Below are positions 1-64,000 of a DNA stretch of 64,000 bases, one piece after another. Origin of the DNA: Streptomyces sp. 840.1 (GTDB lineage Bacteria; Actinomycetota; Actinomycetes; Streptomycetales; Streptomycetaceae); assembly GCF_003751445.1 (NCBI RefSeq), contig NZ_RJUU01000001.1, forward strand, positions 1,617,001 to 1,681,000, given 5' to 3'. The notes under the pieces are model-generated. The model saw only the letters and a list, made by a program, of their open reading frames with translations. It did not search any database and was not told where the DNA came from. The first letter of the stretch is position 1. Each line of letters begins with the position of its first letter. The position numbers and the translations under genes were made by a program.

Positions 1-124
1 CGTTGACCGTGACCTTGGTGATGGCGGTGTCGCCCGAGTGGCCGTTGGCCTGGGCGGCCGGTACGGCGAGGGCCAGCAGTGCCAGAGCACCGACGGCGAC
101 GGTCGCGGAGGTACGCATGCGCAT
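1..124 (-). CDS. Secreted protein, N-terminal fragment (cut by window start)
   Basis: Only the first 41 codons are present; the gene runs off the left edge. Translation from the ATG at 124 (a second ATG lies at 118) gives a basic start, MRMRTS, then a hydrophobic stretch rich in Ala, Leu and Val and an AQA-N signal-peptidase I type site near residue 27. The mature part begins NGHSGDTAITKVTVN. I infer export by Sec and signal-peptide cleavage. The function cannot be assigned from this fragment. A strong hairpin lies 56-86 bases upstream of the start, between this gene and the gene ending at 289. Confidence 0.6.
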   Translation of the reverse strand, partial: MRMRTSATVAVGALALLALAVPAAQANGHSGDTAITKVTVN

Positions 125-179
125 GTGTTTCCCCGTGGGAAAGGGCCCCTGGCGCGCAAGCGCACCGGCAGGGCCGATC

Positions 180-210
180 GGTCTGTTGAGCCGGAGTGGC
201 TCAACAGACC
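180..210. terminator. Strong 13-bp hairpin between two leftward genes
   Basis: GGTCTGTTGAGCC at 180-192 is perfectly complementary to GGCTCAACAGACC at 198-210, with a 5-base loop GGAGT. It lies about 79 bases past the stop of the sacsin-like gene and about 56 bases before the start of the secreted-protein gene, both on the minus strand. It most likely terminates the sacsin-like transcript. It could instead be a leader structure or operator of the secreted-protein gene. No U-tract follows, which is usual in this GC range. Confidence 0.6.
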
Positions 211-288
211 AGACAAACGACGGATGTGAAGGGTTGCCCACGCATATGAAGATTTTGCGAAGGATCTCGAATTCGTGGGGCCGGAGCC

Positions 289-3200
289 TCAGTCGAACCA
301 GCGGTCCCGGGCCAGTTCCCCGGTGCGGGACGGGTCCTCCAGCAGCGCCGCGACCTCGAAGCGGCGCGGCCACTGGCCCGCCGCCCAGGCCAGGCCCGCC
401 GCGACGCCCTCCAGGGTGGCGGCGTGCACCGTGCCGTCAGGGGTGCGGCGCCAGTCCAGTTCGACGCCGCCCGCGCGCAGTTCGCCGTGCTCGACGTACG
501 TGTCCGGGGTGCCCCGGCCGAGCAAAACGCGCACCGACTCCGGGACCTGGTGCTCCTCGCCCTCGGACGTCACCTCCGCCTCGACGCTCTCGCCGAGCCG
601 CCGCACCTGGAACAGCTCGGCCAGCTCCGCCGCGTTCGCCGGGGCGACCGGCAGCAGCGGCAGCCCCCCGGTCAGCGGCAGCAGGTCGGGGGCGTCCGCG
701 ATCACCGCGTCCGCCGCGTCGACCACCCGCACCTCGCCGTCGACCACGGCCCGCAGCTCGTCCGGCAGCGTGACCTGCTCCGGGTCCAGCTCGGCCAGGG
801 CGGTGTACAGGGAGTGCAGTTGTACGGGACCGACCGGGCGGTCCCCGTCCGCGAGCCGGCCGAGGAGTTCGGCGGCGCCGCCGGGCTCGTCCAGCAGGGC
901 GGCGACCGAGGTCCGGACACCGAGGGCGCGCAGCACCTGGGCGTCGTCGAAACCGGTGGCGTCGGCGGAGTCGTACAGGCCCGCCAGCCGGGGATCTCCG
1001 CCGTCGGCGCGCAGGCCCGCCGGGCGGCGGCCGTCCAGCACCGGGTGATCGCGCAGCCACCAGGCGGTGTACGGGCGCACGGACTGCGTGGTGCCGTCCG
1101 GGAGGAGTACCCGGACCGGCTGGGTGAGGGCGTCGCGCAGCGGCGGCCTGGCGAGCATCGCGAGCGCCTGGGGCCAGGCGTCGTCGTCGACCAGGTCGAG
1201 GTCGCGGACGGCGACGAGTTCGGTGGCGACGGGCGGCACCACCGTGTCCGGGAGCTGGTCGAGGATGTCCTCGCACCAGACGTCCACGGCGTCCAGCAGC
1301 CCGGCGTCGTCGGGCTCCGCGAAGTCGCCGTCGCGGGGCTCCAGTTCGTCCGGGTCCAGGACCACGTCGGTGGCCCGCACCAGTGCGAAGGTGGCCAGCA
1401 CTCCGCAGGCGGTGAGCGGCTGTTCGCCCCAGCGCTCGGCCAGCTCCTCGTCGCACAGGGCGAGTTCGCCCTCGCGCATGACGGCGGCGAACGGACTGCC
1501 GGGCAGCACGAGCTCACCGGCCGGGGCGGGCTCGCCGTCCTCGTCGGGCAGGGCGAGCGCGCCGAGCCAGGGTTCGTCGCCCGGCACCAGGCCGGCGTCC
1601 CGGACGAGCGTGAGGACGGTCTCCGCCAGCTCGTCGCCGTCCAGCGCGTCCTCGTCCCAGATCTCGCCCGCGTCCAGCGAACCGGCGACGGCGGCCCGCA
1701 CCTGCGGGGTCGTCAGGACGGCGCGCGGGGTGGCGGGCAGCGCGCCCAGCTTCTCCAGGAGCGGGTGCGCGGCGTCCGGGTGGGCGACCTTCAGCCCGAG
1801 CCGGGCGAGCCGGTCCAGGACCGGGCCGGTCAGCGCGTCCGGGAGCGGCAGCAGGACCTGGCGGGGGCCGATGGTGGTGCGGGGGACGGCCGGGGCGTCG
1901 GGGTCCGCGCCCCGGGAGGCCGTACCGGCGAGCGGCACCGGGAGGCCGGAGAGCCGGTCCGGGTCGATGCCGGCCAGGCTGTCGTACAGCCGCCGCCACC
2001 AGCCCGGGTCGCGCTCCAGACCGGCCAGCCGGTCGATCGCCTCGGTCAGCGGGACCCGGGCGACGCCGAGCGTGCGCAGTTCGACGCGGCGCTCAAGCCC
2101 GGCGGGCAGCAGGCAGGGCAGCACCTCGGCCAGCACGGTGACGGTCTCGGCGCCTACCCCCTCCAGCACCTCGGCCTCCAGCGGCCGCAGCGCGGTGGTG
2201 GCCTTGCGGCCCTCGTCGGCAGCGGCGTCCCAGCTGTCCCACCGGTCCGGCTCGGCGGCGGGGTCGCGCGGGGCTGCGGGCTCCAGGAACGCGACGCGCG
2301 GCAGCCGTTCCAGGATCGCGGCGCGCAGCGCGCCGTCCAGCTCGCCCTTGCCGAGCGGTCCGGGCACGAGCGCGATGGTGGCGACGGAGACCGGCTGCCA
2401 GTCGGCGAGCAGCTCGGCGTAGGCGTCGGCCGCGCGCTGCACCAGGAAGTCGGTGAGCGGGCCCGGCGCGGGGTGGCGGCGGGTGGTGTCCAGCGGCAGC
2501 GAGGCGATGAGCAGCGCGGGGACGCCGAGCGGTTCGTCGGTGGGCGTCGGCGCGTGCACGACCGGGGCGGTGCGGGGGTGCACCGGGGCGCCCTCCGCGT
2601 CCACCGGGACGGCCCAGGTCACCGACCAGTGAGGGCGCAGCCGTTCCTCCAGCGGGCGGCCGACGAGCAGTTCGGGCTCGACGGCTCCGTGCCGGGCGAC
2701 GGTGCGCCAGCGGTTCGTACCGTGCTCCGAGTCCTCGACGTGGACGTACGGGCCGTGCTGCGAGCGGCGCAACGTCCGTACGGTGTCCGGGGTTTCGATG
2801 ACGATCTCGTCGAGCCCGCCCAGCGTGAGCAGCAGCGCGTCGTCGACGGCGGTGAGCAGCCGGCCGACCAGGTCCTCGGCGCCGCCGTCGCGCAGCGGCA
2901 GGACGACGACGGTGTCGTAGCCGTCCGGTGCGGTGCCCTCGGCGGGCAGCGGGAGGCGCAGCAGGGGTACGTGTCCGTCGCGGCGGCGCAGTTCGTCGCC
3001 GAGTCCGGGGCTGCCGATGGCGGCGTCCCGGGCGAGGTCGCGGGCCTCGGCCAGGGACCAGCGCACGCCGCCGTGCCGCCCGATGACGGCGGGCTCGTCG
3101 CTCACCGCCAGCACGGCGGCGAACCCGACGCCGAACCGTCCGACGGCGGCCTCGTGGCCCTCGCGCTTGGCGGACGCGCGCAGGGTGGACAGCGACTCCA

Positions 3201-3495
3201 CGCCGGTGGCGTCCAGCGGGGCGCCGGTGTTCGCGGCGGCGAGGACGGCGGGGGCGTCGCCGGCCCCCGGGTGCAGGGTGAGCCGGAGCCGGCCGGACAC
3301 CCGGGCGCGGGCGGCGGCGTCGGCGGCGTTCTGGGCCAGCTCGACGACGAGGCGGTCGCGGTAGCCGCCCAGCGCGAGGTCCTCCTCGGCGTTGGCGTCC
3401 TCCCGGAAGCGGGCGGGGCCGGCGCCCCAGGCGTCGAGCACGCGGCGCCGCAGCCGTGCGGTGCCGAACGGGTCGGCCCCCTCGGTCGCATTCAT
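289..3495 (-). CDS. Sacsin-type HSP90-like ATPase-domain protein
   Basis: A 1068-residue protein with a GHKL/HSP90-like (sacsin N-terminal type) ATPase fold in its first 200 residues. The Bergerat N-box reads VELAQNAADA and the glycine box reads GRFGVGFAAV. The remaining ~850 residues are acidic, leucine-rich and without a recognised domain. I chose the ATG at 3495 because a GAGGGAG ribosome site sits about 14 bases upstream and the protein then begins just before the conserved ATPase region; the open frame continues to 3651 without similarity. Proteins of this layout are common single-copy genes in Streptomyces and are annotated as sacsin N-terminal ATPase-like or ATP-binding proteins. The substrate is unknown. 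A chaperone-like ATPase role is inferred from the fold only. Confidence 0.8.
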   Translation of the reverse strand: MNATEGADPFGTARLRRRVLDAWGAGPARFREDANAEEDLALGGYRDRLVVELAQNAADAAARARVSGRLRLTLHPGAGDAPAVLAAANTGAPLDATGVESLSTLRASAKREGHEAAVGRFGVGFAAVLAVSDEPAVIGRHGGVRWSLAEARDLARDAAIGSPGLGDELRRRDGHVPLLRLPLPAEGTAPDGYDTVVVLPLRDGGAEDLVGRLLTAVDDALLLTLGGLDEIVIETPDTVRTLRRSQHGPYVHVEDSEHGTNRWRTVARHGAVEPELLVGRPLEERLRPHWSVTWAVPVDAEGAPVHPRTAPVVHAPTPTDEPLGVPALLIASLPLDTTRRHPAPGPLTDFLVQRAADAYAELLADWQPVSVATIALVPGPLGKGELDGALRAAILERLPRVAFLEPAAPRDPAAEPDRWDSWDAAADEGRKATTALRPLEAEVLEGVGAETVTVLAEVLPCLLPAGLERRVELRTLGVARVPLTEAIDRLAGLERDPGWWRRLYDSLAGIDPDRLSGLPVPLAGTASRGADPDAPAVPRTTIGPRQVLLPLPDALTGPVLDRLARLGLKVAHPDAAHPLLEKLGALPATPRAVLTTPQVRAAVAGSLDAGEIWDEDALDGDELAETVLTLVRDAGLVPGDEPWLGALALPDEDGEPAPAGELVLPGSPFAAVMREGELALCDEELAERWGEQPLTACGVLATFALVRATDVVLDPDELEPRDGDFAEPDDAGLLDAVDVWCEDILDQLPDTVVPPVATELVAVRDLDLVDDDAWPQALAMLARPPLRDALTQPVRVLLPDGTTQSVRPYTAWWLRDHPVLDGRRPAGLRADGGDPRLAGLYDSADATGFDDAQVLRALGVRTSVAALLDEPGGAAELLGRLADGDRPVGPVQLHSLYTALAELDPEQVTLPDELRAVVDGEVRVVDAADAVIADAPDLLPLTGGLPLLPVAPANAAELAELFQVRRLGESVEAEVTSEGEEHQVPESVRVLLGRGTPDTYVEHGELRAGGVELDWRRTPDGTVHAATLEGVAAGLAWAAGQWPRRFEVAALLEDPSRTGELARDRWFD

Positions 3496-3584
3496 GCTCA
3501 CGCTGTGACTCCCTCTTCCGGTTACGGGTCCCGTGCCGCCAAGTGTGCGCCCCGAAGCTACCGGGTCCCCGCGCGGGCGCCCCT

Positions 3585-3751
3585 GTCCTCCATCGCCGGA
3601 CGGGCTGAAACCAGCTGCACCGCACACCACAGCCCCGGTTCCGTCCTCCATCGCCGGACGGGCCCGGTTCTGGACGCCCTGCCCGTAAGTCCCGCCCTGC
3701 CCGTAAGACCCGCCCTTCCGGCCGGATCCGGCCCGTCCGGCGTTCGAGGAC
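3585..3751. repeat. Three copies of a 22-base hairpin repeat in the 3496-3813 gap
   Basis: The 318-base gap between two leftward genes holds no convincing ORF. It holds three copies of a dispersed intergenic repeat: 3585-3606 and 3643-3664 in one orientation and 3730-3751 inverted. Each has the form GTCC-(9-base loop)-GGAC followed by GGGC, with loop TCCATCGCC in the first two and a GCGTTCGA-type variant in the third. Further copies lie at 14406, 18526 and 23032. They look like REP-type hairpins placed behind genes, with possible roles in 3' end formation or mRNA stability. Confidence 0.65.
3675..3710. repeat. Two tandem 18-base units
   Basis: CGCCCTGCCCGTAAGTCC at 3675-3692 is followed directly by the same unit with one change at 3693-3710. 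It lies between the second and third hairpin repeats. No function is apparent; it looks like a slippage duplication. Confidence 0.6.
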
Positions 3752-3813
3752 GGAACCGGCAGGCCGGGGTGACCCGCGCCCCGCGGAGGGGGCCGGGTCT
3801 CGTGGCGGCAGCC

Positions 3814-4749
3814 TCAGGAGTGGCCGAGGTCCTCCGACGGCGCATCCGGGTCCACCGGCACCGAGCCGGAATCCCGCGCCGGCCGGAGCGGGTACTCGTC
3901 CACCCGCATCGTGTCCAGCGCATGCGGCGCCGGCTTCGGCGGCTTCGGCATCACCGCGGCCTCCGAGTGCCCACCGCAGCCGTACGACAGGGACACCACG
4001 TGCCCGTCCGCCGGACCGAACTCGTTCGCGCACACCCCGAAGGCCTGCTTCAGGGAACCCGCCAGCGGCACCAGGAAGGCGCACGACACACACGTCGCCG
4101 GGGCCGCCTGGGCCATCGGCGTCTTCGCGCCGAAGCCCTCGTCCCAGCGGTCGGCCGCCGCGTACAGCCCGTACCGCGACAGCACCCGCGCCCGCCGCAT
4201 GCCCAGCTCGTCCGCGACCGCCGCGATCGAACCGCGGCGCGGCGGCTCCGGGCGCGTCGTCAGTTCCGCGTCCTCGGACTCGACGAGCTCGGCCAGCTCG
4301 CCCGAGACCGCGGCCACCGCGGAGTTCGGCGGCAGCTCGTCCTCGCCGGTGTAGCCCGGCTCCAGGCGCAGATCGTCCGCCTCGGTGGGCAGCAGATCGC
4401 CCGGCCCCATGTCGCCCGGCCGCAGCCGCTCGCTCCACGGCACCCACTCCGGCGCGAGCAGCGCCTCGTCGCCCGGCAGCAGCACCGTTTCGTCAAGGGT
4501 GACGTTCTTGGCGCGGGAGGCCCTGGCGACCGTCACCGCCCAGCGCCAGCCCCGGTAGGCCGGGTCCTTGCACTCGAAGTAGTGCGTGACGACCCGGTCC
4601 CCCTCGGGGACCACGGCCACATGCTCACCCACGACCCCTGGCGCGGCTGCCTCCTCGGCCGCCGCGCGGGCGAGGCCTACGGCCTCGGCGCACAAACGGT
4701 CGGGAACAGGGGTACGGGCCGTACGGCTTCTCGTCGTCGCAGCACTCAC
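3814..4749 (-). CDS. DUF3027 family protein
   Basis: A 311-residue protein starting with GTG at 4749, behind an AGGAGAG ribosome site. The body (residues ~15-270) matches the conserved actinobacterial DUF3027 family as I know it: an N-terminal segment with HYFECKDPAYRGWRWAVT, a middle with PGDMGPGDLLPT, and a C-terminal part with CVSCAFLVPLAGSL and SYGCGGHSEA. The paired cysteines suggest metal binding, but this is inference. No catalytic motif is recognised. The family is widespread in Streptomyces next to the MFS and DUF2771 genes found here, and its biochemical role is unknown. Confidence 0.75.
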   Translation of the reverse strand: MSAATTRSRTARTPVPDRLCAEAVGLARAAAEEAAAPGVVGEHVAVVPEGDRVVTHYFECKDPAYRGWRWAVTVARASRAKNVTLDETVLLPGDEALLAPEWVPWSERLRPGDMGPGDLLPTEADDLRLEPGYTGEDELPPNSAVAAVSGELAELVESEDAELTTRPEPPRRGSIAAVADELGMRRARVLSRYGLYAAADRWDEGFGAKTPMAQAAPATCVSCAFLVPLAGSLKQAFGVCANEFGPADGHVVSLSYGCGGHSEAAVMPKPPKPAPHALDTMRVDEYPLRPARDSGSVPVDPDAPSEDLGHS

Positions 4750-5168
4750 AGGTCTCGCTTCTCTCCTACGCCAGTCTCACGAGCGCGCCAGCACATCCAT
4801 CGATTTCAGCCATTCGGTTGCGGGCGGAGCGGACCTGGGGGCCGCGTCGACGTCCACACCCGTTGTGCCTGCCTCGGGCGCACCTTCCGCAACCCATTCT
4901 GCGGGATCGCTGAGAGGCGCGCGGCCAAGAACAACCGCCGGTGGCGCGCTACGCACGCTACCCTCTCCGCCGCTTCCCGCCCACCTGTCCGCCCCAAACG
5001 ACGCCGTATCCGGTGCCGTGTCCCGTGTAAAGGGCGCTGCCCGGCCATCCGTACGGACCGGTCCGCACCCCCTGCGACCTGGCAGGTCACTGACCCGACA
5101 GGGCATTGCCCGCCGCGCCCCGCGCCTGTCCCGGTTCGTGACGACGGGTCCTGGGGCAGTATGACCAA
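4750..5168. other. Intergenic region with divergent promoters
   Basis: This 419-base gap separates the DUF3027 gene (leftward) from the MFS gene (rightward). I see no gene that I can support: a minus-strand open frame at 4777-5106 has mixed third-position bases and no recognisable product. At the right end, CAGTAT at 5157-5162 stands 7 bases before the GTG at 5169, the spacing of a leaderless -10 element. GACCTGGCAGGTC at 5082-5094 is a small palindrome. Confidence 0.4.
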
Positions 5169-6620
5169 GTGGCTTCTGCCCGGTCGCACGACGGACCCGG
5201 CCCGCTCCGCAGGGCGGGCCGGACGATCGGTCATGCCCTGCGGTCCCCGTTCACCGGGACCGCCCGGGGCATCCGGAAGGCGACGCACGCCCACGGGGCG
5301 GGTGAGTCCGGACTCGGCAAGCTGATCGAGCTGCACGCGGTGAACGGCGCGGGCGACGTGATGATCACGGTCGCGCTGGCGTCCACGGTGTTCTTCTCCG
5401 TACCGACGGACCAGGCCCGCGGCCGGGTCGCGCTGTACCTCGCCGTCACCATGGCGCCGTTCATCCTCCTCGCCCCGGTCATCGGCCCGCTCCTGGACCG
5501 GCTGCCGCACGGCCGCCGCGCCGCGATGGCGGGCTCCATGCTGGCCCGTGCGCTGCTGGCGCTCACCATGTCGGGCGCGGTCGCCACCGGCGGCCTGGAG
5601 CTGTATCCGGCGGCCCTGGGCGTCCTGGTCTGCTCGAAGGCGTACGGGGTCGTGCGCAGCGCCGTCGTACCGCGCCTGCTGCCACCCCGCTTCTCGCTGG
5701 TGAAAGCGAACTCACGGGTCACCCTCGCCGGCCTGCTCGCCACCGGCGCGGCCGCTCCGGTCGGCGCGGGGCTCCAGACGATCGGCCCGCCGTGGCCGCT
5801 GTACGGCGCGTCCGCGATCTTCGTCGGCGGCGCCGTCCTCGCCTTCACCCTGCCGCCCAAGGTGGACTCGGCGAAGGGCGAGCGCAAGGCGCACCTCGTG
5901 CACCCGCACGACGAGGGCACCGTCCGGCCCGAGCCGCTCCGCGCGAGCGCCGCGCCCGGGAGCACGAAGAAGTCCTCCCGGTCCCGGGAGAGGAACGGCG
6001 AGAAGAGGAACGGCGAGAAGCGGCCGGGGCTGCGTTCGGTCGGCCCGTCCGTCCTGCACGGCCTCCAGGCCAATGCCGCGCACCGCGCGCTCTCCGGCTT
6101 CCTGATCTTCTTCCTGGCGTTCCTGCTGCGCGAGCAGCCGCTCTCCGGTCAGAGCGCCGCGATCTCGCTCGGCATCGTCGGCGTGGCGGCCGGGGCGGGC
6201 AACGCGCTGGGCACGGCGGTCGGCTCCTGGCTCAGGGCGCGCGGCCCGGAGATCATCATCGCCTCGGTCCTGGGCCTGGCACTGGGCGTGGCCGTACTGG
6301 CCGCGGCCTTCTTCAGCACGGTCATGGTCGCCGCGCTCGCGGCCACGGCGGGCTTCACCCAGGCCCTGTCGAAGCTGTCGCTGGACGCGATGATCCAGCG
6401 CGACGTGCCGGAGGAGGTGCGCACCTCGGCGTTCGCCCGTTCCGAGACGCTGCTCCAGATGGCGTGGGTGGTCGGCGGCGCGATCGGGATCTCGCTCCCC
6501 CTCAACGGCGTACTGGGCATGGCGGTCGCCGCGGGCGTCCTCGCGCTCGGCGCCGCGGCCTCCGTACGGGGGCTGCTGGGCGCCGCGCGGCGCGGCTCGC
6601 CGCACCCCCGCGTGGCATGA
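5169..6620 (+). CDS. MFS transporter
   Basis: A 483-residue integral membrane protein, start GTG at 5169. About 12 hydrophobic segments alternate with short loops. The first loop carries PLLDRLPHGRRAAM, an MFS motif-A-like sequence (G/P-x-L-x-D-R-x-G-R-R). A long hydrophilic central loop rich in Lys, Arg and Ser (residues ~230-290) separates the two six-helix halves, as is usual for the family. The N-terminal ~45 residues are basic and cytoplasmic. The substrate is unknown. There is no clear Shine-Dalgarno site; a -10-like CAGTAT seven bases upstream suggests a leaderless message. Confidence 0.8.
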   Translation: MASARSHDGPGPLRRAGRTIGHALRSPFTGTARGIRKATHAHGAGESGLGKLIELHAVNGAGDVMITVALASTVFFSVPTDQARGRVALYLAVTMAPFILLAPVIGPLLDRLPHGRRAAMAGSMLARALLALTMSGAVATGGLELYPAALGVLVCSKAYGVVRSAVVPRLLPPRFSLVKANSRVTLAGLLATGAAAPVGAGLQTIGPPWPLYGASAIFVGGAVLAFTLPPKVDSAKGERKAHLVHPHDEGTVRPEPLRASAAPGSTKKSSRSRERNGEKRNGEKRPGLRSVGPSVLHGLQANAAHRALSGFLIFFLAFLLREQPLSGQSAAISLGIVGVAAGAGNALGTAVGSWLRARGPEIIIASVLGLALGVAVLAAAFFSTVMVAALAATAGFTQALSKLSLDAMIQRDVPEEVRTSAFARSETLLQMAWVVGGAIGISLPLNGVLGMAVAAGVLALGAAASVRGLLGAARRGSPHPRVA

Positions 6621-6647
6621 GCCGGAGCGACCGATAACCTTCGGGCC

Positions 6648-7130
6648 ATGACCGTTGCGTTCTTCTCCGGTAAGGGCCGTCGAATCGGCGTCGCTCTTGG
6701 TGCCGTGTCCGCGGGACTCCTTGTCCTCTCCGCCTGCGACAAGCCGACGCCACTCGCCACCGTGACGGTCGGCGACAACTCGGTGCACACCGAGGCGTCC
6801 TGCTACAACGACGGCAAGGCCCTCAAGACCTCCGACATCAAGGGCTGCCTCAACCAAAAGGCCGACAAGACCGTCGACGTCGCGATGGACGACAAGGTCC
6901 ACTTCGGCGTGGACCCCTCGGTCTCGGACAACGGCTGGACGCTCTTCATCAACGGCCAGCAGGCCGAGCAGGAGCCGTACAAGAAGACCTTCCGGACCAT
7001 CCCGGGCAGCGCCTTCTTCTCCAGCCAGAACGGCGAGACCACGGCGGACAAGACGCAGATCAGCATCGTGGAGACCAAGGGCAAGGAGCTGCTGGGCATC
7101 TGGCACTTCGAGCTCAAGAAGACCAGCTGA
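6648..7130 (+). CDS. DUF2771 family lipoprotein
   Basis: A 160-residue exported protein. It has an arginine/lysine-rich start, a hydrophobic stretch and a lipobox ending LVLSAC with the lipidated Cys near residue 31. The mature part contains CYNDGKALK and SDIKGCLNQ (two cysteines that may pair) and ends GIWHFELKKTS. This matches the actinobacterial DUF2771 family. It lies 27 bases behind the MFS gene and may be co-transcribed with it. The function is unknown; an extracytoplasmic location is inferred from the lipobox. Confidence 0.8.
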   Translation: MTVAFFSGKGRRIGVALGAVSAGLLVLSACDKPTPLATVTVGDNSVHTEASCYNDGKALKTSDIKGCLNQKADKTVDVAMDDKVHFGVDPSVSDNGWTLFINGQQAEQEPYKKTFRTIPGSAFFSSQNGETTADKTQISIVETKGKELLGIWHFELKKTS

Positions 7131-7217
7131 TCCCGTCCCACCGATCTGCTCCCGCCGATCCGTCCCGTTCCGCTGATCCCTCCAGCTGATTCCCTCCCGG
7201 CCCCGGAGGTTCCCCCC

Positions 7218-7925
7218 GTGCGTGTGCTCGTCGTGACCGCTGTCCCGGTGGAACGGGACGCGGTCACGCGTGCGTTCGGGGACGGCTCCGAGGTGTCGGT
7301 GCGCCGGGTGCCGGGCGCGGAGATCCACCGCGCGGGACCCTTCGACGTACTCGCGGGCGAGGCGGGACCGGCCGCCGCGGCGGCCTCCGCCGCGTTCGCC
7401 CTGGCCTCGGACCGCTACGACCTGGTGATCTCGGCGGGCATCGGCGGCGGCTTCGCCGGCGTCGCCCCGGTCGGCTCGCTCGTGGTGGCGGGGCGCGTCA
7501 TCGCCGCGGACCTCGGCGCCGAGACCGCCGGGGGCTTCGTCCCCGTCACCGCGCTGGGCTTCGGCCGCGACCGGCACCACCCGCCCGGCCCCCTGGTCCG
7601 CGCGGTGGCCGACGCGACCCGCGCGGTGACCGGCGACATCCTCACCGTCTCCACGGTGACCGGCAGCGCCGAACGCGCCGCCGCCCTCCTCGCCGCGCAC
7701 CCCGGGGCCGCCGCCGAGGCCATGGAGGGGTTCGGGGTCGCGGAGGCGGCCGACCGGCTCGGGCTGCCCGTCCTGGAGCTCAGAGCCGTCTCGAACGCCG
7801 TCGGCCCCCGCGACCGCGACGCCTGGCGCATCGGCGACGCGCTGGCCGCGCTCACCGACGCGTTCGGCAAGCTCATACCCGTACTGGAAGGCTGGACGAC
7901 CCACCATGACCGACACGACTCCTGA
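7218..7925 (+). CDS. mqnB: Futalosine hydrolase
   Basis: A 235-residue nucleoside-phosphorylase-fold protein starting with GTG at 7218, behind GGAGGT at 7205-7210. The sequence GIGGGFAGVAPVGSLVVAG and the C-terminal block EAMEGFGVAEAADRLGLPV, followed by SNAVGPRDRDAW, are typical of MqnB. This enzyme cleaves futalosine to dehypoxanthine futalosine in the chorismate-to-menaquinone pathway that Streptomyces uses instead of the classical Men route. It overlaps the next gene, mqnD, by 20 bases, so the two are co-transcribed and probably translationally coupled. The other pathway genes (mqnA, mqnC, mqnE) are not in the window. Confidence 0.92.
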   Translation: MRVLVVTAVPVERDAVTRAFGDGSEVSVRRVPGAEIHRAGPFDVLAGEAGPAAAAASAAFALASDRYDLVISAGIGGGFAGVAPVGSLVVAGRVIAADLGAETAGGFVPVTALGFGRDRHHPPGPLVRAVADATRAVTGDILTVSTVTGSAERAAALLAAHPGAAAEAMEGFGVAEAADRLGLPVLELRAVSNAVGPRDRDAWRIGDALAALTDAFGKLIPVLEGWTTHHDRHDS

Positions 7926-8775
7926 CCCGCTCGCCGGCCCGCTGCGCATCGCCTTCTCGCCGTGCCCGAACGACACGTTCGTCTTCGACGCCTGGGCGCA
8001 CGGCCGGGTCTCCGGCGCGCCCGCCCTCGACGTCACCTTCGCGGACATCGACATCACCAACGGCATGGCCGAGCGCGGCGAGCTGGACGTCCTGAAGGTC
8101 TCGTACGCGGTGCTGCCCTGGGTGCTTGAGGAGTACGCGCTGCTGCCGTGCGGCGGCGCGCTGGGCCGGGGCTGCGGGCCGCTCGTCCTGACGCGGGAGC
8201 CCGGCACCGACCTGACGGGCCGGACCGTCGCCGTGCCGAGCGAGCGCTCCACGGCCTACCTGCTGTTCCGGCTCTGGGCGGCGGAGGCGGTACCGGGCGG
8301 CGTGGGCGAGATCGTCGTCATGCCGTTCGACGAGATCATGCCGGCGGTACGGGACGGCAAGGTCGACGCCGGCCTCGTCATCCACGAGGCGCGCTTCACG
8401 TACCAGAACTACGGTCTGCACAACCTGGCCGACATGGGCCGCCACTGGGAGGACACGACCGGTCTCCCGATCCCGCTCGGCGCGATCATCGCGAAGCGCT
8501 CCCTGGGCGCGGACACCCTGAAGCTGCTCGCGGAGTCGGTGCGCACGTCGGTACGGATGGCGTGGGACGATCCGCAGGCCTCGCGCCCGTACGTCCAGGA
8601 GCACGCCCAGGAGATGGACCCGTCCGTCGCTGACCAGCACATCGGCCTGTACGTGAACGAGTTCACCGCCGACCTCGGCGAGGACGGCTACGCGGCGATC
8701 CGGGGCCTGCTGACCCGCGCCGCGGCCGAGGGACTGGTGCCTCCCCTCGGACCGGACGCGCTGTCCTACCCCTGA
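7906..8775 (+). CDS. mqnD: 1,4-dihydroxy-6-naphthoate synthase
   Basis: A 289-residue periplasmic-binding-protein-like enzyme. The start block IAFSPCPNDTFVFDAW is the MqnD signature, followed by DVLKVSYAVLPWVLEEYALL, GCGPLVLTREPG and GLVIHEARFTYQNYGL. The enzyme converts cyclic dehypoxanthine futalosine to 1,4-dihydroxy-6-naphthoate in the futalosine menaquinone pathway. The ATG at 7906 lies inside the end of mqnB. No signal peptide is present, so it is cytosolic despite the binding-protein fold. Length is normal for the family. Confidence 0.95.
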   Translation: MTDTTPDPLAGPLRIAFSPCPNDTFVFDAWAHGRVSGAPALDVTFADIDITNGMAERGELDVLKVSYAVLPWVLEEYALLPCGGALGRGCGPLVLTREPGTDLTGRTVAVPSERSTAYLLFRLWAAEAVPGGVGEIVVMPFDEIMPAVRDGKVDAGLVIHEARFTYQNYGLHNLADMGRHWEDTTGLPIPLGAIIAKRSLGADTLKLLAESVRTSVRMAWDDPQASRPYVQEHAQEMDPSVADQHIGLYVNEFTADLGEDGYAAIRGLLTRAAAEGLVPPLGPDALSYP

Positions 8776-8809
8776 AACCGCCGTGTCCCGTGCGTGCCCC
8801 GCGCGTCCG

Positions 8810-9193
8810 TCACACGTCGAGCTGGTCCGCGACCGCGCGCAACAGGCCGGCGATCTTGGCGCCCGACGCCTTGTCCGGGTAGCGGCCGCGCTCCAGCTGC
8901 GGCGTGATGTTCTCCAGGACCGTCGTCAGGTCCTGCACGATCGACGCCAGCTCGTCCGGCTTGCGGCGCTGGGCGGCCGCGACGGACGGGGTGGGGTCGA
9001 GGATCGCCACGGAGAGCGCCTGGTCACCGCGCTGTCCGGCGACCACGCCGAATTCGACGCGCTGGCCGGGCTTGAGTGCGTCGACTCCGGACGGGAGCAC
9101 GGACGAGTGCACGAAGACGTCGCTGCCGTCGTCGCGGGAGAGAAAGCCGAAGCCCTTCTCGCTGTTGAACCACTTGACCTTGCCAGTCGGCAA
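8810..9193 (-). CDS. Cold-shock-domain protein with C-terminal extension
   Basis: The first 65 residues are a cold-shock domain with the RNA-binding motifs KGFGFL (RNP1) and DVFVHSS (RNP2). A ~60-residue helical tail containing AAAQRRKPDELASIVQDL and LERGRYPDKASG follows, a form conserved in Streptomyces. Single-stranded nucleic-acid binding is expected from the domain. I prefer the TTG at 9193 (protein MPTGKVKWF, 127 residues) because GGGG stands 8 bases upstream. GTG at 9202, three codons earlier, is the alternative. It is convergent with mqnD and divergent from the small membrane protein at 9355. Confidence 0.88.
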   Translation of the reverse strand: MPTGKVKWFNSEKGFGFLSRDDGSDVFVHSSVLPSGVDALKPGQRVEFGVVAGQRGDQALSVAILDPTPSVAAAQRRKPDELASIVQDLTTVLENITPQLERGRYPDKASGAKIAGLLRAVADQLDV

Positions 9194-9342
9194 AGCACGC
9201 ACCCCATCTCAACCCGTATGCCGGAACAAAGCCTCAGCAGGTCAGGCCGTCCAGCCGGCGCGCTCCCCCTGCTGGCAGAAGCCTCCACAGGTGAAGTACC
9301 CCTCGTCAAGCCTGGTCATCCGGACTGGTGTCCTGAAAGAAC

Positions 9343-9348
9343 TACTCT
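9343..9348 (+). promoter_or_regulatory. Likely leaderless -10 element
   Basis: TACTCT lies with its last base 7 bases before the GTG at 9355, the spacing expected if transcription begins at the start codon. No Shine-Dalgarno sequence precedes that GTG. No good -35 hexamer is seen. Confidence 0.4.
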
Positions 9349-9354
9349 GACGGT

Positions 9355-9579
9355 GTGAGTACTTCCCCCTCTGGCGCGGGCGACCTGCTGGTCCGGCTCG
9401 GCGCGATCATCTTCTTCGTCGGCGCGGTGGCGACCCTGATCACCATGGCCCCGCTGTTCCTCGGCACCGAGCCGTTCCCGTCCATCGCGTACGCGGTGTG
9501 CATGCTGATGGGCGTCGGCTTCGTGGTCGCCGCCGCGGGGGTCGTCCGCTCGGCGCGGGCGGGGGCGCCGCAGCGGTAG
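9355..9579 (+). CDS. Small two-helix membrane protein
   Basis: A 74-residue protein, GTG start, with two hydrophobic helices: roughly residues 13-33 (LVRLGAIIFFVGAVATLITM) and 45-64 (IAYAVCMLMGVGFVVAAAGV). The loop between them contains PLFLGTEPFPS. It has a short basic C-terminus. Small proteins of this kind are conserved next to the cold-shock gene in Streptomyces. The function is unknown. Absence of a ribosome site and a -10-like sequence at proper spacing suggest a leaderless message. Confidence 0.65.
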   Translation: MSTSPSGAGDLLVRLGAIIFFVGAVATLITMAPLFLGTEPFPSIAYAVCMLMGVGFVVAAAGVVRSARAGAPQR

Positions 9580-9619
9580 GCGGGGGTCCGGTCCCGCCTG
9601 CGGACGCTAAGGGCTCGCC

Positions 9620-10252
9620 CTAGGAGCGGGCGGCCGCGTACTCGTTCAGCCAGGCCGGGAACTCCGTCAGGGACGACAGGATCACGTCCGCGCCCGCCGA
9701 GCGGAGTTCCTCCGCATCGCACGGGCCCGTCGTCACGGCCACCGACAGGGCGCCCGCGGCCCGTGCGCCGCGCACGTCGCCCGTGTGGTCGCCCACGTAC
9801 ACGCTCGCCCCGTGCTCCCGCAGGGCCTCCGCCTTCGCCTCGGCCCAGAGGCCGCCGGTGAGGACGTCGGGCGCGATGCCCACGTGGGTCAGGTGCAGCT
9901 TCGCGTTCGGCTCGTACTTCGCGGTGACGACCATCGTGCGGCCGCCCAGATCGCGGATCGCCTCGACCGACTCGCACGCGCCGGGCATGGCGGGAGACGG
10001 GGTGATCGCGTATGTGGGATAGATCTCACGGTAGCGGGCCGCCATCGCGGGCACCCGGGACGCCGGGAACCAGTTGACCAGCTCGTCCTCCAGCGGCGGC
10101 CCCAGCCGGCTCACCACCAGGTCGGTGTCGATCACCGCGCCCGTCTCGGCCGAAAGGGCCAGGTAGGCGGCCTTGATGCCGGGCCGGGAGTCTATGAGCG
10201 TCATGTCCAGGTCGAAGCCGACCATCAGGGGGTGCGATGCCATGGCTTCCAT
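9620..10252 (-). CDS. HAD family hydrolase
   Basis: A 210-residue haloacid-dehalogenase superfamily phosphatase. Motif I is GFDLDMTLIDS (nucleophile DxD), motif II-like TMVVTAKYEPN supplies Thr, and VYVGDHTGDVRGARAAG carries the conserved acidic pair of motif IV. A helical cap lies between motifs I and II. It is most like the phosphoglycolate phosphatase/PGMB branch, but the substrate is unknown. I start at ATG 10252; ATG 10243 is almost as good, and the frame is open to 10282. It is divergent from the siderophore importer operon, sharing a ~100-base promoter region. Confidence 0.78.
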   Translation of the reverse strand: MEAMASHPLMVGFDLDMTLIDSRPGIKAAYLALSAETGAVIDTDLVVSRLGPPLEDELVNWFPASRVPAMAARYREIYPTYAITPSPAMPGACESVEAIRDLGGRTMVVTAKYEPNAKLHLTHVGIAPDVLTGGLWAEAKAEALREHGASVYVGDHTGDVRGARAAGALSVAVTTGPCDAEELRSAGADVILSSLTEFPAWLNEYAAARS

Positions 10253-10309
10253 TGTGCCGAGCCTGCGCGGGAGCCGGTACACCCCCGGACGGGTGCACGG
10301 AGGCGGTGC

Positions 10310-10329
10310 TTAGACTTAGCCAAGCCTAA
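10310..10329. promoter_or_regulatory. Iron box (IdeR/DmdR-type operator)
   Basis: TTAGACTTAGCCAAGCCTAA is an imperfect inverted repeat with 8-base arms (7 of 8 complementary) and a 4-base centre. It resembles the actinobacterial IdeR/DmdR iron box, TTAGGTTAGGCTAACCTAA. It lies 28-47 bases before the first permease start of the siderophore importer operon. Expected effect: repression of the operon by the iron-bound regulator. Confidence 0.75.
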
Positions 10330-10356
10330 CTTTGCTTCGCTTTTCGATTGGGTCCG

Positions 10357-11367
10357 ATGCCAGCCGCCGCACCACGCCGCTCCAGACGCGCTCTCATGAC
10401 GGCGGCGGCCGTCCTGGCGCTGCTGCTCGCCGTCCTGCTCAGCCTCGCCGTGGGGGCGCGCTCCATCGCCCCGTCCGCGGTCCTGGACGCCCTCCTGCAC
10501 GGCGGGCACTCCGACGCCGCCGAGGTCGTCCGGAACATGCGGGTGCCCCGCACCCTGATCGGGCTGATGGTCGGCGCCGCCCTCGCCCTCGCCGGCACGG
10601 TGCTCCAGGGCATCACCCGTAACCCCATCGCCGACCCCGGCATCCTCGGCATCAGCCAGGGCGCTTCGGTCGGGGTGGTGCTGGCCATCGCGTACGCGGG
10701 CATCCACACGCTCACCGGGTACGTCTGGTTCGCCTTCGCGGGGGCGGCGATCGCCTCCGTCGCGGTGTACGCCATCGCCTCCAGCGGACGCGGCGGAGCC
10801 ACCCCGGTGAAACTCGCGCTCGGCGGCGCCGCGATCAACGCGCTGCTGGTCTCGGTGACCATGGCCGTGCTGACGACGAAGGCGTCCGCGCTGGACGAGT
10901 TCCGGTTCTGGCAGGTCGGCTCGATCGCCGGACGCGAGGCCGAAGTCGCTCAGCAGATCTGGCCGTTCCTGCTGCTCGGGACGGTCCTCGTGCTCTCCGT
11001 GGCCCGTGGGCTCGACGCGCTGGCGCTCGGCGAGGACATGGCCAAGGGGCTCGGGCAGAAGATCGCGACGGTACGGATCGTCGGCGGCATCGGCGCCACC
11101 GTGCTGACCGGCGTCGGCGTCGCCGCGGCCGGGCCGATCGCGTTCATCGGCCTCGCCGTCCCGCACATCGCCCGCAGAGTCGTCGGCAGCGACCACCGCT
11201 GGCTGCTCCCGATGGCCGCCCTGATCGGACCCGTGATGCTGCTCGTCTCCGATGTGATCGGCCGGACAGTCTTCCCGCCGAGCGAGGTCCCGGCCGGGGT
11301 CATGACGGCGCTGATCGGGGTGCCGTTCCTGGTCACGCTGGTGCGCCGGAAGGCGGTGCCCGCGTGA
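10357..11367 (+). CDS. FecCD-type siderophore ABC transporter permease
   Basis: A 336-residue membrane protein of the FecCD (BtuC) family with about 9-10 helices. Signature blocks include [39 protein letters not shown] and [18 protein letters not shown]. It forms the inner-membrane channel of an iron-siderophore importer together with the following permease. I use ATG 10357; an in-frame TTG lies at 10348. The stop overlaps the next gene's GTG by four bases (GTGA). An iron box stands directly upstream, so expression is presumably iron-repressed. Confidence 0.92.
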
Positions 11368-12434
11368 GCGCCACCACGGCCGTCGTACGGCCCGCCGGGT
11401 ACAGCGTCATAAGGATCGGGGCGCGCGGACGGTTCCTGCTGCACCGCCGGGCCTCGGTCGTCGCCGCCACACTCGTCGTGCTGCTGGCCGCCCTCTGCGT
11501 CGCCTACCTCTGCGTCGGCGAGAACTTCGTCGCGCCGGGCGAGGTCCTCAAGGTGATCCTGGGCCGGCCATCCGCCGACGAACTCGTCGTCGGCACGCTG
11601 CGGCTGCCGCGCATGGTCGTCGGGCTCCTCGTCGGCCTCGCCTTCGGGATAGCCGGCGCACTGATCCAGACCGTCGCCCGCAACCCCCTCGCGAGCCCGG
11701 ACATCATCGGCATCAGCCAGGGCGCGAGCGCGCTCACGGTCGGCGCGATGACGTTCGGCATCACCTCGTACACCGTCCTGCCGTACCTGTCGGTGATCGG
11801 CGGGGTCGCGGCCGCCGCGCTCGTCTACGCCTTCGCCTGGCGCGGCGGGCTGCACGCCACCCGGTTCGTGCTCATCGGCATCGGCTTCGCCATCGCGCTG
11901 CGGTCCGTCACCACGCTGTTCCTGACCAAGGGCGACTACCTCGTCGCCCAGCAGGCCCAGATCTGGATGACCGGCTCGCTCAACGGCCGCGGCTACGACG
12001 AGGCCGCGCCCATCGCCTGGACGCTGCTGATCCTGCTGCCCGCCGTCCTGTGGGCGGCCCGCGCACAGCGCACCGTGACCATGGACGACGACACGGCGAC
12101 CGCGCTCGGGGTGCGGCTCGGCCGGGTCCGGCTCGGGCTCGTCGCGCTCGGCGTGATCCTGGCGTCGGTGGCGACGGGGACGGCCGGGCCGGTCGACTTC
12201 GTCGCCCTGCTCGCCCCGCAGATCGCCCGCCGGATGACCCGGACCGCGCAGATCCCGCTGCTCTGCTCGGCCCTGCTCGGCGCGGTGATCGTCGTCTTCG
12301 CGGATCTGCTGGCCCGCAGGCTCTTCTCACCCACCGAACTTCCGGTGGGCGTCCTGACGGCGGCGGTCGGCGCCCCGTATCTGATCTGGCTGATCATCCG
12401 CGGTCACGGTGGCCGCAGGGGAGGCAACGCATGA
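11364..12434 (+). CDS. FecCD-type siderophore ABC transporter permease
   Basis: A 356-residue second permease of the same family, divergent from the first. It contains [50 protein letters not shown] and the C-terminal [19 protein letters not shown]. About 30 N-terminal residues are cytoplasmic before the first helix. The two permeases probably form a heterodimer. The start overlaps the previous stop and the stop overlaps the ATPase start by four bases, so the operon is translationally coupled. Confidence 0.92.
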
Positions 12435-13285
12435 CCACCACGCAGAAGCAGGACGCCCAGGACACGGTGACCAGCAGGCTGACGGTGCGCGGGCTGACCC
12501 TCGCGTACGAGGACCGCACCGTCGTCCACGAACTGGACCTCGCCGTCCCGGACGGCCGGGTCACCGTCATCGTCGGGCCGAACGCCTGCGGCAAGTCGAC
12601 GACGCTGCGCGCGCTGGGCCGGCTCCTCAAGCCGCGCGGCGGTGCGGTGCTGCTGGACGGCACCGAGCTGTCGAAGATCCCCACGAAGAAGATCGCCCAG
12701 TCGATCGGGCTGCTCCCGCAGACCCCGGTGGCCCCCGAGGCGATCACCGTCTCCGACCTGGTGGCCCGCGGCCGCCAGCCCCACCAGCACTGGTGGCAGC
12801 AGTGGTCGCAGGAGGACGAGCGGGCGGTGACGGACGCGATGGAGCGCACCGACATCACCGCGCTCGGCTCCCGTTCGGTGGACGAACTGTCCGGCGGACA
12901 GCGCCAGCGGGTGTGGATCGCGATGGCGCTCGCCCAGGAGACCGATCTGCTGCTGCTCGACGAGCCGACGACGTACCTCGACATCGCCCACCAGGTGGAG
13001 GTCCTCGACCTGGTGCGCCGGCTCGCCGCCCCGGCGGCGGACGGCGCCCGGGGCCGCACCGTGGTGACGGTGCTGCACGACCTCAACCAGGCGGCCAGGT
13101 ACGCCGACCACCTGGTCGCGATGAAGGCGGGCCGGATCGTCGCGGAGGGCCGCCCCGAGGACGTCGTCACCGCCGAGCTCGTCCGCGAGGTCTTCGGCCT
13201 GGACGCGGTGATCGTCCCGGACCCGGTGACGGGTTCGCCGCTCGTCGTGCCGGGAGCGCCCTGGCAGCCCGCGCACGCTTCCTGA
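12431..13285 (+). CDS. Siderophore ABC transporter ATP-binding protein
   Basis: A 284-residue ATPase. Walker A is [10 protein letters not shown]; the usual residue between Pro-Asn and Cys-Gly varies in this family. The signature is [18 protein letters not shown], Walker B is [16 protein letters not shown] and the switch His lies in [13 protein letters not shown]. This matches the FepC/FecE-like group. The ATG at 12431 sits in the four-base overlap ATGA with the second permease. It energises the two permeases and receives substrate from the lipoprotein encoded 52 bases downstream. Confidence 0.93.
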
Positions 13286-13337
13286 ATCCCAGGACGCCGG
13301 ACCCGGATTCCGCACACCCCTCTACGAAAGGCACCCC

Positions 13338-14321
13338 ATGGCCACCTCCGTCCGCCGCCGTGGTCTCACCCTCGGCGCGCTCGCCCTGACCGGTGCGCTC
13401 GCACTCTCCGCCTGCGGATCCTCCGACTCCGGCTCCGGTTCCGAGAGCGACGGCTCCTCGTCGTCCGGTGACACCCACACCGTCAAGACGGCGATGGGCG
13501 ACGTGAAGGTCCCCGCGCACCCCCAGCGGGTCGTGGTCCTGGACACCGGCGAGCTGGACTCCGCGCTCACCCTCGGCGTACAGCCGGTCGGCGGGACGCA
13601 CTCGGCGACCGAGGACGGCTTCCCCGCCTACCTGCCGGCGGCGAAGACGAAGGGCATCAAGGAGGTCGGCGAGATCGCCAACCCCAACATGGAGTCCGTC
13701 GCCGCCCTGAAGCCGGACCTGATCCTCACCAGCAAGGTCCGCGACGGCGACCGCTACAAGCAGCTCAGCGCGATCGCCCCGACCGTGATGACGGAGTCCA
13801 CCGGCTCGGACTGGAAGGCCAACTTCCACGTCCACGCGGAGGCGCTCGGCAAGCAGGCCGAGGCGAAGAAGGTCATCGCCGCGTACGACGCCCATGTCGC
13901 GAAGGTGACCGCGGCGCTCGGCGGCAAGAAGAAGGCGGCGGCCACCGACGTCAACTTCGTACGCTTCGTCGAGGGCGCGGACATCCGCATCTACGGCAAG
14001 CAGAACTACATCGGCTCGATCCTCGCCGACATCGGCATGGGCCGCCCCGCCATCACGGACAAGGCCAAGGACGGCTTCTCGTACGACGTCTCGCCCGAGA
14101 AGATCGACCTCGCGGACGCGGACGCCGTCTTCACCTCGACGTACGGCGACCCGGACAAGGCGGGCACGACCCGGACGATGAAGAGCGGGCTGTGGAAGAA
14201 CCTGAAGGCCGCCAAGGACGGAAAGGTCTTCAAGGTCGACGACCGGCTGTGGATCGCGGGCATCGGCTACACCGCGGCCGACCAGATCCTCGACGAGTTC
14301 CAGACGAAGATGACGGGCTGA
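13338..14321 (+). CDS. Siderophore-binding lipoprotein
   Basis: A 327-residue substrate-binding protein. The N-terminus MATSVRRRGLTLGALAL leads to a lipobox ALSAC with the lipidated Cys near residue 30, then a Ser/Gly-rich linker. The mature domain shows the FhuD/FecB-type blocks PQRVVVLDTGELDSALTLG, IANPNMESVAALKPDLIL and WIAGIGYTAADQILDEF. It captures an iron-siderophore outside the membrane for the two permeases and ATPase encoded just upstream. The specific siderophore cannot be read from the sequence, and no biosynthetic genes for one are in the window. Confidence 0.92.
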   Translation: MATSVRRRGLTLGALALTGALALSACGSSDSGSGSESDGSSSSGDTHTVKTAMGDVKVPAHPQRVVVLDTGELDSALTLGVQPVGGTHSATEDGFPAYLPAAKTKGIKEVGEIANPNMESVAALKPDLILTSKVRDGDRYKQLSAIAPTVMTESTGSDWKANFHVHAEALGKQAEAKKVIAAYDAHVAKVTAALGGKKKAAATDVNFVRFVEGADIRIYGKQNYIGSILADIGMGRPAITDKAKDGFSYDVSPEKIDLADADAVFTSTYGDPDKAGTTRTMKSGLWKNLKAAKDGKVFKVDDRLWIAGIGYTAADQILDEFQTKMTG

Positions 14322-14405
14322 CAGCGGGGCCCTTGGGCGGGCGGCATCGAGGGTCCCGGGGCGCGGGGCCCCTGTCCGTTGCCCCATTCCGGGGTGCGGG
14401 GTTCC

Positions 14406-14427
14406 GTCCTCAATCGCCGGACGGGCT
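14406..14427. repeat. 22-base hairpin repeat copy
   Basis: A copy of the dispersed hairpin repeat: GTCC, loop TCAATCGCC, GGAC, then GGGCT. It lies about 85 bases behind the siderophore lipoprotein gene and immediately before the large structured element at 14461. Confidence 0.7.
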
Positions 14428-14460
14428 TGGTGTGCGGGGCCCCCGCTGGGCGCCTGGTCC

Positions 14461-14763
14461 GGTGGGTGGGGGCCCGGGGTCCCTCCGGGGCGTCTCCTCG
14501 GACGACGAACGTGCGGCGGGTCCGCATGGGGCGCCCGGGTCTGTGTTCGTCGTCCTGCGGGGACTCCCCTGCACGCCCCCGAACCCGCCCGCCGTGCGTC
14601 TGCGACAGCAGTTTCGCCGGTGTGCAGACGCGACTGGGCCTGGGGTGGGGACGTGCAGGGGGGTCCCCGCAGGGAATGGCGTACGACCCGGGTCCCTCTC
14701 GTTGCCGGGTGAACACGCCATTTCCGAGGAGACGCCCCGGAGGGGCACCGCCCCCACCCACGG
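14461..14763. repeat. ~300-base nested inverted-repeat element (four-way junction)
   Basis: This fills most of the 477-base gap at 14322-14798 and contains no supported ORF. The outer stem pairs 14482-14501 with 14724-14743 (20 of 20 complementary) and 14463-14473 with 14750-14760 (11 of 11). Inside are three arms placed end to end: GACGACGAAC at 14501-14510 with 14545-14554; a long stem 14554-14580 with 14647-14673 capped by GCGTCTGC 14596-14603 / 14624-14631; and AATGGCGT 14675-14682 with 14715-14722, which encloses ACCCGG/CCGGGT. The junction leaves almost no unpaired base. It could be a structured RNA, a MITE-like mobile repeat or a DNA cruciform; both strands fold equally. Confidence 0.7.
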
Positions 14764-14798
14764 AGGCAGGCGCACCCGCACAGGCGGACCCTGGCCCC

Positions 14799-15971
14799 TC
14801 AGCGCCCTCCCGGCCGAGGGCCCCGCGCCCGCCACACCAGGTAGAGCGCGGAGGCCACGGCCGCGCCCCGCACCACCCAGGGCCAGGTCTGGCCGATCGC
14901 GGGGGCCATCTGCCCGTCCCCGATGGGCGCGCCCCAGCGGCCGTCCATCCGGCCCCACAGCCAGACGAGGGCGCCCGCCGCGACCACCCCGGGCAGCCCG
15001 ATCGCCGCCCACTTCGCCTCCGCGCGCGACAGCTTGCGGGAGCTGTACGCGATCAGCCAGCCACCCGCCAGGGCCAGCAGCGAGCCCATCACCGCACCGG
15101 TCACCAGCAGCGCGGCGGCGAGCAGCAGCAAGGGGTGCGAGAAGCCCCGGGACGCCGCGCCCGCCTCGACCCGGACGCGGCGCAGCCGGGGCCGCCACCG
15201 CCGCCGGGGAGCGGCCGGCTCCCCCTCGTACGCCTCCTCCCCCTCCCCGGGCTCCGCCTCGGCGTCCTCGTACCCGTCCTCGTCCTCGTCCTCGTACGCG
15301 TCGTCCTCGTCGTCGTCCGCCACCGGCGGGCGCAGCAGCGCCGGGATCTCCACACCGCCGCGGAACCCCGCCACCTCGGTGCCCGCGCCGAACGCGCCGG
15401 CCTCGCCGAAGGGGCCCGGCTCAACACGCCACCAGTCGGCCTCGCTGCCGGACGGGCCGAGCTCGTCCGTGCCGGCCCGGTGCGGCGCGGACGGCCCGCC
15501 ACCGGCCGGCATGCCGCCCCGCATCCCGTCCCACAGCCCGAACGGATCGCCGGACGGGTCCGCCGGGGGCTCCGACGCGCCCTTGCCGGAACTGTCTTTC
15601 CGGCTGTCTTTCCGCCCGGCCGGGCGGCCGTCCCCGCGAGGGTCCCGGCGGAGCTTCGGCCTGCGCGGCCGGGGGACGCCGGGCGCCTTCGCGGGCCCCG
15701 GCTCCGCCTCCGGCCGCTGCGGCAGCCGCACCGATCCGTCGGCCGACGAGGCCGCCGCGGCGACCAGTTCGTCGGGTGTGCCGAGCCTCCCGATGATGCG
15801 GCGCACCGCCGCGGGAGTGTCCGCGGCCTGCTTCACCCGCTGCCGGTCGATCTCGCCCCGCAACTCCGAAACGAGCCTCATCCGGGTGCCCGAGGACAGC
15901 TGTTGCTGCTGTGCCATGTCCCCGACCCGGCTCAGGTAGTCGTAGACCAGCTGATCGCTCTCGATCCCCAC
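14799..15971 (-). CDS. Membrane protein with HAAS/DUF1700-like N-terminus
   Basis: A 390-residue protein. The N-terminal ~75 residues (VGIESDQLVYDYLSRVGD, then RMRLVSELRGEIDRQR and IIGRLGTPDELV) form a helical domain like the HAAS/DUF1700 signalling or permease-prefix domains. A long Pro/Gly/Asp/Glu-rich disordered linker follows, with strings of acidic residues near 205-240. A C-terminal membrane part has three or four hydrophobic segments. I chose GTG 15971 because GAGGGG lies 9 bases upstream and the protein then begins at the conserved block. The function is unknown. It is divergent from the helicase-associated gene at 16047. Confidence 0.7.
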   Translation of the reverse strand: MGIESDQLVYDYLSRVGDMAQQQQLSSGTRMRLVSELRGEIDRQRVKQAADTPAAVRRIIGRLGTPDELVAAAASSADGSVRLPQRPEAEPGPAKAPGVPRPRRPKLRRDPRGDGRPAGRKDSRKDSSGKGASEPPADPSGDPFGLWDGMRGGMPAGGGPSAPHRAGTDELGPSGSEADWWRVEPGPFGEAGAFGAGTEVAGFRGGVEIPALLRPPVADDDEDDAYEDEDEDGYEDAEAEPGEGEEAYEGEPAAPRRRWRPRLRRVRVEAGAASRGFSHPLLLLAAALLVTGAVMGSLLALAGGWLIAYSSRKLSRAEAKWAAIGLPGVVAAGALVWLWGRMDGRWGAPIGDGQMAPAIGQTWPWVVRGAAVASALYLVWRARGPRPGGR

Positions 15972-16046
15972 GCGATGGTTCCCCTCTACCGCCCTGCACC
16001 GACGGTAGCGCCCTCGGGCCCCTCCGGAGCGACTACCGTGGGACGG

Positions 16047-18500
16047 ATGGGGATGACCACACCACCGCGGACGCTGGCCGAGGCTCTGCGCGCCCGGGAC
16101 GACGAGTCCTTGGCCGGGCTGCTGCGCGCCCGGCCCGACCTCCTCAACCCCGTGCCGGGCGACATCACCCAGCTCGCGACCCGGGCGGGCACCCGTGCCT
16201 CCGTCGTCCGCGCGCTGGAACACCTCGACCGGTTCGCCCTGCAGACCGCCGAGGCGCTCGCGGTAGCGCCCGATCCCGCTCCCTACGACATCCTCCTCGG
16301 GCTGCTCACGGGTGACGGCCGGGACGACGGCGAGCTCCGCGGCGACGCGGGCGCCGCCATCGTGGACGCACTGCCTGGGGCCCTCAACACGCTGCGCGAA
16401 CAGGCCCTCGTCTGGGGCGAGGACGCACGGCTGCACCTGGTGCGGACCGCCCGCGAAATCCTCGCGCCCTCACCGCAGCACCCCTCGCCCACCGGTCTCG
16501 GCCCGACCGTCTCGGAGGCCACCGCCGGCATGTCGCCGGGCCGGCTCCAGGAGATCCTCACCGCGGCCGGGCTGCCCGCCACCTACGACCCGGTCTCCGC
16601 GGTGAGCTCCCTCTCCGCGCTCTTCACCGACCGGACCCGGATGGGCGAACTGCTGGACACCGCCCCCGTGGAGGCGCTGTCGGTGCTGGACCGGCTGGTC
16701 TGGGGCCCGCCGTACGGCGAGGTGACCCCGAATCCGACGCCGCCCGTGAAGTGGCTCCGCGACCGGGGGCTGCTGCTGCCGGTGTCGACCCGCACCGTCG
16801 TACTGCCGCGCGAGGCCGCGCTGCACCTGCGGGCCGGGCGCGCCCACCGGGTGCCCGAGCCGCTGCCGCCGGTCGTGGCGGCCGCCGCCGAACGCGATCC
16901 ACAGGCTGTGGACAGCGCGGCGGCCGGCCAGGCGTTCCTGTCGGTCTCCACCGTCGAGGAGCTGCTCAAGAGCTGGAACGGCGGCGGCCCCGCCATACTG
17001 CGGGCCGGCGGCCTCAGCGTCCGCGAGCTGAAGAAGACCGCGACGGTACTGGACGTGTCGGAGCCCGTCGCCGCGTTCTGGATCGAACTGGCCTACGCGG
17101 CCGGGCTGCTGGCCTCCGACGGCGAGGCCGACGAGCGGTACGCGCCGACCCCCGCGTACGACGACTGGACCGAACTCCCCGCCGAGGTCCGCTGGGTGCG
17201 CCTGGCCGCCGCCTGGCTCGCCGCCACCCGCACCTCGGGACTGGTGGGCGGCCAGGACGCCAAGGGCCGCGCCCTGTCCACCCTCGGCCCCGGCCTGGAC
17301 CGCTCGGCCGCCCCCGAGGTCCGCCACCGCGTGCTGGCCCTGCTCGGCGCGCTGCCGCCCGGCACCGCGCCGGAGCCGGAGACCCTGCTCGCCCGGCTCC
17401 GCTGGGAACGCCCGCTGCGCGGCGCCTCCAACTCCGCCGGGGACACCACCGACCTGCGGTCCCGGATCGCCCTGTGGACGCTGAACGAGTCGGAGCTCCT
17501 CGGCATCACCGGCCGCGGCGCCCTCGCCTCGCAGACCCGCGCCCTGCTGACATCCGGCCCCGCCGAGGCCGCGGCCCGCCTCGCCCCGCTCATCCCGGAG
17601 CCCCTGGGCCACGTCCTGCTCCAGGCCGACCTGACCGCCGTGGCCCCCGGCCCGCTGGAACGCCCCCTCGCCGACATGCTCGCCGCACTCGCGGACATCG
17701 AGTCGAAGGGCGGGGCGACGGTCTACCGGTTCACGCCCGGGTCCGTACGGCGCGCCCTGGACGCCGGGCAGTCCGCCGCCGACCTGCACGCCTTCCTCGC
17801 CGCGCACAGCCGTACGCCGGTGCCGCAGCCGCTGAGCTACCTCATCGACGACGTCGCCCGCCGCCACGGCCACCTGCGGATCGGCGCCGCCTCCGCGTAC
17901 GTACGCTGCGACGACGAGGCCGTCCTCAACGAGATCCTCGCCGACAAGCGCTCGGCCACCCTGCGGCTGCGCCGCCTCGCCCCCACGGCCCTCGCCGCCC
18001 AGATCGACCCGGCCTCGCTCCTGGACGGCCTGCGCGAACTCGGCTACGCGCCCGCCGCGGAGTCCGCCGACGGCGACGTCCTGATCACCCGGGCGGGCGC
18101 CCGCCGCACCCCGCCCCGCTCGGCCCCCGCCCCCGTACCCGAGGGCCCGCCGCTCCCCGAGCCCGCCCTGCTGGGCACGGCGGTCCGGGCGATCCGGGCC
18201 GGTGACACGGCCGCCACGGTCGTCCACAAGGACACCGGCCCCTCGGCGCCCGGGGACGCGCTGCCCCGTACGACGTCGGCCGAGACGCTCGTCACGGTCC
18301 AGGCGGCCGCGATGACCGGCTCCGCGATCTGGATCGGCTACGTCAACGCGGAAGGCGCGGCCAGCCAGCGCGTCATCGCCCCGGTCCGCGTCGAGGGCGG
18401 CTACGTCACGGCCTACGACCACACGGCCGACGAGGTCCGCACGTATCCCCTGCACCGGATCACGGGCGTCGCGGAACTGGCGGACGACCAGCGGGCCTGA
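16047..18500 (+). CDS. Helicase-C3 and WYL-like domain protein
   Basis: An 817-residue protein of the actinobacterial family annotated as helicase C-terminal (Helicase_C_3/XPB-associated) domain-containing protein. The N-terminal region (MTTPPRTLAEALRARDDESL) resembles a winged-helix array with RALEHLDRFALQTAEAL. The central part has repeated wHTH-like segments such as GGLSVRELKKTATVLDV. Residues ~585-700 carry the Helicase_C_3 block (FTPGSVRRALDAGQSAADL, then LSYLIDDVARRHGHLRIG). The end (AAAMTGSAIWIGYVNAEG, then TYPLHRITGVAEL) resembles a WYL ligand-sensing domain. It has no Walker motifs. It precedes the XPB helicase gene, and a shared DNA-repair role is inferred from this conserved pairing. 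Confidence 0.75.
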   Translation: MGMTTPPRTLAEALRARDDESLAGLLRARPDLLNPVPGDITQLATRAGTRASVVRALEHLDRFALQTAEALAVAPDPAPYDILLGLLTGDGRDDGELRGDAGAAIVDALPGALNTLREQALVWGEDARLHLVRTAREILAPSPQHPSPTGLGPTVSEATAGMSPGRLQEILTAAGLPATYDPVSAVSSLSALFTDRTRMGELLDTAPVEALSVLDRLVWGPPYGEVTPNPTPPVKWLRDRGLLLPVSTRTVVLPREAALHLRAGRAHRVPEPLPPVVAAAAERDPQAVDSAAAGQAFLSVSTVEELLKSWNGGGPAILRAGGLSVRELKKTATVLDVSEPVAAFWIELAYAAGLLASDGEADERYAPTPAYDDWTELPAEVRWVRLAAAWLAATRTSGLVGGQDAKGRALSTLGPGLDRSAAPEVRHRVLALLGALPPGTAPEPETLLARLRWERPLRGASNSAGDTTDLRSRIALWTLNESELLGITGRGALASQTRALLTSGPAEAAARLAPLIPEPLGHVLLQADLTAVAPGPLERPLADMLAALADIESKGGATVYRFTPGSVRRALDAGQSAADLHAFLAAHSRTPVPQPLSYLIDDVARRHGHLRIGAASAYVRCDDEAVLNEILADKRSATLRLRRLAPTALAAQIDPASLLDGLRELGYAPAAESADGDVLITRAGARRTPPRSAPAPVPEGPPLPEPALLGTAVRAIRAGDTAATVVHKDTGPSAPGDALPRTTSAETLVTVQAAAMTGSAIWIGYVNAEGAASQRVIAPVRVEGGYVTAYDHTADEVRTYPLHRITGVAELADDQRA

Positions 18501-18525
18501 CGGCCCGGGGCGCCCGCACAACCCG

Positions 18526-18547
18526 AGCCCGTCCGGCGATTGAGGAC
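18526..18547. repeat. 22-base hairpin repeat copy
   Basis: Inverted copy of the dispersed repeat: AGCCC, GTCC, loop GGCGATTGA, GGAC. It lies 26 bases behind the stop of the helicase-associated gene and may form its 3' end. Confidence 0.7.
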
Positions 18548-18666
18548 GGAACCCCGCGCCCCGGAACCCCGTGCCCCGACGGAGCACCCGCATCCCGCCA
18601 CCGCATACGGCACACTGGACGTTTGGCCGGTACACGGCCACCCCGCCGTAGAAAGGGCCGAAGCGC

Positions 18667-20310
18667 GTGACCGGACCCCTCATCGTCCAGAGCGACAAGA
18701 CGCTGCTGCTGGAAGTCGACCACGAGCAGGCAGACGCCTGCCGGCGTGTGATCGCGCCCTTCGCCGAGCTGGAGCGCGCGCCCGAGCACATCCACACCTA
18801 CCGGCTGACCCCGCTCGGGCTGTGGAACGCGCGGGCCGCGGGACACGACGCCGAGCAGGTCGTCGACGCCCTGGTGAAGTACTCGCGCTACCCCGTACCG
18901 CACGCGCTGCTCGTCGACATCGCAGAGACGATGGGCCGGTACGGCCGCCTCACGCTCTCCAAGCACCCGGTCCACGGGCTGGTGCTGACCTCCACCGACC
19001 GGCCCGTCCTGGAGGAGATCCTCCGGTCGAAGAAGGTGCAGCCGCTGGTCGGCGCCCGGATCGACCCCGACACCGTGGCCGTCCACCCGTCCGAGCGCGG
19101 GCAGGTCAAGCAGACGCTGCTGAAGCTCGGCTGGCCCGCCGAGGACCTCGCCGGTTACGTGGACGGCGAGGCGCACCCGATCGAGCTGGACGAGAGCGGC
19201 TGGGCGCTGCGGCCCTACCAGCAGCAGGCCGTCGAGGGGTTCTGGCACGGCGGTTCCGGGGTCGTCGTGCTGCCCTGCGGGGCCGGGAAGACGCTGGTGG
19301 GCGCGGGCGCGATGGCGCAGGCCAAGGCGACCACGCTGATCCTGGTCACCAACACCGTCTCCGCCCGGCAGTGGAAGCACGAGCTGGTGAAGCGGACCTC
19401 GCTGACCGAGGAGGAGATCGGCGAGTACAGCGGTACCCGCAAGGAGATCCGGCCGGTCACCATCGCCACGTACCAGGTGCTCACGACGCGCCGCAAGGGC
19501 GTCTACGCGCACCTGGAGCTGTTCGACTCCCGCGACTGGGGTCTGGTGATCTACGACGAGGTGCACCTGCTGCCCGCGCCCGTCTTCAAGTTCACCGCCG
19601 ATCTCCAGGCGCGGCGCCGGCTGGGGCTGACGGCCACGCTGGTCAGGGAGGACGGCCGCGAGTCGGACGTCTTCTCGCTGATCGGGCCCAAGCGGTTCGA
19701 CGCCCCGTGGAAGGAGATCGAGGCGCAGGGCTACATCGCCCCCGCCGACTGTGTCGAGGTACGGGTCAATCTGACGGACAGCGAGCGGCTCGCGTACGCG
19801 ACCGCCGAGGCCGAGGAGAAGTACCGGTACTGCGCCACGACCGCGACCAAGCGGAAGGTCACCGAGGCGCTGGTGCGCAAGCACAAGGGCGAGCAGACGC
19901 TGGTCATCGGGCAGTACATCGACCAGCTCGACGAGCTGGGTGAGCATCTGGACGCGCCCGTGATCAAGGGCGAGACCAGCAACGCCCAGCGGGAGAAGCT
20001 GTTCGGCGCGTTCCGGGAGGGCGAGATCAGCGTGCTCGTCGTGTCGAAGGTGGCGAACTTCTCCATCGACCTGCCGGAGGCCACCGTCGCGATCCAGGTG
20101 TCCGGAACGTTCGGCTCGCGCCAGGAGGAGGCCCAGCGGCTCGGCCGGGTGCTGCGGCCGAAGGCGGACGGGCACGAGGCGCGGTTCTACTCGGTGGTCG
20201 CCCGCGACACGATCGACCAGGACTTCGCGGCCCACCGCCAGCGCTTCCTGGCCGAGCAGGGCTACGCGTACCGGATCGTCGACGCGGACGAGCTGCTGAC
20301 GGACAACTGA
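18667..20310 (+). CDS. XPB-type DNA repair helicase
   Basis: A 547-residue SF2 helicase related to eukaryotic XPB. After an N-terminal ~175-residue damage-recognition-like domain come the Q-like motif LRPYQQQAVEGF, Walker A PCGAGKTLVGA, motif Ia LVTNTVSARQW, the DEVH box (VIYDEVHLLP), motif III LGLTATLVREDGR and the C-terminal motifs SKVANFSIDLPEA and EEAQRLGRVLRPKADG. This is an ATP-dependent 3'-5' DNA helicase, probably in repair. GTG at 18667 is the chosen start. Bacterial XPB is common in actinomycetes. Length and motifs are complete. Confidence 0.92.
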   Translation: MTGPLIVQSDKTLLLEVDHEQADACRRVIAPFAELERAPEHIHTYRLTPLGLWNARAAGHDAEQVVDALVKYSRYPVPHALLVDIAETMGRYGRLTLSKHPVHGLVLTSTDRPVLEEILRSKKVQPLVGARIDPDTVAVHPSERGQVKQTLLKLGWPAEDLAGYVDGEAHPIELDESGWALRPYQQQAVEGFWHGGSGVVVLPCGAGKTLVGAGAMAQAKATTLILVTNTVSARQWKHELVKRTSLTEEEIGEYSGTRKEIRPVTIATYQVLTTRRKGVYAHLELFDSRDWGLVIYDEVHLLPAPVFKFTADLQARRRLGLTATLVREDGRESDVFSLIGPKRFDAPWKEIEAQGYIAPADCVEVRVNLTDSERLAYATAEAEEKYRYCATTATKRKVTEALVRKHKGEQTLVIGQYIDQLDELGEHLDAPVIKGETSNAQREKLFGAFREGEISVLVVSKVANFSIDLPEATVAIQVSGTFGSRQEEAQRLGRVLRPKADGHEARFYSVVARDTIDQDFAAHRQRFLAEQGYAYRIVDADELLTDN

Positions 20311-20322
20311 GGCGGGCCGCGG

Positions 20323-20520
20323 TCAGCGGTTGCGGCGGACGCCCGCCTCCTCCGCGTACTCACCGAGGACGACGACGCCGAACGCGGTCCGTACGAAGAT
20401 CCCGGCGGCGCGCAGGGCGTTCCCGGCGCGGTGGCTGTAGTGGTGACCGGTGGCCGCGGTCGCGCCGTGCGCGGGGCCGGTCCTTCGCGGGTTCAGGGTG
20501 ACGGTGCTCATGTATTCCAT
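20323..20520 (-). CDS. Small basic hypothetical protein
   Basis: A 65-residue ORF starting ATG 20520 (alternative ATG 20511, MSTVTLNPRR). A GGAG stands just upstream. It is rich in Ala, Arg, Gly and His, with AGNALRAAGIFVRTAFGVV forming a possible amphipathic helix before a charged end GEYAEEAGVRRNR. No family is recognised. It converges on the XPB gene with only 12 bases between the stops. It is divergent from the HelD gene. Third-position GC is consistent with a real gene, but support is modest. Confidence 0.5.
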   Translation of the reverse strand: MEYMSTVTLNPRRTGPAHGATAATGHHYSHRAGNALRAAGIFVRTAFGVVVLGEYAEEAGVRRNR

Positions 20521-20917
20521 GGTGCTCCGCCCGGCCCGCGAGGGCGTCGGCCCGCAGGGGGAAGGTTCCGGGGCCGCTCCTGCTCCTGAGGTCGGATGCC
20601 GTCCCCTACGGGGTGGACCCGCCGTGGACCCGTGGGCGTACACCGTTCCTGGTCCGCGGATATTCATTCGCGCCCGGCCCGGCCCGTCGATACAATCGCC
20701 GGTCTGCCCGCCTCCCGCACCGTGGTACCGGCAGCCCGGAAGGGCTCGCGCCGGCAGCCGGGGGAGCGCCGCCGACCGGACGGAAACCGGCCGACAGCCG
20801 TACGCGCGCCCTCGTGCGTACCAGTGATCGATCCCCGAGCGGACCGCATCGCCCCCGGTGAACGGCCGGGGACGGGAAGCGGTCCGCCGTCCTGCGTTGA
20901 ATGCCGGAGGCAACACC
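20521..20917. other. Divergent promoter region, no gene seen
   Basis: A 397-base gap between the small leftward ORF and the rightward HelD-type gene. Open frames here cross from neighbouring shadows and have no recognisable product. The AT-richest patch (GATATTCATTC near 20658) is the best place for a promoter. I saw no rifamycin-associated-element palindrome of the kind described upstream of HelR genes. Confidence 0.4.
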
Positions 20918-23011
20918 GTGCCCGCGCACGAACACGAAAGCGACACCACCACCGACCCCCTGGCTCATGAACGCGCCCATCTCGCCGCCTCGCGCGCCGC
21001 GCTGCGCGCCATGCGCGAGGACGCCCAGGCCCTGAACATCCGCGATGTCACGGCGAACTGGGTGAACGCCGCAGTGCTGCAGGCCCAGATCACCGACCGC
21101 ATCAAGTCGCTGGCCGACCTCTCCCACACCCCGCTCTTCTTCGGGCGCCTGGACTACCTCCACGTGGTCGGCGCGGAGAAGGCCGAGGGCGCGGAGGGCG
21201 AGCAGTTCTACATCGGGCGCCGCCATGTCCACGACGCCGACGGCGACCCGATGGTGATCGACTGGCGGGCGCCGGTCTCCCAGCCGTTCTACCGGGCGTC
21301 CCGCAACGAGCCGCTCGACGTCGGCCAGCGGCGCCGCTTCGGCTACACCGGCGGCGAGCTGACCGCGTACGAGGACGAGCACCTCACCGACCCCGCCGAG
21401 ACGACGCAGACCAGCAAGCTCCTCCAGGCGGAGATCGAGCGGCCGCGCGTCGGCCCGATGCGTGACATCGTCGCGACGATCCAGCCGGAACAGGACGAGA
21501 TCGTCCGCAGCGAGCTGGGCGGCTCGGTCTGCGTGCAGGGCGGCCCCGGCACCGGGAAGACCGCCGTCGGCCTGCACCGGGTCGCGTATCTGCTCTACGC
21601 GCACCGGGAACGGCTGGCCCGCACCGGGACGCTGGTCATCGGGCCGAACCGGTCCTTCCTGCACTACATCGAGCAGGTGCTGCCGGCCCTCGGTGAGCTG
21701 GAGGTCAAGCAGGCGACCGTCGACGACCTGGTGACCACGCACATCGAGGTACGGGGCACGGACGAGGCCCCGGCCGCCGTCGTGAAGGGCGATGCCCGGA
21801 TGGCGGAGGTGCTGCGGCGGGCGATCCGTTCGCACGTGACGCCGCCGGTGGAGCCGGTGATGGTGGTGCGCGGCTCGCGCCGCTGGCGGGTGCCCGCGTA
21901 CGAGATCGAGGAGATGGTCGACGAGCTGCTGGCCCGCGACATGCGGTACGGGGCGGCGCACGAGGCTCTTCCGCAGCGCATCGCGCACGCCGTGCTGGTG
22001 CGGATGGAGGAGGCGGGCGAGGCGCCCGACGACCGGGTGCAGAACGCGGTGGCGCGCAACCCCGCCGTCAAGGCGGCGGTGAAGGCGGTCTGGCCCTCGG
22101 TCGAGCCGGCGAAGCTGGTGCTGCGGCTGCTGTCCGACCCGGAGTTCCTGGCCGCGCAGGCGGAGGGGCTGCTGACCGAGGACGAGCAGAAGACGATCCT
22201 GTGGAGCAAGCCGGCCCGCAGCGTGAAGTCCGCGAAGTGGTCGGCGGCGGACGCGGTGCTGATCGACGAGGCGAACGACCTGGTGGCGCGCACGCACTCG
22301 CTGGGCCATGTGGTGATCGACGAGGCGCAGGACCTCTCCCCCATGCAGTACCGGGCGGTGGGCCGGCGCTGCTCGACCGGTTCGGCCACGGTCCTCGGGG
22401 ACCTGGCGCAGGGCACGACGCCGTGGTCGACGCAGAGCTGGGAGCAGGCGCTGCACCACCTGGGCAAGTCCGACGCGGTGGTGGAGGAGCTGACGGCCGG
22501 TTTCCGTGTGCCGCGCGAGGTGATCGCGTACGCGTCCCGGCTGCTGCCGGTGATCTCCCCGGGCCTGGCGGCGGTCGAGTCGGTGCGTGAGTCGCCGGGT
22601 TCGCTGTCGGTACGGGAGGTACCGGGTGTGGAGGCGCCGGATACGGGGGCGCTGGACGCGGCGGTGGTCGGGGCCTGCGAGGAGTCGCTGAAGCAGGAGG
22701 GTTCGACCGGCCTGATCGCCGCCGACGCCCGTATCCCGGCGCTGGCGGCCGCCCTGACGGCGGCGGGCCACAGCTACCTCTCCCCCGGCGAGGAGACGAC
22801 CGCCGAGTCCCGGCTGACCCTGGTCCCGGCGTCACTGGCGAAGGGCCTGGAGTACGACTACGTGGTGCTGGACGAGCCGGCGGCCGTCGTCGACGGCGAA
22901 CCGGACGAGCGAACCGGCCTGCGCCGCCTGTACGTGGCCCTGACCCGAGCGGTCTCCGGCCTCATCGTGGTCCATGCGACCCGACTGCCGGACCGCCTGA
23001 CAACCTCGTAG
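20918..23011 (+). CDS. HelD-type RNA polymerase recycling ATPase
   Basis: A 697-residue UvrD/Rep-like SF1 ATPase of the HelD family. The N-terminal ~60 residues are a coiled coil (ERAHLAASRAALRAMRED). The conserved block DPMVIDWRAPVSQPFYRA follows. Walker A is GGPGTGKTAVGLHRVAYLL, the DEAQD motif reads VVIDEAQDLSPMQYRA, and C-terminal motifs include LAKGLEYDYVVLDEP and RRLYVALTRA. Proteins of this type bind RNA polymerase, displace nucleic acid and in some cases rifamycins, and recycle stalled enzyme. I chose GTG 20918 because CCGGAGG at 20904-20910 is ideally placed. Whether it is the rifampin-resistance subtype HelR is not decided here. Confidence 0.85.
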   Translation: MPAHEHESDTTTDPLAHERAHLAASRAALRAMREDAQALNIRDVTANWVNAAVLQAQITDRIKSLADLSHTPLFFGRLDYLHVVGAEKAEGAEGEQFYIGRRHVHDADGDPMVIDWRAPVSQPFYRASRNEPLDVGQRRRFGYTGGELTAYEDEHLTDPAETTQTSKLLQAEIERPRVGPMRDIVATIQPEQDEIVRSELGGSVCVQGGPGTGKTAVGLHRVAYLLYAHRERLARTGTLVIGPNRSFLHYIEQVLPALGELEVKQATVDDLVTTHIEVRGTDEAPAAVVKGDARMAEVLRRAIRSHVTPPVEPVMVVRGSRRWRVPAYEIEEMVDELLARDMRYGAAHEALPQRIAHAVLVRMEEAGEAPDDRVQNAVARNPAVKAAVKAVWPSVEPAKLVLRLLSDPEFLAAQAEGLLTEDEQKTILWSKPARSVKSAKWSAADAVLIDEANDLVARTHSLGHVVIDEAQDLSPMQYRAVGRRCSTGSATVLGDLAQGTTPWSTQSWEQALHHLGKSDAVVEELTAGFRVPREVIAYASRLLPVISPGLAAVESVRESPGSLSVREVPGVEAPDTGALDAAVVGACEESLKQEGSTGLIAADARIPALAAALTAAGHSYLSPGEETTAESRLTLVPASLAKGLEYDYVVLDEPAAVVDGEPDERTGLRRLYVALTRAVSGLIVVHATRLPDRLTTS

Positions 23012-23031
23012 AACCCGAGGCCGAAAAACCA

Positions 23032-23053
23032 AGCCCCTCCGGCGATTGAGGAG
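23032..23053. repeat. 22-base hairpin repeat copy with compensatory stem change
   Basis: Same loop GGCGATTGA as the copy at 18526, but the stem is CTCC/GGAG instead of GTCC/GGAC. Both arms changed together, so base pairing is kept. It lies 20 bases after the HelD-type gene stop and before the convergent cutC gene. Confidence 0.7.
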
Positions 23054-23133
23054 CGGGGGTCCGGGGGCGGGGCCCCCGCTCCACGGACCGGGCCCCCGCC
23101 CACCGCAGGACGAACCCCGGCGGCTCCGCCGCC

Positions 23134-23823
23134 CTACGCGTCGAGCACCGCCCGCCACTCCCGTACCGCCGCCGCGTCCACCGGACCCGACCAGCCGTAG
23201 GGCCGCGCCGCGCCGCCGATGTGGACGGCGTCGATCCCCGCCTCCAGCAGTTCCGGCAGGTGGTCGAGGCGCAGCCCGCCCCCGACGAGGATCTGCGGCT
23301 CGTACCCCGGCTCCCCCTTGCGCGCGGACTCGACCAGCAGCGTGGGGATGCCGTCGTCCACCCCGGCCGCCGATCCCGCCGTGAGGTACGTGTCCAGCCC
23401 CGGCAGGTCCGCGAGCGCCTTGCGCAGGGCATCCCGGTCGGGGGCGCGGTCGATCGCGCGGTGGAAGGTCCAGGCGCAGCCGTCCAGCTCCGCGATGATC
23501 CGCTCGACCGCGACGAGGTCCGGGCGGCCCTCCTCGTCCAGGAAGCCGAACACGAACTCATCCGCGCCCGCCGCCCGCAGCTCGCGCGCCTTGCCCACGA
23601 GTACGTCGATGTCACCGGCCGCGAAGCCGTCCGCCACTCTGAGCATCACCCGCAGGGGGATGTCCACCGCGGCGCGGATCGCCGCGAAGGTCGCACAGGA
23701 CGGGGTGAGGCCGTCCGCCGCCATGTCGGTGACCAGCTCAAGCCGGTCCGCACCACCCGCCTGGGCAGCGACCGCGTCCTCCGCGTCGAGAGCGATCACC
23801 TCCAGGACTGCACGGTTGCTCAT
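23134..23823 (-). CDS. cutC: CutC family protein
   Basis: A 229-residue TIM-barrel protein. Family motifs are VIALDAEDAVAAQAGGADRLELV at the N-terminus, PLRVMLR, FVFGFLDEEGRPD, TFHRAIDR and ILVGGGLRLDHLPELLEAG. CutC was named for copper homeostasis in E. coli, but the biochemical role is disputed, and related enzymes act on other substrates. The ATG at 23823 follows a GGAGGATT ribosome site. A DasR-like operator lies 28-43 bases upstream, which would tie it to amino-sugar metabolism rather than copper. Confidence 0.88.
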   Translation of the reverse strand: MSNRAVLEVIALDAEDAVAAQAGGADRLELVTDMAADGLTPSCATFAAIRAAVDIPLRVMLRVADGFAAGDIDVLVGKARELRAAGADEFVFGFLDEEGRPDLVAVERIIAELDGCAWTFHRAIDRAPDRDALRKALADLPGLDTYLTAGSAAGVDDGIPTLLVESARKGEPGYEPQILVGGGLRLDHLPELLEAGIDAVHIGGAARPYGWSGPVDAAAVREWRAVLDA

Positions 23824-23850
23824 GGGAACCCAATCCTCCAGGAAGCAGCT

Positions 23851-23866
23851 ATAGGTCTAGTCCAAT
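23851..23866. promoter_or_regulatory. DasR-like (dre) operator upstream of cutC
   Basis: ATAGGTCTAGTCCAAT matches the core GGTCTAGACC of the Streptomyces GntR-family DasR site at 9 of 10 positions, with flanks close to A-T. It lies 28-43 bases before the cutC start. The binding regulator is inferred from the motif only; other GntR/HutC-type proteins use similar sites. Confidence 0.5.
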
Positions 23867-24000
23867 GACCAGCCTACGGGCCGAGCGGCCCAGGACACAG
23901 CCTCACCGCGCAGGTGAAGATACGCGAGGTCAGAGGCGTGCCAGGCGACCGGACAGCCGGAATCCGCGCACCCATCACCGGCCATCCTTGCGGATCGATA

Positions 24001-24048
24001 GGGGTAGGGGGTATACCTGAATCAGCACCACATACCCCCCAGGGGTAT
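24001..24048. promoter_or_regulatory. CsoR-like copper operator(s)
   Basis: ATACCCCCCAGGGGTAT at 24032-24048 is an inverted repeat of the G-tract/TAT type bound by CsoR copper-sensing repressors. A second related half, GGGGTAGGGGGTATACC, lies at 24001-24017. Both are within 75 bases of the copper ATPase start. Expected effect: derepression of copA by Cu(I). No csoR or copZ gene is in the neighbourhood. Confidence 0.7.
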
Positions 24049-24073
24049 AAATGATCCCTACCGAGGAGGCCCC

Positions 24074-26371
24074 GTGTCCGCGCAGACCGCAGCCACCGCC
24101 GGCGCCACCGGTACCACCAGCACCACGGGTACCGGCGCCACAGAGGTCGAGCTCGCCATCGGCGGCATGACCTGCGCCTCGTGCGCGGCGCGTATCGAGA
24201 AGAAGCTGAACCGGATGGACGGGGTCGAGGCCACCGTCAACTACGCCACCGAGAAGGCCAGGGTCAGCTACCGGGGCGAGGACGTCTCCGTACAGGACCT
24301 GATCGCCACCGTCGAGAAGACCGGGTACACCGCGCAGGAGCCCGCTCCCCCGGTGCGGGCGCAGGAGGCACCGGCCGAGACGGCCGAGGCCGACGAGCTC
24401 CGCCCGCTGCGGCAGCGGCTGATCACCTCGGTCCTGCTCGCGGTGCCGGTGATCGCGATGTCGATGATCCCGGCGCTCCAGTTCGACAACTGGCAGTGGC
24501 TCTCACTGACCCTCGCCGCACCCGTCGTCACGTACGCCGGCTGGCCCTTCCACCGGGCCGCGTGGACCAACGCCCGGCACGGCGCGGCCACCATGGACAC
24601 CCTGGTCTCGGTCGGCACCTCCGCCGCGTTCCTGTGGTCGCTGTGGGCGCTCTTCTTCGGCACCGCCGGGATGACCGGCATGACGCACCCCTTCGAGCTG
24701 ACCATCGGCCGCAGCGACGGCGCCGGGAACATCTACCTCGAAGCCGCCGCCGGAGTCACCGCGTTCATCCTGGCCGGGCGCTACTTCGAGGCCCGCTCCA
24801 AGCGGAAGGCGGGCGCCGCGCTGAAGGCCCTGCTCGAACTGGGCGCCAAGGAGGTCACCGTCCTGCGCGACGGCCGCGAGGTCATCGTGGACACGGCGGA
24901 CCTCCAGGTCGGGGACCGCTTCCTGGTCCGGCCCGGCGAGAAGATCGCCACCGACGGCACCGTCGTCGAGGGCAACTCGGCGGTGGACGCCTCCATGCTC
25001 ACCGGCGAGTCGGTTCCCGTCGAGGTCGGCACCGGGGACCCGGTGACCGGTGCCACGCTCAACGCGGGCGGCCGGCTCGTCGTCGAGGCGACCCGGATCG
25101 GCTCCGACACCCAGCTGGCCCGGATGGCGAAGCTGGTCGAGGACGCGCAGAACGGCAAGGCGGCGGCCCAGCGGCTCGCGGACCGGATCTCGGCGGTCTT
25201 CGTCCCCGTGGTGATCCTGCTCGCGCTCGGCACGCTCGGCTTCTGGCTGGCCACCGGCTCGGGCCTGACCGCCGCGTTCACCGCAGCCGTCGCCGTACTG
25301 ATCATCGCCTGCCCCTGCGCCCTGGGCCTCGCCACACCCACCGCCCTCATGGTCGGCACCGGACGCGGCGCGCAGCTCGGCATCCTGATCAAGGGCCCGG
25401 AAGTCCTGGAGACCACCCGCCGCGTCGACACGATCGTCCTCGACAAGACCGGCACCGTCACCACCGGCAAGATGACCCTCCAGGCCGTCCACACCACCCC
25501 CGGCACCACCGAAACCGACGTCCTGCGCCTCGCCGGCGCCCTGGAACACGCCTCCGAACACCCCATCGCCCAGGCCGTCGCCACCGGAGCCACCGAACGC
25601 ACCACCAGCCCGCTGCCGACCCCCGAGGACTTCACCAACGTCCCCGGACTCGGCGTCCAGGGCGTCGTCGAGGGCCATGCCGTCCTCGTCGGCCGCGAAC
25701 AGCTGCTGGCCGAGTGGGAGATCCACCTCCCCGTGGAGCTGGCGCGCCGCAAGGCCGAGGCCGAGGCGGCGGGCCGTACGGCGATCGCGGTCGCCTGGGA
25801 CGGCGAGGCGCGGGCGGTCCTGGAGGTGGCCGACGCGGTGAAGGACACCAGTGCCGAGGCGATCGTGCGGCTCCGCGCACTCGGACTGACGCCGATCCTG
25901 CTGACCGGTGACAATCGGGCGGTGGCGGAGTCGGTCGCGGCCGAGGTCGGTATCGAAAAGGTGTACGCGGAGGTCATGCCCGAGGACAAGGTCGACGTCG
26001 TCAAGCGCCTCCAGGCGGAGGGCCGTTCGGTCGCGATGGTCGGGGACGGCGTGAACGACGCGGCAGCCCTCGCCCAGGCCGACCTGGGCCTCGCGATGGG
26101 CACCGGCACGGACGCGGCGATCGAGGCCGGGGACCTGACCCTGGTCCGGGGCGACCTGCGGGCCGCAGCCGACGCGATCCGGCTGTCGCGCAGGACGCTG
26201 GGCACCATCCGGACGAACCTGTTCTGGGCCTTCGCCTACAACGTGGCCGCCCTGCCGCTGGCCGCCGCAGGCCTGCTGAACCCGATGATCGCGGGTGCGG
26301 CCATGGCGTTCTCGTCGGTGTTCGTGGTCGGCAACTCGCTGCGGCTGCGGGGCTTCCGCGCCGGGGCGTGA
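24074..26371 (+). CDS. copA: Copper-translocating P1B-type ATPase
   Basis: A 765-residue heavy-metal P-type ATPase starting GTG 24074 behind GAGGAGG. One N-terminal HMA domain carries GMTCASC (Cys34, Cys37). Eight membrane helices are expected, with the ion-binding motif CPC at 413-415. The actuator TGES lies in [12 protein letters not shown], phosphorylation Asp457 in DKTGT, and the hinge reads [12 protein letters not shown]. These residues are those of Cu(I) exporters. The upstream CsoR-like palindromes support copper control. It is a single-gene unit ending at a bidirectional terminator shared with the convergent acetyltransferase gene. Confidence 0.93.
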
Positions 26372-26402
26372 CCGGCCGCGCCCTCCCGCCCCGGGCGGCC
26401 GG
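26372..26402. terminator. Bidirectional hairpin between convergent genes
   Basis: CCGGCCGC at 26372-26379 pairs with GCGGCCGG at 26395-26402 across a 15-base loop. It starts at the copA stop and ends 4 bases before the stop of the convergent GNAT gene, so it can end both transcripts. Confidence 0.6.
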
Positions 26403-26405
26403 GGC

Positions 26406-27068
26406 TCAGCTCCCTCCGGGGAGCCGGGCCTGCGGCCGCCCTTCGGCACGTCCGCGTGCGAGGCGCTCTTCGAGCCGCGCCCGGACGTCCGGCCACTCCT
26501 CGGCGGTGATCGAGAAGATCGCGGAGTCCCGCAGCCGCCCGTCCTCGCCCGGCACCGAGGACCGGGACCAGTTCCGCAGCACGCCCTCGAACCGGGCGCC
26601 CACCCGCTCGATCGCGGCTCGCGAACGGGCGTTGCGGGCATCGGTCTTCAGGTCCACCCGCTCCACACCCCACGTCTCGAACGCGTGCCGGAACAGCAGG
26701 TACTTGGACTCGGTGTTCACCCCCGTGCCCTGGGCGGAGGCGCCGAGCCAGGTGTACCCGACCTCGATCGCGCTCAGGACGTCCTCGTCCAGCCAGTGCC
26801 GGGGCTCCCAGTACGCCGTCGCCCCGACGATCCGCCCGGACTCCCGGTCCACCTGCGCGTACGGGGCCAGCTTCCCGGACGCGGCACGGGCCAGCTGTGC
26901 GTCGACGTACTCCTCGGCCTCGGCGGGGCTTCCCGGCACCCAGGTGAACCGGTAGGAGCTGCGGTCCTCCCGCGCGGCCCCGAGCAGATCCTCCGCATGC
27001 CGGTGCGCCAACGGTTCGAGGCGCACCCGCGTGCCTTCCAGCACCGGTCCCTCCAGCGTGAAACCCAT
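26406..27068 (-). CDS. GNAT family N-acetyltransferase
   Basis: A 220-residue acetyltransferase of the RimJ/RimL type. It has [20 protein letters not shown] at the start, [15 protein letters not shown] and [25 protein letters not shown], which contains the acetyl-CoA pyrophosphate loop (Q-G-T-G). It also has [28 protein letters not shown], typical of ribosomal-protein or small-molecule acetyltransferases. I chose the ATG at 27068, which starts directly before the conserved block; GAAGGG lies upstream. The acceptor substrate is unknown. Confidence 0.85.
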
Positions 27069-27224
27069 AGCTGACCCTTCAATCGGCGGCGCGGCCACCC
27101 GCCCCCCGGGCCCGAAGCGTCCCAAAGGGGCCGCCCCCTGTCGCGTGAATATCGCCTGCCGGACGGCCGCTCAACAGGGCGGCCGTATGGCCTCGTTGTC
27201 AGTGGCCGCGCTTAGCCTTCCGGC

Positions 27225-27773
27225 ATGATCAGCTGGATGCACGATTCGTTTCCCGGCCACGAGGTGAACCTCGTCCTCACCCGTGGCCAGTCCCCTGACG
27301 CCCTCACGGCGGGCCTGCGCGCAGTGAACCGCGAGCCGCTCGCCCACGGCGAGGCGGGCGGCTGGGCGTGGGCGGTGCACGACATGGTGGACGAGGGGTC
27401 CGAGGACTACGAGGGGGTCGACTACCGGCCCCTGTGCCCCGAGGGCGCGGAGCTCGTGGTGTTCGTGACCGAGCCGTGCAGCGCGAAGGCGCACGGGCCC
27501 GAGTTCCACTACCTGCGCGACGGTGTCCCGACCCTGTACTTCAGCTTCGAGGACATCGGCCAGCGGCTGGGCGCGAACCCCGACTACATATCGGCGGAGC
27601 TCCTCGCCGCGAACCTCATCGGCCCGGACGCCGAGTGCGAGAAGTGGCGCACCGACGAGAGCCACCACTGCGACGAGCACGAGGACGGTGCGCGGGAGCG
27701 GCTGGTGAAGACGATCGCCGAGGCCTTCGCCCTGCCGTCGCCCCCGCTCGCACGTGAGGTGGCGGCCAAGTGA
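27225..27773 (+). CDS. Hypothetical protein, first of a tandem paralogous pair
   Basis: A 182-residue soluble protein without signal or membrane segment. The region around residue 45 has GGWAWAVHDM, shared in form with the next gene (NGWAWVTHDA). The later block LYFSFEDIGQRLGANPDYISAELLAANLIG aligns with LDYFNIGMRREAHRSGDLLIRGLLDAGIVG of the next gene. Both also have a cysteine/histidine-rich patch (ECEKWRTDESHHCDEHEDG here). They resemble small actinobacterial proteins annotated DUF6461, but I am not sure of that. It overlaps the next start by four bases (GTGA). Confidence 0.65.
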   Translation: MISWMHDSFPGHEVNLVLTRGQSPDALTAGLRAVNREPLAHGEAGGWAWAVHDMVDEGSEDYEGVDYRPLCPEGAELVVFVTEPCSAKAHGPEFHYLRDGVPTLYFSFEDIGQRLGANPDYISAELLAANLIGPDAECEKWRTDESHHCDEHEDGARERLVKTIAEAFALPSPPLAREVAAK

Positions 27774-28312
27774 ACCCGATGGCTCCGAACACCTACCTCA
27801 CCTATGCCAGAGGCCTGGACCTGCCCACCCTCACCGCCATCCACGCCGAGGCGACGCTGCCCGTCCGCACATCGGGCGAGTCGAACGGCTGGGCCTGGGT
27901 GACACACGACGCGACCACCGTCAGCGGTGAGACGGTCACGTCCCTGGCGCGCGACATCACCGGATTCCGCTACGAGGAGCGGTTCGGCGGGCCCGACCGG
28001 GTGGATACGGTCTTCCTGGCCTCCACACCCGCGTGCGAGTGCCCGCACGGGCAGCACTACGCGATCCCGCACTGCGAGGACCACCCGTTCACCTACTCCT
28101 ACAGCCGGGGCGGGTTCGAGCTGGACTACTTCAACATCGGAATGCGCCGCGAGGCGCACCGCAGCGGCGACCTGCTGATCCGGGGGCTGCTCGACGCCGG
28201 GATCGTCGGCCGGGAGACCCCCGTGTACGACACCGATCCGGCGTACAACGCCGACGGCTCGGTGACGTTGCGGATCATCACCGACCACTTCGGACTGCCC
28301 GTCGCGAACTGA
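27770..28312 (+). CDS. Hypothetical protein, second of a tandem paralogous pair
   Basis: A 180-residue paralogue of the preceding protein, GTG start at 27770 in a GTGA overlap. It shares the GWAW motif, a CECPHGQHYAIPHCEDH cluster with three Cys and several His that could bind metal, and the C-terminal helix block ending IVG. The reading frame is intact and codon use is typical. Function is unknown. The fused-operon arrangement suggests the two act together, perhaps as a heterodimer. Confidence 0.65.
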   Translation: MNPMAPNTYLTYARGLDLPTLTAIHAEATLPVRTSGESNGWAWVTHDATTVSGETVTSLARDITGFRYEERFGGPDRVDTVFLASTPACECPHGQHYAIPHCEDHPFTYSYSRGGFELDYFNIGMRREAHRSGDLLIRGLLDAGIVGRETPVYDTDPAYNADGSVTLRIITDHFGLPVAN

Positions 28313-28325
28313 GCGGCGCCCCCGG

Positions 28326-29204
28326 TCACCTCGCGGTGAGCACGAACCGCACCACCGTCCCCGGGGTCACCCGCGCCGCTCCGGCCAGCGCGGGTTCCGG
28401 GACGACGCCGGCCACCGGGTAGCCGCCCGTCGTCGGATGGTCGTTCAGGAACACCACCGGGCGGCCGTCCGGCGGGATCTGGACCGCGCCGAGCACCATG
28501 CCCTCGCTGGGCAGTTCGCCCTGCCGGGCACGTTCCGGCGCGGGCCCTTCGGTGCGCAGCCCGATCCGGTTGCTCTGCTCCGAGACGCGGTACGCGGCGG
28601 TGGTGAGCGTGCGCAGTCCGGCGGAGGTGAACCAGGTGTGGCGGGGGCCGAAGACCACCGGGAGCACGAGTTCGGCGGGCACCCCCGGCCACGGCACCGC
28701 CGCCGCCTCTCCCCCCGCCCCCGGGTGCCCGGCCGGCGGGGGCGGGCCGAGCGGCAGCACGTCGCCGTCGCTCAGGGGCGCCGGGCCGAGCCCGGAGAGC
28801 AGGTCGGCGGACCGGCTGCCGAGCACCGGCTCCGGTTCCAGGCCGCCCGCGAACGCCAGGTACGAGCGCACCCCGCGCACGGCGGGGCCCGCGTCCAGCA
28901 CCGCGCCCGCCGGCACCCGGACCGCCGCGCCCCACGCCACCGGCCGCCCGTCCACCGTCACCCGGCAGGGCGCACCGCCGACGACCACCCGCACCGCGCG
29001 GTCCGGGCGGACCGCGCAGCCGGTGACGGTCGTCTCCAGGAGCGCGGCGGTGACGGAGTTGCCGGCCAGCCGGTTGGCGAGCCGGGCGGACGGCGCGTCC
29101 AGGGCCCCGGCCCGTCCCACCCCCAGGTGGGCGTGGCCGAAGCGTCCCTCGTCCTGCACGGTGGTCAGGGCCCCGGCGCGCACGACCTCGATGCCCGCGC
29201 TCAC
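28326..29204 (-). CDS. pxpC: 5-oxoprolinase subunit C (biotin-dependent carboxyltransferase family)
   Basis: A 292-residue KipA/PxpC protein. Family blocks are GALTTVQDEGRFGHAHLGV and GALDAPSARLANRLAGN near the start. The middle has RSYLAFAGGLEPEPVLGSRS. The C-terminal part has SEQSNRIGLRTEGP and FLNDHPTTGGYPVAGVV. With PxpA and PxpB it forms the ATP-dependent 5-oxoprolinase that opens pyroglutamate to glutamate. GTG 29204 sits in a GTGA overlap with pxpB. It is the last gene of the leftward operon pxpA-pxpB-pxpC and converges on the paralogous pair. Confidence 0.88.
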   Translation of the reverse strand: MSAGIEVVRAGALTTVQDEGRFGHAHLGVGRAGALDAPSARLANRLAGNSVTAALLETTVTGCAVRPDRAVRVVVGGAPCRVTVDGRPVAWGAAVRVPAGAVLDAGPAVRGVRSYLAFAGGLEPEPVLGSRSADLLSGLGPAPLSDGDVLPLGPPPPAGHPGAGGEAAAVPWPGVPAELVLPVVFGPRHTWFTSAGLRTLTTAAYRVSEQSNRIGLRTEGPAPERARQGELPSEGMVLGAVQIPPDGRPVVFLNDHPTTGGYPVAGVVPEPALAGAARVTPGTVVRFVLTAR

Positions 29205-29950
29205 GCCTGCGCCCGGGAAGCCGGAGCGGAAGCGGAAGCCGAAGGAGATCCCGTACCCGTAGCCGTACCTGATCCCGGCCCCGTACCGGCCTCTACGAAG
29301 CGGACGCGCGCCCCGGGCACCAGCAGTGCGGGTGGCTCGCGGTCCGGGTCCCACAGGGCGGCCGGGTCCGGCATGCGGCCGATCAGCTGCCAGCCGCCGG
29401 GGGACGGGCGCGGGTACACACCGGTGTACGGGCCGGCCAGGGCCACCGCACCGGCCGGGACCCGGGTGCGCGGGGTGGACCGGCGGGGCAGGTGGAGGTG
29501 GCCGGGCAGCCCCGTCAGGTAGCCGAAGCCGGGGGCGAACCCGCAGAAGGCGACCCGGAACTCCGTCCCGGAGTGGAGGGCGGCCACCTCTGCGGTGGCG
29601 ATCCCCCACGCCGCCGCGACCTCGGCCAGGTCGGGGCCGTCGTACACGACGGGGATCTCCACCGCAGGACCGGCGGCCCGCCGCAGCGGCGGCACCCGCC
29701 AGGCCGCCAGCTCACGGGCGAGTGCGGCCGGGTCGTGCGCGATGCCGTCCAGGAGAACCGTCCGCGCACCGGGCACCACCTCGCGCACGCCGGGCAGTTC
29801 ACCGGCCGCGCGGCGCCGCAGCACCTCCGCGTGGAAGGCTTCCGTCTCCTCGCCGGAGCCGAGCTCGACCAGCAGGGCGCCGGCTCCGGCGGCCAGCACG
29901 ACCGGCGCGGGGCCGTGCCCCGTCCGCTCCCCCTCCGGCGCCGTACTCAC
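29201..29950 (-). CDS. pxpB: 5-oxoprolinase subunit B (KipI-like)
   Basis: A 249-residue allophanate-hydrolase-subunit-1/KipI-like protein. Motifs include EIPVVYDGPDLAEVAAAWG, FCGFAPGFGYLTGLP (the family signature), TPRTRVPAGAVALAGPYTGVYP and GGWQLIGRMPD. GTG 29950 and the stop both lie in four-base overlaps with neighbours. The last ~28 residues are an odd Gly/Ser/Ala/Thr-rich tail, not part of the family fold. It probably arose by local repeat expansion, as the DNA there repeats GGAAGC-like units. Confidence 0.86.
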   Translation of the reverse strand: MSTAPEGERTGHGPAPVVLAAGAGALLVELGSGEETEAFHAEVLRRRAAGELPGVREVVPGARTVLLDGIAHDPAALARELAAWRVPPLRRAAGPAVEIPVVYDGPDLAEVAAAWGIATAEVAALHSGTEFRVAFCGFAPGFGYLTGLPGHLHLPRRSTPRTRVPAGAVALAGPYTGVYPRPSPGGWQLIGRMPDPAALWDPDREPPALLVPGARVRFVEAGTGPGSGTATGTGSPSASASAPASRAQA

Positions 29951-30753
29951 GCGAACGCCCGGACCGCGACGCCCGCCCCTTCCAGCGCGGCCCGGACCCG
30001 CCGGGCGATCGCCGCAGCTCCGGGGGTGTCGCCGTGGACGCACAGGGAGCGCGCCGCGACCGCGATCCGGCCGCCGTCGGCCGCGAGCACGCTCCGGTCC
30101 ACCGCGATCCCGACGCTGCGGCGCACCACCTCGTCCGCGTCGTGCACGACCGCGTCCGGCTCGGTGCGCGGGACGAGCGTGCCCTGCGGGGTGTACGCGC
30201 GGTCCGCGAAGGCCTCCTCGACCGCCGTCAGCCCCGCGTCGGCGGCCCGTGCGAGCAGCCGGGAGCCGGGCAGCCCGAGGACGGCGGGGCTGCCGCCCGC
30301 CAGCCGGACGCCCTCGATCACCGCGCCCGCCTGCTCGTCGTCGTGGACCGCGCGGTTGTAGAGGGCGCCGTGCGGCTTGACGTACGAGACGGTGGCCCCG
30401 GCCGCCTCGGCGAACACCCGCAACGCGCCGATCTGGTAGGCCACTTCGGCGGCCAGCTCGTCGGACGGGACGTCCATGGAGCGGCGGCCGAACCCGGCCA
30501 GGTCGCGGTACGAGACCTGCGCGCCGATCCGTACGCCCCGTTCGGCCGCCGTGTCGCAGACCCGCCGCATCACCGAGGGGTCCCCCGCGTGGAAGCCGCA
30601 CGCCACGTTGGCGCTGGTCACGCACGCGAGGAGCGCCTCGTCGTCGGTGAGCGACCAGCGCCCGAACCCTTCGCCGAGATCCGCGTTGAGGTCCATGGGA
30701 GCGGCCGGGGCCGACGCGTCCCCCCGGTCCGCCGGATTCATCAGATTCGTCAC
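29947..30753 (-). CDS. pxpA: 5-oxoprolinase subunit A (LamB/YcsF family)
   Basis: A 268-residue LamB/YcsF protein. The signature MDLNADLGEGFGRW is followed by SANVACGFHAGDP, GAQVSYRDLAGFGRR, SYVKPHGALYN, EAFADRAYTPQGTLVPR and CVHGDTPGA. These acidic and histidine residues line the active site of the family. I start at GTG 30753. TAACGT (30766-30761 on the minus strand) stands 7 bases before it and no ribosome site is seen, so a leaderless message is likely. ATG 30741 and ATG 30696 are alternatives. First gene of pxpABC. Confidence 0.87.
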   Translation of the reverse strand: MTNLMNPADRGDASAPAAPMDLNADLGEGFGRWSLTDDEALLACVTSANVACGFHAGDPSVMRRVCDTAAERGVRIGAQVSYRDLAGFGRRSMDVPSDELAAEVAYQIGALRVFAEAAGATVSYVKPHGALYNRAVHDDEQAGAVIEGVRLAGGSPAVLGLPGSRLLARAADAGLTAVEEAFADRAYTPQGTLVPRTEPDAVVHDADEVVRRSVGIAVDRSVLAADGGRIAVAARSLCVHGDTPGAAAIARRVRAALEGAGVAVRAFA

Positions 30754-30793
30754 GAAGCGCACGTTAGCGTCTGCGCGCACGGGAAGTGCGGGT

Positions 30794-31480
30794 TCAGAAC
30801 ACGGACAGCTCGCTCTCCTTCACGCCCTCCAGCTCGTACCGGGTCCCCACCAGCGGCCGGTCCGCGTACAGCCGGATCAGCGTCGCCCCGTCGCCCCGGT
30901 ACCGGCCGGGGGCGCGGCCCTCCTGCTCGGTGCCGATGGTCAGCTCGCCGCCGTCCTCCAGCCGGGCGATCAGCAGCGGCGTCTTGCGGCGCCGGGCGAA
31001 CGGGGCCAGGAGCCTGAGCGCGTGCGGCAGCCCGTCGCCCCGGTAGGCCCCTTCGAGCCCCCACGCCTCGCGGACGTCCCCGGCATGGATCCACTCCCCG
31101 AGGGCCACCCCGTCCAGCACCCCGCCCGCCTTGGCGATCGCGGCCCCGGCCTCGGCCATGCCCTGCTCCAGCTCGTCCACCACCTGCGCGTTCGTCCAGC
31201 CGGCCCGCTCGGCGATGTCGCGGTCGTTGCACTCGGGGCTGAAGACGTCCGGTTCGAAGCGGCTCTCCACCACCCGGTTCAGCACGGAACCGCAGTGCGC
31301 GAGTACGTGCCGCACCGTCCAGCCGGGACAAGCGGTGCGCAGGGCGAAATCGCTGTCGCCGGCGGAGCGCAGCAGCGGGAGGAGGGCGTCGCGCTCGGTG
31401 CGCAGGAGGAGACCGGGCAGCTCGGGATCGCGCTCGAGGTCATGTGCGGTGTCGCGTGCGGTGTCGCGTTCGTCAGCCAT
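30794..31480 (-). CDS. Maleylpyruvate isomerase-like (DinB superfamily) protein
   Basis: A 228-residue protein of the mycothiol-dependent maleylpyruvate isomerase N-terminal/DinB_2 type. The helical first half has LLLRTERDALLPLLRS, then ALRTACPGWTVRHVLAHCGSVL with the conserved W-x-V-x-x-x-x-x-H. The later LGEWIHAGDVREAWGL supplies another conserved His. The C-terminal half is a beta-rich SCP-2-like part. Such proteins bind a divalent metal through three His and may use mycothiol. The substrate is unknown. I use ATG 31480; the frame is open to a TTG at 31492. Confidence 0.78.
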   Translation of the reverse strand: MADERDTARDTAHDLERDPELPGLLLRTERDALLPLLRSAGDSDFALRTACPGWTVRHVLAHCGSVLNRVVESRFEPDVFSPECNDRDIAERAGWTNAQVVDELEQGMAEAGAAIAKAGGVLDGVALGEWIHAGDVREAWGLEGAYRGDGLPHALRLLAPFARRRKTPLLIARLEDGGELTIGTEQEGRAPGRYRGDGATLIRLYADRPLVGTRYELEGVKESELSVF

Positions 31481-31575
31481 GCCCCCAGCCAACCATCCTG
31501 CGTGCCGCCTGACTTGGCGTTCGGCGGACGAGCGGCCCGCGCACCGGCGGTGGGCGAGGCCGTAACCTCGGAGTC

Positions 31576-32250
31576 ATGGACGACGACACCGCTCAGGCCC
31601 GCCGCCGCAGCCCGGACGACGCGCTGCGGCGCCGCTGGCGCGACTGCCTGGTCCGCGCCCGGGGCGGGGCCGAGGGACCGGACCCGCTGCCGTACGCCGA
31701 CAACCTGCTGGCGCGCTGGGCCGAGCCCCAGCGCAAGTACCACTCCACCGCCCATCTGACGGCGGTCCTGGACCGCGTGGACACGCTCGCCGCCCATGCC
31801 CCGGACGCGGACGCCGTACGGCTCGCCGCCTGGTTCCACGACGCGGTCTACCGCCCCGACCGCTCCGGGAACGAGGAGCGCAGCGCCGTCCTCGCCGAGC
31901 GCGCGCTGCCCGAGGCCGGGGTGCCCGCCGCGACGGCCGCCGAGGTGGCCCGGCTGGTCCGGCTCACGGTCACGCACGACCCGGCCGCCGGTGACCGGAA
32001 CGGCGAGGCGCTGTGCGATGCGGACCTGGCGATCCTGGCGTCGTCACCGAAGGACTACGCGCAGTACGCGGCCCAGGTGCGTGAGGAGTACGGCTTCGTG
32101 CCGGACGACGCGTTCCGGGAGGGGCGGGCGGCCGTGCTGCGCCAGCTCCTGGAGCTGCCGAGGCTGTTCCGTACGCCGCACGGGGCGGCCGAGTGGGAGT
32201 CAGCGGCCCGGCACAACCTGCGCACGGAACTGGCACTGCTCGCGCGCTGA
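31576..32250 (+). CDS. HD-domain metal-dependent phosphohydrolase
   Basis: A 224-residue HD-domain protein. The pattern RKYHSTAHLTAVL gives the first metal-binding His; AAWFHDAVYRPDRSGNEERSA supplies the HD pair, and LCDADLAILAS gives the last Asp. This arrangement matches the predicted metal-dependent HD superfamily phosphohydrolases, which usually act on nucleotides. The substrate is unknown. It starts with ATG 31576, divergent from the preceding gene. Confidence 0.82.
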   Translation: MDDDTAQARRRSPDDALRRRWRDCLVRARGGAEGPDPLPYADNLLARWAEPQRKYHSTAHLTAVLDRVDTLAAHAPDADAVRLAAWFHDAVYRPDRSGNEERSAVLAERALPEAGVPAATAAEVARLVRLTVTHDPAAGDRNGEALCDADLAILASSPKDYAQYAAQVREEYGFVPDDAFREGRAAVLRQLLELPRLFRTPHGAAEWESAARHNLRTELALLAR

Positions 32251-32354
32251 GCGGACACAGGGGCAGGTCACCGGCCCCGCGGCCTACCGGCACGACCGGC
32301 CGGCCGGACACCCGGGCGGGAATGCGACAGGCGTACGCACTGTTGAGGTGTGTC

Positions 32355-33617
32355 ATGCCTGACTCTGCCGCTCGCCGCTCGCGCATGCCCCTGGCCGTAT
32401 ACATACTCGGCCTCTCCGTCTTCGCCCTCGGCACCAGCGAGTTCATGCTCTCCGGACTGCTGCCGCCCATCGCCGACGACATGAACGTGTCGATCCCGCG
32501 CGCCGGGCTCCTCATATCCGCCTTCGCGATCGGCATGGTGGTGGGCGCCCCGCTGCTCGCCGTCGCGACGCTGCGGCTGCCGCGCCGCACCACTCTCATT
32601 TCGCTGATCTCGGTCTTCGGGCTCGGCCAGATCGCGGGCGCGCTCGCGCCTACGTACGAGATCCTCTTCGCGTCCCGGGTGGTCAGCGCCTTCGCGTGCG
32701 CCGGGTTCTGGGCCGTGGGCTCGGCCGTCGCCATCGCGATGGTCCGGGTCGACCAGCGGGCGCGCGCCATGGCCGTGATGATCGGCGGGCTGTCCATCGC
32801 CAACGTGCTCGGGGTGCCGCTGGGCGCCTTCCTCGGGGAGAACCTCGGCTGGCGGTCGGCGTTCTGGGCGGTCGGTGTGGCCTCCGTGATCGCCCTGGCC
32901 GGGGTCGCGACACTGATTCCCCGTATCCCGGTACCTGCCCAGAGGCCGCAGCTGAAGCGCGAGGTGGGCATCTACCGCGACCGGCAGGTGTGGCTGTCCA
33001 TCACGATCACCGCGCTCGCGGCGGGCGGGGTGTTCTGTGCGTTCAGCTACCTCGCGCCGGTGCTCACGGACGTCGCCGGGCTGGACTCCGGCTGGGTGCC
33101 CGCCGTTCTCGCGCTGTTCGGGGCCGGTGCGCTGATCGGTACGACGATCGGCGGCCGGGTCGCGGACGCGCACCTCTTCGGGGTGCTGCTGAGCGGCATC
33201 ACGGCGTCCACGGTCTTCCTGGCGGCGCTGGCGCTGTTCGCCTCCAACCAGGTCGCCGTGATCGTGCTCTCGTTCCTGCTGGGCCTGTCGGCGTTCTACA
33301 CGGCCCCCGCCCTGAACGCCCGGATGTTCAACGTGGCGGGCGCCGCCCCCACGCTGGCCGGTGCGACGACCACCGCCGCGTTCAACAGCGGCAACACCGG
33401 TGGGCCCTGGCTGGGCGGCGCGGTGATCGACGCGGACTTCGGGTTCGCGGCGACCGCGTGGGCGGGTGCGGCGATGACCGTGCTGGCGCTGGTGGCCGTG
33501 GTCCTCTCGCTGCGGCTGCAGCGCGACCGGGGCGCGTCGTCGCGGCTGGTGACGGGCTCGTCGGCCGCCGCGTCGCTGGACGAGGCGGCACGGCCCGCGC
33601 CCTCGACTGCGGGCTGA
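32355..33617 (+). CDS. MFS drug-efflux transporter (DHA1, Cmx/CmlR-like)
   Basis: A 420-residue 12-helix transporter. The start (MPLAVYILGLSVFALGTSEF and MLSGLLPPIADDM) is characteristic of the Cmx/CmlR chloramphenicol-efflux and sugar-efflux branch of DHA1. The motif-A region is ATLRLPRRTTLI; motif C-like sequences lie in GVPLGAFLGENLGWRSAFW. The C-terminal tail is Ala/Ser-rich. GAGGTG at 32345-32350 decides the ATG at 32355. Chloramphenicol or another amphipathic drug is a possible substrate, but this is inference from family resemblance. It is a single-gene unit. Confidence 0.83.
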   Translation: MPDSAARRSRMPLAVYILGLSVFALGTSEFMLSGLLPPIADDMNVSIPRAGLLISAFAIGMVVGAPLLAVATLRLPRRTTLISLISVFGLGQIAGALAPTYEILFASRVVSAFACAGFWAVGSAVAIAMVRVDQRARAMAVMIGGLSIANVLGVPLGAFLGENLGWRSAFWAVGVASVIALAGVATLIPRIPVPAQRPQLKREVGIYRDRQVWLSITITALAAGGVFCAFSYLAPVLTDVAGLDSGWVPAVLALFGAGALIGTTIGGRVADAHLFGVLLSGITASTVFLAALALFASNQVAVIVLSFLLGLSAFYTAPALNARMFNVAGAAPTLAGATTTAAFNSGNTGGPWLGGAVIDADFGFAATAWAGAAMTVLALVAVVLSLRLQRDRGASSRLVTGSSAAASLDEAARPAPSTAG

Positions 33618-34066
33618 GCGCGGGCGGCGAGGGGGCGGATGCCGTCCAGCACGGGCGCGGGCAGTCCGCCCCTCCACCCGGGCCCGGTGCTTCTGTTTCC
33701 CGCTGTGCTTCTTTTTCCTCTGCTGCCCTTCAAAGGCTGTTGATCTCCTGGTTGCCGGGTGTCGCGCTCCTGGTTGCCGGGTGTCGCGCCGCCCGTCTGT
33801 TTACGGGGAATTGACATCCGGCAGCAAGAGCAGAAGCCGGGAGGGACGGCCGAAGCCGGAGCTTGTGGACGTGGCGCCCGACACGGCTGCGGAGAGTTGC
33901 AGGCCGATTCATCCGAACTGCCGCCCCCGGAAAGGGGATTAATGGGAGGGCTCGACAGGACGACGGGCAATTCCGCCCCCGATCCGGCAACTTGGCGTCG
34001 GATTTCAGGAATTGGGCGGTTACCCGGGCGGGGAATCGGGCCGTCCACACCGCCGGCGGCTGCGCG
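33618..34066. other. 449-base region without a supported gene
   Basis: Between the MFS gene and the convergent DUF4031 gene. Base composition is less GC-rich than in the flanks (for example TTCTGTTTCCCGC and GGGGATTAATGGG). A short open frame from ATG 33951 runs into the antisense of the DUF4031 gene and has no recognisable product. It holds a 22-base tandem duplication at 33746-33789. It may be a remnant of a lost gene. Confidence 0.4.
33746..33789. repeat. Perfect tandem duplication of 22 bases
   Basis: TCCTGGTTGCCGGGTGTCGC, completed by GC, occurs at 33746-33767 and again at 33768-33789 without change. A perfect head-to-tail copy suggests a recent slippage or recombination event in a non-coding region. 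Confidence 0.75.
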
Positions 34067-34339
34067 TTATCCCGGCGCCGGCCGGCCCTTCGGGCGGCGC
34101 AGGCCCGCCTCGGTGATGCGGCGGACCAGTTCCTTCGAGCCGATCTGCCGGGCACCGGCCCGCACGGCGTCCTCGTACCGGGCCTCCGGCACGTCGTAAT
34201 GGTCCCGCTCGAAGGCCCGCTCCGGGCAGCCGATCGACGCCGCGAAGGCGTGCAGCTCGTCGAACGACTCGTCGCTGACCAGGTGCGACCAGAACCGCCC
34301 GTGGCCCGGCCAGTCCGGCGGATCGATGTAGACGGTCAC
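34067..34339 (-). CDS. DUF4031 domain protein
   Basis: A 90-residue protein. TVYIDPPDWPGHGRFWSHLV followed by DESFDELHAFAASIGCP and RAFERDHYDVPEARYE is the DUF4031 family pattern. These are small proteins of unknown function, conserved in many actinobacteria and proteobacteria. GTG 34339 overlaps the stop of the preceding gene in the operon by four bases. The C-terminus IGSKELVRRITEAGLRR is basic and helical. Confidence 0.85.
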   Translation of the reverse strand: MTVYIDPPDWPGHGRFWSHLVSDESFDELHAFAASIGCPERAFERDHYDVPEARYEDAVRAGARQIGSKELVRRITEAGLRRPKGRPAPG

Positions 34340-34704
34340 GGCCGCGGTATCCCACCGAGCGCACCGACCGGGGCGACCGCGACGGCGGCCTTCGTACAGA
34401 CCCAGTGCGGGTCCGGGCCCAGCTCCGGTTCGACGTCGAGTGCGTGCGGGTCGCCCGAGTCGCAGACCGGGCACAGCGGCCAGCGGCCGTACTGCTCCAG
34501 GAGCGCGTCCTGGACGTCCTGGGCCACGAGACCGACGACGAATTCCACCCCCTGCGGCCACTGCTCGACCCACCAGCGGCGGTGCGTCACCGCGTCCTCG
34601 ACCATCGAGACGATCTGCGCCTGAGCCACGTCTCCGGCGGCGAGGTCGGCCATGACGAGTGCGCGGGCGGTGTGCAGCGCCTGCTCCAGGGGATTCAGCT
34701 CCAT
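34336..34704 (-). CDS. Hypothetical protein upstream of DUF4031
   Basis: A 122-residue soluble protein. The first half is helical (LEQALHTARALVMADLAAGD), and the second has WPLCPVCDSGDPHAL with a C-x2-C pair and a further Cys in PHWVCTKA, which could bind zinc. No family name is recognised. ATG 34704 is preceded by GACAATAGAGGG, so the message may be leaderless. It overlaps the DUF4031 gene by four bases and is divergent from the MurR-type regulator. Confidence 0.65.
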   Translation of the reverse strand: MELNPLEQALHTARALVMADLAAGDVAQAQIVSMVEDAVTHRRWWVEQWPQGVEFVVGLVAQDVQDALLEQYGRWPLCPVCDSGDPHALDVEPELGPDPHWVCTKAAVAVAPVGALGGIPRP

Positions 34705-34768
34705 CCCTCTATTGTCCACCTGCGCGCGCCGGAGCCTCCCGCCGCCAGAGGTCAGGACCAAAGAGGGG

Positions 34769-34800
34769 TTGACGGACCCGGGTCCTGAAAATATCTTTCA
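34769..34800 (+). promoter_or_regulatory. Leaderless promoter with two overlapping operators for murR
   Basis: -35 TTGACG at 34769-34774, 17-base spacer, -10 TATCTT at 34792-34797; position +1 then coincides with the GTG start at 34804. TGAAAATATCTTTCA at 34786-34800 is an RpiR/MurR-type inverted repeat (TGAAA/TTTCA) covering the -10. GGACCCGGGTCC at 34774-34785 is a perfect 12-base palindrome filling the spacer. Strong sign of autoregulation. Confidence 0.7.
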
Positions 34801-34803
34801 AAT

Positions 34804-35721
34804 GTGACCAATGACCTGAAGGAAAGTTTCAGCGCTGATTCGCCGCCCGCCCCGGCCGCCCTCGCCGCCAAGGTGCGCACGCTCGCGCCGTCCATGACGC
34901 GCTCCATGCAGCGGGTCGCCGAGGCGGTCGCGGGCGATCCGGCCGGCTGCGCCGCGCTGACGGTCACCGGTCTCGCCGAGCTCACCGGCACCAGCGAGGC
35001 CACGGTGGTCCGCACCGCCCGCCTCCTGGGCTACCCCGGCTACCGCGACCTGCGCCTCGCGCTCGCCGGTCTCGCCGCCCACCAGCAGTCCGGCCGGGCG
35101 CCCGCCGTCACCGCCGACATAGCGGTCGACGACCCGATCGCGGACGTGGTCGCCAAGCTCGCCTACGACGAGCAGCAGACCCTCGCGGACACGGCCGCCG
35201 GGCTCGACACCGTGCAGCTCGGTGCCGCCGTGGCCGCCGCCGCAACGGCCCGCCGGATCGACATCTACGGGGTCGGCGCCTCCTCGCTCGTCGGCCAGGA
35301 CCTGGCCCAGAAGCTGGCCCGGATCGGCCTGATCGCGCACTCCAACATGGACCCGCACCTCGCGGTCACCAACGCCGTGCAGCTGCGCGCCGGTGACGTG
35401 GCCATCGCGATCACGCACTCCGGCTCGACGGGTGACGTCATCGAGCCGCTGCGGGTCGCCTTCGACCGGGGCGCGACGACGATCGCGATCACCGGCCGCC
35501 CCGACGGGCCGGTCACGCAGTACGCCGACCACGTGCTGACCACGTCCACGGCCCGCGAGAGCGAGCTGCGCCCGGCGGCCATGTCGAGCCGTACGAGCCA
35601 GCTCCTCGTCGTCGACTGCCTGTTCATCGGGGTCGCACAGCGCACCTACGAGACGGCCGCCCCGGCCCTCGCCGCGTCCTACGAGGCGCTGGCCCACCGC
35701 CACAACCCCCGCACCCGCTGA
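34804..35721 (+). CDS. murR: MurR/RpiR family transcriptional regulator
   Basis: A 305-residue regulator. The N-terminal HTH_6 domain (VRTLAPSMTRSMQRVAEAVA, then LAELTGTSEATVVRTARLLG and GYRDLRLALA) binds DNA. The C-terminal SIS domain (residues ~140-280) includes IDIYGVGASSLVGQDLAQK and AITHSGSTGDVIEPLRVAF for a sugar-phosphate ligand, presumably MurNAc-6-phosphate. It starts with GTG 34804 at the predicted transcription start. It lies 104 bases before murQ and a PTS EIIBC in the same direction, so it is the likely local regulator of cell-wall amino-sugar recycling. Confidence 0.85.
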   Translation: MTNDLKESFSADSPPAPAALAAKVRTLAPSMTRSMQRVAEAVAGDPAGCAALTVTGLAELTGTSEATVVRTARLLGYPGYRDLRLALAGLAAHQQSGRAPAVTADIAVDDPIADVVAKLAYDEQQTLADTAAGLDTVQLGAAVAAAATARRIDIYGVGASSLVGQDLAQKLARIGLIAHSNMDPHLAVTNAVQLRAGDVAIAITHSGSTGDVIEPLRVAFDRGATTIAITGRPDGPVTQYADHVLTTSTARESELRPAAMSSRTSQLLVVDCLFIGVAQRTYETAAPALAASYEALAHRHNPRTR

Positions 35722-35750
35722 CGGCCGCCGACCCGCCCGCGTAACGCACC

Positions 35751-35786
35751 GCACCCGCACCCGCACCCGCACCCGCACCCGCACCC
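35751..35786. repeat. Six perfect tandem GCACCC hexamers
   Basis: GCACCC is repeated six times without error between the murR stop (35721) and the murQ start (35826), continuing into a partial copy GCAG. A simple-sequence tract of this kind can change length by slippage and here lies in the leader of murQ. Confidence 0.85.
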
Positions 35787-35825
35787 GCAGAACCGTACGA
35801 GTTCAAGAAAGCAGAGCCGCTCTCC

Positions 35826-36791
35826 ATGACCTCCATCACCGACGCCGACGCCACCGCACCCGACGGATACGGCGAGCTGCGCGCCCAGCTCGAAACCCTC
35901 ACCACCGAGGCGTTCCGCCCCGAGCTGGCCGACATCGACCAGCTGGCCACCGCGGAGATCGCCCGGATCATGAACGGCGAGGACCAGACCGTCCCCGCCG
36001 CCGTCGCCGCCCGGCTGCCCGAGATATCCGCCGCGATCGACGCCACCGCGGCACGCATGGCCCGCGGCGGCCGGCTGATCTACGCGGGCGCCGGCACCGC
36101 GGGCCGCCTCGGTGTGCTGGACGCCAGCGAGTGCCCGCCCACCTTCAACACCGACCCCGCCGACGTGGTCGGTCTGATCGCGGGCGGCCCGTCCGCGATG
36201 GTCACCGCCGTCGAGGGCGCCGAGGACAGCAAGGAGCTGGCCGCCGCCGACCTGGCCGCGCTGGGGCTCACGGCCGATGACACCGTCGTCGGCATCTCCG
36301 CCTCCGGCCGCACGCCGTACGCGATCGGTGCCGTCGAGCACGCCCGCGCCGAGGGGGCCCTGACCATCGGCCTGTCCTGCAACGCGGACTCCGCCCTGGG
36401 CGCCGCCGCCGAGCACCCCGTCGAGGTCGTCGTCGGCCCGGAGCTGCTCACCGGCTCCACCCGGCTCAAGGCGGGCACGGCCCAGAAGCTCGTCCTCAAC
36501 ATGCTCTCGACGATCACGATGATCCGGCTCGGCAAGACGTACGGAAACCTCATGGTCGACGTCCGCGCCTCCAACGAGAAGCTGCGTGCCCGCTCCCGGC
36601 GGATCGTCTCGCTGGCCACCGGCGCCTCGGACCAGGAGATCGAGGCCGCGCTCGCCGCCACCGACGGCGAGGTGAAGAACGCCATCCTGACCATCCTCGG
36701 CCAGGTCGACGGCCCCACCGCCGCCACGCTCCTGTCCGACTCGGACGGCCACCTGCGCGCCGCGCTCGCCGCCGCCCCCCGCACCACCTAG
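35826..36791 (+). CDS. murQ: N-acetylmuramic acid 6-phosphate etherase
   Basis: A 321-residue MurQ with a SIS fold. The motifs are RLIYAGAGTAGRLGVLDASE, with the active-site Glu in SECPPTFN, then GLIAGGPSAM, VVGISASGRTPYAIGAVEHA and NMLSTITMIRLGKTYGNLMV. It removes the lactyl ether from MurNAc-6-phosphate, giving GlcNAc-6-phosphate and lactate. With the upstream MurR-type regulator and the downstream PTS EIIBC it makes a MurNAc uptake and recycling unit. The length is normal for the family. Confidence 0.94.
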   Translation: MTSITDADATAPDGYGELRAQLETLTTEAFRPELADIDQLATAEIARIMNGEDQTVPAAVAARLPEISAAIDATAARMARGGRLIYAGAGTAGRLGVLDASECPPTFNTDPADVVGLIAGGPSAMVTAVEGAEDSKELAAADLAALGLTADDTVVGISASGRTPYAIGAVEHARAEGALTIGLSCNADSALGAAAEHPVEVVVGPELLTGSTRLKAGTAQKLVLNMLSTITMIRLGKTYGNLMVDVRASNEKLRARSRRIVSLATGASDQEIEAALAATDGEVKNAILTILGQVDGPTAATLLSDSDGHLRAALAAAPRTT

Positions 36792-36829
36792 ACCCTCCCC
36801 CCTCCCCGCACAGCAAGGCACCACGCACC

Positions 36830-38371
36830 ATGGCTACAGAAGACAAGAACCGCGCCACTGCCGCCGCGATCCTTCCGCTCGTCGGTGGCACCGCGAACGT
36901 CAGCTCCATCGCCCACTGCATGACCCGGCTCCGGCTGGGCCTGCACGACCGCTCGCTCGTGCAGGACGATGCGCTGAAGGCCGTCCCCGCAGTCATGGGC
37001 GTGGTCGACGACGACACGTACCAGATCGTCCTCGGTCCCGGTACGGTCGCCCGCGTCACGCCGGAGTTCGAGAAGCTCGTCGAGGAGGGGCGGGCCGCGA
37101 CCCCGGCGGCCGCCCCCGCCCCCGCCCCGGCCGCCGGGGCCCCGCTCACCGCGGAGGAACTGGCCGCGCAGGGTGCCGGGATGAAGGCGGCCAGGAAGGC
37201 GAAGAACGCGACGCCGTTCAAGCTGTTCCTGCGGAAGATCGCCAACATCTTCGTCCCGCTGATCCCGGCCCTGATCGGCTGCGGCATCATCGCGGGGCTG
37301 AACGGCCTGCTGGTCAACCTGGAGTGGCTGCCCTCGGTCACCCCGGCACTGGCGGCGATGGCCTCGGGCTTCATGGCGCTGATCGCGGTGTTCGTCGGCT
37401 ACAACACGGCGAAGGAGTTCGGCGGTACGCCGATCCTCGGCGGTGCGGTCGCGGCCATCATCGTCTTCCCGGGCGTCGCGAACATCGAGGCGTTCGGCCA
37501 GAAGCTCTCCCCCGGCCAGGGCGGCGTCCTGGGTGCCCTGGGCGCGGCGGTGCTCGCGGTGTACGTGGAGAAGTGGTGCCGCCGCTGGGTCCCGGAGGCG
37601 CTGGACGTCCTGGTCACCCCGACCCTGACGGTCCTGATCTCCGGCCTGGTGACGATCTTCGGCCTGATGTACGTGGCCGGTGAGGTGTCCACCGCGATCG
37701 GTACGTTCGCGGACTGGCTGCTGTCCAACGGCGGCGCGGGCGCGGGTCTGGTCCTCGGCGGGTTCTTCCTCCCGCTGGTCATGCTGGGCCTGCACCAGGC
37801 GCTGATCCCGATCCACACCACGCTGATCGAGCAGCAGGGCTACACCGTCCTGCTGCCGATCCTCGCCATGGCCGGCGCCGGCCAGGTCGGTGCGGCCATC
37901 GCGGTCTACTTCCGCCTCCCGCGCAACGAGTCGATCCGCAAGACGATCAAGTCCGCGCTGCCCGCAGGGTTCCTGGGCGTCGGGGAGCCGCTGATCTACG
38001 GTGTCTCGCTGCCGCTGGGCCGCCCGTTCATCACGGCGTGCGTGGGCGGTGCGTTCGGCGGCGCGTTCGTCGGCTTCTTCAACCAGCTCGGTGACGCGGT
38101 CGGCTCCACCGCGATCGGTCCGTCCGGCTGGGCCCTGTTCCCGCTGCTCGACGGCAACCACGGACTGGGCGCGACGATCGCGATCTACGCGGGCGGCCTG
38201 GTCGTGGGCTACCTGGCCGGCTTCGTCGCCACGTACTTCTTCGGCTTCAGCAAGGACCTGCTGACGGAGTTCAACGTGTCGCAGGAACCGGCCACGTCCC
38301 CGGCGACAGCGCCGGAGCCGTCCACCGCGACGGCCGCTCCCGCAGCGGCCAAGGCCCCTGCCGGGGTCTGA
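36830..38371 (+). CDS. PTS transporter subunit EIIBC (MurP-like)
   Basis: A 513-residue PTS permease of the glucose-sucrose family. The N-terminal EIIB domain carries the phosphorylated Cys30 in AHCMTRLRLGL. A Pro/Ala-rich linker (residues ~90-120) joins it to EIIC with about ten helices, including IANIFVPLIPALIGCGII, LGLHQALIPIHTTLIEQQG and GEPLIYGVSLPLGRPF. No EIIA domain is fused, so phosphate must come from a separate EIIA. The neighbourhood with murR and murQ points to N-acetylmuramic acid as substrate. The C-terminus is a disordered Ala/Pro/Thr tail. Confidence 0.88.
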   Translation: MATEDKNRATAAAILPLVGGTANVSSIAHCMTRLRLGLHDRSLVQDDALKAVPAVMGVVDDDTYQIVLGPGTVARVTPEFEKLVEEGRAATPAAAPAPAPAAGAPLTAEELAAQGAGMKAARKAKNATPFKLFLRKIANIFVPLIPALIGCGIIAGLNGLLVNLEWLPSVTPALAAMASGFMALIAVFVGYNTAKEFGGTPILGGAVAAIIVFPGVANIEAFGQKLSPGQGGVLGALGAAVLAVYVEKWCRRWVPEALDVLVTPTLTVLISGLVTIFGLMYVAGEVSTAIGTFADWLLSNGGAGAGLVLGGFFLPLVMLGLHQALIPIHTTLIEQQGYTVLLPILAMAGAGQVGAAIAVYFRLPRNESIRKTIKSALPAGFLGVGEPLIYGVSLPLGRPFITACVGGAFGGAFVGFFNQLGDAVGSTAIGPSGWALFPLLDGNHGLGATIAIYAGGLVVGYLAGFVATYFFGFSKDLLTEFNVSQEPATSPATAPEPSTATAAPAAAKAPAGV

Positions 38372-38387
38372 ACCGTCGAGTGACACC

Positions 38388-38417
38388 AGGGCGGCACCCG
38401 GTTCCGGGTGCCGCCCT
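38388..38417 (+). terminator. Terminator hairpin after the PTS gene
   Basis: A perfect 13-base-pair stem: AGGGCGGCACCCG at 38388-38400 pairs with CGGGTGCCGCCCT at 38405-38417 around loop GTTC. It lies 17 bases after the EIIBC stop, typical of Streptomyces terminators without a U-tract. Confidence 0.85.
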
Positions 38418-38492
38418 CCTCGCTGCCCGCACCGGGGCGGATACCGGCGAGGAGGGCGGCACCACCGGCATCCGCTCGCGGACGCCGGCCCC

Positions 38493-38693
38493 TCAGAGTT
38501 CGATGTCGCTGAGCTGGTGGTCCATCGCGCGTTCCACCGCGCTCAACGGGATGTCGGGGCGCACCCGTTCCAGGTCGCGCGGGTGCGGGGGCGCGTCCTC
38601 GGGTACGTGCACCCATATCGAACCGGCCCCGATGAGTGCGCGGTAGACGCAGCGCACCATGCGAGCGCCCAATTCGAACCATGAACGACGCAT
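38493..38693 (-). CDS. Small hypothetical protein (DUF6059-like)
   Basis: A 66-residue protein. It starts MRRSWFELGARMVRCVYRAL, then IGAGSIWVHVPEDAPP, and ends PDIPLSAVERAMDHQLSDIEL. The layout, a basic amphipathic helix, a W-x-V-x-x-E-x-x-P turn and a final L-S-A-x-E-R helix, resembles small Streptomyces proteins annotated DUF6059; this is from memory and uncertain. I use ATG 38693; a GTG at 38717 is in frame. It is divergent from the RiPP precursor-like gene at 38901 and may belong to that locus. Confidence 0.5.
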   Translation of the reverse strand: MRRSWFELGARMVRCVYRALIGAGSIWVHVPEDAPPHPRDLERVRPDIPLSAVERAMDHQLSDIEL

Positions 38694-38900
38694 ATGCGGG
38701 CTCAGCTCCCCTGCCACCGGAACGGACTGCCGAGCGTTCCGCAGCCCTCCTGAGCGTCGCTAAAGAGCCCCGGGCCGCAGGCGCGTGAGAACTTCACGCC
38801 CCACTGATGACAGGGGCACTGCCTGGCACAAGGCGCCTCTCGCAGAATCATCACAACGGAACGCAGGCCATTCCCTGACGAAGAAAAGGATCGTGAATCC

Positions 38901-39074
38901 ATGGACAGCGTCATATCGAACGGCGTTCAGAGTCTCGACGAGATCACCGCGCAGTCCACCGGTTCCTCCGGCCAGAAACTGGTGATCGAGCATCTCGACC
39001 TCGTCTCGGACCAGCACATCGCACTGCTGAGCTGGTGCATTCGCACCGAGCCGCTCGGACAAGTCCCGGCATGA
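38901..39074 (+). CDS. Candidate RiPP precursor peptide
   Basis: A 57-residue ORF starting ATG 38901 behind AAAAGGA. It begins MDSVISNGVQSLDEITAQST, continues with a Gly/Ser turn and an acidic segment KLVIEHLDLVSDQH, and ends IALLSWCIRTEPLGQVPA. The acidic helical first part looks like a leader and the C-terminal part like a core holding the only Cys (residue 46). Its stop TGA overlaps the ATG of the YcaO-fusion gene (ATGA, 39071-39074), the usual position and coupling of a precursor with its cyclodehydratase. No family match is recognised; the precursor role is inferred from context and shape. Confidence 0.6.
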   Translation: MDSVISNGVQSLDEITAQSTGSSGQKLVIEHLDLVSDQHIALLSWCIRTEPLGQVPA

Positions 39075-41404
39075 CCGGGCGGGGGGCAAGGGACGTCCGG
39101 GCGGCACTGCCGGACGACACCGCACTGGTGGGGTTCAAGCGCCATCTGCGCCCGACCGTCATCCCGGGGGAGGCGACGTACCTGGTGTCCCCCCGGAATG
39201 TCACGGCGCTGTACGGCGCCCATGCCGAAGTGCTGGTGCCGTTGCTCGACGGCACCAGGAGCATCCGCTCCGTGCTGCACGCCGCGGCACCGGCGCTGAC
39301 CGCCGAGGAAGCCGGCACCTCGTTGCGGGCCCTGACCGGCTCGGGGCTGCTGAACTTCCGCCCCGCGCCGTCGGAGGGCGCCCCCGCCCCCCTCGGCGAC
39401 CCGGTGGCCGAGGCGTACTGGGACCTGGCCGGCCTCGACGGCGGACAGGCCTCGGCGGAACTGGCCGCCGCCAGCGTGCGGATCGTGACGGTGGGCGACC
39501 TGGACACCGGGGCCGTGGAGGACGCCTGCCGGGACTCCCGGATCTCGGTGGCGCCCCCCGGCTCCGCCGCCGGGCTCACCCTCGTCCTGTGCGACGACTA
39601 CCTGGCCCCCGGGCTCCGTGAGGTGGACGCCGCACACCGGGCGAGCGGCACGCCGTGGCTGATCGCCAAGGTGTCCGGTGCGGATCCGTGGGTGGGTCCG
39701 GTCTTCCGGCCCGGCCGCGGCCCGTGCTGGTCCTGCCTCGCGGTCCGGCTGCGCGGCCACCGCGGCTCGGAGTGGCCCGTGCGGCGCGCGCTGGGCCTGG
39801 ACGGGCCGCTCACCCGGCCGTCGGCCTCCCTGGCGGCCGGCCGCTCCATCGCCGCGCACATCGTGGTGCTCGAAACGGCGAAGTGGCTGGCCGGAATGCG
39901 CTATCCCTCGCAGGATCTCGTCCACACCCTGGACACCCTCTTGCTCCGGGTCGCCACCCACCCCGTGAGCAGGCTGCCGCAATGTGCGGTCTGCGGCGAT
40001 CCGGGTCTGGTCGCGCGGACCGTACGCGCGCCCTTCCGGCCCGTGTCACGGCTGAAGGCCGAGCAGGAGCTGGGCGGCGACCGCGCACTGACCCCCGACG
40101 AGATGCTCGACCGGTACGGGCATCTGGTCAGCCCGGTCACCGGGATCGTCAAGGAGATCCGGCGCGCCCCGCACACCCCGGACTTCGTCGCCAGTTACCT
40201 CTCGGGCCACAATCTCGCCGTCAGCCCCCACACCCTCGCCGGGCTCCGCGCCGGACTGCGCGCGCTCAGCGGCGGCAAGGGCCTCACCAGCACTGAGGCC
40301 CGGACAAGCGCCCTGTGCGAGGCGGTGGAGCGCTTCAGCGGCACCCGGCAGGGTGACGAGCCGGTGGTGCGGGACAGCTACCGGGCGCTGGGGCCGGTGG
40401 CCGTGCACCCCAACTCCTGTCAGCTGTACGACGAGAGGCAGTACCGCACCCGTGACGCGTGGAACCGGGGCCGCTCCCATTTCCAGTACGTGCCCCGGCC
40501 GTTCGACGAGGACAAGCCGACCGACTGGACACCGGTGTGGTCGCTGACGGGGCAGACCCAGCGGTTGCTGCCCACCTCGATGCTCTACTTCGGCAACGGC
40601 TCGACCGCCGGCGACGCGGGCACCCGCGACGGCCTGCTGGCCGATTCCAACGGCAACGCGGCGGGCAGCAGCCCCGAGGACGCTCTGGTCCAGGGGTTCC
40701 TGGAGTTGGTCGAGCGGGACGCGGTCGCACTGTGGTGGTACAACCGCACACGGCAGCCGGCCGTCGACCTCGACGCCTTCGACGCGCCCTACGTCCGGCG
40801 CATCCGGGACGGCTACCGCAGGATCGACCGCGAGCTGTGGGTGCTGGACCTGACTTCGGACTTCGGGATCCCGGTCATGGTGGCGCTGTCACGGCGCGAC
40901 GACAAGCCCGCTCAGGACGTGATCTTCGGATTCGGGGCGCACTTCGACCCGCGAACGGCGCTGCGACGGGCACTGACCGAAATGGGCCAGCTGCTGCCGG
41001 CGGTTTCCATGGCCAGGGGCGACGGCACGGGCTATGCCCTCGACGATCCGGAGCTGTGTACCTGGTGGCGCACAGCCACCGTTGACAATCAGCCATATCT
41101 GCAACCGGACCCAGGCATCAGGGCACGGAAACCGGCCAGTTGGCCCTTCGCACCCCACCCTGACCTGCTCACCGATGTAGAAGCCATCACCCGGCTCGTG
41201 CAGGCCCGCGGCATGGAACTGCTGGTCCTGAACCAGACTCGCCCCGACCTGGACATGCCTGTGGTCAAGGTCATAGTGCCGGGCATGCGGCACTTCTGGG
41301 CCAGACTCGGGCCCGGCCGCCTCTACCAAGTTCCGGTTGATTTAGGAAGGTTGACGGCGCCAACTACTTACGAGGAACTCAACCCCATTCCGCTCTTCGT
41401 CTGA
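39071..41404 (+). CDS. Fused E1-like/YcaO cyclodehydratase (TOMM type)
   Basis: A 777-residue fusion. Residues 1-100 look like a winged-helix leader-binding domain (LVGFKRHLRPTVIPGEATYL). Residues ~105-320 form an E1-like ThiF/SagC part without an adenylation motif but with four zinc-type cysteines, C219-WS-C222 and C305-AV-C308. Residues ~360-777 are a YcaO domain: ALCEAVERFSG around 415-423 and ELVERDAVALWWYNR at 545-559 carry the ATP/Mg ligands. It ends ELNPIPLFV, the Pro-rich YcaO tail. It should bind the precursor leader and use ATP to cyclise Cys/Ser/Thr to azolines, or activate a backbone amide in another way. Confidence 0.88.
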   Translation: MTGRGARDVRAALPDDTALVGFKRHLRPTVIPGEATYLVSPRNVTALYGAHAEVLVPLLDGTRSIRSVLHAAAPALTAEEAGTSLRALTGSGLLNFRPAPSEGAPAPLGDPVAEAYWDLAGLDGGQASAELAAASVRIVTVGDLDTGAVEDACRDSRISVAPPGSAAGLTLVLCDDYLAPGLREVDAAHRASGTPWLIAKVSGADPWVGPVFRPGRGPCWSCLAVRLRGHRGSEWPVRRALGLDGPLTRPSASLAAGRSIAAHIVVLETAKWLAGMRYPSQDLVHTLDTLLLRVATHPVSRLPQCAVCGDPGLVARTVRAPFRPVSRLKAEQELGGDRALTPDEMLDRYGHLVSPVTGIVKEIRRAPHTPDFVASYLSGHNLAVSPHTLAGLRAGLRALSGGKGLTSTEARTSALCEAVERFSGTRQGDEPVVRDSYRALGPVAVHPNSCQLYDERQYRTRDAWNRGRSHFQYVPRPFDEDKPTDWTPVWSLTGQTQRLLPTSMLYFGNGSTAGDAGTRDGLLADSNGNAAGSSPEDALVQGFLELVERDAVALWWYNRTRQPAVDLDAFDAPYVRRIRDGYRRIDRELWVLDLTSDFGIPVMVALSRRDDKPAQDVIFGFGAHFDPRTALRRALTEMGQLLPAVSMARGDGTGYALDDPELCTWWRTATVDNQPYLQPDPGIRARKPASWPFAPHPDLLTDVEAITRLVQARGMELLVLNQTRPDLDMPVVKVIVPGMRHFWARLGPGRLYQVPVDLGRLTAPTTYEELNPIPLFV

Positions 41405-41482
41405 GACGGAATCCAGCCACACCCCCTCGACCTCTTCCCATATGATCCCCAAAAAACGCACACATTTGCGAAAGAGGAGGCT

Positions 41483-42673
41483 GTGGGAGCGGAACCGAGC
41501 GTCGCGTCCGGCGAAAGAGAACGCCACCCGGAGGTACACGCCTACAGGCATATTCCACGTGAACACGGCAAGAACCTTCCGGGTCCCGTGCTGGCGCGGG
41601 TAATCCTCCGGGTGGTCGTGCTGAGTTATCTGATCATCACCGCGCTGAATATCCTCGCCACCGATCTCTCCGCGGGCGTCAAATTTCTCGGCGTCGCCGT
41701 ACTCACCGCGGTCTTCGTGATCCAGCTCGTCCACTCGACGCCGGACGCCAACCGCGCGTCGGTCCCGCGCAAGTGCCTCACCCTGGGCGCCCAGGCCCTG
41801 CTCACGTATCTGCCGGTCCTGCTCTTCGGCGTGCAGTGGGGGTCGATGGCCGGCTTCCTGGCCGGTTCGCTGCTGCTCATGATGCCGCAGCGGCTCGGCT
41901 GGACCCTGTACGGCCTGGTGGGCGTCAGCATGTTCGTACCGCCCCTGCTGCTGGGCCTTTCGGCGGTGGGCGCCTTCTACGCGGGGATGAGCACGCTCCT
42001 GACCGGTCTCGTCGTCTACGGGCTCACGCGCCTTGCCGAGCTGATCCAGGAGTTGCACAGTGCCCGCGACGAGGTCGCCCGCATGGCGGTGACGCAGGAG
42101 CGGCTGCGGTTCTCCCGGGACCTGCACGACCTGCTCGGCTACAGCCTGTCCGCGATCACGCTCAAGAGTGAGCTGATCCACCGGCTGATTCCGATGCAGC
42201 CCGACCGGGCCGTGGCGGAGGTCGAGGACGTCCTCGGCATCTCCCGGCAGTCCCTGGCCGATGTCCGCCGGGTGGCCAGCGGCTTCCGGGACATGTCGCT
42301 GCCCCAGGAGATCGAGACCGCCGAATCCGTGCTGATGGCCGCCAATGTGGACGTCGAGGTCAAGGGCGCGATCTGCGACGTCAGCCAGCAGATCGAGAAC
42401 GTACTGGCGGCGGTACTGCGCGAGGCGGTGACCAACGTCCTGCGTCACAGCGAGGCCCAGAGGTGCGTCATCGAGGCCTCGCAGCGGCAGGGAAGCGTCC
42501 GGCTCTCGGTGCTCAACGACGGTACGGACCCGCTGCACCGCGACCCGTCGCCGCACAGCGGGAGCGGCCTCGGCAACCTTCAGCTGCGACTGCGCGAGGT
42601 CGGCGGGAGCCTCGCCTCCGGGCTGGCTGCCGACGGTGGGTTCCACGTGCGGGCGGAGGTTCCCACGCCGTGA
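41483..42673 (+). CDS. Membrane sensor histidine kinase (HisKA_3)
   Basis: A 396-residue kinase. Residues ~35-190 contain five or six hydrophobic segments (VLARVILRVVVLSYLIITAL; TLGAQALLTYLPVLLFGV; GFLAGSLLLMMPQRLGWTLY; and others). A HisKA_3 dimerisation block follows with the phospho-His in RFSRDLHDLLGYSLSAITLK. The HATPase part has REAVTNVLRHSEAQ (N-box) and SGSGLGNLQLRLREVGG (G-box). This is a NarL-partner, DesK-like kinase with no large extracellular domain, suited to sensing a membrane-associated or peptide signal. Start GTG 41483; AGAGGAGG lies very close. It follows the YcaO gene by 78 bases. Confidence 0.88.
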   Translation: MGAEPSVASGERERHPEVHAYRHIPREHGKNLPGPVLARVILRVVVLSYLIITALNILATDLSAGVKFLGVAVLTAVFVIQLVHSTPDANRASVPRKCLTLGAQALLTYLPVLLFGVQWGSMAGFLAGSLLLMMPQRLGWTLYGLVGVSMFVPPLLLGLSAVGAFYAGMSTLLTGLVVYGLTRLAELIQELHSARDEVARMAVTQERLRFSRDLHDLLGYSLSAITLKSELIHRLIPMQPDRAVAEVEDVLGISRQSLADVRRVASGFRDMSLPQEIETAESVLMAANVDVEVKGAICDVSQQIENVLAAVLREAVTNVLRHSEAQRCVIEASQRQGSVRLSVLNDGTDPLHRDPSPHSGSGLGNLQLRLREVGGSLASGLAADGGFHVRAEVPTP

Positions 42674-42849
42674 ACGGGCCGGGGCCGCAGGGCCGCGAAA
42701 CCGTTCGGATCATGGAGTAGGACCCTCCGTATACAGGCGGCCGGCAACGCAGAGCGAGCATGTGAAACTCGCCACGAATCCCGGGGCCGGATGCCGTACG
42801 ATCGCCCCGCGTGAGGCGCGGGGGAGCGCCGCCGGAGAACGGGGGACGC

Positions 42850-43458
42850 GTGATTCGTATTCTGCTGGCCGAAGACATGAACATGGTTCGCGGCGCCTTG
42901 GTCGCGCTGCTGGATCTCGAGGAAGACTTCGAGGTCGTCTGCGAACTCGAGCGCGGCGACGAGATCGTGGCAGGCGCCCTGAAGCACCGGCCCGACGTCG
43001 CCGTCATCGACATCGACCTGCCGGGCATGGACGGCCTGACCGCGGCAGCCGAACTGCGGGAGCGGATGCCGCAGTGCCACACCCTGATCCTGACCAGCCT
43101 CGGCCGGCCGGGCACACTGCACCGCGCCATCGGGGCCCAGGTGGCGGGATACCTCCTCAAGGACGCCCCGCCCAGAGAACTCGCCAGCGCAGTAAGACGC
43201 GTGGCGGCCGGACACCGGGTCGTCGATCCTCAACTGGCCGTCTCCGCCTGGGGCGTCGGCCCCAATCCGCTGACCCTCCGGGAGACCGAGGTGCTCCGGC
43301 TGGCGGCGAAGGGCGCGGAGCCTCCGGAGATCGCGGCCTCGCTCCACCTGTCGACCGGAACCGTACGGAACTACCTGACGACCGTCATCGCGAAGCTGAA
43401 CGCCCGCAATCGGGTCGACGCCATTCTGATCGCGCAGGAGTCGGGCTGGCTGCTGTGA
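42850..43458 (+). CDS. NarL/FixJ-type response regulator
   Basis: A 202-residue regulator. The receiver domain begins VIRILLAEDMNMVRGALVAL, with phospho-acceptor Asp in VAVIDIDLPGMDG, Thr/Ser in LILTSLGRPG and Lys in GYLLKDAPPREL. The C-terminal LuxR-type HTH reads LTLRETEVLRLAAKGAEPPE, followed by IAASLHLSTGTVRNYLTTVI. GTG 42850 follows GGGGGA. It pairs with the kinase encoded 177 bases upstream. Likely targets are the RiPP locus itself or a wider regulon. Confidence 0.9.
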   Translation: MIRILLAEDMNMVRGALVALLDLEEDFEVVCELERGDEIVAGALKHRPDVAVIDIDLPGMDGLTAAAELRERMPQCHTLILTSLGRPGTLHRAIGAQVAGYLLKDAPPRELASAVRRVAAGHRVVDPQLAVSAWGVGPNPLTLRETEVLRLAAKGAEPPEIAASLHLSTGTVRNYLTTVIAKLNARNRVDAILIAQESGWLL

Positions 43459-43464
43459 ACGCCT

Positions 43465-44166
43465 TCACGCACCGGGGTTCCCGCGGCTGCTGAAGGCGCC
43501 CGGGTCGCCCTCGGCGGGGGCCGCCGCCCAGTCCTCGTCCTCGTCCCGCACCGGCGCCACCATGCCGGCCGCGGCCAGGTATTCGAGGATGGCCTTCGTC
43601 ACCTCGGCCGGCAGCGGCAGCGCGGCCGAGGCCGCGTCCGGGGTGATCGGCCACGCGAGCAGGCCGACGACCCACACCGCTTCCGGGCGGTGCAGCTGCA
43701 CCCGGTGCGGTGAGCCGACGGCCTCCAGGACGAACCCCGCCTTCTCCAGGGTGAGGGAGACCCCTCCGGGCAGCTTCAGTAATCGCCGGTCCGGAACGCC
43801 CACGGGCGTGAAGACCGCGTGCCTGGACACCGCGGACACCGAAAGCAGCGGGCCGTTGCGGTCGGTGATCATCCCCAGGGTCCGCACGATGAGGTGGGAC
43901 AGCGCGCGCAGGGTCGGCAGCACCACGAGGTACGTGCCGCCCGCGCTCTCCGTGCCCTCGGACCGGTCGTCGACGTTCGCCAGGAGGACCGGCCCGAGCT
44001 CCATCCGCCGCAGCGCCTCACGGATCAGGGGGCCCGGCCGGCGTATCCGCTCCGTGCCCAGTCGGCCCCGGAGCACGAGATCCTCCCCGGTCTCGTCGGG
44101 TTCGACCAGGACGTCCTCGTGCAGCGACCACAGATCGACTGTGTGACGCCCGGTGGGCTGCGCCAT
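43465..44166 (-). CDS. Stand-alone SagB N-terminal-like protein, no nitroreductase domain
   Basis: A 233-residue protein. The order and wording of its blocks resemble the N-terminal non-catalytic half of actinobacterial SagB-type peptide dehydrogenases: VDLWSLHEDVLVEPDETG, PLIREALRRMELGPVLLANV, LIVRTLGMITDRNGPLLSV, LHRPEAVWVVGLLAWPIT and ILEYLAAAGMVAPV. Full SagB proteins continue after that point into an FMN nitroreductase domain; here the protein ends in an acidic/Ser-Gly tail. No FMN motif is present. It could be an accessory leader-binding or scaffold protein for the YcaO enzyme. ATG 44166 follows GGAAGGGGA. It converges on the response regulator, with 6 bases between stops. Confidence 0.65.
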   Translation of the reverse strand: MAQPTGRHTVDLWSLHEDVLVEPDETGEDLVLRGRLGTERIRRPGPLIREALRRMELGPVLLANVDDRSEGTESAGGTYLVVLPTLRALSHLIVRTLGMITDRNGPLLSVSAVSRHAVFTPVGVPDRRLLKLPGGVSLTLEKAGFVLEAVGSPHRVQLHRPEAVWVVGLLAWPITPDAASAALPLPAEVTKAILEYLAAAGMVAPVRDEDEDWAAAPAEGDPGAFSSRGNPGA

Positions 44167-44366
44167 GGCGTCCCCTTCCGTCAACTCGAGACTCCCTCGA
44201 TTCTGACTCTGTGCACGTCCCGTTCACAGCCACGAGGCCACGTGCCTGGCGTGAAGATCTCATACCGGGCGGCCGGAAACCGGGCGCTTTGGCAGGTCAC
44301 AAGTGCGCATTCCTACGGTGCGACCTGCAGGGCGACAGCCGAGTCCGAGGGAAGGGAGGGCGGCCG

Positions 44367-46266
44367 GTGGCCGTTCAGACGACTGAGCGTGCGGGAGAAC
44401 CGCCGCGAAGGCACGCGGTGGGGAAGACGGTCCGCCGTCTGGACCGGGTGATCATCCGTTTCGCGGGTGACTCCGGTGACGGTATGCAGCTCACGGGTGA
44501 CCGGTTCACCTCGGAGACCGCTTCCTTCGGGAACGACCTCTCCACCCTGCCGAACTTCCCCGCCGAGATCCGCGCCCCCGCAGGCACCCTGCCCGGCGTC
44601 TCCTCGTTCCAGCTCCACTTCGCCGACCACGACATCCTCACCCCCGGCGACGCACCCAACGTCCTCGTCGCGATGAACCCGGCCGCACTCAAAGCCAACA
44701 TCGCCGACGTCCCACGCGGCGCCGAAATCATCGTCAACACCGACGAGTTCACCAAACGCCCGATGGCCAAGGTCGGATACCAGACCAACCCCCTGGAAGA
44801 CGGCTCACTGGAGGCGTACAACGTCCACCCAGTGCCCCTGACCACCCTCACCATCGAAGCACTCAAAGACTTCGAGCTCCCCCGCAAGGAAGCCGAACGC
44901 TCGAAGAACATGTTCGCGCTCGGGCTGCTCTCGTGGATGTACCACCGCCCGACCGAGGGAACCGAGACCTTCCTGCGGACCAAATTCGCGAAGAAACCAC
45001 AGATCGCCGAAGCGAACGTCGCCGCGTTCCGGGCGGGCTGGAACTTCGGCGAGACCACCGAGGACTTCGCGGTCAGCTACGAGGTCGCCCCTGCCACCCA
45101 GGCCTTCCCCACCGGCACCTACCGCAACATCTCCGGGAACCTCGCCCTGTCCTACGGCCTCATCGCCGCAGGCCGCCAGGCCGACCTGCCCATCTACCTG
45201 GGCTCCTACCCCATCACCCCGGCCTCCGACATCCTGCACGAACTCTCCAAGCACAAGAACTTCGGCGTACGCACCTTCCAGGCCGAGGACGAGATCGCCG
45301 GCATCGGCGCCGCACTCGGCGCCGCCTTCGGCGGAGCACTCGGAGTCACCACCACCTCCGGCCCCGGCGTCGCACTCAAGTCGGAGACCATCGGCTTGGC
45401 CGTGTCGCTGGAACTGCCGTTGTTGATCATTGATATCCAGCGGGGTGGTCCCTCGACCGGGCTGCCCACCAAGACCGAGCAGGCCGACCTGCTCCAGGCC
45501 ATGTACGGGCGCAACGGCGAAGCCCCCGTACCGATCGTCGCCCCGAAGACCCCGGCGGACTGCTTCGACGCCGCACTCGACGCCGCCCGGATCGCCCTGA
45601 CCTACCGCACCCCGGTCTTCCTGCTCTCCGACGGCTACCTCGCCAACGGCTCCGAGCCCTGGCGCATCCCCGAAACGGACAGCCTCCCCGACCTGCGCGT
45701 CCAGTTCGCCCACGCACCCAACCACGAACTGGCCGACGGCACCGAAGTGTTCTGGCCCTACAAACGCGACCCGCAGACCCTGGCCCGCCCCTGGGCCGTC
45801 CCCGGCACCCCCGGCCTCGAACACCGCATCGGCGGCATCGAGAAACAGGACGGCACCGGCAACATCTCCTACGACCCCGCCAACCACGACTTCATGGTCC
45901 GCACCCGCCAAGCCAAGATCGACGGCATCGAAGTCCCGGACGTGGAGGTCGACGACCCCGCCGAGGCCCGGACGCTGGTCCTGGGCTGGGGCTCCACCTA
46001 CGGGCCCATCACCGCCGCCGTCCGCCGGCTGCGCGCCGCCGGGCAGCCCATCGCCCAGGCACACCTGCGCCACATCAACCCGTTCCCACGGAACCTCGGC
46101 GACGTACTCGAACGCTACGACAAGGTCGTCGTCCCGGAGATGAACCTCGGGCAGCTGGCCACTCTCATCCGGGCCAAGTACCTGGTGGACGCGCACAGTT
46201 ACAACCAGGTCAACGGCATGCCGTTCAAGGCCGAGCAGCTCGCGACGGCCCTCAAGGAGGCCATCG

Positions 46267-46274
<8 letters not shown>
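44367..46274 (+). CDS. korA: 2-oxoacid:ferredoxin oxidoreductase, alpha/gamma-fused subunit
   Basis: A 635-residue subunit of the KGOR/OGOR type. The N-terminal gamma-like part (residues ~25-220) has RFAGDSGDGMQLTGDRF and NFPAEIRAPAGTLPGVS. The alpha part starts near 235 with GNLALSYGLIAAGRQA, the SYPITPASDILHEL motif and QAEDEIAGIGAALGAA, and ends with the transketolase C-terminal-like block and HINPFPRNLGDVLERY. With KorB it oxidatively decarboxylates a 2-oxoacid, probably 2-oxoglutarate, to the acyl-CoA while reducing ferredoxin. GTG 44367 follows GGAGGG. Confidence 0.92.
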
Positions 46275-47342
<1,068 letters not shown>

Positions 47343-47346
<4 letters not shown>

Positions 47347-47666
47347 CCTACGTCATCGCCCAGCCCTGCGTGGACCTCAAGGACAAGGCGTGCATCGACG
47401 AGTGCCCCGTCGACTGCATCTACGAGGGCCCGCGCAAGATGTACATCCACCCCGACGAGTGCGTCGACTGCGGGGCCTGCGAGCCCGTCTGCCCGGTCGA
47501 GGCCATCTTCTACGAGGACGCGCTGCCCACCGAGTGGGCGGGGTACGCGGTCGCCGACCGGGAGATCTTCGTCCCCCTGGGCTCGCCGGCCGGGGCCGCG
47601 TCCCACGGGGTGTTCGCCGAGGACCACCCCACGGTCGTGGTGGAGCCGGTGCGCGAACCAGGCTGA
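47343..47666 (+). CDS. Ferredoxin (7Fe type)
   Basis: A 107-residue bacterial ferredoxin. The first cluster region is CVDLKDKACIDECPVDCIYE and the second CVDCGACEPVCPVEAIF, the pattern of actinobacterial 3Fe-4S/4Fe-4S (FdxA-like) ferredoxins. The ~40-residue C-terminal extension (PLGSPAGAASHGVFAEDHP) is usual for this group. The start lies in an ATGA overlap with korB, so it is the likely direct electron acceptor of the KorAB enzyme. Confidence 0.92.
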
Positions 47667-47822
47667 CCTGCCACGGGGGCCGGCGGTCCTCCGGCGGGGG
47701 TGCGGGCTCCCGTCCTTCTTCCCTGGTTCTTCAGTGGGAAGGTCCACCGTGGAGGGAGTCAATTCAAGCCGTTGCTTTGACGCCACGCCAGAGAGCCGCC
47801 AGGACACTCGCAAAGGATCTCC

Positions 47823-48890
47823 ATGGACATCGCTCCCTCACCCTTCGCCGTTCGGCAGACCTTCGGCCCCCGGGCCGACGACGTGGACCAGCACGAGCAC
47901 CTGCCCGCTCCCTCGCCGTCCGCCTCGTTCCTCGGCCCGCACCATCTCGTCCACTGCCCGGACACTCCGGAGGCGTTCGTGCTCGCCTCCACGGAGCCGG
48001 TCCGTCAGCACTTCGCCTTCTCCACCGAACTTCCGCAGGACCACCCGCTGTTCTCCGATGCGACGGCACCCTTCCACGATCTGCTGTACCCGATCGAGTC
48101 ACTGCGGCAGACGGCGCTCTTCGCCGCCGGGCGGTACTTCCGGGTGCCGGAGAACCGGCGCACGCTCGTCACCACCAGCGCGGCGGTGGTCACCGATGTG
48201 GCTCCGTGGCAGCGTTCCCGGACCGGCAGCCAGCTCGGCCTCGACCTCGACCTGACACCGACCGAGGTCGTGAAGGGCGTACCGCGCGGGATGCGGTGCC
48301 GTGCGTCGGTGAGCATCGACGGTGCGGAGTGCGGCACGGCCGAGGCACGGCTCCTGTTCCTGATGCCGGGGGTGTACCGCAACCACCGCACGCACGGCCG
48401 GCAGGAGAGCGAGCACTCCGCTCAGCGCAACAGCGGACTGCCACCGGGGCACGCCACCCCCGCGCCCTCGCTGGTCGGCCGGGGCTCGGCACGCAACGTC
48501 ATGATCGGGCTGCCGTTCGACGAGTCGGAGGAAGGGCTGACGTTCCCGGTGGACGTGCCCTCGGCCAGGGAGGTCCTGCCGGACGCGGGACACGAGGTGC
48601 CCGCCTCGCTCTTCCTGGAGGCATCCCGCCAGGCGGCGCTGTTCGCCGCCGGTGAGCTCTACGGCTTCGCGCCCTCCCACACCCTGCTGACGAACTGGCG
48701 TGCGTCCTTCCGCGGCTTCGCCGAACCGGGGCTGCCGCTGCGCTGCTCCGTACAGCCGCTCGGTGAACAGGCAGGGTCCGAGCTGCGCCGCAATGCCTCC
48801 GGGCAGCCCGTCGCGGAGCTGCGGCTGACCTTCGTCCAGGGTTCCCGCGTGGTGTCGACCGTGGCCGCATCCGTCCTGCAGATCTGCTGA
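47823..48890 (+). CDS. AfsA-like hotdog-fold protein
   Basis: A 355-residue protein with two AfsA-type hotdog repeats. Repeat 1 covers residues ~40-165 (PEAFVLASTEPVRQHFAFST, then DLLYPIESLRQTALFAAGRY). Repeat 2 covers ~200-350 (LPDAGHEVPASLFLEASRQA, then LYGFAPSHTLLTNWRASFRG). AfsA/ScbA enzymes condense dihydroxyacetone phosphate with a beta-ketoacyl-ACP at the first step of gamma-butyrolactone signal synthesis. Here the gene sits at the edge of a biosynthetic cluster, without a receptor gene next to it. It could make a signal or act in the pathway. AAGGA precedes ATG 47823. Confidence 0.8.
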   Translation: MDIAPSPFAVRQTFGPRADDVDQHEHLPAPSPSASFLGPHHLVHCPDTPEAFVLASTEPVRQHFAFSTELPQDHPLFSDATAPFHDLLYPIESLRQTALFAAGRYFRVPENRRTLVTTSAAVVTDVAPWQRSRTGSQLGLDLDLTPTEVVKGVPRGMRCRASVSIDGAECGTAEARLLFLMPGVYRNHRTHGRQESEHSAQRNSGLPPGHATPAPSLVGRGSARNVMIGLPFDESEEGLTFPVDVPSAREVLPDAGHEVPASLFLEASRQAALFAAGELYGFAPSHTLLTNWRASFRGFAEPGLPLRCSVQPLGEQAGSELRRNASGQPVAELRLTFVQGSRVVSTVAASVLQIC

Positions 48891-48939
48891 TCGGCACGTT
48901 CCGGCCTCGTGCCGCCGGACGGCCGCTAAGGAGCACACC

Positions 48940-51588
48940 ATGCGATTTCATGTGCTGGGCCCGGTCCGGATGGAACAGAGAACACCGTCCGCCGCCAAGC
49001 CCAGAGTCGTACTCGCCACGCTTCTGGTTCAGGGGAACAACGTCGTCTCCACCCACAGCCTGATCGACGAGCTGTGGGGCATGGAGCCGCCGCGCACCGC
49101 CGCGACCACACTCCAGGTGTACGTGTCGCAGTTGCGCAAGGCGCTGGCCGACACGGTGGACGACGAGCGGGAGCAGCCGCTCCTGACCAGGCCGCCCGGC
49201 TATGTGATCCAGGTGCGCCCGGGAGAGCTGGACCTCGCGGTGTTCGAGTCGCTGCGCACCCGGGGCCGTGCCGCCTACGAACAGCGGGACTTCGAGGCGG
49301 CCTCGCGGTGGCTCGGTGAGTCGCTGGACCTGTGGTCGGGGCCCGCGCTGTCCGGGATTCCGCACGGGCCTTCGCTGGAGACGAACGCCATACGGCTCAA
49401 CGAACTGCGCACGGAGGTGCTGGAGCAGCGGATCGCGGCCGATCTCCTGCTGGGACGCCACCATGAGCTGATCGGCGAACTGATGGCGCTGGCCAACGAG
49501 TTCCCGATGCGGGAGACCCTGCAGGCCCATCTGATGGTCGCCCTGTACCGGTCGGGGCGGGAGGCGGAGGCCCTGCGGACCTACCACCGGGCGCGCCGGA
49601 CGCTGATCAACGAACTGGGGGTCGAGCCCGGCCCCACGCTGACCCGGCTCCTGGACCGGGTACTGGCCGCCGACCCCGGGCTGGCCTGGCACGACACCCC
49701 GCTGCGGGCCCCCGGGACGGTCTCGGCGGGCTCCCCGACGCGGCCGGGCCGGGCCGCCCCGTCCCTGCACCGGCTGCCGCCGAGGGCGGCTCACTTCACC
49801 GGCCGGGACGAGGAACTGGCCCGGGGACGAAGGTTCCTGGCCGCCGCGGCCCCGGGCGCGGCCCGGGTGCTGGCGGTCTCGGGGAGGCCCGGGGTCGGCA
49901 AGTCCTCGCTGGCCGTCCAACTGGCACACTCCGCCGACGGGTTCGCCGACGGGAGGATTCACATCGGGCTGCGCGACGCGGCCGGGGCGGCCGTTCCGCC
50001 GGAGACGGCGATGGCGATGCTGCTGCGCCGGCTGCGGGCCGACGAACCGGCTCCGGACGACCCGCTGCCGGCCGGAGCCGAGGAGCTCGGCGAGCTCCTG
50101 CACCGGCACACCCAGGGCCGGGACCTGCTGCTCGTCCTCGACGACGCGGTGTCCGAGGCCCAGGTGCGGCCGCTGCTCGCGTCCGTACCGGACAGCATGG
50201 TCGTGCTGACCAGCCGCCGGACACTGGCGGCGCTGGACGACGTGCAGCATCTGGTCCTCGATGTGCTCGGCCCCGAGGAGGCCGAGCGGCTCCTGACCGA
50301 CGCGGGCGGGCCGCGCATGGCGCAGGACCCGGCGGCGGTCGCCGAGCTGGCGCGGCTGTGCGGCCGGCTGCCGCTCGCCCTGCGCGTGACGGCCGGCGGC
50401 CTGGCGGTCCGGCCGCACTGGACCGCGGCCGGGCTGGTGAAGCGGCTGGCCGACGAACGGACCCGGCTGTCCGCGCTGACGCTGGGCGATCTGGACGTGC
50501 GCAGCGGGCTGCTGGCCGCCTACCGGGACGTCCCGGCCCCCGAGCGGGCGGCGTTCCGGCTGCTCGGTCTCGCCCCGCTGCCGGACTTCCGGCTGTGGAC
50601 CGCGGCCGCGTTGCTCGGCCTGGATCCGCCCGATGCCGAAGGACGGCTGGAGACGCTCGTGCGGGCGCATCTCCTGGAGGCGCGGGGGCGTTCAGGGACG
50701 CAGGCTCCGGTGAGCTACGGATTCCACTCACTGCTGAGGTCGCTGGCCCTGGAGATGCTGGCCGAGGAACCCGCGTCCGTCGTGCCGGCCGCGATGGACC
50801 GGCTCGGCCGGGCGTGTGTCGTGCTGGCGCGCCGGGCGGACGCGTTGCTCGCCCCCGGCCGGGACCGGCTCGCGGCGTCCGAGGGGGCCGGTGCCGAGCG
50901 GCCGCCGGGGTTCTCGCCGCTGACGTGGTTCCGGGAGGAGTCCGCCGGTCTGCTGGCGGTCGTACGGCAGACGCATGCGGCCGGGCTGTGGGAGCCGACG
51001 AGCGCCCTGGCGTCCGCCCTGAGCGGGTACTACGAGGCGTGTGCGCGCTGGGACGACTGGCAGGTCAGCCACGATCTGGCGCTCGACGCGGCGCGGCGCT
51101 CCGCAGACGTGGCCGCGGAGGCGTCCCTGGTGCGGTCCCTGGGTGATCTGGCCTGGCAGCGCCGCCGGTACGACCGGGCCATGGGCTGCTACGAGCTCGG
51201 CGGCCGGCTGTTCACCCGGCACGGCGACCGGGCCGGAGCGGGCCGTTGCTCCAGCGGCGAGGGCGACGTGCTGTTCGGCCGGGGCCGGGTGGCGGAGGCC
51301 GGGGCCCGGTACGCGCGGGCGCTGGGCGCGGGCCGTGCGCAGGGTGACGCGCGGGGCCTGGCGGACGCGCTGCGCGGGCTCGCCTTCGTGGCGCTGCGCG
51401 AGGGGCGCCCCGAGGAGGCGCTGCGCCTGCTCGGCGAGTGCGCCGAGGCGGCGAAGGCGGCGGGCGACGAGCGCTGGCACGCCTACGCGCGGCGGACCGG
51501 CGCCCTGGTGGCCGAGACGGCCGAGGTGTCGTGGTCCCGGCTGGAAGTGCGCCCAGGGGTCTGGCTGCTGGACCCGTCGGCGGGCTGA
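48940..51588 (+). CDS. AfsR/SARP-family regulator with NB-ARC and TPR domains
   Basis: An 882-residue regulator. The N-terminal SARP unit has an OmpR-like wHTH (MRFHVLGPVRM, then LIDELWGMEPPRTAATTLQV and YVSQLRKAL) and a BTAD helical domain (LRTRGRAAYEQRDFEAASRW, then AEALRTYHRARRTLINELGV). An NB-ARC ATPase follows, with Walker A GRPGVGKSSLAVQ near residue 315 and LLLVLDDAVSEAQV. The C-terminal ~250 residues look like TPR helices. It is the probable pathway activator of the adjoining cluster; targets would be direct repeats near cluster promoters. AAGGAG stands before ATG 48940. Confidence 0.9.
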   Translation: MRFHVLGPVRMEQRTPSAAKPRVVLATLLVQGNNVVSTHSLIDELWGMEPPRTAATTLQVYVSQLRKALADTVDDEREQPLLTRPPGYVIQVRPGELDLAVFESLRTRGRAAYEQRDFEAASRWLGESLDLWSGPALSGIPHGPSLETNAIRLNELRTEVLEQRIAADLLLGRHHELIGELMALANEFPMRETLQAHLMVALYRSGREAEALRTYHRARRTLINELGVEPGPTLTRLLDRVLAADPGLAWHDTPLRAPGTVSAGSPTRPGRAAPSLHRLPPRAAHFTGRDEELARGRRFLAAAAPGAARVLAVSGRPGVGKSSLAVQLAHSADGFADGRIHIGLRDAAGAAVPPETAMAMLLRRLRADEPAPDDPLPAGAEELGELLHRHTQGRDLLLVLDDAVSEAQVRPLLASVPDSMVVLTSRRTLAALDDVQHLVLDVLGPEEAERLLTDAGGPRMAQDPAAVAELARLCGRLPLALRVTAGGLAVRPHWTAAGLVKRLADERTRLSALTLGDLDVRSGLLAAYRDVPAPERAAFRLLGLAPLPDFRLWTAAALLGLDPPDAEGRLETLVRAHLLEARGRSGTQAPVSYGFHSLLRSLALEMLAEEPASVVPAAMDRLGRACVVLARRADALLAPGRDRLAASEGAGAERPPGFSPLTWFREESAGLLAVVRQTHAAGLWEPTSALASALSGYYEACARWDDWQVSHDLALDAARRSADVAAEASLVRSLGDLAWQRRRYDRAMGCYELGGRLFTRHGDRAGAGRCSSGEGDVLFGRGRVAEAGARYARALGAGRAQGDARGLADALRGLAFVALREGRPEEALRLLGECAEAAKAAGDERWHAYARRTGALVAETAEVSWSRLEVRPGVWLLDPSAG

Positions 51589-51603
51589 CGTGCGGGCCCC
51601 GGG

Positions 51604-51626
51604 CGGTGGGCCCGGCACCCCCACCG
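51604..51626. terminator. Bidirectional hairpin between the SARP gene and the biosynthetic operon end
   Basis: CGGTGGG at 51604-51610 pairs with CCCACCG at 51620-51626 around a 9-base loop. It lies in the 71-base gap between the rightward SARP gene and the leftward hydrolase gene, so it can end both messages. Confidence 0.55.
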
Positions 51627-51659
51627 GGCCCTCGGCCCTCTCCACCGCCCGCCGGAGCC

Positions 51660-52673
51660 CTACTGGGCGGGCCGCAGCACCCGGACCGAGGGGGTGGCGG
51701 GGTTGTCGCTCGGGAGGGAGCCGTCCAGGGCGGGCCGACGGGTGCGGAGCATCCGGCGCCACTGCTCGGCGCTGTAGGCGGCGGGCTGCGTGGTGGCGAT
51801 GAAGTCGCGTACGACTTCGAGGAAGCGGTCGGGTTCGGAACGGAACGGGAAGTGGCCCGAGTTCTCGAAGATCTCCAGCCGGCTGCCGGGCATCGACACA
51901 TGGCCCAGGCCCGCGTGGAGTGCGGGGACCACCTGGTCGCGGCCGCCCCACAGGAGCATCGTGGGCATGCCCTGGGCGAGGTAGCAGCGGTCGAGCATCG
52001 TGCCGACCTGGCCGCGCCAGTCGACCACCGCGCGCAGGGTGCGGATGAAGGCGTTGCGGGCGTGCGCGTCCGGCAGCGCGTCCACCACCCGGAGCAGGTC
52101 GGGGGCGTCGACACCGAGGCCGTTGCCGAGGCGCTGCAGGACCTTGACCGCCATTTCGAACTGCCGGCGCATGGTCGGCAGCCGCAGCCCCTGGAGCAGG
52201 AACTGGGCGCCCGGCAGCGAGGCCGCTCGGAGCAGCGGGGTGACCTGCCGGCCGATGCCGCCGGTGCCGACGAGCACGAGCCGCTCGCAGCGCTCGGGGA
52301 ACTGGTAGGCGAACTGCATGGCCACCGCGCCACCGAGCGAGTGCCCGATGAGGGTGGCCCGTTCGATGCCGAGGACGCCCAGCAGGTCCCGCATGCCGTT
52401 GGCGTACGCCGGCAGTGAGTAGTCGGCCCTGGGCTTCTCGGACTCGCCGTGGCCCAGCAGGTCGGGGGCGATGACCCGGTAGTTCCTGGCCAGGTCCGGC
52501 ATGACGTCGCTCCACGTGTCGGAGGAGGCGCCGATGCCGTGGATGAGCAGTACCGCGTCGCCCTTGCCGGCCATGCGGAACGCCCGCCGGTAGCCGTGCA
52601 CGGTGCGGTGGCGGAGCCGGATCGGGGAGCCGGTGCGCCCGGGGGCTCTCTTCGGTCCGGCCGCCTCGCTCAT
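51660..52673 (-). CDS. Alpha/beta hydrolase
   Basis: A 337-residue hydrolase with the full catalytic set. The nucleophile Ser is in GHSLGGAVAMQFA, the Asp in LWGGRDQVVPALHAGL, and the His in ENSGHFPFRSEPD. The oxyanion region is LLIHGIGASSDTW. This is a complete enzyme of the common proline-iminopeptidase/epoxide-hydrolase-like fold, with no signal peptide. It is the last gene of the leftward cluster operon and starts in an ATGA overlap with the 60-residue ORF. It may release or modify the polyketide; the role is inferred from position only. Confidence 0.82.
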   Translation of the reverse strand: MSEAAGPKRAPGRTGSPIRLRHRTVHGYRRAFRMAGKGDAVLLIHGIGASSDTWSDVMPDLARNYRVIAPDLLGHGESEKPRADYSLPAYANGMRDLLGVLGIERATLIGHSLGGAVAMQFAYQFPERCERLVLVGTGGIGRQVTPLLRAASLPGAQFLLQGLRLPTMRRQFEMAVKVLQRLGNGLGVDAPDLLRVVDALPDAHARNAFIRTLRAVVDWRGQVGTMLDRCYLAQGMPTMLLWGGRDQVVPALHAGLGHVSMPGSRLEIFENSGHFPFRSEPDRFLEVVRDFIATTQPAAYSAEQWRRMLRTRRPALDGSLPSDNPATPSVRVLRPAQ

Positions 52674-52852
52674 GCCTCCTCCGACCGGGCGGAGCGGCGC
52701 TCGGACGCGCGGTGGCCGAACCGTTCGTGGACGGCGGGGGCGGAGACCGAACGGGTGTGGGTCAGATCGCTCTCGATCACGCCGAGAGAGGCGAGACTGT
52801 GCCAGGGGCGTACGGTCGCGACCGTGCTGTTCGAATAGCGTTTGTCCGTCAT
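52670..52852 (-). CDS. 60-residue ORF of unknown function inside the cluster operon
   Basis: The ORF starts ATG 52852 with a GGAGGCA ribosome site and overlaps both neighbours by four bases (ATGA at 52849-52852 and 52670-52673), so it is read as part of the operon. The peptide begins MTDKRYSNSTVATVRPWHSL, continues ASLGVIESDLTHTRSVSAPA and ends in an Arg/Glu/Ser-rich tail. It has no Cys, no signal peptide and no membrane helix. I recognise no family. It could be a chaperone-like adaptor, a small regulatory protein or a peptide precursor; none is supported further. Confidence 0.6.
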   Translation of the reverse strand: MTDKRYSNSTVATVRPWHSLASLGVIESDLTHTRSVSAPAVHERFGHRASERRSARSEEA

Positions 52853-53955
52853 GACTGCCTCCTTGACTGGGTGACCGGCCGGGACGGGCCGGGAGCGCGT
52901 CGCCGCGTGAGTCGTGCGCGGAGCAGTGATCCGATCAGCCAGCGCCGCATCGCGCCCAGGTGGGCGGGCGAGCCGTGCACATCGTCGAAGACCTTGACCC
53001 GTACGTCGGGGGCCGTGCCGAGCAGGAGCCGCTGGTCCGAGGCCGGGATGATCTCGTCCCGGGCGCTGGCCACGTACCGCACCGGAACCCGGACGTCCCG
53101 CAGCTGACCGGCGGTGAGGGCGAACTCCGCCAGCGTGGCGCGCAGTTCGTCGCGGCCGGCGGATTCGGTGAGCCGGACCAGGGTGTCCGCGGTGATGCCG
53201 GGGACCTTCGGCCACCAGGTCTCGTCGGTGAAGAACTCCGCGACCGGGGCGCCCACGGTCAGGACCCGCCGGATGCGCGGGTCCTCGGCGGCGGCCCGCA
53301 GGGCGAGGTGGCCGCTGAAGCTGAGGGTCAGCATGGACGTGTCCGAGGTGTCGGCCCGTCCGGCGAGCCGGTCCATCAGCTCGGTGAGCAGCCGCCAGGA
53401 GTCGGGCCGGTAGGCGGTGGTGTTCTCGCCCACGCCGGGGAACTCGGTCACCACCGCGGCGAAGCCCAGGCGCCGCAGCAGCGGCAGCAGCCGTGCCCAC
53501 TGTTCCTTGACGCTGACGATGCCGCCCATGACGACGAGCAGGGGCCTGGGGCGGGCCGCGTCGAGGCCGGAGGCCCAGCAGGCCACCTCTCCGCCGGGGA
53601 GTTTCAGCTCCACGCGTTCGATGTCGCGCTGTCCTTGCCGCCAGGTGTCGAAGGTCTCCACCCCCAGCCGCTGTGCCTCCTGGCGGGCGGGGTCCCCGTG
53701 GTGCGGGAACCTGGCCAGTGCGAAGTGACTGCAGGCACTGAGCAGTTCGCCGTCCGCGGCGGCCGCCCGTCCCGCCCCGGTCCATACCGAGGTCCAGGAG
53801 GCGGGGTCGCCCTCCGTGTCGTTGGTGATCCGGCCGAGGAGCCGGGTGGTGTGCTGGGGGTCCATGCCCTGACTGCGGGCGTGCAGCCGGGCGAACTCTT
53901 TCAGTTCCTCAAGGTGGTTCACGTCCATCACCCTCCCGTCGACATCGACTTTCAC
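52849..53955 (-). CDS. FrsA-like alpha/beta hydrolase, candidate tetronate eliminase
   Basis: A 368-residue protein with an N-terminal ~120-residue helical cap and a C-terminal alpha/beta-hydrolase domain. The nucleophile elbow is LTLSFSGHLALR, the acid is in SARDEIIPASDQ and the His in DVHGSPAHLG. The block VVMGGIVSVKEQWARLLPLL forms the oxyanion side. In agglomerin (Agg5) and abyssomicin (AbyA5) pathways a hydrolase-fold enzyme removes acetate from an O-acetylated tetronate to give the 5-exomethylene group. The company of an E2-like acyltransferase, ACP and KSIII supports that role here. Start GTG 53955; ATG 53928 is an alternative. Confidence 0.72.
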   Translation of the reverse strand: MKVDVDGRVMDVNHLEELKEFARLHARSQGMDPQHTTRLLGRITNDTEGDPASWTSVWTGAGRAAAADGELLSACSHFALARFPHHGDPARQEAQRLGVETFDTWRQGQRDIERVELKLPGGEVACWASGLDAARPRPLLVVMGGIVSVKEQWARLLPLLRRLGFAAVVTEFPGVGENTTAYRPDSWRLLTELMDRLAGRADTSDTSMLTLSFSGHLALRAAAEDPRIRRVLTVGAPVAEFFTDETWWPKVPGITADTLVRLTESAGRDELRATLAEFALTAGQLRDVRVPVRYVASARDEIIPASDQRLLLGTAPDVRVKVFDDVHGSPAHLGAMRRWLIGSLLRARLTRRRAPGPSRPVTQSRRQS

Positions 53956-54013
53956 CGCTGTTCCTAGCGGCCCGGTTGTGCCCCTGAGTGCGGCTGACGG
54001 CGCGTCGGATCGC

Positions 54014-54892
54014 TCACCACCATTCGTTCTCGGCGCCGGCCTCCGTCTCGTCGTCGCCGAGCGCCTCGGTGAGGGCGTCGACGATTCCGCCGTCCAGCGT
54101 GGTGTGCGCCTGGGTGTCCCCGGTGCCCCCGAAGCCGGAGTCGCCGGTGGCGACGCTGATGGTGTACTCGTCGTCGAGATAGAAGGTGCGAAAGGCCCAT
54201 TCGGTGCCGGTGCCCGGTGTGCCGTCGGGGCGGCGCACCTCCGTGGGCGTGCCGTCCGTCTCGAAGCCGAAATCGGTGAAGCGGAACTGCATGCCGAGGC
54301 CGATCGCCTTGCTGTACGCCTCTTTGAGCGTCCAGAGCCGGATCAGTGCGGTATCCCGTTCGGCGGGGTCCATGGCCTCGATCAGCTCGACCTCGCGCGG
54401 GGTGCACAGGTGGCGGCCGAGGTTGGGGCCGTACAGCACGCGGTCGGAGCGTTCCGCGTCCACTCCGATGACCGCGCCGGTGGCGAGTCCCACCAGGAGC
54501 AGGTTCTCGGTGTGGCTGAGGCTGATCTGCACGCCGTCGTAGCCGCGCAGGTAGGGCCGGCCGGACGGCGTGTAGCCCAGCTCCACCGACTGCGGAGGCA
54601 CGCGCAGCGCCGCGGCGGCCGCGAACTTGAGCAGCACCCGCGAGGAGGCGAACCTGGTGCGGACTTCCGGGTGGGTCAGGTCCAGGTAGCGGGCCCAGTC
54701 CCGGCCCAGCAGGGCCCGCAGCCGGGGCCCGCCGGCCCGTTCCGGGCGCCAGTCGTCCAGCCGTGCGTACAGCACCGCGCAGGCGTGTTCCGCCAGGTCG
54801 GCCCGGACCCTGTTCCAGTCTCCGTCGGGTCCGGAGATCAGGATCGGTTCACCGAACGTCCGGCTCGGGGGCTGCTTCCCTGGAGCCGTCAT
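54014..54892 (-). CDS. 4'-phosphopantetheinyl transferase (Sfp type)
   Basis: A 292-residue PPTase. Motifs are LGYTPSGRPYL, ISLSHTENLLLVGLA, GAVIGVDAERSDRV with the Mg-binding Asp and Glu, and LIRLWTLKEAYSKAIGLGM. It converts the apo-ACPs of this cluster (55670, 60031 and the PKS ACP) to the holo form using coenzyme A. The first 44 bases overlap the end of the E2-like acyltransferase gene, an unusually long overlap implying coupled translation. The C-terminal ~40 residues are acidic and Gly-rich, outside the fold. Confidence 0.9.
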   Translation of the reverse strand: MTAPGKQPPSRTFGEPILISGPDGDWNRVRADLAEHACAVLYARLDDWRPERAGGPRLRALLGRDWARYLDLTHPEVRTRFASSRVLLKFAAAAALRVPPQSVELGYTPSGRPYLRGYDGVQISLSHTENLLLVGLATGAVIGVDAERSDRVLYGPNLGRHLCTPREVELIEAMDPAERDTALIRLWTLKEAYSKAIGLGMQFRFTDFGFETDGTPTEVRRPDGTPGTGTEWAFRTFYLDDEYTISVATGDSGFGGTGDTQAHTTLDGGIVDALTEALGDDETEAGAENEWW

Positions 54893-55673
54893 CGAAGTCC
54901 TCCATGGTCTGGTGCAGGGCGCTCAGGACATCGGCCGCGGTGGCTCCGTCGATCACTCGGTGGTCGAAGGTGAGGCCGAGCCGCATCATGGGCGCCGGCA
55001 CGACCTCGCCGTCGCGGACCACCGCGCGCTCCACGATCCTTCCGGCGCAGAGGGTGACGGCCGTGCCGCCGGCGGAGTGGAACCCGTCGACGGTCCGGTG
55101 GCCGAGCGAGCTGACCGACACCGTGCCGAGGATCCCGGGCCGCTTCGCCGGGTCGCGCAGGGCGGCCGCGAAGGCGAGGCGGCCGAGCGGCGCGGGGATG
55201 CGGCTCAGCATCCGTACCCCCTTGAACTCCGGGAGGCCTGCGGCCTCCTCGCCCCGGTAGCGCTCGACCCGCTCCTGGATCTCGGCCAGTGACGCCTTCT
55301 CCAGGTTGGGGACGAGCGCCGAGAGGACGCTGCGTTCGCCGTCCACCGGCCGGTCCAGGGCCAGCTTGCCCGTGACCGTGCCGAACCGCATGAGGCGCGG
55401 GCGGCGCAGGATTCCGGGCCAGCCGGGGGCCATCACCGCGTTGGCCTCGGGGTGCTGGGCGAGGACGCGCCCCGCGGTGTGCAGCAGATAGCTCACCACC
55501 GAGTAGCGCGCTCCGCGTTCCCGGGCGGCGGCGCGGTGTTCCTGGATCCGGGTCATGTCGATGTCGGTGTCCAGGTGCACCGGGCGCTGGCCCGCCGCCC
55601 ATTCCAGGAAGTACAGGGTGTGGCGGCGCCGGCGCACCGTGCCGGGGCCGGCGCCGCCGGAGGCGCCGCTCAC
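54849..55673 (-). CDS. E2-type acyltransferase domain protein, candidate tetronate O-acetyltransferase
   Basis: A 274-residue protein equal to the catalytic domain of 2-oxoacid dehydrogenase E2, without lipoyl or subunit-binding domains. The catalytic motif is FDHRVIDGATAADVLSAL (H-x-x-x-D-G), and the domain start has RRRRHTLYFLEWAAGQRPVH. Free-standing E2-like enzymes acetylate the primary hydroxyl of the tetronate ring in agglomerin (Agg4) and abyssomicin (AbyA4) biosynthesis. The gene lies between an ACP and PPTase and close to the KSIII, consistent with that. GTG 55673 is in a GTGA overlap with the ACP gene. Confidence 0.8.
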   Translation of the reverse strand: MSGASGGAGPGTVRRRRHTLYFLEWAAGQRPVHLDTDIDMTRIQEHRAAARERGARYSVVSYLLHTAGRVLAQHPEANAVMAPGWPGILRRPRLMRFGTVTGKLALDRPVDGERSVLSALVPNLEKASLAEIQERVERYRGEEAAGLPEFKGVRMLSRIPAPLGRLAFAAALRDPAKRPGILGTVSVSSLGHRTVDGFHSAGGTAVTLCAGRIVERAVVRDGEVVPAPMMRLGLTFDHRVIDGATAADVLSALHQTMEDFDDGSREAAPEPDVR

Positions 55674-55918
55674 GCCGGTACCGCCAGCTCGTAGATCTCC
55701 TTCAGGCTGCGTGCCTCGAGCACCCGGCCGACCGGGATCGACGAGCCGAGTGCCTGCTCGACGGCGGTGACCAGCTTGAGCAGGTAGAGCGAGTCCCAGT
55801 CCGGCAGCTCGTCGAAGTCCGCGCCGATCTGCTCGTCGGTCAGCGGCAGGCCGAGCTCGTCCCGGACCGTACTGATGAAGTCGTCGATGCTGTATCCGAC
55901 GGGGGTGGCGCTGCTCAT
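55670..55918 (-). CDS. Acyl carrier protein, candidate glyceryl-ACP
   Basis: An 82-residue carrier protein. The phosphopantetheine Ser is in the block ELPDWDSLYLLKLVTAVEQA, where the usual G-x-D-S is D-W-D-S. It sits directly between the KSIII and E2-like genes, the place of the dedicated ACP (RkE, Agg2, AbyA3 type) that carries a glyceryl unit for tetronate rings. The glyceryl-loading FkbH protein is not in the window. It overlaps the E2-like gene by four bases. Confidence 0.85.
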   Translation of the reverse strand: MSSATPVGYSIDDFISTVRDELGLPLTDEQIGADFDELPDWDSLYLLKLVTAVEQALGSSIPVGRVLEARSLKEIYELAVPA

Positions 55919-55931
55919 GTCTCCTCCAGGG

Positions 55932-56962
55932 TCATATCTTCTCCAGGGCGAATCCGGCCTTGATCCATTTGCTGGACTCGATGGCCACGGCGAGTGCCTT
56001 CTCCCCCGCCGACATCTGTGTCAGAAGCTTCTCGATCTGGAGGAAGGGCAGTGCGTTGCCGTTGTTGCCGGTGTCGGCGACGCAGGAGATCTCCAGTGCC
56101 GTCGGCACATCGAGCTGCTCGGTGATCTTCCGGGTCATCCGGCCGGACAGCTGGGGCGGCAGGAGGTAGTCCAGCTGGTCAGCGTCCCAGTCGAGTTCGC
56201 CGAGCAGCTCCCAGAGGATCTCCACGGCCATCACCGGGACGTGCTCCTCGATGGCCTTGTAGTCCTCGGTGACCGCCTGCCGGTCCTCGTGCCGGTCGGC
56301 GAGCCCGAACCATTCGATGACCTGGCCCGGCTTGCGGCCGAGGCCGGTGAAGCGGTTGAGGACCTGGCGCACCGCGACGGCCTTGCCGCGCGGCTCCGCG
56401 CTGACGACCGCGGCACCCGCGCCGTCCCCGAACAGGACGAAGTTCACCAGGTCGCTCGGTGCCGCTCCGGTCAGGTCGCGGTGGACGTCGAGATGCTTGC
56501 TGCACACGTCGCCGCCGATGACCAGACCGGTGCGGTACTGGCCGGAGGCGATCATCGTCTGCGCCAGGCCGAGCGCCTGGACGGCGCCCGCGCAGCCCGA
56601 CTGGAGCTGGAAGGTGGGCACCTGGTCCAGGCCCAGCTGGTCGGCGATGTTGTTGACGGTGGCGGGCATCAGGCTGTCGGGGGTGGCGGTCCCGAGAACG
56701 ATGAAGTCGATCTCGCCCGGGTCGGTGTCCGCGCCTGCCAGGGCGCGTTCGCAGGCCTGGGCGCACAGGTCCGCCAGCGTCCAGCGCACCTCCCCGGTGC
56801 CCAGGTCGCGGGCGAAGTGGCGGGTCCTGGTGCCGATGAACACCTCGATCCATTCCTCGTTGACACCGAGCACCTTGGCGAGCTGGGCGTTGTCCACCGG
56901 CTCACCGGGCAGTGCGGTGCCGACGGACACGATGTGGGTCGTCGGGGTGCGGTTCTGCTCGG

Positions 56963-56966
<4 letters not shown>
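55932..56966 (-). CDS. 3-oxoacyl-ACP synthase III-like protein, candidate tetronate-forming synthase
   Basis: A 344-residue KAS III-fold protein. The nucleophile is Cys125 in LQSGCAGAVQALGLAQ. FGDGAGAAVV and the C-terminal Asn region (DTGNNGNALPF, Asn301) are conserved. The position of the usual catalytic His (H-Q-A-N in FabH) reads LLPPQLSG, so the His appears replaced by Pro271. RkD-, Agg3- and AbyA1-type KSIII proteins join a beta-ketoacyl-ACP to glyceryl-ACP to close the tetronate ring, which needs no malonyl decarboxylation. The gene overlaps the PKS start by four bases. Confidence 0.85.
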
Positions 56967-60030
<3,064 letters not shown>

Positions 60031-60031
<1 letters not shown>

Positions 60032-60309
60032 CAGGCAGTCCTCACCCCGTCGGCGAATGTCTCCATCAGGTGTCCGGCGAGCGCGGCGACCGTCGGGTAG
60101 TCCCAGGCGACGGTCGGCTCCAGTACGAGGTCGAAGTCCTCCTCGATGTCACCGCACAGGCTGAGTGCGGCGACCGAGTCGAGACCGTACTCGGCGAGCG
60201 GCACGGCCGGGTCGATCTCGCCCGGCTGCCGCTTCAGGTACAGGGCGATGCGCTCGGCCAGCCACGTGGTCAGCTCTTCCGTGGTGTGTCCAGTGGTCGG
60301 AACGGGCAT
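60031..60309 (-). CDS. Acyl carrier protein (starter-unit ACP)
   Basis: A 92-residue carrier protein with the standard GLDSVAALSLCGDIEEDF block. It lies directly before the PKS gene and after the two acyl-CoA dehydrogenase genes. This suggests that it carries the fatty-acyl starter during desaturation and hands it to the PKS ketosynthase. ATG 60309 follows AGGAGTGC. Confidence 0.9.
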
Positions 60310-60366
60310 GGTGCACTCCTCGGCGAAATTCGGACGGTCCGGCGGTTGCCGGCCGAGCTCCGGCCG

Positions 60367-62151
60367 TCAGCCGGCCAGTGGGGTGTTGTACAGGTCGTAA
60401 CTGCGGTTCTCGCGGAAGCGGCGGAGCACCTCCTCGTGCACCCGGCGGTCGCAGGATTCCGGCAGGTCGGGCTGGGGACGGCCGAGCCGGTGGCCGAGCC
60501 GGTCCAGGGCGGCGGCCGCCCAGGAGGGGTCGGCGAGGAACGGGTCGTCTCCGTCGCGGGCCTGCTGCCAGACGCCTATGACCGAGGCGGCTGCCAGCAG
60601 CACGGTGTAGCGGTCCGCCAGCGCGAAGCTGCTCGGGCTCGCCAGGGCCGTGCGGTCCTGGGGTTCGAGGCCCCGGCTCTGCTCCTGGAGCTGCCGCAGC
60701 TCGTCCATCATCCGGAGCGCCGAGCCGTGTACGGCCCGCTCCTCGGGCGTGCTGCTGGGCAGTTCGTCCACCGCGGCGACGAGTGAGGCGCTGAGCGAGT
60801 CGCGCCCGCTGGCCAGCGTCAGCCGGTCGAACGGGATCTCCGGCAGTTCCTCGCGGAGCCGGAAGAGGGAGGGCGGGGCCGGGTCGCCGGCGAACCAGGC
60901 GCGCCTGGCCAGCCTGGACAGCTGCGGAATGATGGTGGCCTGGCAGGCGGCGGAGCCCGCGTGACCGAGGCTGAGCACCGGCAGGTCGCGGACGTGCTTC
61001 TGGAAGATCCCGAACTCGCCGTCACGGACGTAGAAGCGGGCACCGAGCACGATCGAGAGGTCGTACATGGCGTCCGTGAGCATCTTCGGGACCAGGTACT
61101 TGACGGCCGCCGCGTACACGCTGGTCTCCTCCGGCAGCACGTGGACGGCGCGGGTGGCGGCGAGCGAGAGGCTGTCGCAGATCAGCAGGTCCAGGAAGGC
61201 GCTGGACAGGGTGGCCTTGGCGTGCGGGATGTCCATGACCGAGCGCCGGTACAGCTGCCTGCCGAGCGCGAACCTGACGACGGTCCGCAGATTGGTGTCG
61301 GTCGCCCCGAGCGCCATGCCGGGGACGGCGCTGCGGGTGATCTGGAAGGCGCGGAGGGCGAGTTCGACGCCCTTCCCCTCCTCCCCGACGAGTGCGGAGG
61401 CGGGCACCTGGCAGTCGTCGAAGTCGAGGCCGGACAGGTGGCAGCCGCGCACCCCCACCGCGTCGTAGCGCGGCAGGACCCGGTAGCGGTCCTCGTCGAG
61501 GCCGTCGCGCTCGGCGAACAGCACCGAGTGGCTGCGGCTGCCCGGCGCCGGGTCGGTCCGGCTGAACAGGACCCACGCCGCCGCCCGGTCCGCGTTGTTG
61601 ATGACCTGCTTGGCGCCGCCCAGCAGGTAGCCGCCGGGCACCGGGCGGGCCCGGAACTCGTTGCGTACGAAGTCGTTGCCGTGGGCGAGCTCGTGGTACG
61701 CGACGGACACCTTGCCGCCGTCGAGCAGCAGCCGGGCGAGCCGGGCGCGCTGTTCGTCGTTGCCCGAGGCCCAGACGTTGACGCCGGCCATGAAGGAGGT
61801 GACCCCGTAGCCCAGCCCGAGGGCGATGTCCCGGCGGAACACCTGGCGCATCACGCGCACCAGCGTGTCGATCCGCTCCAGTCGTCCGCCGTGGGCCCGG
61901 GGCACGAAGTCGGCGTTGAGCACCAGTTCGTCGAGTGCCCGCTCACCCGTCTCCGACAGTTCTCCGGCCTCGTCGGCTTCCAGGAGCCGGGCGTGGGAGA
62001 CCTCGCCCCGCTCGTCGTCCGGGTCACCGAGCCGCCGTTCCAGCTCGGCGACGCGTGCGACCACCCTGGCTTCCTGGCCGGCCGTGTGGGCTGCGCCCGG
62101 GGCGTCGAAGGACACTCCGTTCGCTTCCGAGGCCGAAGTACCGATCAGCAT
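60367..62151 (-). CDS. Long acyl-CoA dehydrogenase-like protein 1
   Basis: A 594-residue flavoprotein of the acyl-CoA dehydrogenase superfamily. The N-terminal helical domain ends near 130, and the middle beta domain has VAYHELAHGNDFVRNEFRAR and GGAKQVINNADRAAAWVLFS. The C-terminal helical domain has RSAVPGMALGATDTNLRTVV. A ~170-residue extra tail distinguishes it from ordinary ~380-residue enzymes. Long forms like this occur in pairs in lipopeptide clusters such as ramoplanin and enduracidin, where they are proposed to desaturate acyl-ACPs. ATG 62151 follows GAGGA. Confidence 0.85.
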   Translation of the reverse strand: MLIGTSASEANGVSFDAPGAAHTAGQEARVVARVAELERRLGDPDDERGEVSHARLLEADEAGELSETGERALDELVLNADFVPRAHGGRLERIDTLVRVMRQVFRRDIALGLGYGVTSFMAGVNVWASGNDEQRARLARLLLDGGKVSVAYHELAHGNDFVRNEFRARPVPGGYLLGGAKQVINNADRAAAWVLFSRTDPAPGSRSHSVLFAERDGLDEDRYRVLPRYDAVGVRGCHLSGLDFDDCQVPASALVGEEGKGVELALRAFQITRSAVPGMALGATDTNLRTVVRFALGRQLYRRSVMDIPHAKATLSSAFLDLLICDSLSLAATRAVHVLPEETSVYAAAVKYLVPKMLTDAMYDLSIVLGARFYVRDGEFGIFQKHVRDLPVLSLGHAGSAACQATIIPQLSRLARRAWFAGDPAPPSLFRLREELPEIPFDRLTLASGRDSLSASLVAAVDELPSSTPEERAVHGSALRMMDELRQLQEQSRGLEPQDRTALASPSSFALADRYTVLLAAASVIGVWQQARDGDDPFLADPSWAAAALDRLGHRLGRPQPDLPESCDRRVHEEVLRRFRENRSYDLYNTPLAG

Positions 62152-62162
62152 GGCGTCCTCTC

Positions 62163-63941
62163 TCAACTCGTGCCGGCAGTTGCGCCGGTGCTTTCCAGCG
62201 GGAGCGGTTCCGGCAGCCGCTGGGGCAGCAGCGAGAACAGCTCTCCGGTCCGGCGGCCGGCCCGCAGATGCGCCAGCAGCCCTTCGTACGCCTCGGCGTC
62301 CCCGCTGCCCGGCTCTCCGAGCCGTTCGAGGATCCGGCCGAGCGCGGCACGCAGCCACAGTCCGTCCTGCCACAGCGCGGCGGTGCCGCCGCCGCCGGCC
62401 GCCGCGCCCGAGCTGTGCAGCCACAGGCCGAGGCAGGCCGCCCCCGCGTAGCAGAGCGTGTAGCGGCGGGCCAGGTCGAAGACCTCCGGCTCCACCTCAC
62501 CGGCCGGGCTCTGCCGGCTCTCCATCTCGGCGTGCACCCGGCGCTCCACGGCGACGAGCCGCTCGGCGGACTCGACCGCCCCGCGGAGCGCCGGGTTCTC
62601 CCCGGCCCGCCGGCTCAGCTCGGCGACGGAGGCGTCGAGGCCCGCCAGTACGCCGCTGCCGTGGCGGGCGACCAGCGAGAGCCGGGCCGGGTCCAGCGCC
62701 GGGACCGGCGCCGACAGGTCGTAGGCCGCCACCGCTCCCGCGCTGTCGCCGGTACCGCGCCGTCTGCCGCGCACCAGCGAACGGAACTGGTTGATAAGGG
62801 AGTTGAGGTTGACCAGCGTGTTGCCGTCGAAGAGTCCGACGATCCGGTGGTCGCGCTCGATCTTCTGGAACATCCCGCCCGCGTACACGCCCTTGAGGAA
62901 CGCGCGGGCGCCGAGCACCCGGGTCAGGGCGGCGAGCACGGCCTCGGTGCCGCTGGGCAGCAGGTACTTGGTCACGGCCGCGGTGACACTGAGCTCGTCC
63001 GTCTGGGTGTGCACGGCGCGGGCCGCGAACACGGCGAGCGCCTCGTGCAGCAGCACGTCGGCCGCCGCGGTGCTCAGCACCGACCTGGCCTGCGGGAGGT
63101 CGATCAGGTGCCGGCCGTAGAGCTCGCGCTCCTCGGCGAAGTCCACGGCGATCCGCAGCCCGTGGTCGGCGGCGCCCAGGGAGAGCGAGGCGCACATGGT
63201 GCGGGTGAGCTGCAGGGCCTTGAGCACCGTCTCCAGGCCGCCGCCCTCGGTGCCGACCAGGTCCTCCCGGTCCACCCGGGCGCCGTCGAAGGCGATCCCG
63301 GAGATGTCGGCCCCCCGGATGCCGTGCGTGCGGACCTTGGGCAGGTGGCGGTAGCTCCCGGGGCCGAGCTTCCGCTTGTCGACCAGCAGAACGCTGAAGC
63401 CGCGCGGCCCGCCCGCCGGGTCGGTGCGGGTGAGCAGGGAGAACACGCTGCCCCGGGTGGCGTTGTTGATCAGCCACTTCTCGCCGCTGACCAGCCACCC
63501 GTCCGCCTCGACCGCACCCGTCACCTCACCGGCCAGCAGATCGCTGCCGTGGGCCCGTTCGGTGAGCCCGAGCGAGACGGGCACACCGGCCCGGATGTCC
63601 GCGCCGAGCCGCCGCGCCTGTTCCGGCGTACCGGACACCCATACGCACACCCCGCCGAGGTAGGTCTTGCCATGGCCGACGGCCACCGTCAGATCCCGCC
63701 GGGCGACCGTGCGCATGAGCTGCAGGACCTGTTCGTAACTGCGCAGCCGTCCGCCGTGCTCGACCGGCACGTAGTAGTCGGTGAGCCCCCACTCCTCCAG
63801 CTGTCGGCAGATGTCGGCGGGGAACTCCTCCTTCTCGTCCAGCTCCACGCAGCGCGTGTGGGAGAACGGGCGGGCGGGGTCGCCCGGGTCGCCGAGGAAG
63901 CGGTCGAGCTCCTCGGCGACCCGGTAGGCCGGTTGCTCCAT
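62163..63941 (-). CDS. Long acyl-CoA dehydrogenase-like protein 2
   Basis: A 592-residue paralogue of the preceding dehydrogenase and next to it. Conserved blocks are LGLTERAHGSDLLAGEVTGA, SGEKWLINNATRGSVFSLLT, VLKALQLTRTMCASLSLGAA and IERDHRIVGLFDGNTLVNLN, with the same long C-terminal extension (RRYTLCYAGAACLGLWLHSS). The second copy keeps the IVGLFDGNT segment typical of the family active-site region, while the first copy diverges there (LPVLSLGHAG), so the two may have different roles or substrates. The stop is 12 bases before the next start. Confidence 0.86.
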   Translation of the reverse strand: MEQPAYRVAEELDRFLGDPGDPARPFSHTRCVELDEKEEFPADICRQLEEWGLTDYYVPVEHGGRLRSYEQVLQLMRTVARRDLTVAVGHGKTYLGGVCVWVSGTPEQARRLGADIRAGVPVSLGLTERAHGSDLLAGEVTGAVEADGWLVSGEKWLINNATRGSVFSLLTRTDPAGGPRGFSVLLVDKRKLGPGSYRHLPKVRTHGIRGADISGIAFDGARVDREDLVGTEGGGLETVLKALQLTRTMCASLSLGAADHGLRIAVDFAEERELYGRHLIDLPQARSVLSTAAADVLLHEALAVFAARAVHTQTDELSVTAAVTKYLLPSGTEAVLAALTRVLGARAFLKGVYAGGMFQKIERDHRIVGLFDGNTLVNLNSLINQFRSLVRGRRRGTGDSAGAVAAYDLSAPVPALDPARLSLVARHGSGVLAGLDASVAELSRRAGENPALRGAVESAERLVAVERRVHAEMESRQSPAGEVEPEVFDLARRYTLCYAGAACLGLWLHSSGAAAGGGGTAALWQDGLWLRAALGRILERLGEPGSGDAEAYEGLLAHLRAGRRTGELFSLLPQRLPEPLPLESTGATAGTS

Positions 63942-63942
63942 G

Positions 63943-64000
63943 TCAGACCGCCGCTTCCAGTGGGCGGTCGGTGGCGTCGGCGACGGCCTCCCGGACCGCG
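63943..64000 (-). CDS. C-terminal end of a further cluster gene (cut by window end)
   Basis: Only the last 18 codons and the stop are present: the peptide ends AVREAVADATDRPLEAAV. The stop lies one base before the ATG of the second dehydrogenase (TGACATG), so it belongs to the same leftward operon. In related clusters the neighbour of such dehydrogenases is often a fatty acyl-AMP ligase, but the fragment is too short to tell. Confidence 0.6.
   Translation of the reverse strand, partial: AVREAVADATDRPLEAAV

Follow-up and report, generated by a model that had tools for sequence, protein, structure and literature searches.

A YcaO–peptide cassette with its own two-component system and promoter element beside Streptomyces biosynthetic gene clusters

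A short open reading frame that overlaps the gene for a YcaO-type heterocyclase and is followed directly by a histidine kinase and a response regulator raises the question of whether a modified peptide is what the two-component system controls or what it senses. We examined such a locus of Streptomyces sp. 840.1 (assembly GCF_003751445.1), using a 64,000-nucleotide stretch of contig NZ_RJUU01000001.1 (positions 1,617,001 to 1,681,000; hereafter the window), a set of 81 loci (80 relatives and the window) and 150 genomes of the same genus. The precursor, the YcaO fusion and the sensor–switch pair keep together as a unit next to many different natural-product clusters of Streptomyces-type bacteria and have a DNA control element in common, a pattern suggestive of a peptide-based switch of antibiotic-type pathways.

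Gene content of the locus and its surroundings

The six open reading frames reported in a first-pass annotation of this DNA (precursor, YcaO, kinase, regulator, P0005 and DUF6059) were all present at the positions listed in Table 1. The gene caller accepted all six, with later starts for the kinase and the DUF6059 ORF; against its threshold of 12, the precursor passed narrowly at 12.1 and the DUF6059 ORF at 13.6. The kinase gene is preceded by AGAGGAG, a ribosome-site-like stretch.

Table 1. Features of the window (positions counted from its first nucleotide)
Feature	Position	Strand	Details
DUF6059 ORF	38493-38717	-	74 aa; DUF6059 E 8e-11
Bipartite element before the precursor	38785-38822	+	dyad 38785-38797, second half 38807-38821; regex, PWM
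Putative -10 hexamer CAGAAT	38843-38848	+	58 nt from element start
Precursor ORF	38901-39074	+	57 aa; predicted RiPP-type precursor
P0002, E1-like/YcaO fused heterocyclase	39071-41404	+	777 aa; ATGA overlap with precursor
Membrane histidine kinase, HisKA_3 (DesK type)	41483-42673	+	396 aa
NarL/LuxR-type response regulator	42850-43458	+	202 aa; Response_reg + GerE
P0005, ThcOx/SagB-type oxidase N-terminal half, without nitroreductase half	43465-44166	-	233 aa
CAGAAT before P0005	44205-44200	-	again 58 nt from element start
Weaker element before P0005	44226-44263	-	matrix score 16.5, against 0.6 for the next site in the window
AfsA-family gene (butyrolactone-type hormone synthase family)	47823-48890	+	PF03756 E 3.7e-20
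Large SARP/AfsR-type activator, neighbour	48940-51588	+	BTAD, NB-ARC, TPR
Part of polyketide-type cluster	51660-63941	-	extends past window end

As in TOMM or linear azol(in)e loci, an E1-like and YcaO cyclodehydratase (domains TIGR03882 and TIGR03604/PF02624) adjoins a precursor with a leader-type motif (LVIEHLD) and a Cys/Ser/Thr-containing core, predicted around LLSWCIRTEP. Searches of Pfam and NCBIfam gave no family match for the precursor or for P0005. The latter is the counterpart of the N-terminal half of ThcOx, with a confident structure model (pLDDT 89) and a winged-helix domain at residues 128-207 that may be of the leader-binding PqqD/RRE type; of the full FMN dehydrogenase, optional in such loci and used for azoles, the window carries this half only. 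The first-pass annotation had described a module without ABC exporter or peptidase gene, and none was seen among the gene calls up to the AfsA gene (kor/ferredoxin genes being identified by eye). The DUF6059 ORF was rejected as a constant part of the set, strong matches being limited to three of the 80 loci (L002, L003 and L006), with weak ones in L021, L060 and L073.

The locus had been described as a minimal RiPP locus, a term in need of correction. A polyketide-type cluster, absent from that description, begins about 8 kb beyond the module and includes genes for an alpha/beta hydrolase, a PPTase relative, ketosynthase-III-like and ketosynthase-family proteins, carrier-protein-like ORFs and two acyl-CoA-dehydrogenase-like proteins (gene names are those of family representatives; ketosynthase III and the carrier proteins were recognized by eye). 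We rejected an isolated minimal locus because this cluster, with AfsA and SARP, follows the module and its gene order is largely the same in the L008 genome. Across the loci, the cassette usually lies inside or adjoining larger biosynthetic clusters of diverse chemistry (type II PKS-like, NRPS-like with MbtH, sugar/beta-amino-acid PKS). AMP-ligases in 35 and ketosynthases in 21 of the 81 loci, as well as carrier proteins in many clusters, would fit a peptide that is built into the product of the adjacent cluster, as a hybrid RiPP–polyketide or peptide scaffold under ordinary two-component cluster regulation. We consider such a scaffold decidedly improbable, as the chemistry differs by locus whereas precursor, YcaO, kinase and regulator remain linked to one another and to the element, and tblastn gave no precursor or YcaO in the related clusters L086, L087 and L088.

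Conservation of the cassette

The expected co-occurrence of YcaO fusion, kinase and regulator was confirmed. Kinase and regulator are each found in 76 of the 81 loci, encoded with a precursor as in peptide-autoinducer two-component systems. YcaO occurs in 40 of the 150 genomes, every one of which has a kinase of this kind within about 10 kb (directly downstream in 38). Of the 150 genomes, 12 have a close regulator but no full-length YcaO match, G130 among them with a YcaO fragment, and five have YcaO but no regulator at the same cut. Several genomes retain kinase/regulator pairs of this clade in which YcaO is missing; conversely, L026 and L028 keep the element together with YcaO and the regulator but have no kinase nearby. 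Two crude patterns, CEAxERxS and two Cys pairs, matched 45 and 71 of the 81 YcaO proteins, respectively.

The 57-residue ORF is conserved in position and, as regards sequence, chiefly in motif and core. A precursor-like ORF, recognized by position, leader motif and core, was present in 77 of the 79 loci having upstream sequence, with no recognizable precursor near L026 and L028. Most of these ORFs have the L-V-I-E-x-L-D motif and a core such as F-T-I-C-I, repeated in some relatives; L070 lacks the leader motif, which is degraded in L075, L076, L078 and L081. Whole-precursor similarity is mostly below phmmer detection (at E 0.01, a relative in the correct place in only nine of 80 loci), and assignments beyond the phmmer matches rest on position, motif and core, with translations judged by eye.

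A P0005-family gene is found in 27 of the 81 loci; three of them (L070, L079 and L080) have it placed after YcaO and before the kinase. Distant relatives carry a full SagB/ThcOx-type dehydrogenase (22 loci), which in 20 of these occupies that same place; the SagB of L045 matches the ThcOx catalytic half by sequence. Thus, the absence of a dehydrogenase noted in the first pass is true of the window, where it is lineage-specific, and not a general trait. No exporter or peptidase family was constant among the subset of families annotated in the 81 loci; the most frequent named transporter families were MFS (13 loci) and ABC (nine loci).

A 38-bp promoter element and its targets

The bipartite element in front of the precursor has a matrix score of 45.4, the site itself being among those that built the matrix, and is the sole match in its own genome when up to one mismatch is allowed. 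Of the 79 loci that could be scored, 76 have a matrix match before the precursor, a relaxed regular expression hits 71, and 15 of the 40 YcaO-bearing genomes are without an exact copy. At an offset of 55-61 from the element start, at least five of the six letters of the -10 hexamer are present in 55 of 68 precursor sites vs 0.8% of random windows. Noise, or part of a coding start, was rejected as an explanation, since 1.79 Mb of Markov-shuffled sequence contained no match and a control gave one match against 28 in the 150 genomes.

Of 26 convergent P0005-type genes, 24 have the element in front: 22 of the 24 from the 81-locus set, where L017 and L028 are the exceptions, and those of L083 and L091. 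Only nine of these 24 sites have a -10 motif with at least five letters. Since a related element precedes both the precursor and P0005, P0005 seems to be co-regulated with the cassette. Together with its occurrence in 27 loci and its confident model, this led us to reject the possibility that P0005 is a chance or decayed remnant. Weaker versions of the element (scores 11-31, none with the -10 motif) belong to SARP genes in 14 loci, a count that leaves out L032, where the match is an overlapping, reversed reading of the precursor site, as well as L024, whose score of 10.1 is below the null maximum of 10.3. In the window, the matrix scan found no element in front of the SARP and AfsA genes. Further matches above 9 were L078:125 (37.2), L088:9606 before a kinase (27.5), L035:5872 (23.7), L095:1189 (18.0), L085:4596 (17.1) and some lower-scoring or reversed-overlap ones. 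We disfavour a SARP binding site because the element tracks the regulator, its halves are dyads and no more than 42 of the 81 loci have a SARP in their flanks.

In L083, where YcaO is gone, a P0005-type gene and the element are retained beside kinase and regulator. This single case, the lack of exporter and protease and the sharing of the promoter element by an oxidase half would be consistent with a modified peptide that stays inside the cell, its complex with P0005 tuning the kinase, the regulator or the SARP. We regard this intracellular role as unlikely, given that the kinase is a membrane protein whose membrane part has invariant residues, which suits a ligand from outside or within the membrane at least equally well.

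A proposed peptide switch and its relation to known systems

The kinase is polytopic, and its invariant membrane-part residues are those just mentioned. A test for coevolution of core and sensor was negative: in a partial Mantel analysis of 29 of the 81 loci that took account of YcaO and kinase-domain distances, the core and the kinase sensor region did not covary (r -0.05, p 0.69). A register pattern requiring Cys or Thr caught 34 loci; L037, L043, L055 and L080 could not be aligned and were discarded, L012, L018, L022 and L046 were given a new register, L040 and L051 were entered manually, and L005, L011 and L074, with no kinase in the locus, were left out. This result, and the survival of kinase/regulator pairs without YcaO, would fit a cassette that made a secreted azoline antimicrobial or other RiPP under environmental control, the kinase sensing a signal other than the peptide. 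Goadsporin, an azole RiPP (TOMM) of Streptomyces, inhibits growth at higher concentration, yet is said to promote secondary metabolism and morphogenesis at low concentration (PMC4603692, in part). With no exporter or peptidase family constant among those annotated, and the cassette constantly lodged in or beside unrelated biosynthetic clusters, such a secreted product seems to us unlikely.

We favour a signalling role. The LynD-like YcaO fusion would bind the precursor via its L-V-I-E-x-L-D segment and would probably turn the core Cys (Thr in some relatives) into an azoline; in the window clade the peptide is probably left unoxidised, because the oxidase is reduced to its N-terminal, peptide-binding-type half, P0005. 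The response regulator would bind the bipartite element and drive the precursor–YcaO genes and P0005, and SARP in other lineages, which would make a self-amplifying switch gating the adjacent biosynthetic cluster. The input to the kinase would most likely be the modified peptide or a precursor–P0005 complex. The first-pass interpretation, a modified-peptide autoinducer sensed by its own kinase or an intracellular modified peptide, is partly supported, and to a portable, self-amplifying peptide and two-component cassette that gates neighbouring secondary metabolism we give an even chance. More tentatively, and at somewhat less than even likelihood, it may represent a new class of Streptomyces signalling, in which an azoline peptide, exported or membrane-borne, is the autoinducer of a DesK/NarL-type pair and P0005 a catalytically stripped, peptide-binding helper; the cassette, also on linear plasmids, would enter chemically unrelated clusters and gate them via SARPs, and repeated loss of the peptide genes would leave orphan kinase–regulator–SARP units.

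If the peptide is the signal, a RiPP-based switch would sit on biosynthetic clusters in roughly one in four of the genomes sampled from the genus (40 of 150). Many such clusters are considered silent under culture conditions; in that case the peptide, or a synthetic form of it, might serve to wake them. The 38-bp element offers a direct handle for finding such switches and predicting their targets.

In a search confined to one open-access library, we found no description of this cassette. The available part of PMC12402327 names YcaO solely by way of enzymatic analogy and in a cited reference; PMC12224297 treats SARPs as cluster beacons, its main text, as far as available, being without YcaO; and the available part of PMC2887384 is free of the terms 'two-component' and 'histidine kinase'. 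Goadsporin has traits of its own (a fused cyclodehydratase with B protein and dehydratase, many heterocycles), and the portion of PMC4603692 at hand mentions no two-component cassette like that of the window.

The closest enzymatic parallels are with the cyanobactins. P0002 is a full-length relative of LynD (E 9e-148) and also of TruD and MusD, the cyanobactin-type heterocyclases, and P0005 matches the N-terminal half of ThcOx (CyaGox); the cassette differs in being actinobacterial, in its built-in two-component system and, in the window clade, in lacking the oxidase catalytic half. No PatA/PatG-type protease was seen among the genes called around the module or the recurrent annotated families, and NHLP/Nif11 TOMM groups are likewise without PatA/G-like proteases (PMC4603692, in part). 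Precursors of more distant relatives carry the NHLP leader of TIGR04351, 'putative TOMM peptide' (L045 and L072 above the cut-off; L081, L060, L078, L058 and L036 below it), with no match to the model for the window precursor and its near relative L002; the model name states no function, and a signalling role, if true, would give one to precursors hitherto known by that name only.

Like agr, ComD and NisRK, the cassette encodes precursor, modifying enzyme, polytopic kinase and regulator together, and autoinduction is predicted because the shared element stands before the precursor; it differs from them in its predicted YcaO azoline chemistry, its DesK/NarL-type pair and the lack of an exporter. 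The AfsA butyrolactone and AfsR/SARP cascades have parallels in the adjoining AfsA and SARP genes and in the related elements of SARPs in other lineages; however, where those cascades use a small lactone and a TetR-type receptor, the cassette would use a ribosomal peptide and a kinase.

Composition and conservation of the module

All open reading frames of the first-pass annotation were found where it had placed them in the genome of Streptomyces sp. 840.1 (four contigs, 8.84 Mb). Family searches bore out its reading of the 777-residue protein as an E1-like/YcaO fusion (TIGR03882 and TIGR03604/PF02624). Among solved cyanobactin heterocyclases this protein is a full-length relative of LynD (E 9e-148), MusD and TruD, and its closest named relative is from Streptomyces sp. 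NBC_01104 (88% identity). It ends in NPIPLFV, and a simple count found the N-P-x-P end pattern in 75/81 YcaO relatives. The proposed ATGA overlap with the precursor is present at the YcaO start. The kinase, described as a multi-helix DesK-type protein, is of the HisKA_3 type with four clear membrane segments within residues 1–165 in a hydropathy scan (by eye, six are possible), and the NarL-type regulator has Response_reg and GerE domains. The divergent DUF6059 gene has strong matches in the nearest relatives (L002, L003 and L006) only.

Features of the module and its surroundings (window coordinates)
Feature	Position	Strand	Remark
DUF6059 gene	38493–38717	–	divergent from precursor
Element	38785–38822	+	38 bp, before precursor
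Precursor	38901–39074	+	57 residues
Precursor 3' end	39050–39074	+	G-(Q/R)-(L/F)-x-A end
YcaO fusion	39071–41404	+	777 residues
Kinase	41483–42673	+	HisKA_3
Regulator	42850–43458	+	Response_reg, GerE
P0005	43465–44166	–	N-terminal half of ThcOx/SagB-type oxidase
Element, weaker copy	44226–44263	–	before P0005
AfsA gene	47823–48890	+	
Large SARP	48940–51588	+	
Polyketide-type cluster	51660–63941	–	continues past window end
Protein in this cluster	62163–63941	–	compared in 13 genomes

Scanning of genome contigs with the YcaO protein gave 171 relatives; only the best 80 were taken, so the resulting set of 81 loci (L numbers), window included, is biased toward close relatives. The kinase is present in 76/81 loci, the regulator in 76/81 and both in 74/81, with the kinase on the YcaO strand and at most 2.6 kb away in 73. 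Where the locus has no regulator (L005, L011, L074, L023 and L040), the genome encodes a 71–74% identical one elsewhere. Among 150 genomes drawn evenly from the genus (G numbers), 40 had YcaO (cut E 1e-100), always as a single match. Coordinate comparison placed the kinase immediately downstream on the same strand (gap ≤1.9 kb) in 38 of these, so the adjacency on which the first-pass annotation relied, and which it had proposed to check by comparing neighbourhoods, holds in most YcaO-bearing genomes. In G017 the kinase is adjacent yet divergent; in G038 it lies ∼7 kb away and is only 36–38% identical.

The precursor peptide

The 57-residue frame had been expected to be conserved in position and sequence. 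Short peptides with a shared motif do recur at this position, and conservation of the sequence lies mainly in motif and core: phmmer with the window peptide found correctly placed relatives in just 9/80 loci at E 0.01, and family searches matched the window precursor to no family. Relatives found by position and motif share L-V-I-E-x-L-D, with a core about ten residues further on (e.g. LFTICI, ALWTLCA or LFTVTYT). Frames were read by eye in 79 loci, L015 and L035 being truncated upstream; no recognisable precursor was found in L026 and L028, which have YcaO, regulator and element and no kinase nearby. L070 has a core-like FTWIC stretch and no leader motif, and the motif is degraded in L075, L076, L078 and L081. 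The key core position is Cys in 26/32 and Thr in 6/32 near-clade cores in register, a register that itself required Cys or Thr. FTFC-type cores occur in tandem, three in L017 (7573–7965) and seven in L023 (7570–7956). Multiple cores per precursor are a typical RiPP arrangement, and these repeats suggest that several peptides are made per precursor. More distant loci have precursors with nitrile-hydratase-like leaders; ten precursors were scored against TIGR04351, with L045 and L072 above the cut-off and L060, L081, L058, L036 and L078 matching below it. Near-clade precursors end in G-(Q/R)-(L/F)-x-A, a feature that may be due to the ribosome site of YcaO and the ATGA overlap, not to what the peptide does.

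A putative promoter element and the regulator

Precursors are preceded by the pattern RTGA-N5-TCAY-N9-RTGA-N6-ACTG, in which a 13-bp dyad is followed at a distance of 22 bp by another, half-conserved one. Near offset 58, at least five of the six letters of CAGAAT, a putative −10 hexamer, are present at 55/68 precursor sites, versus 0.8% of random windows. The regular expression matched 1.79 Mb of locus sequence at 74 distinct places (75 before removal of the window site counted twice via L001) and shuffled sequence at none; 72 precede the precursor or YcaO, one a SARP gene in YcaO-less L084, and one, at L078:125, is unassigned. A weight matrix trained on 68 of these sites (null maximum 10.3) found the element before the precursor in 76/79 scorable loci (all except L027, L063 and L076; L015 and L035 were not scorable) and a site before 24/26 convergent P0005-type genes, 9/24 with −10 letters. 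Sites before SARPs are weaker (14 loci, scores 11–31), with −10 letters at 0/14. Within the window only the precursor (45.4) and P0005 (16.5) sites score above 1, both with CAGAAT at 58, and the exact pattern allowing at most one mismatch occurs once in the genome. Outside the training set, plasmid loci L120 and L121 carry the element before the precursor (52.3 and 43.3) and the P0005 relative (21.9 and 12.4).

The 150 genomes contain 28 exact copies (backwards control, one): 25 before YcaO, one before a YcaO fragment (G130, on a contig fragment of which L094 lies), one before a SARP (G084) and one without a visible module (G119); 15/40 YcaO-bearing genomes lack an exact copy. Element presence tracks a close regulator (27/28; Fisher 5e-16, 150 genomes) at an arbitrary regulator cut of E 2e-70 that leaves five YcaO-bearing genomes regulator-less; among YcaO-negative genomes the association has p 0.03 from few cases. 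We infer that the response regulator most likely binds the element. L116, which has no YcaO, contains a perfect copy (7319, –), and the only kinase and regulator genes close to it are distant ones.

Neighbouring clusters, apparent peptide-gene loss and a possible switch

SARPs occur in the flanks of 42/81 loci, and in 35 of these the SARP gene directly diverges from the precursor. AMP-ligases (35/81), ketosynthases (21/81), AfsA (11/81), PPTases, carrier proteins and acyl-CoA-dehydrogenase-like proteins also recur in the flanks retrieved; names were assigned by eye or through a single representative of each family. The neighbouring clusters vary, from type II PKS-like to NRPS-like with MbtH (L120) and a sugar and beta-amino-acid PKS (L121); in L120 and L121 the cassette is carried by linear plasmids of Streptomyces, where its genes bear the annotations TOMM leader-binding protein, histidine kinase, response regulator and 'NADH oxidase'. 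Downstream in the window are kor/ferredoxin genes (named by eye), the AfsA gene, the large SARP and the polyketide-type cluster; the gene order of most of this cluster recurs in the L008 genome. The cluster protein compared has a 72–77% identical relative in 7/13 near-clade genomes searched, relatives of 52% and 33% in two, and none in four.

In a midpoint-rooted FastTree phylogeny of the kinase with YcaO-less members and outgroups, the YcaO-less kinases of L082/L092/L093, L083, L084/L085, L086/L087, L088/L089 and L100/L103 branch inside the YcaO-associated clade, which suggests that the peptide genes were lost repeatedly while the kinase, usually the regulator and often the SARP were retained. 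The L095 and L099 kinases branch near its base and ABC-linked kinases outside it. In a second recurrent neighbourhood (L098, L101, L102 and L104–L109) a related kinase, in most cases with its regulator, is accompanied by an ABC ATPase and a conserved ∼240-residue protein (family 235). L083 (6924–12106) retains the regulator and a P0005-type gene with the element despite YcaO loss, tblastn finding neither YcaO nor precursor, and is possibly a receiver-only locus; its kinase frame is very long or double.

Together, the parts suggest a self-amplifying switch: the peptide would be produced and modified, kinase and regulator would become active, precursor and P0005 output would rise and, in many lineages, the SARP would activate the adjoining cluster. 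Two observations weigh against a kinase that reads the peptide: core and kinase sensor do not covary (r −0.05, p 0.69, 29 loci), and YcaO-less kinase–regulator pairs exist; in the same test the core does follow YcaO (r 0.34, p 0.0005). With no exporter or peptidase gene seen in the module, an intracellular role of the peptide, with P0005 as its partner, is a live alternative. We found no description, in the open-access literature searched, of a cassette that unites an azoline-type precursor, LynD-like YcaO and DesK/NarL pair with a stripped ThcOx half under a common element. It is this fixed set, in or beside unrelated clusters, that appears to be new; the enzymes and fold are of already-known kinds (LynD, ThcOx).
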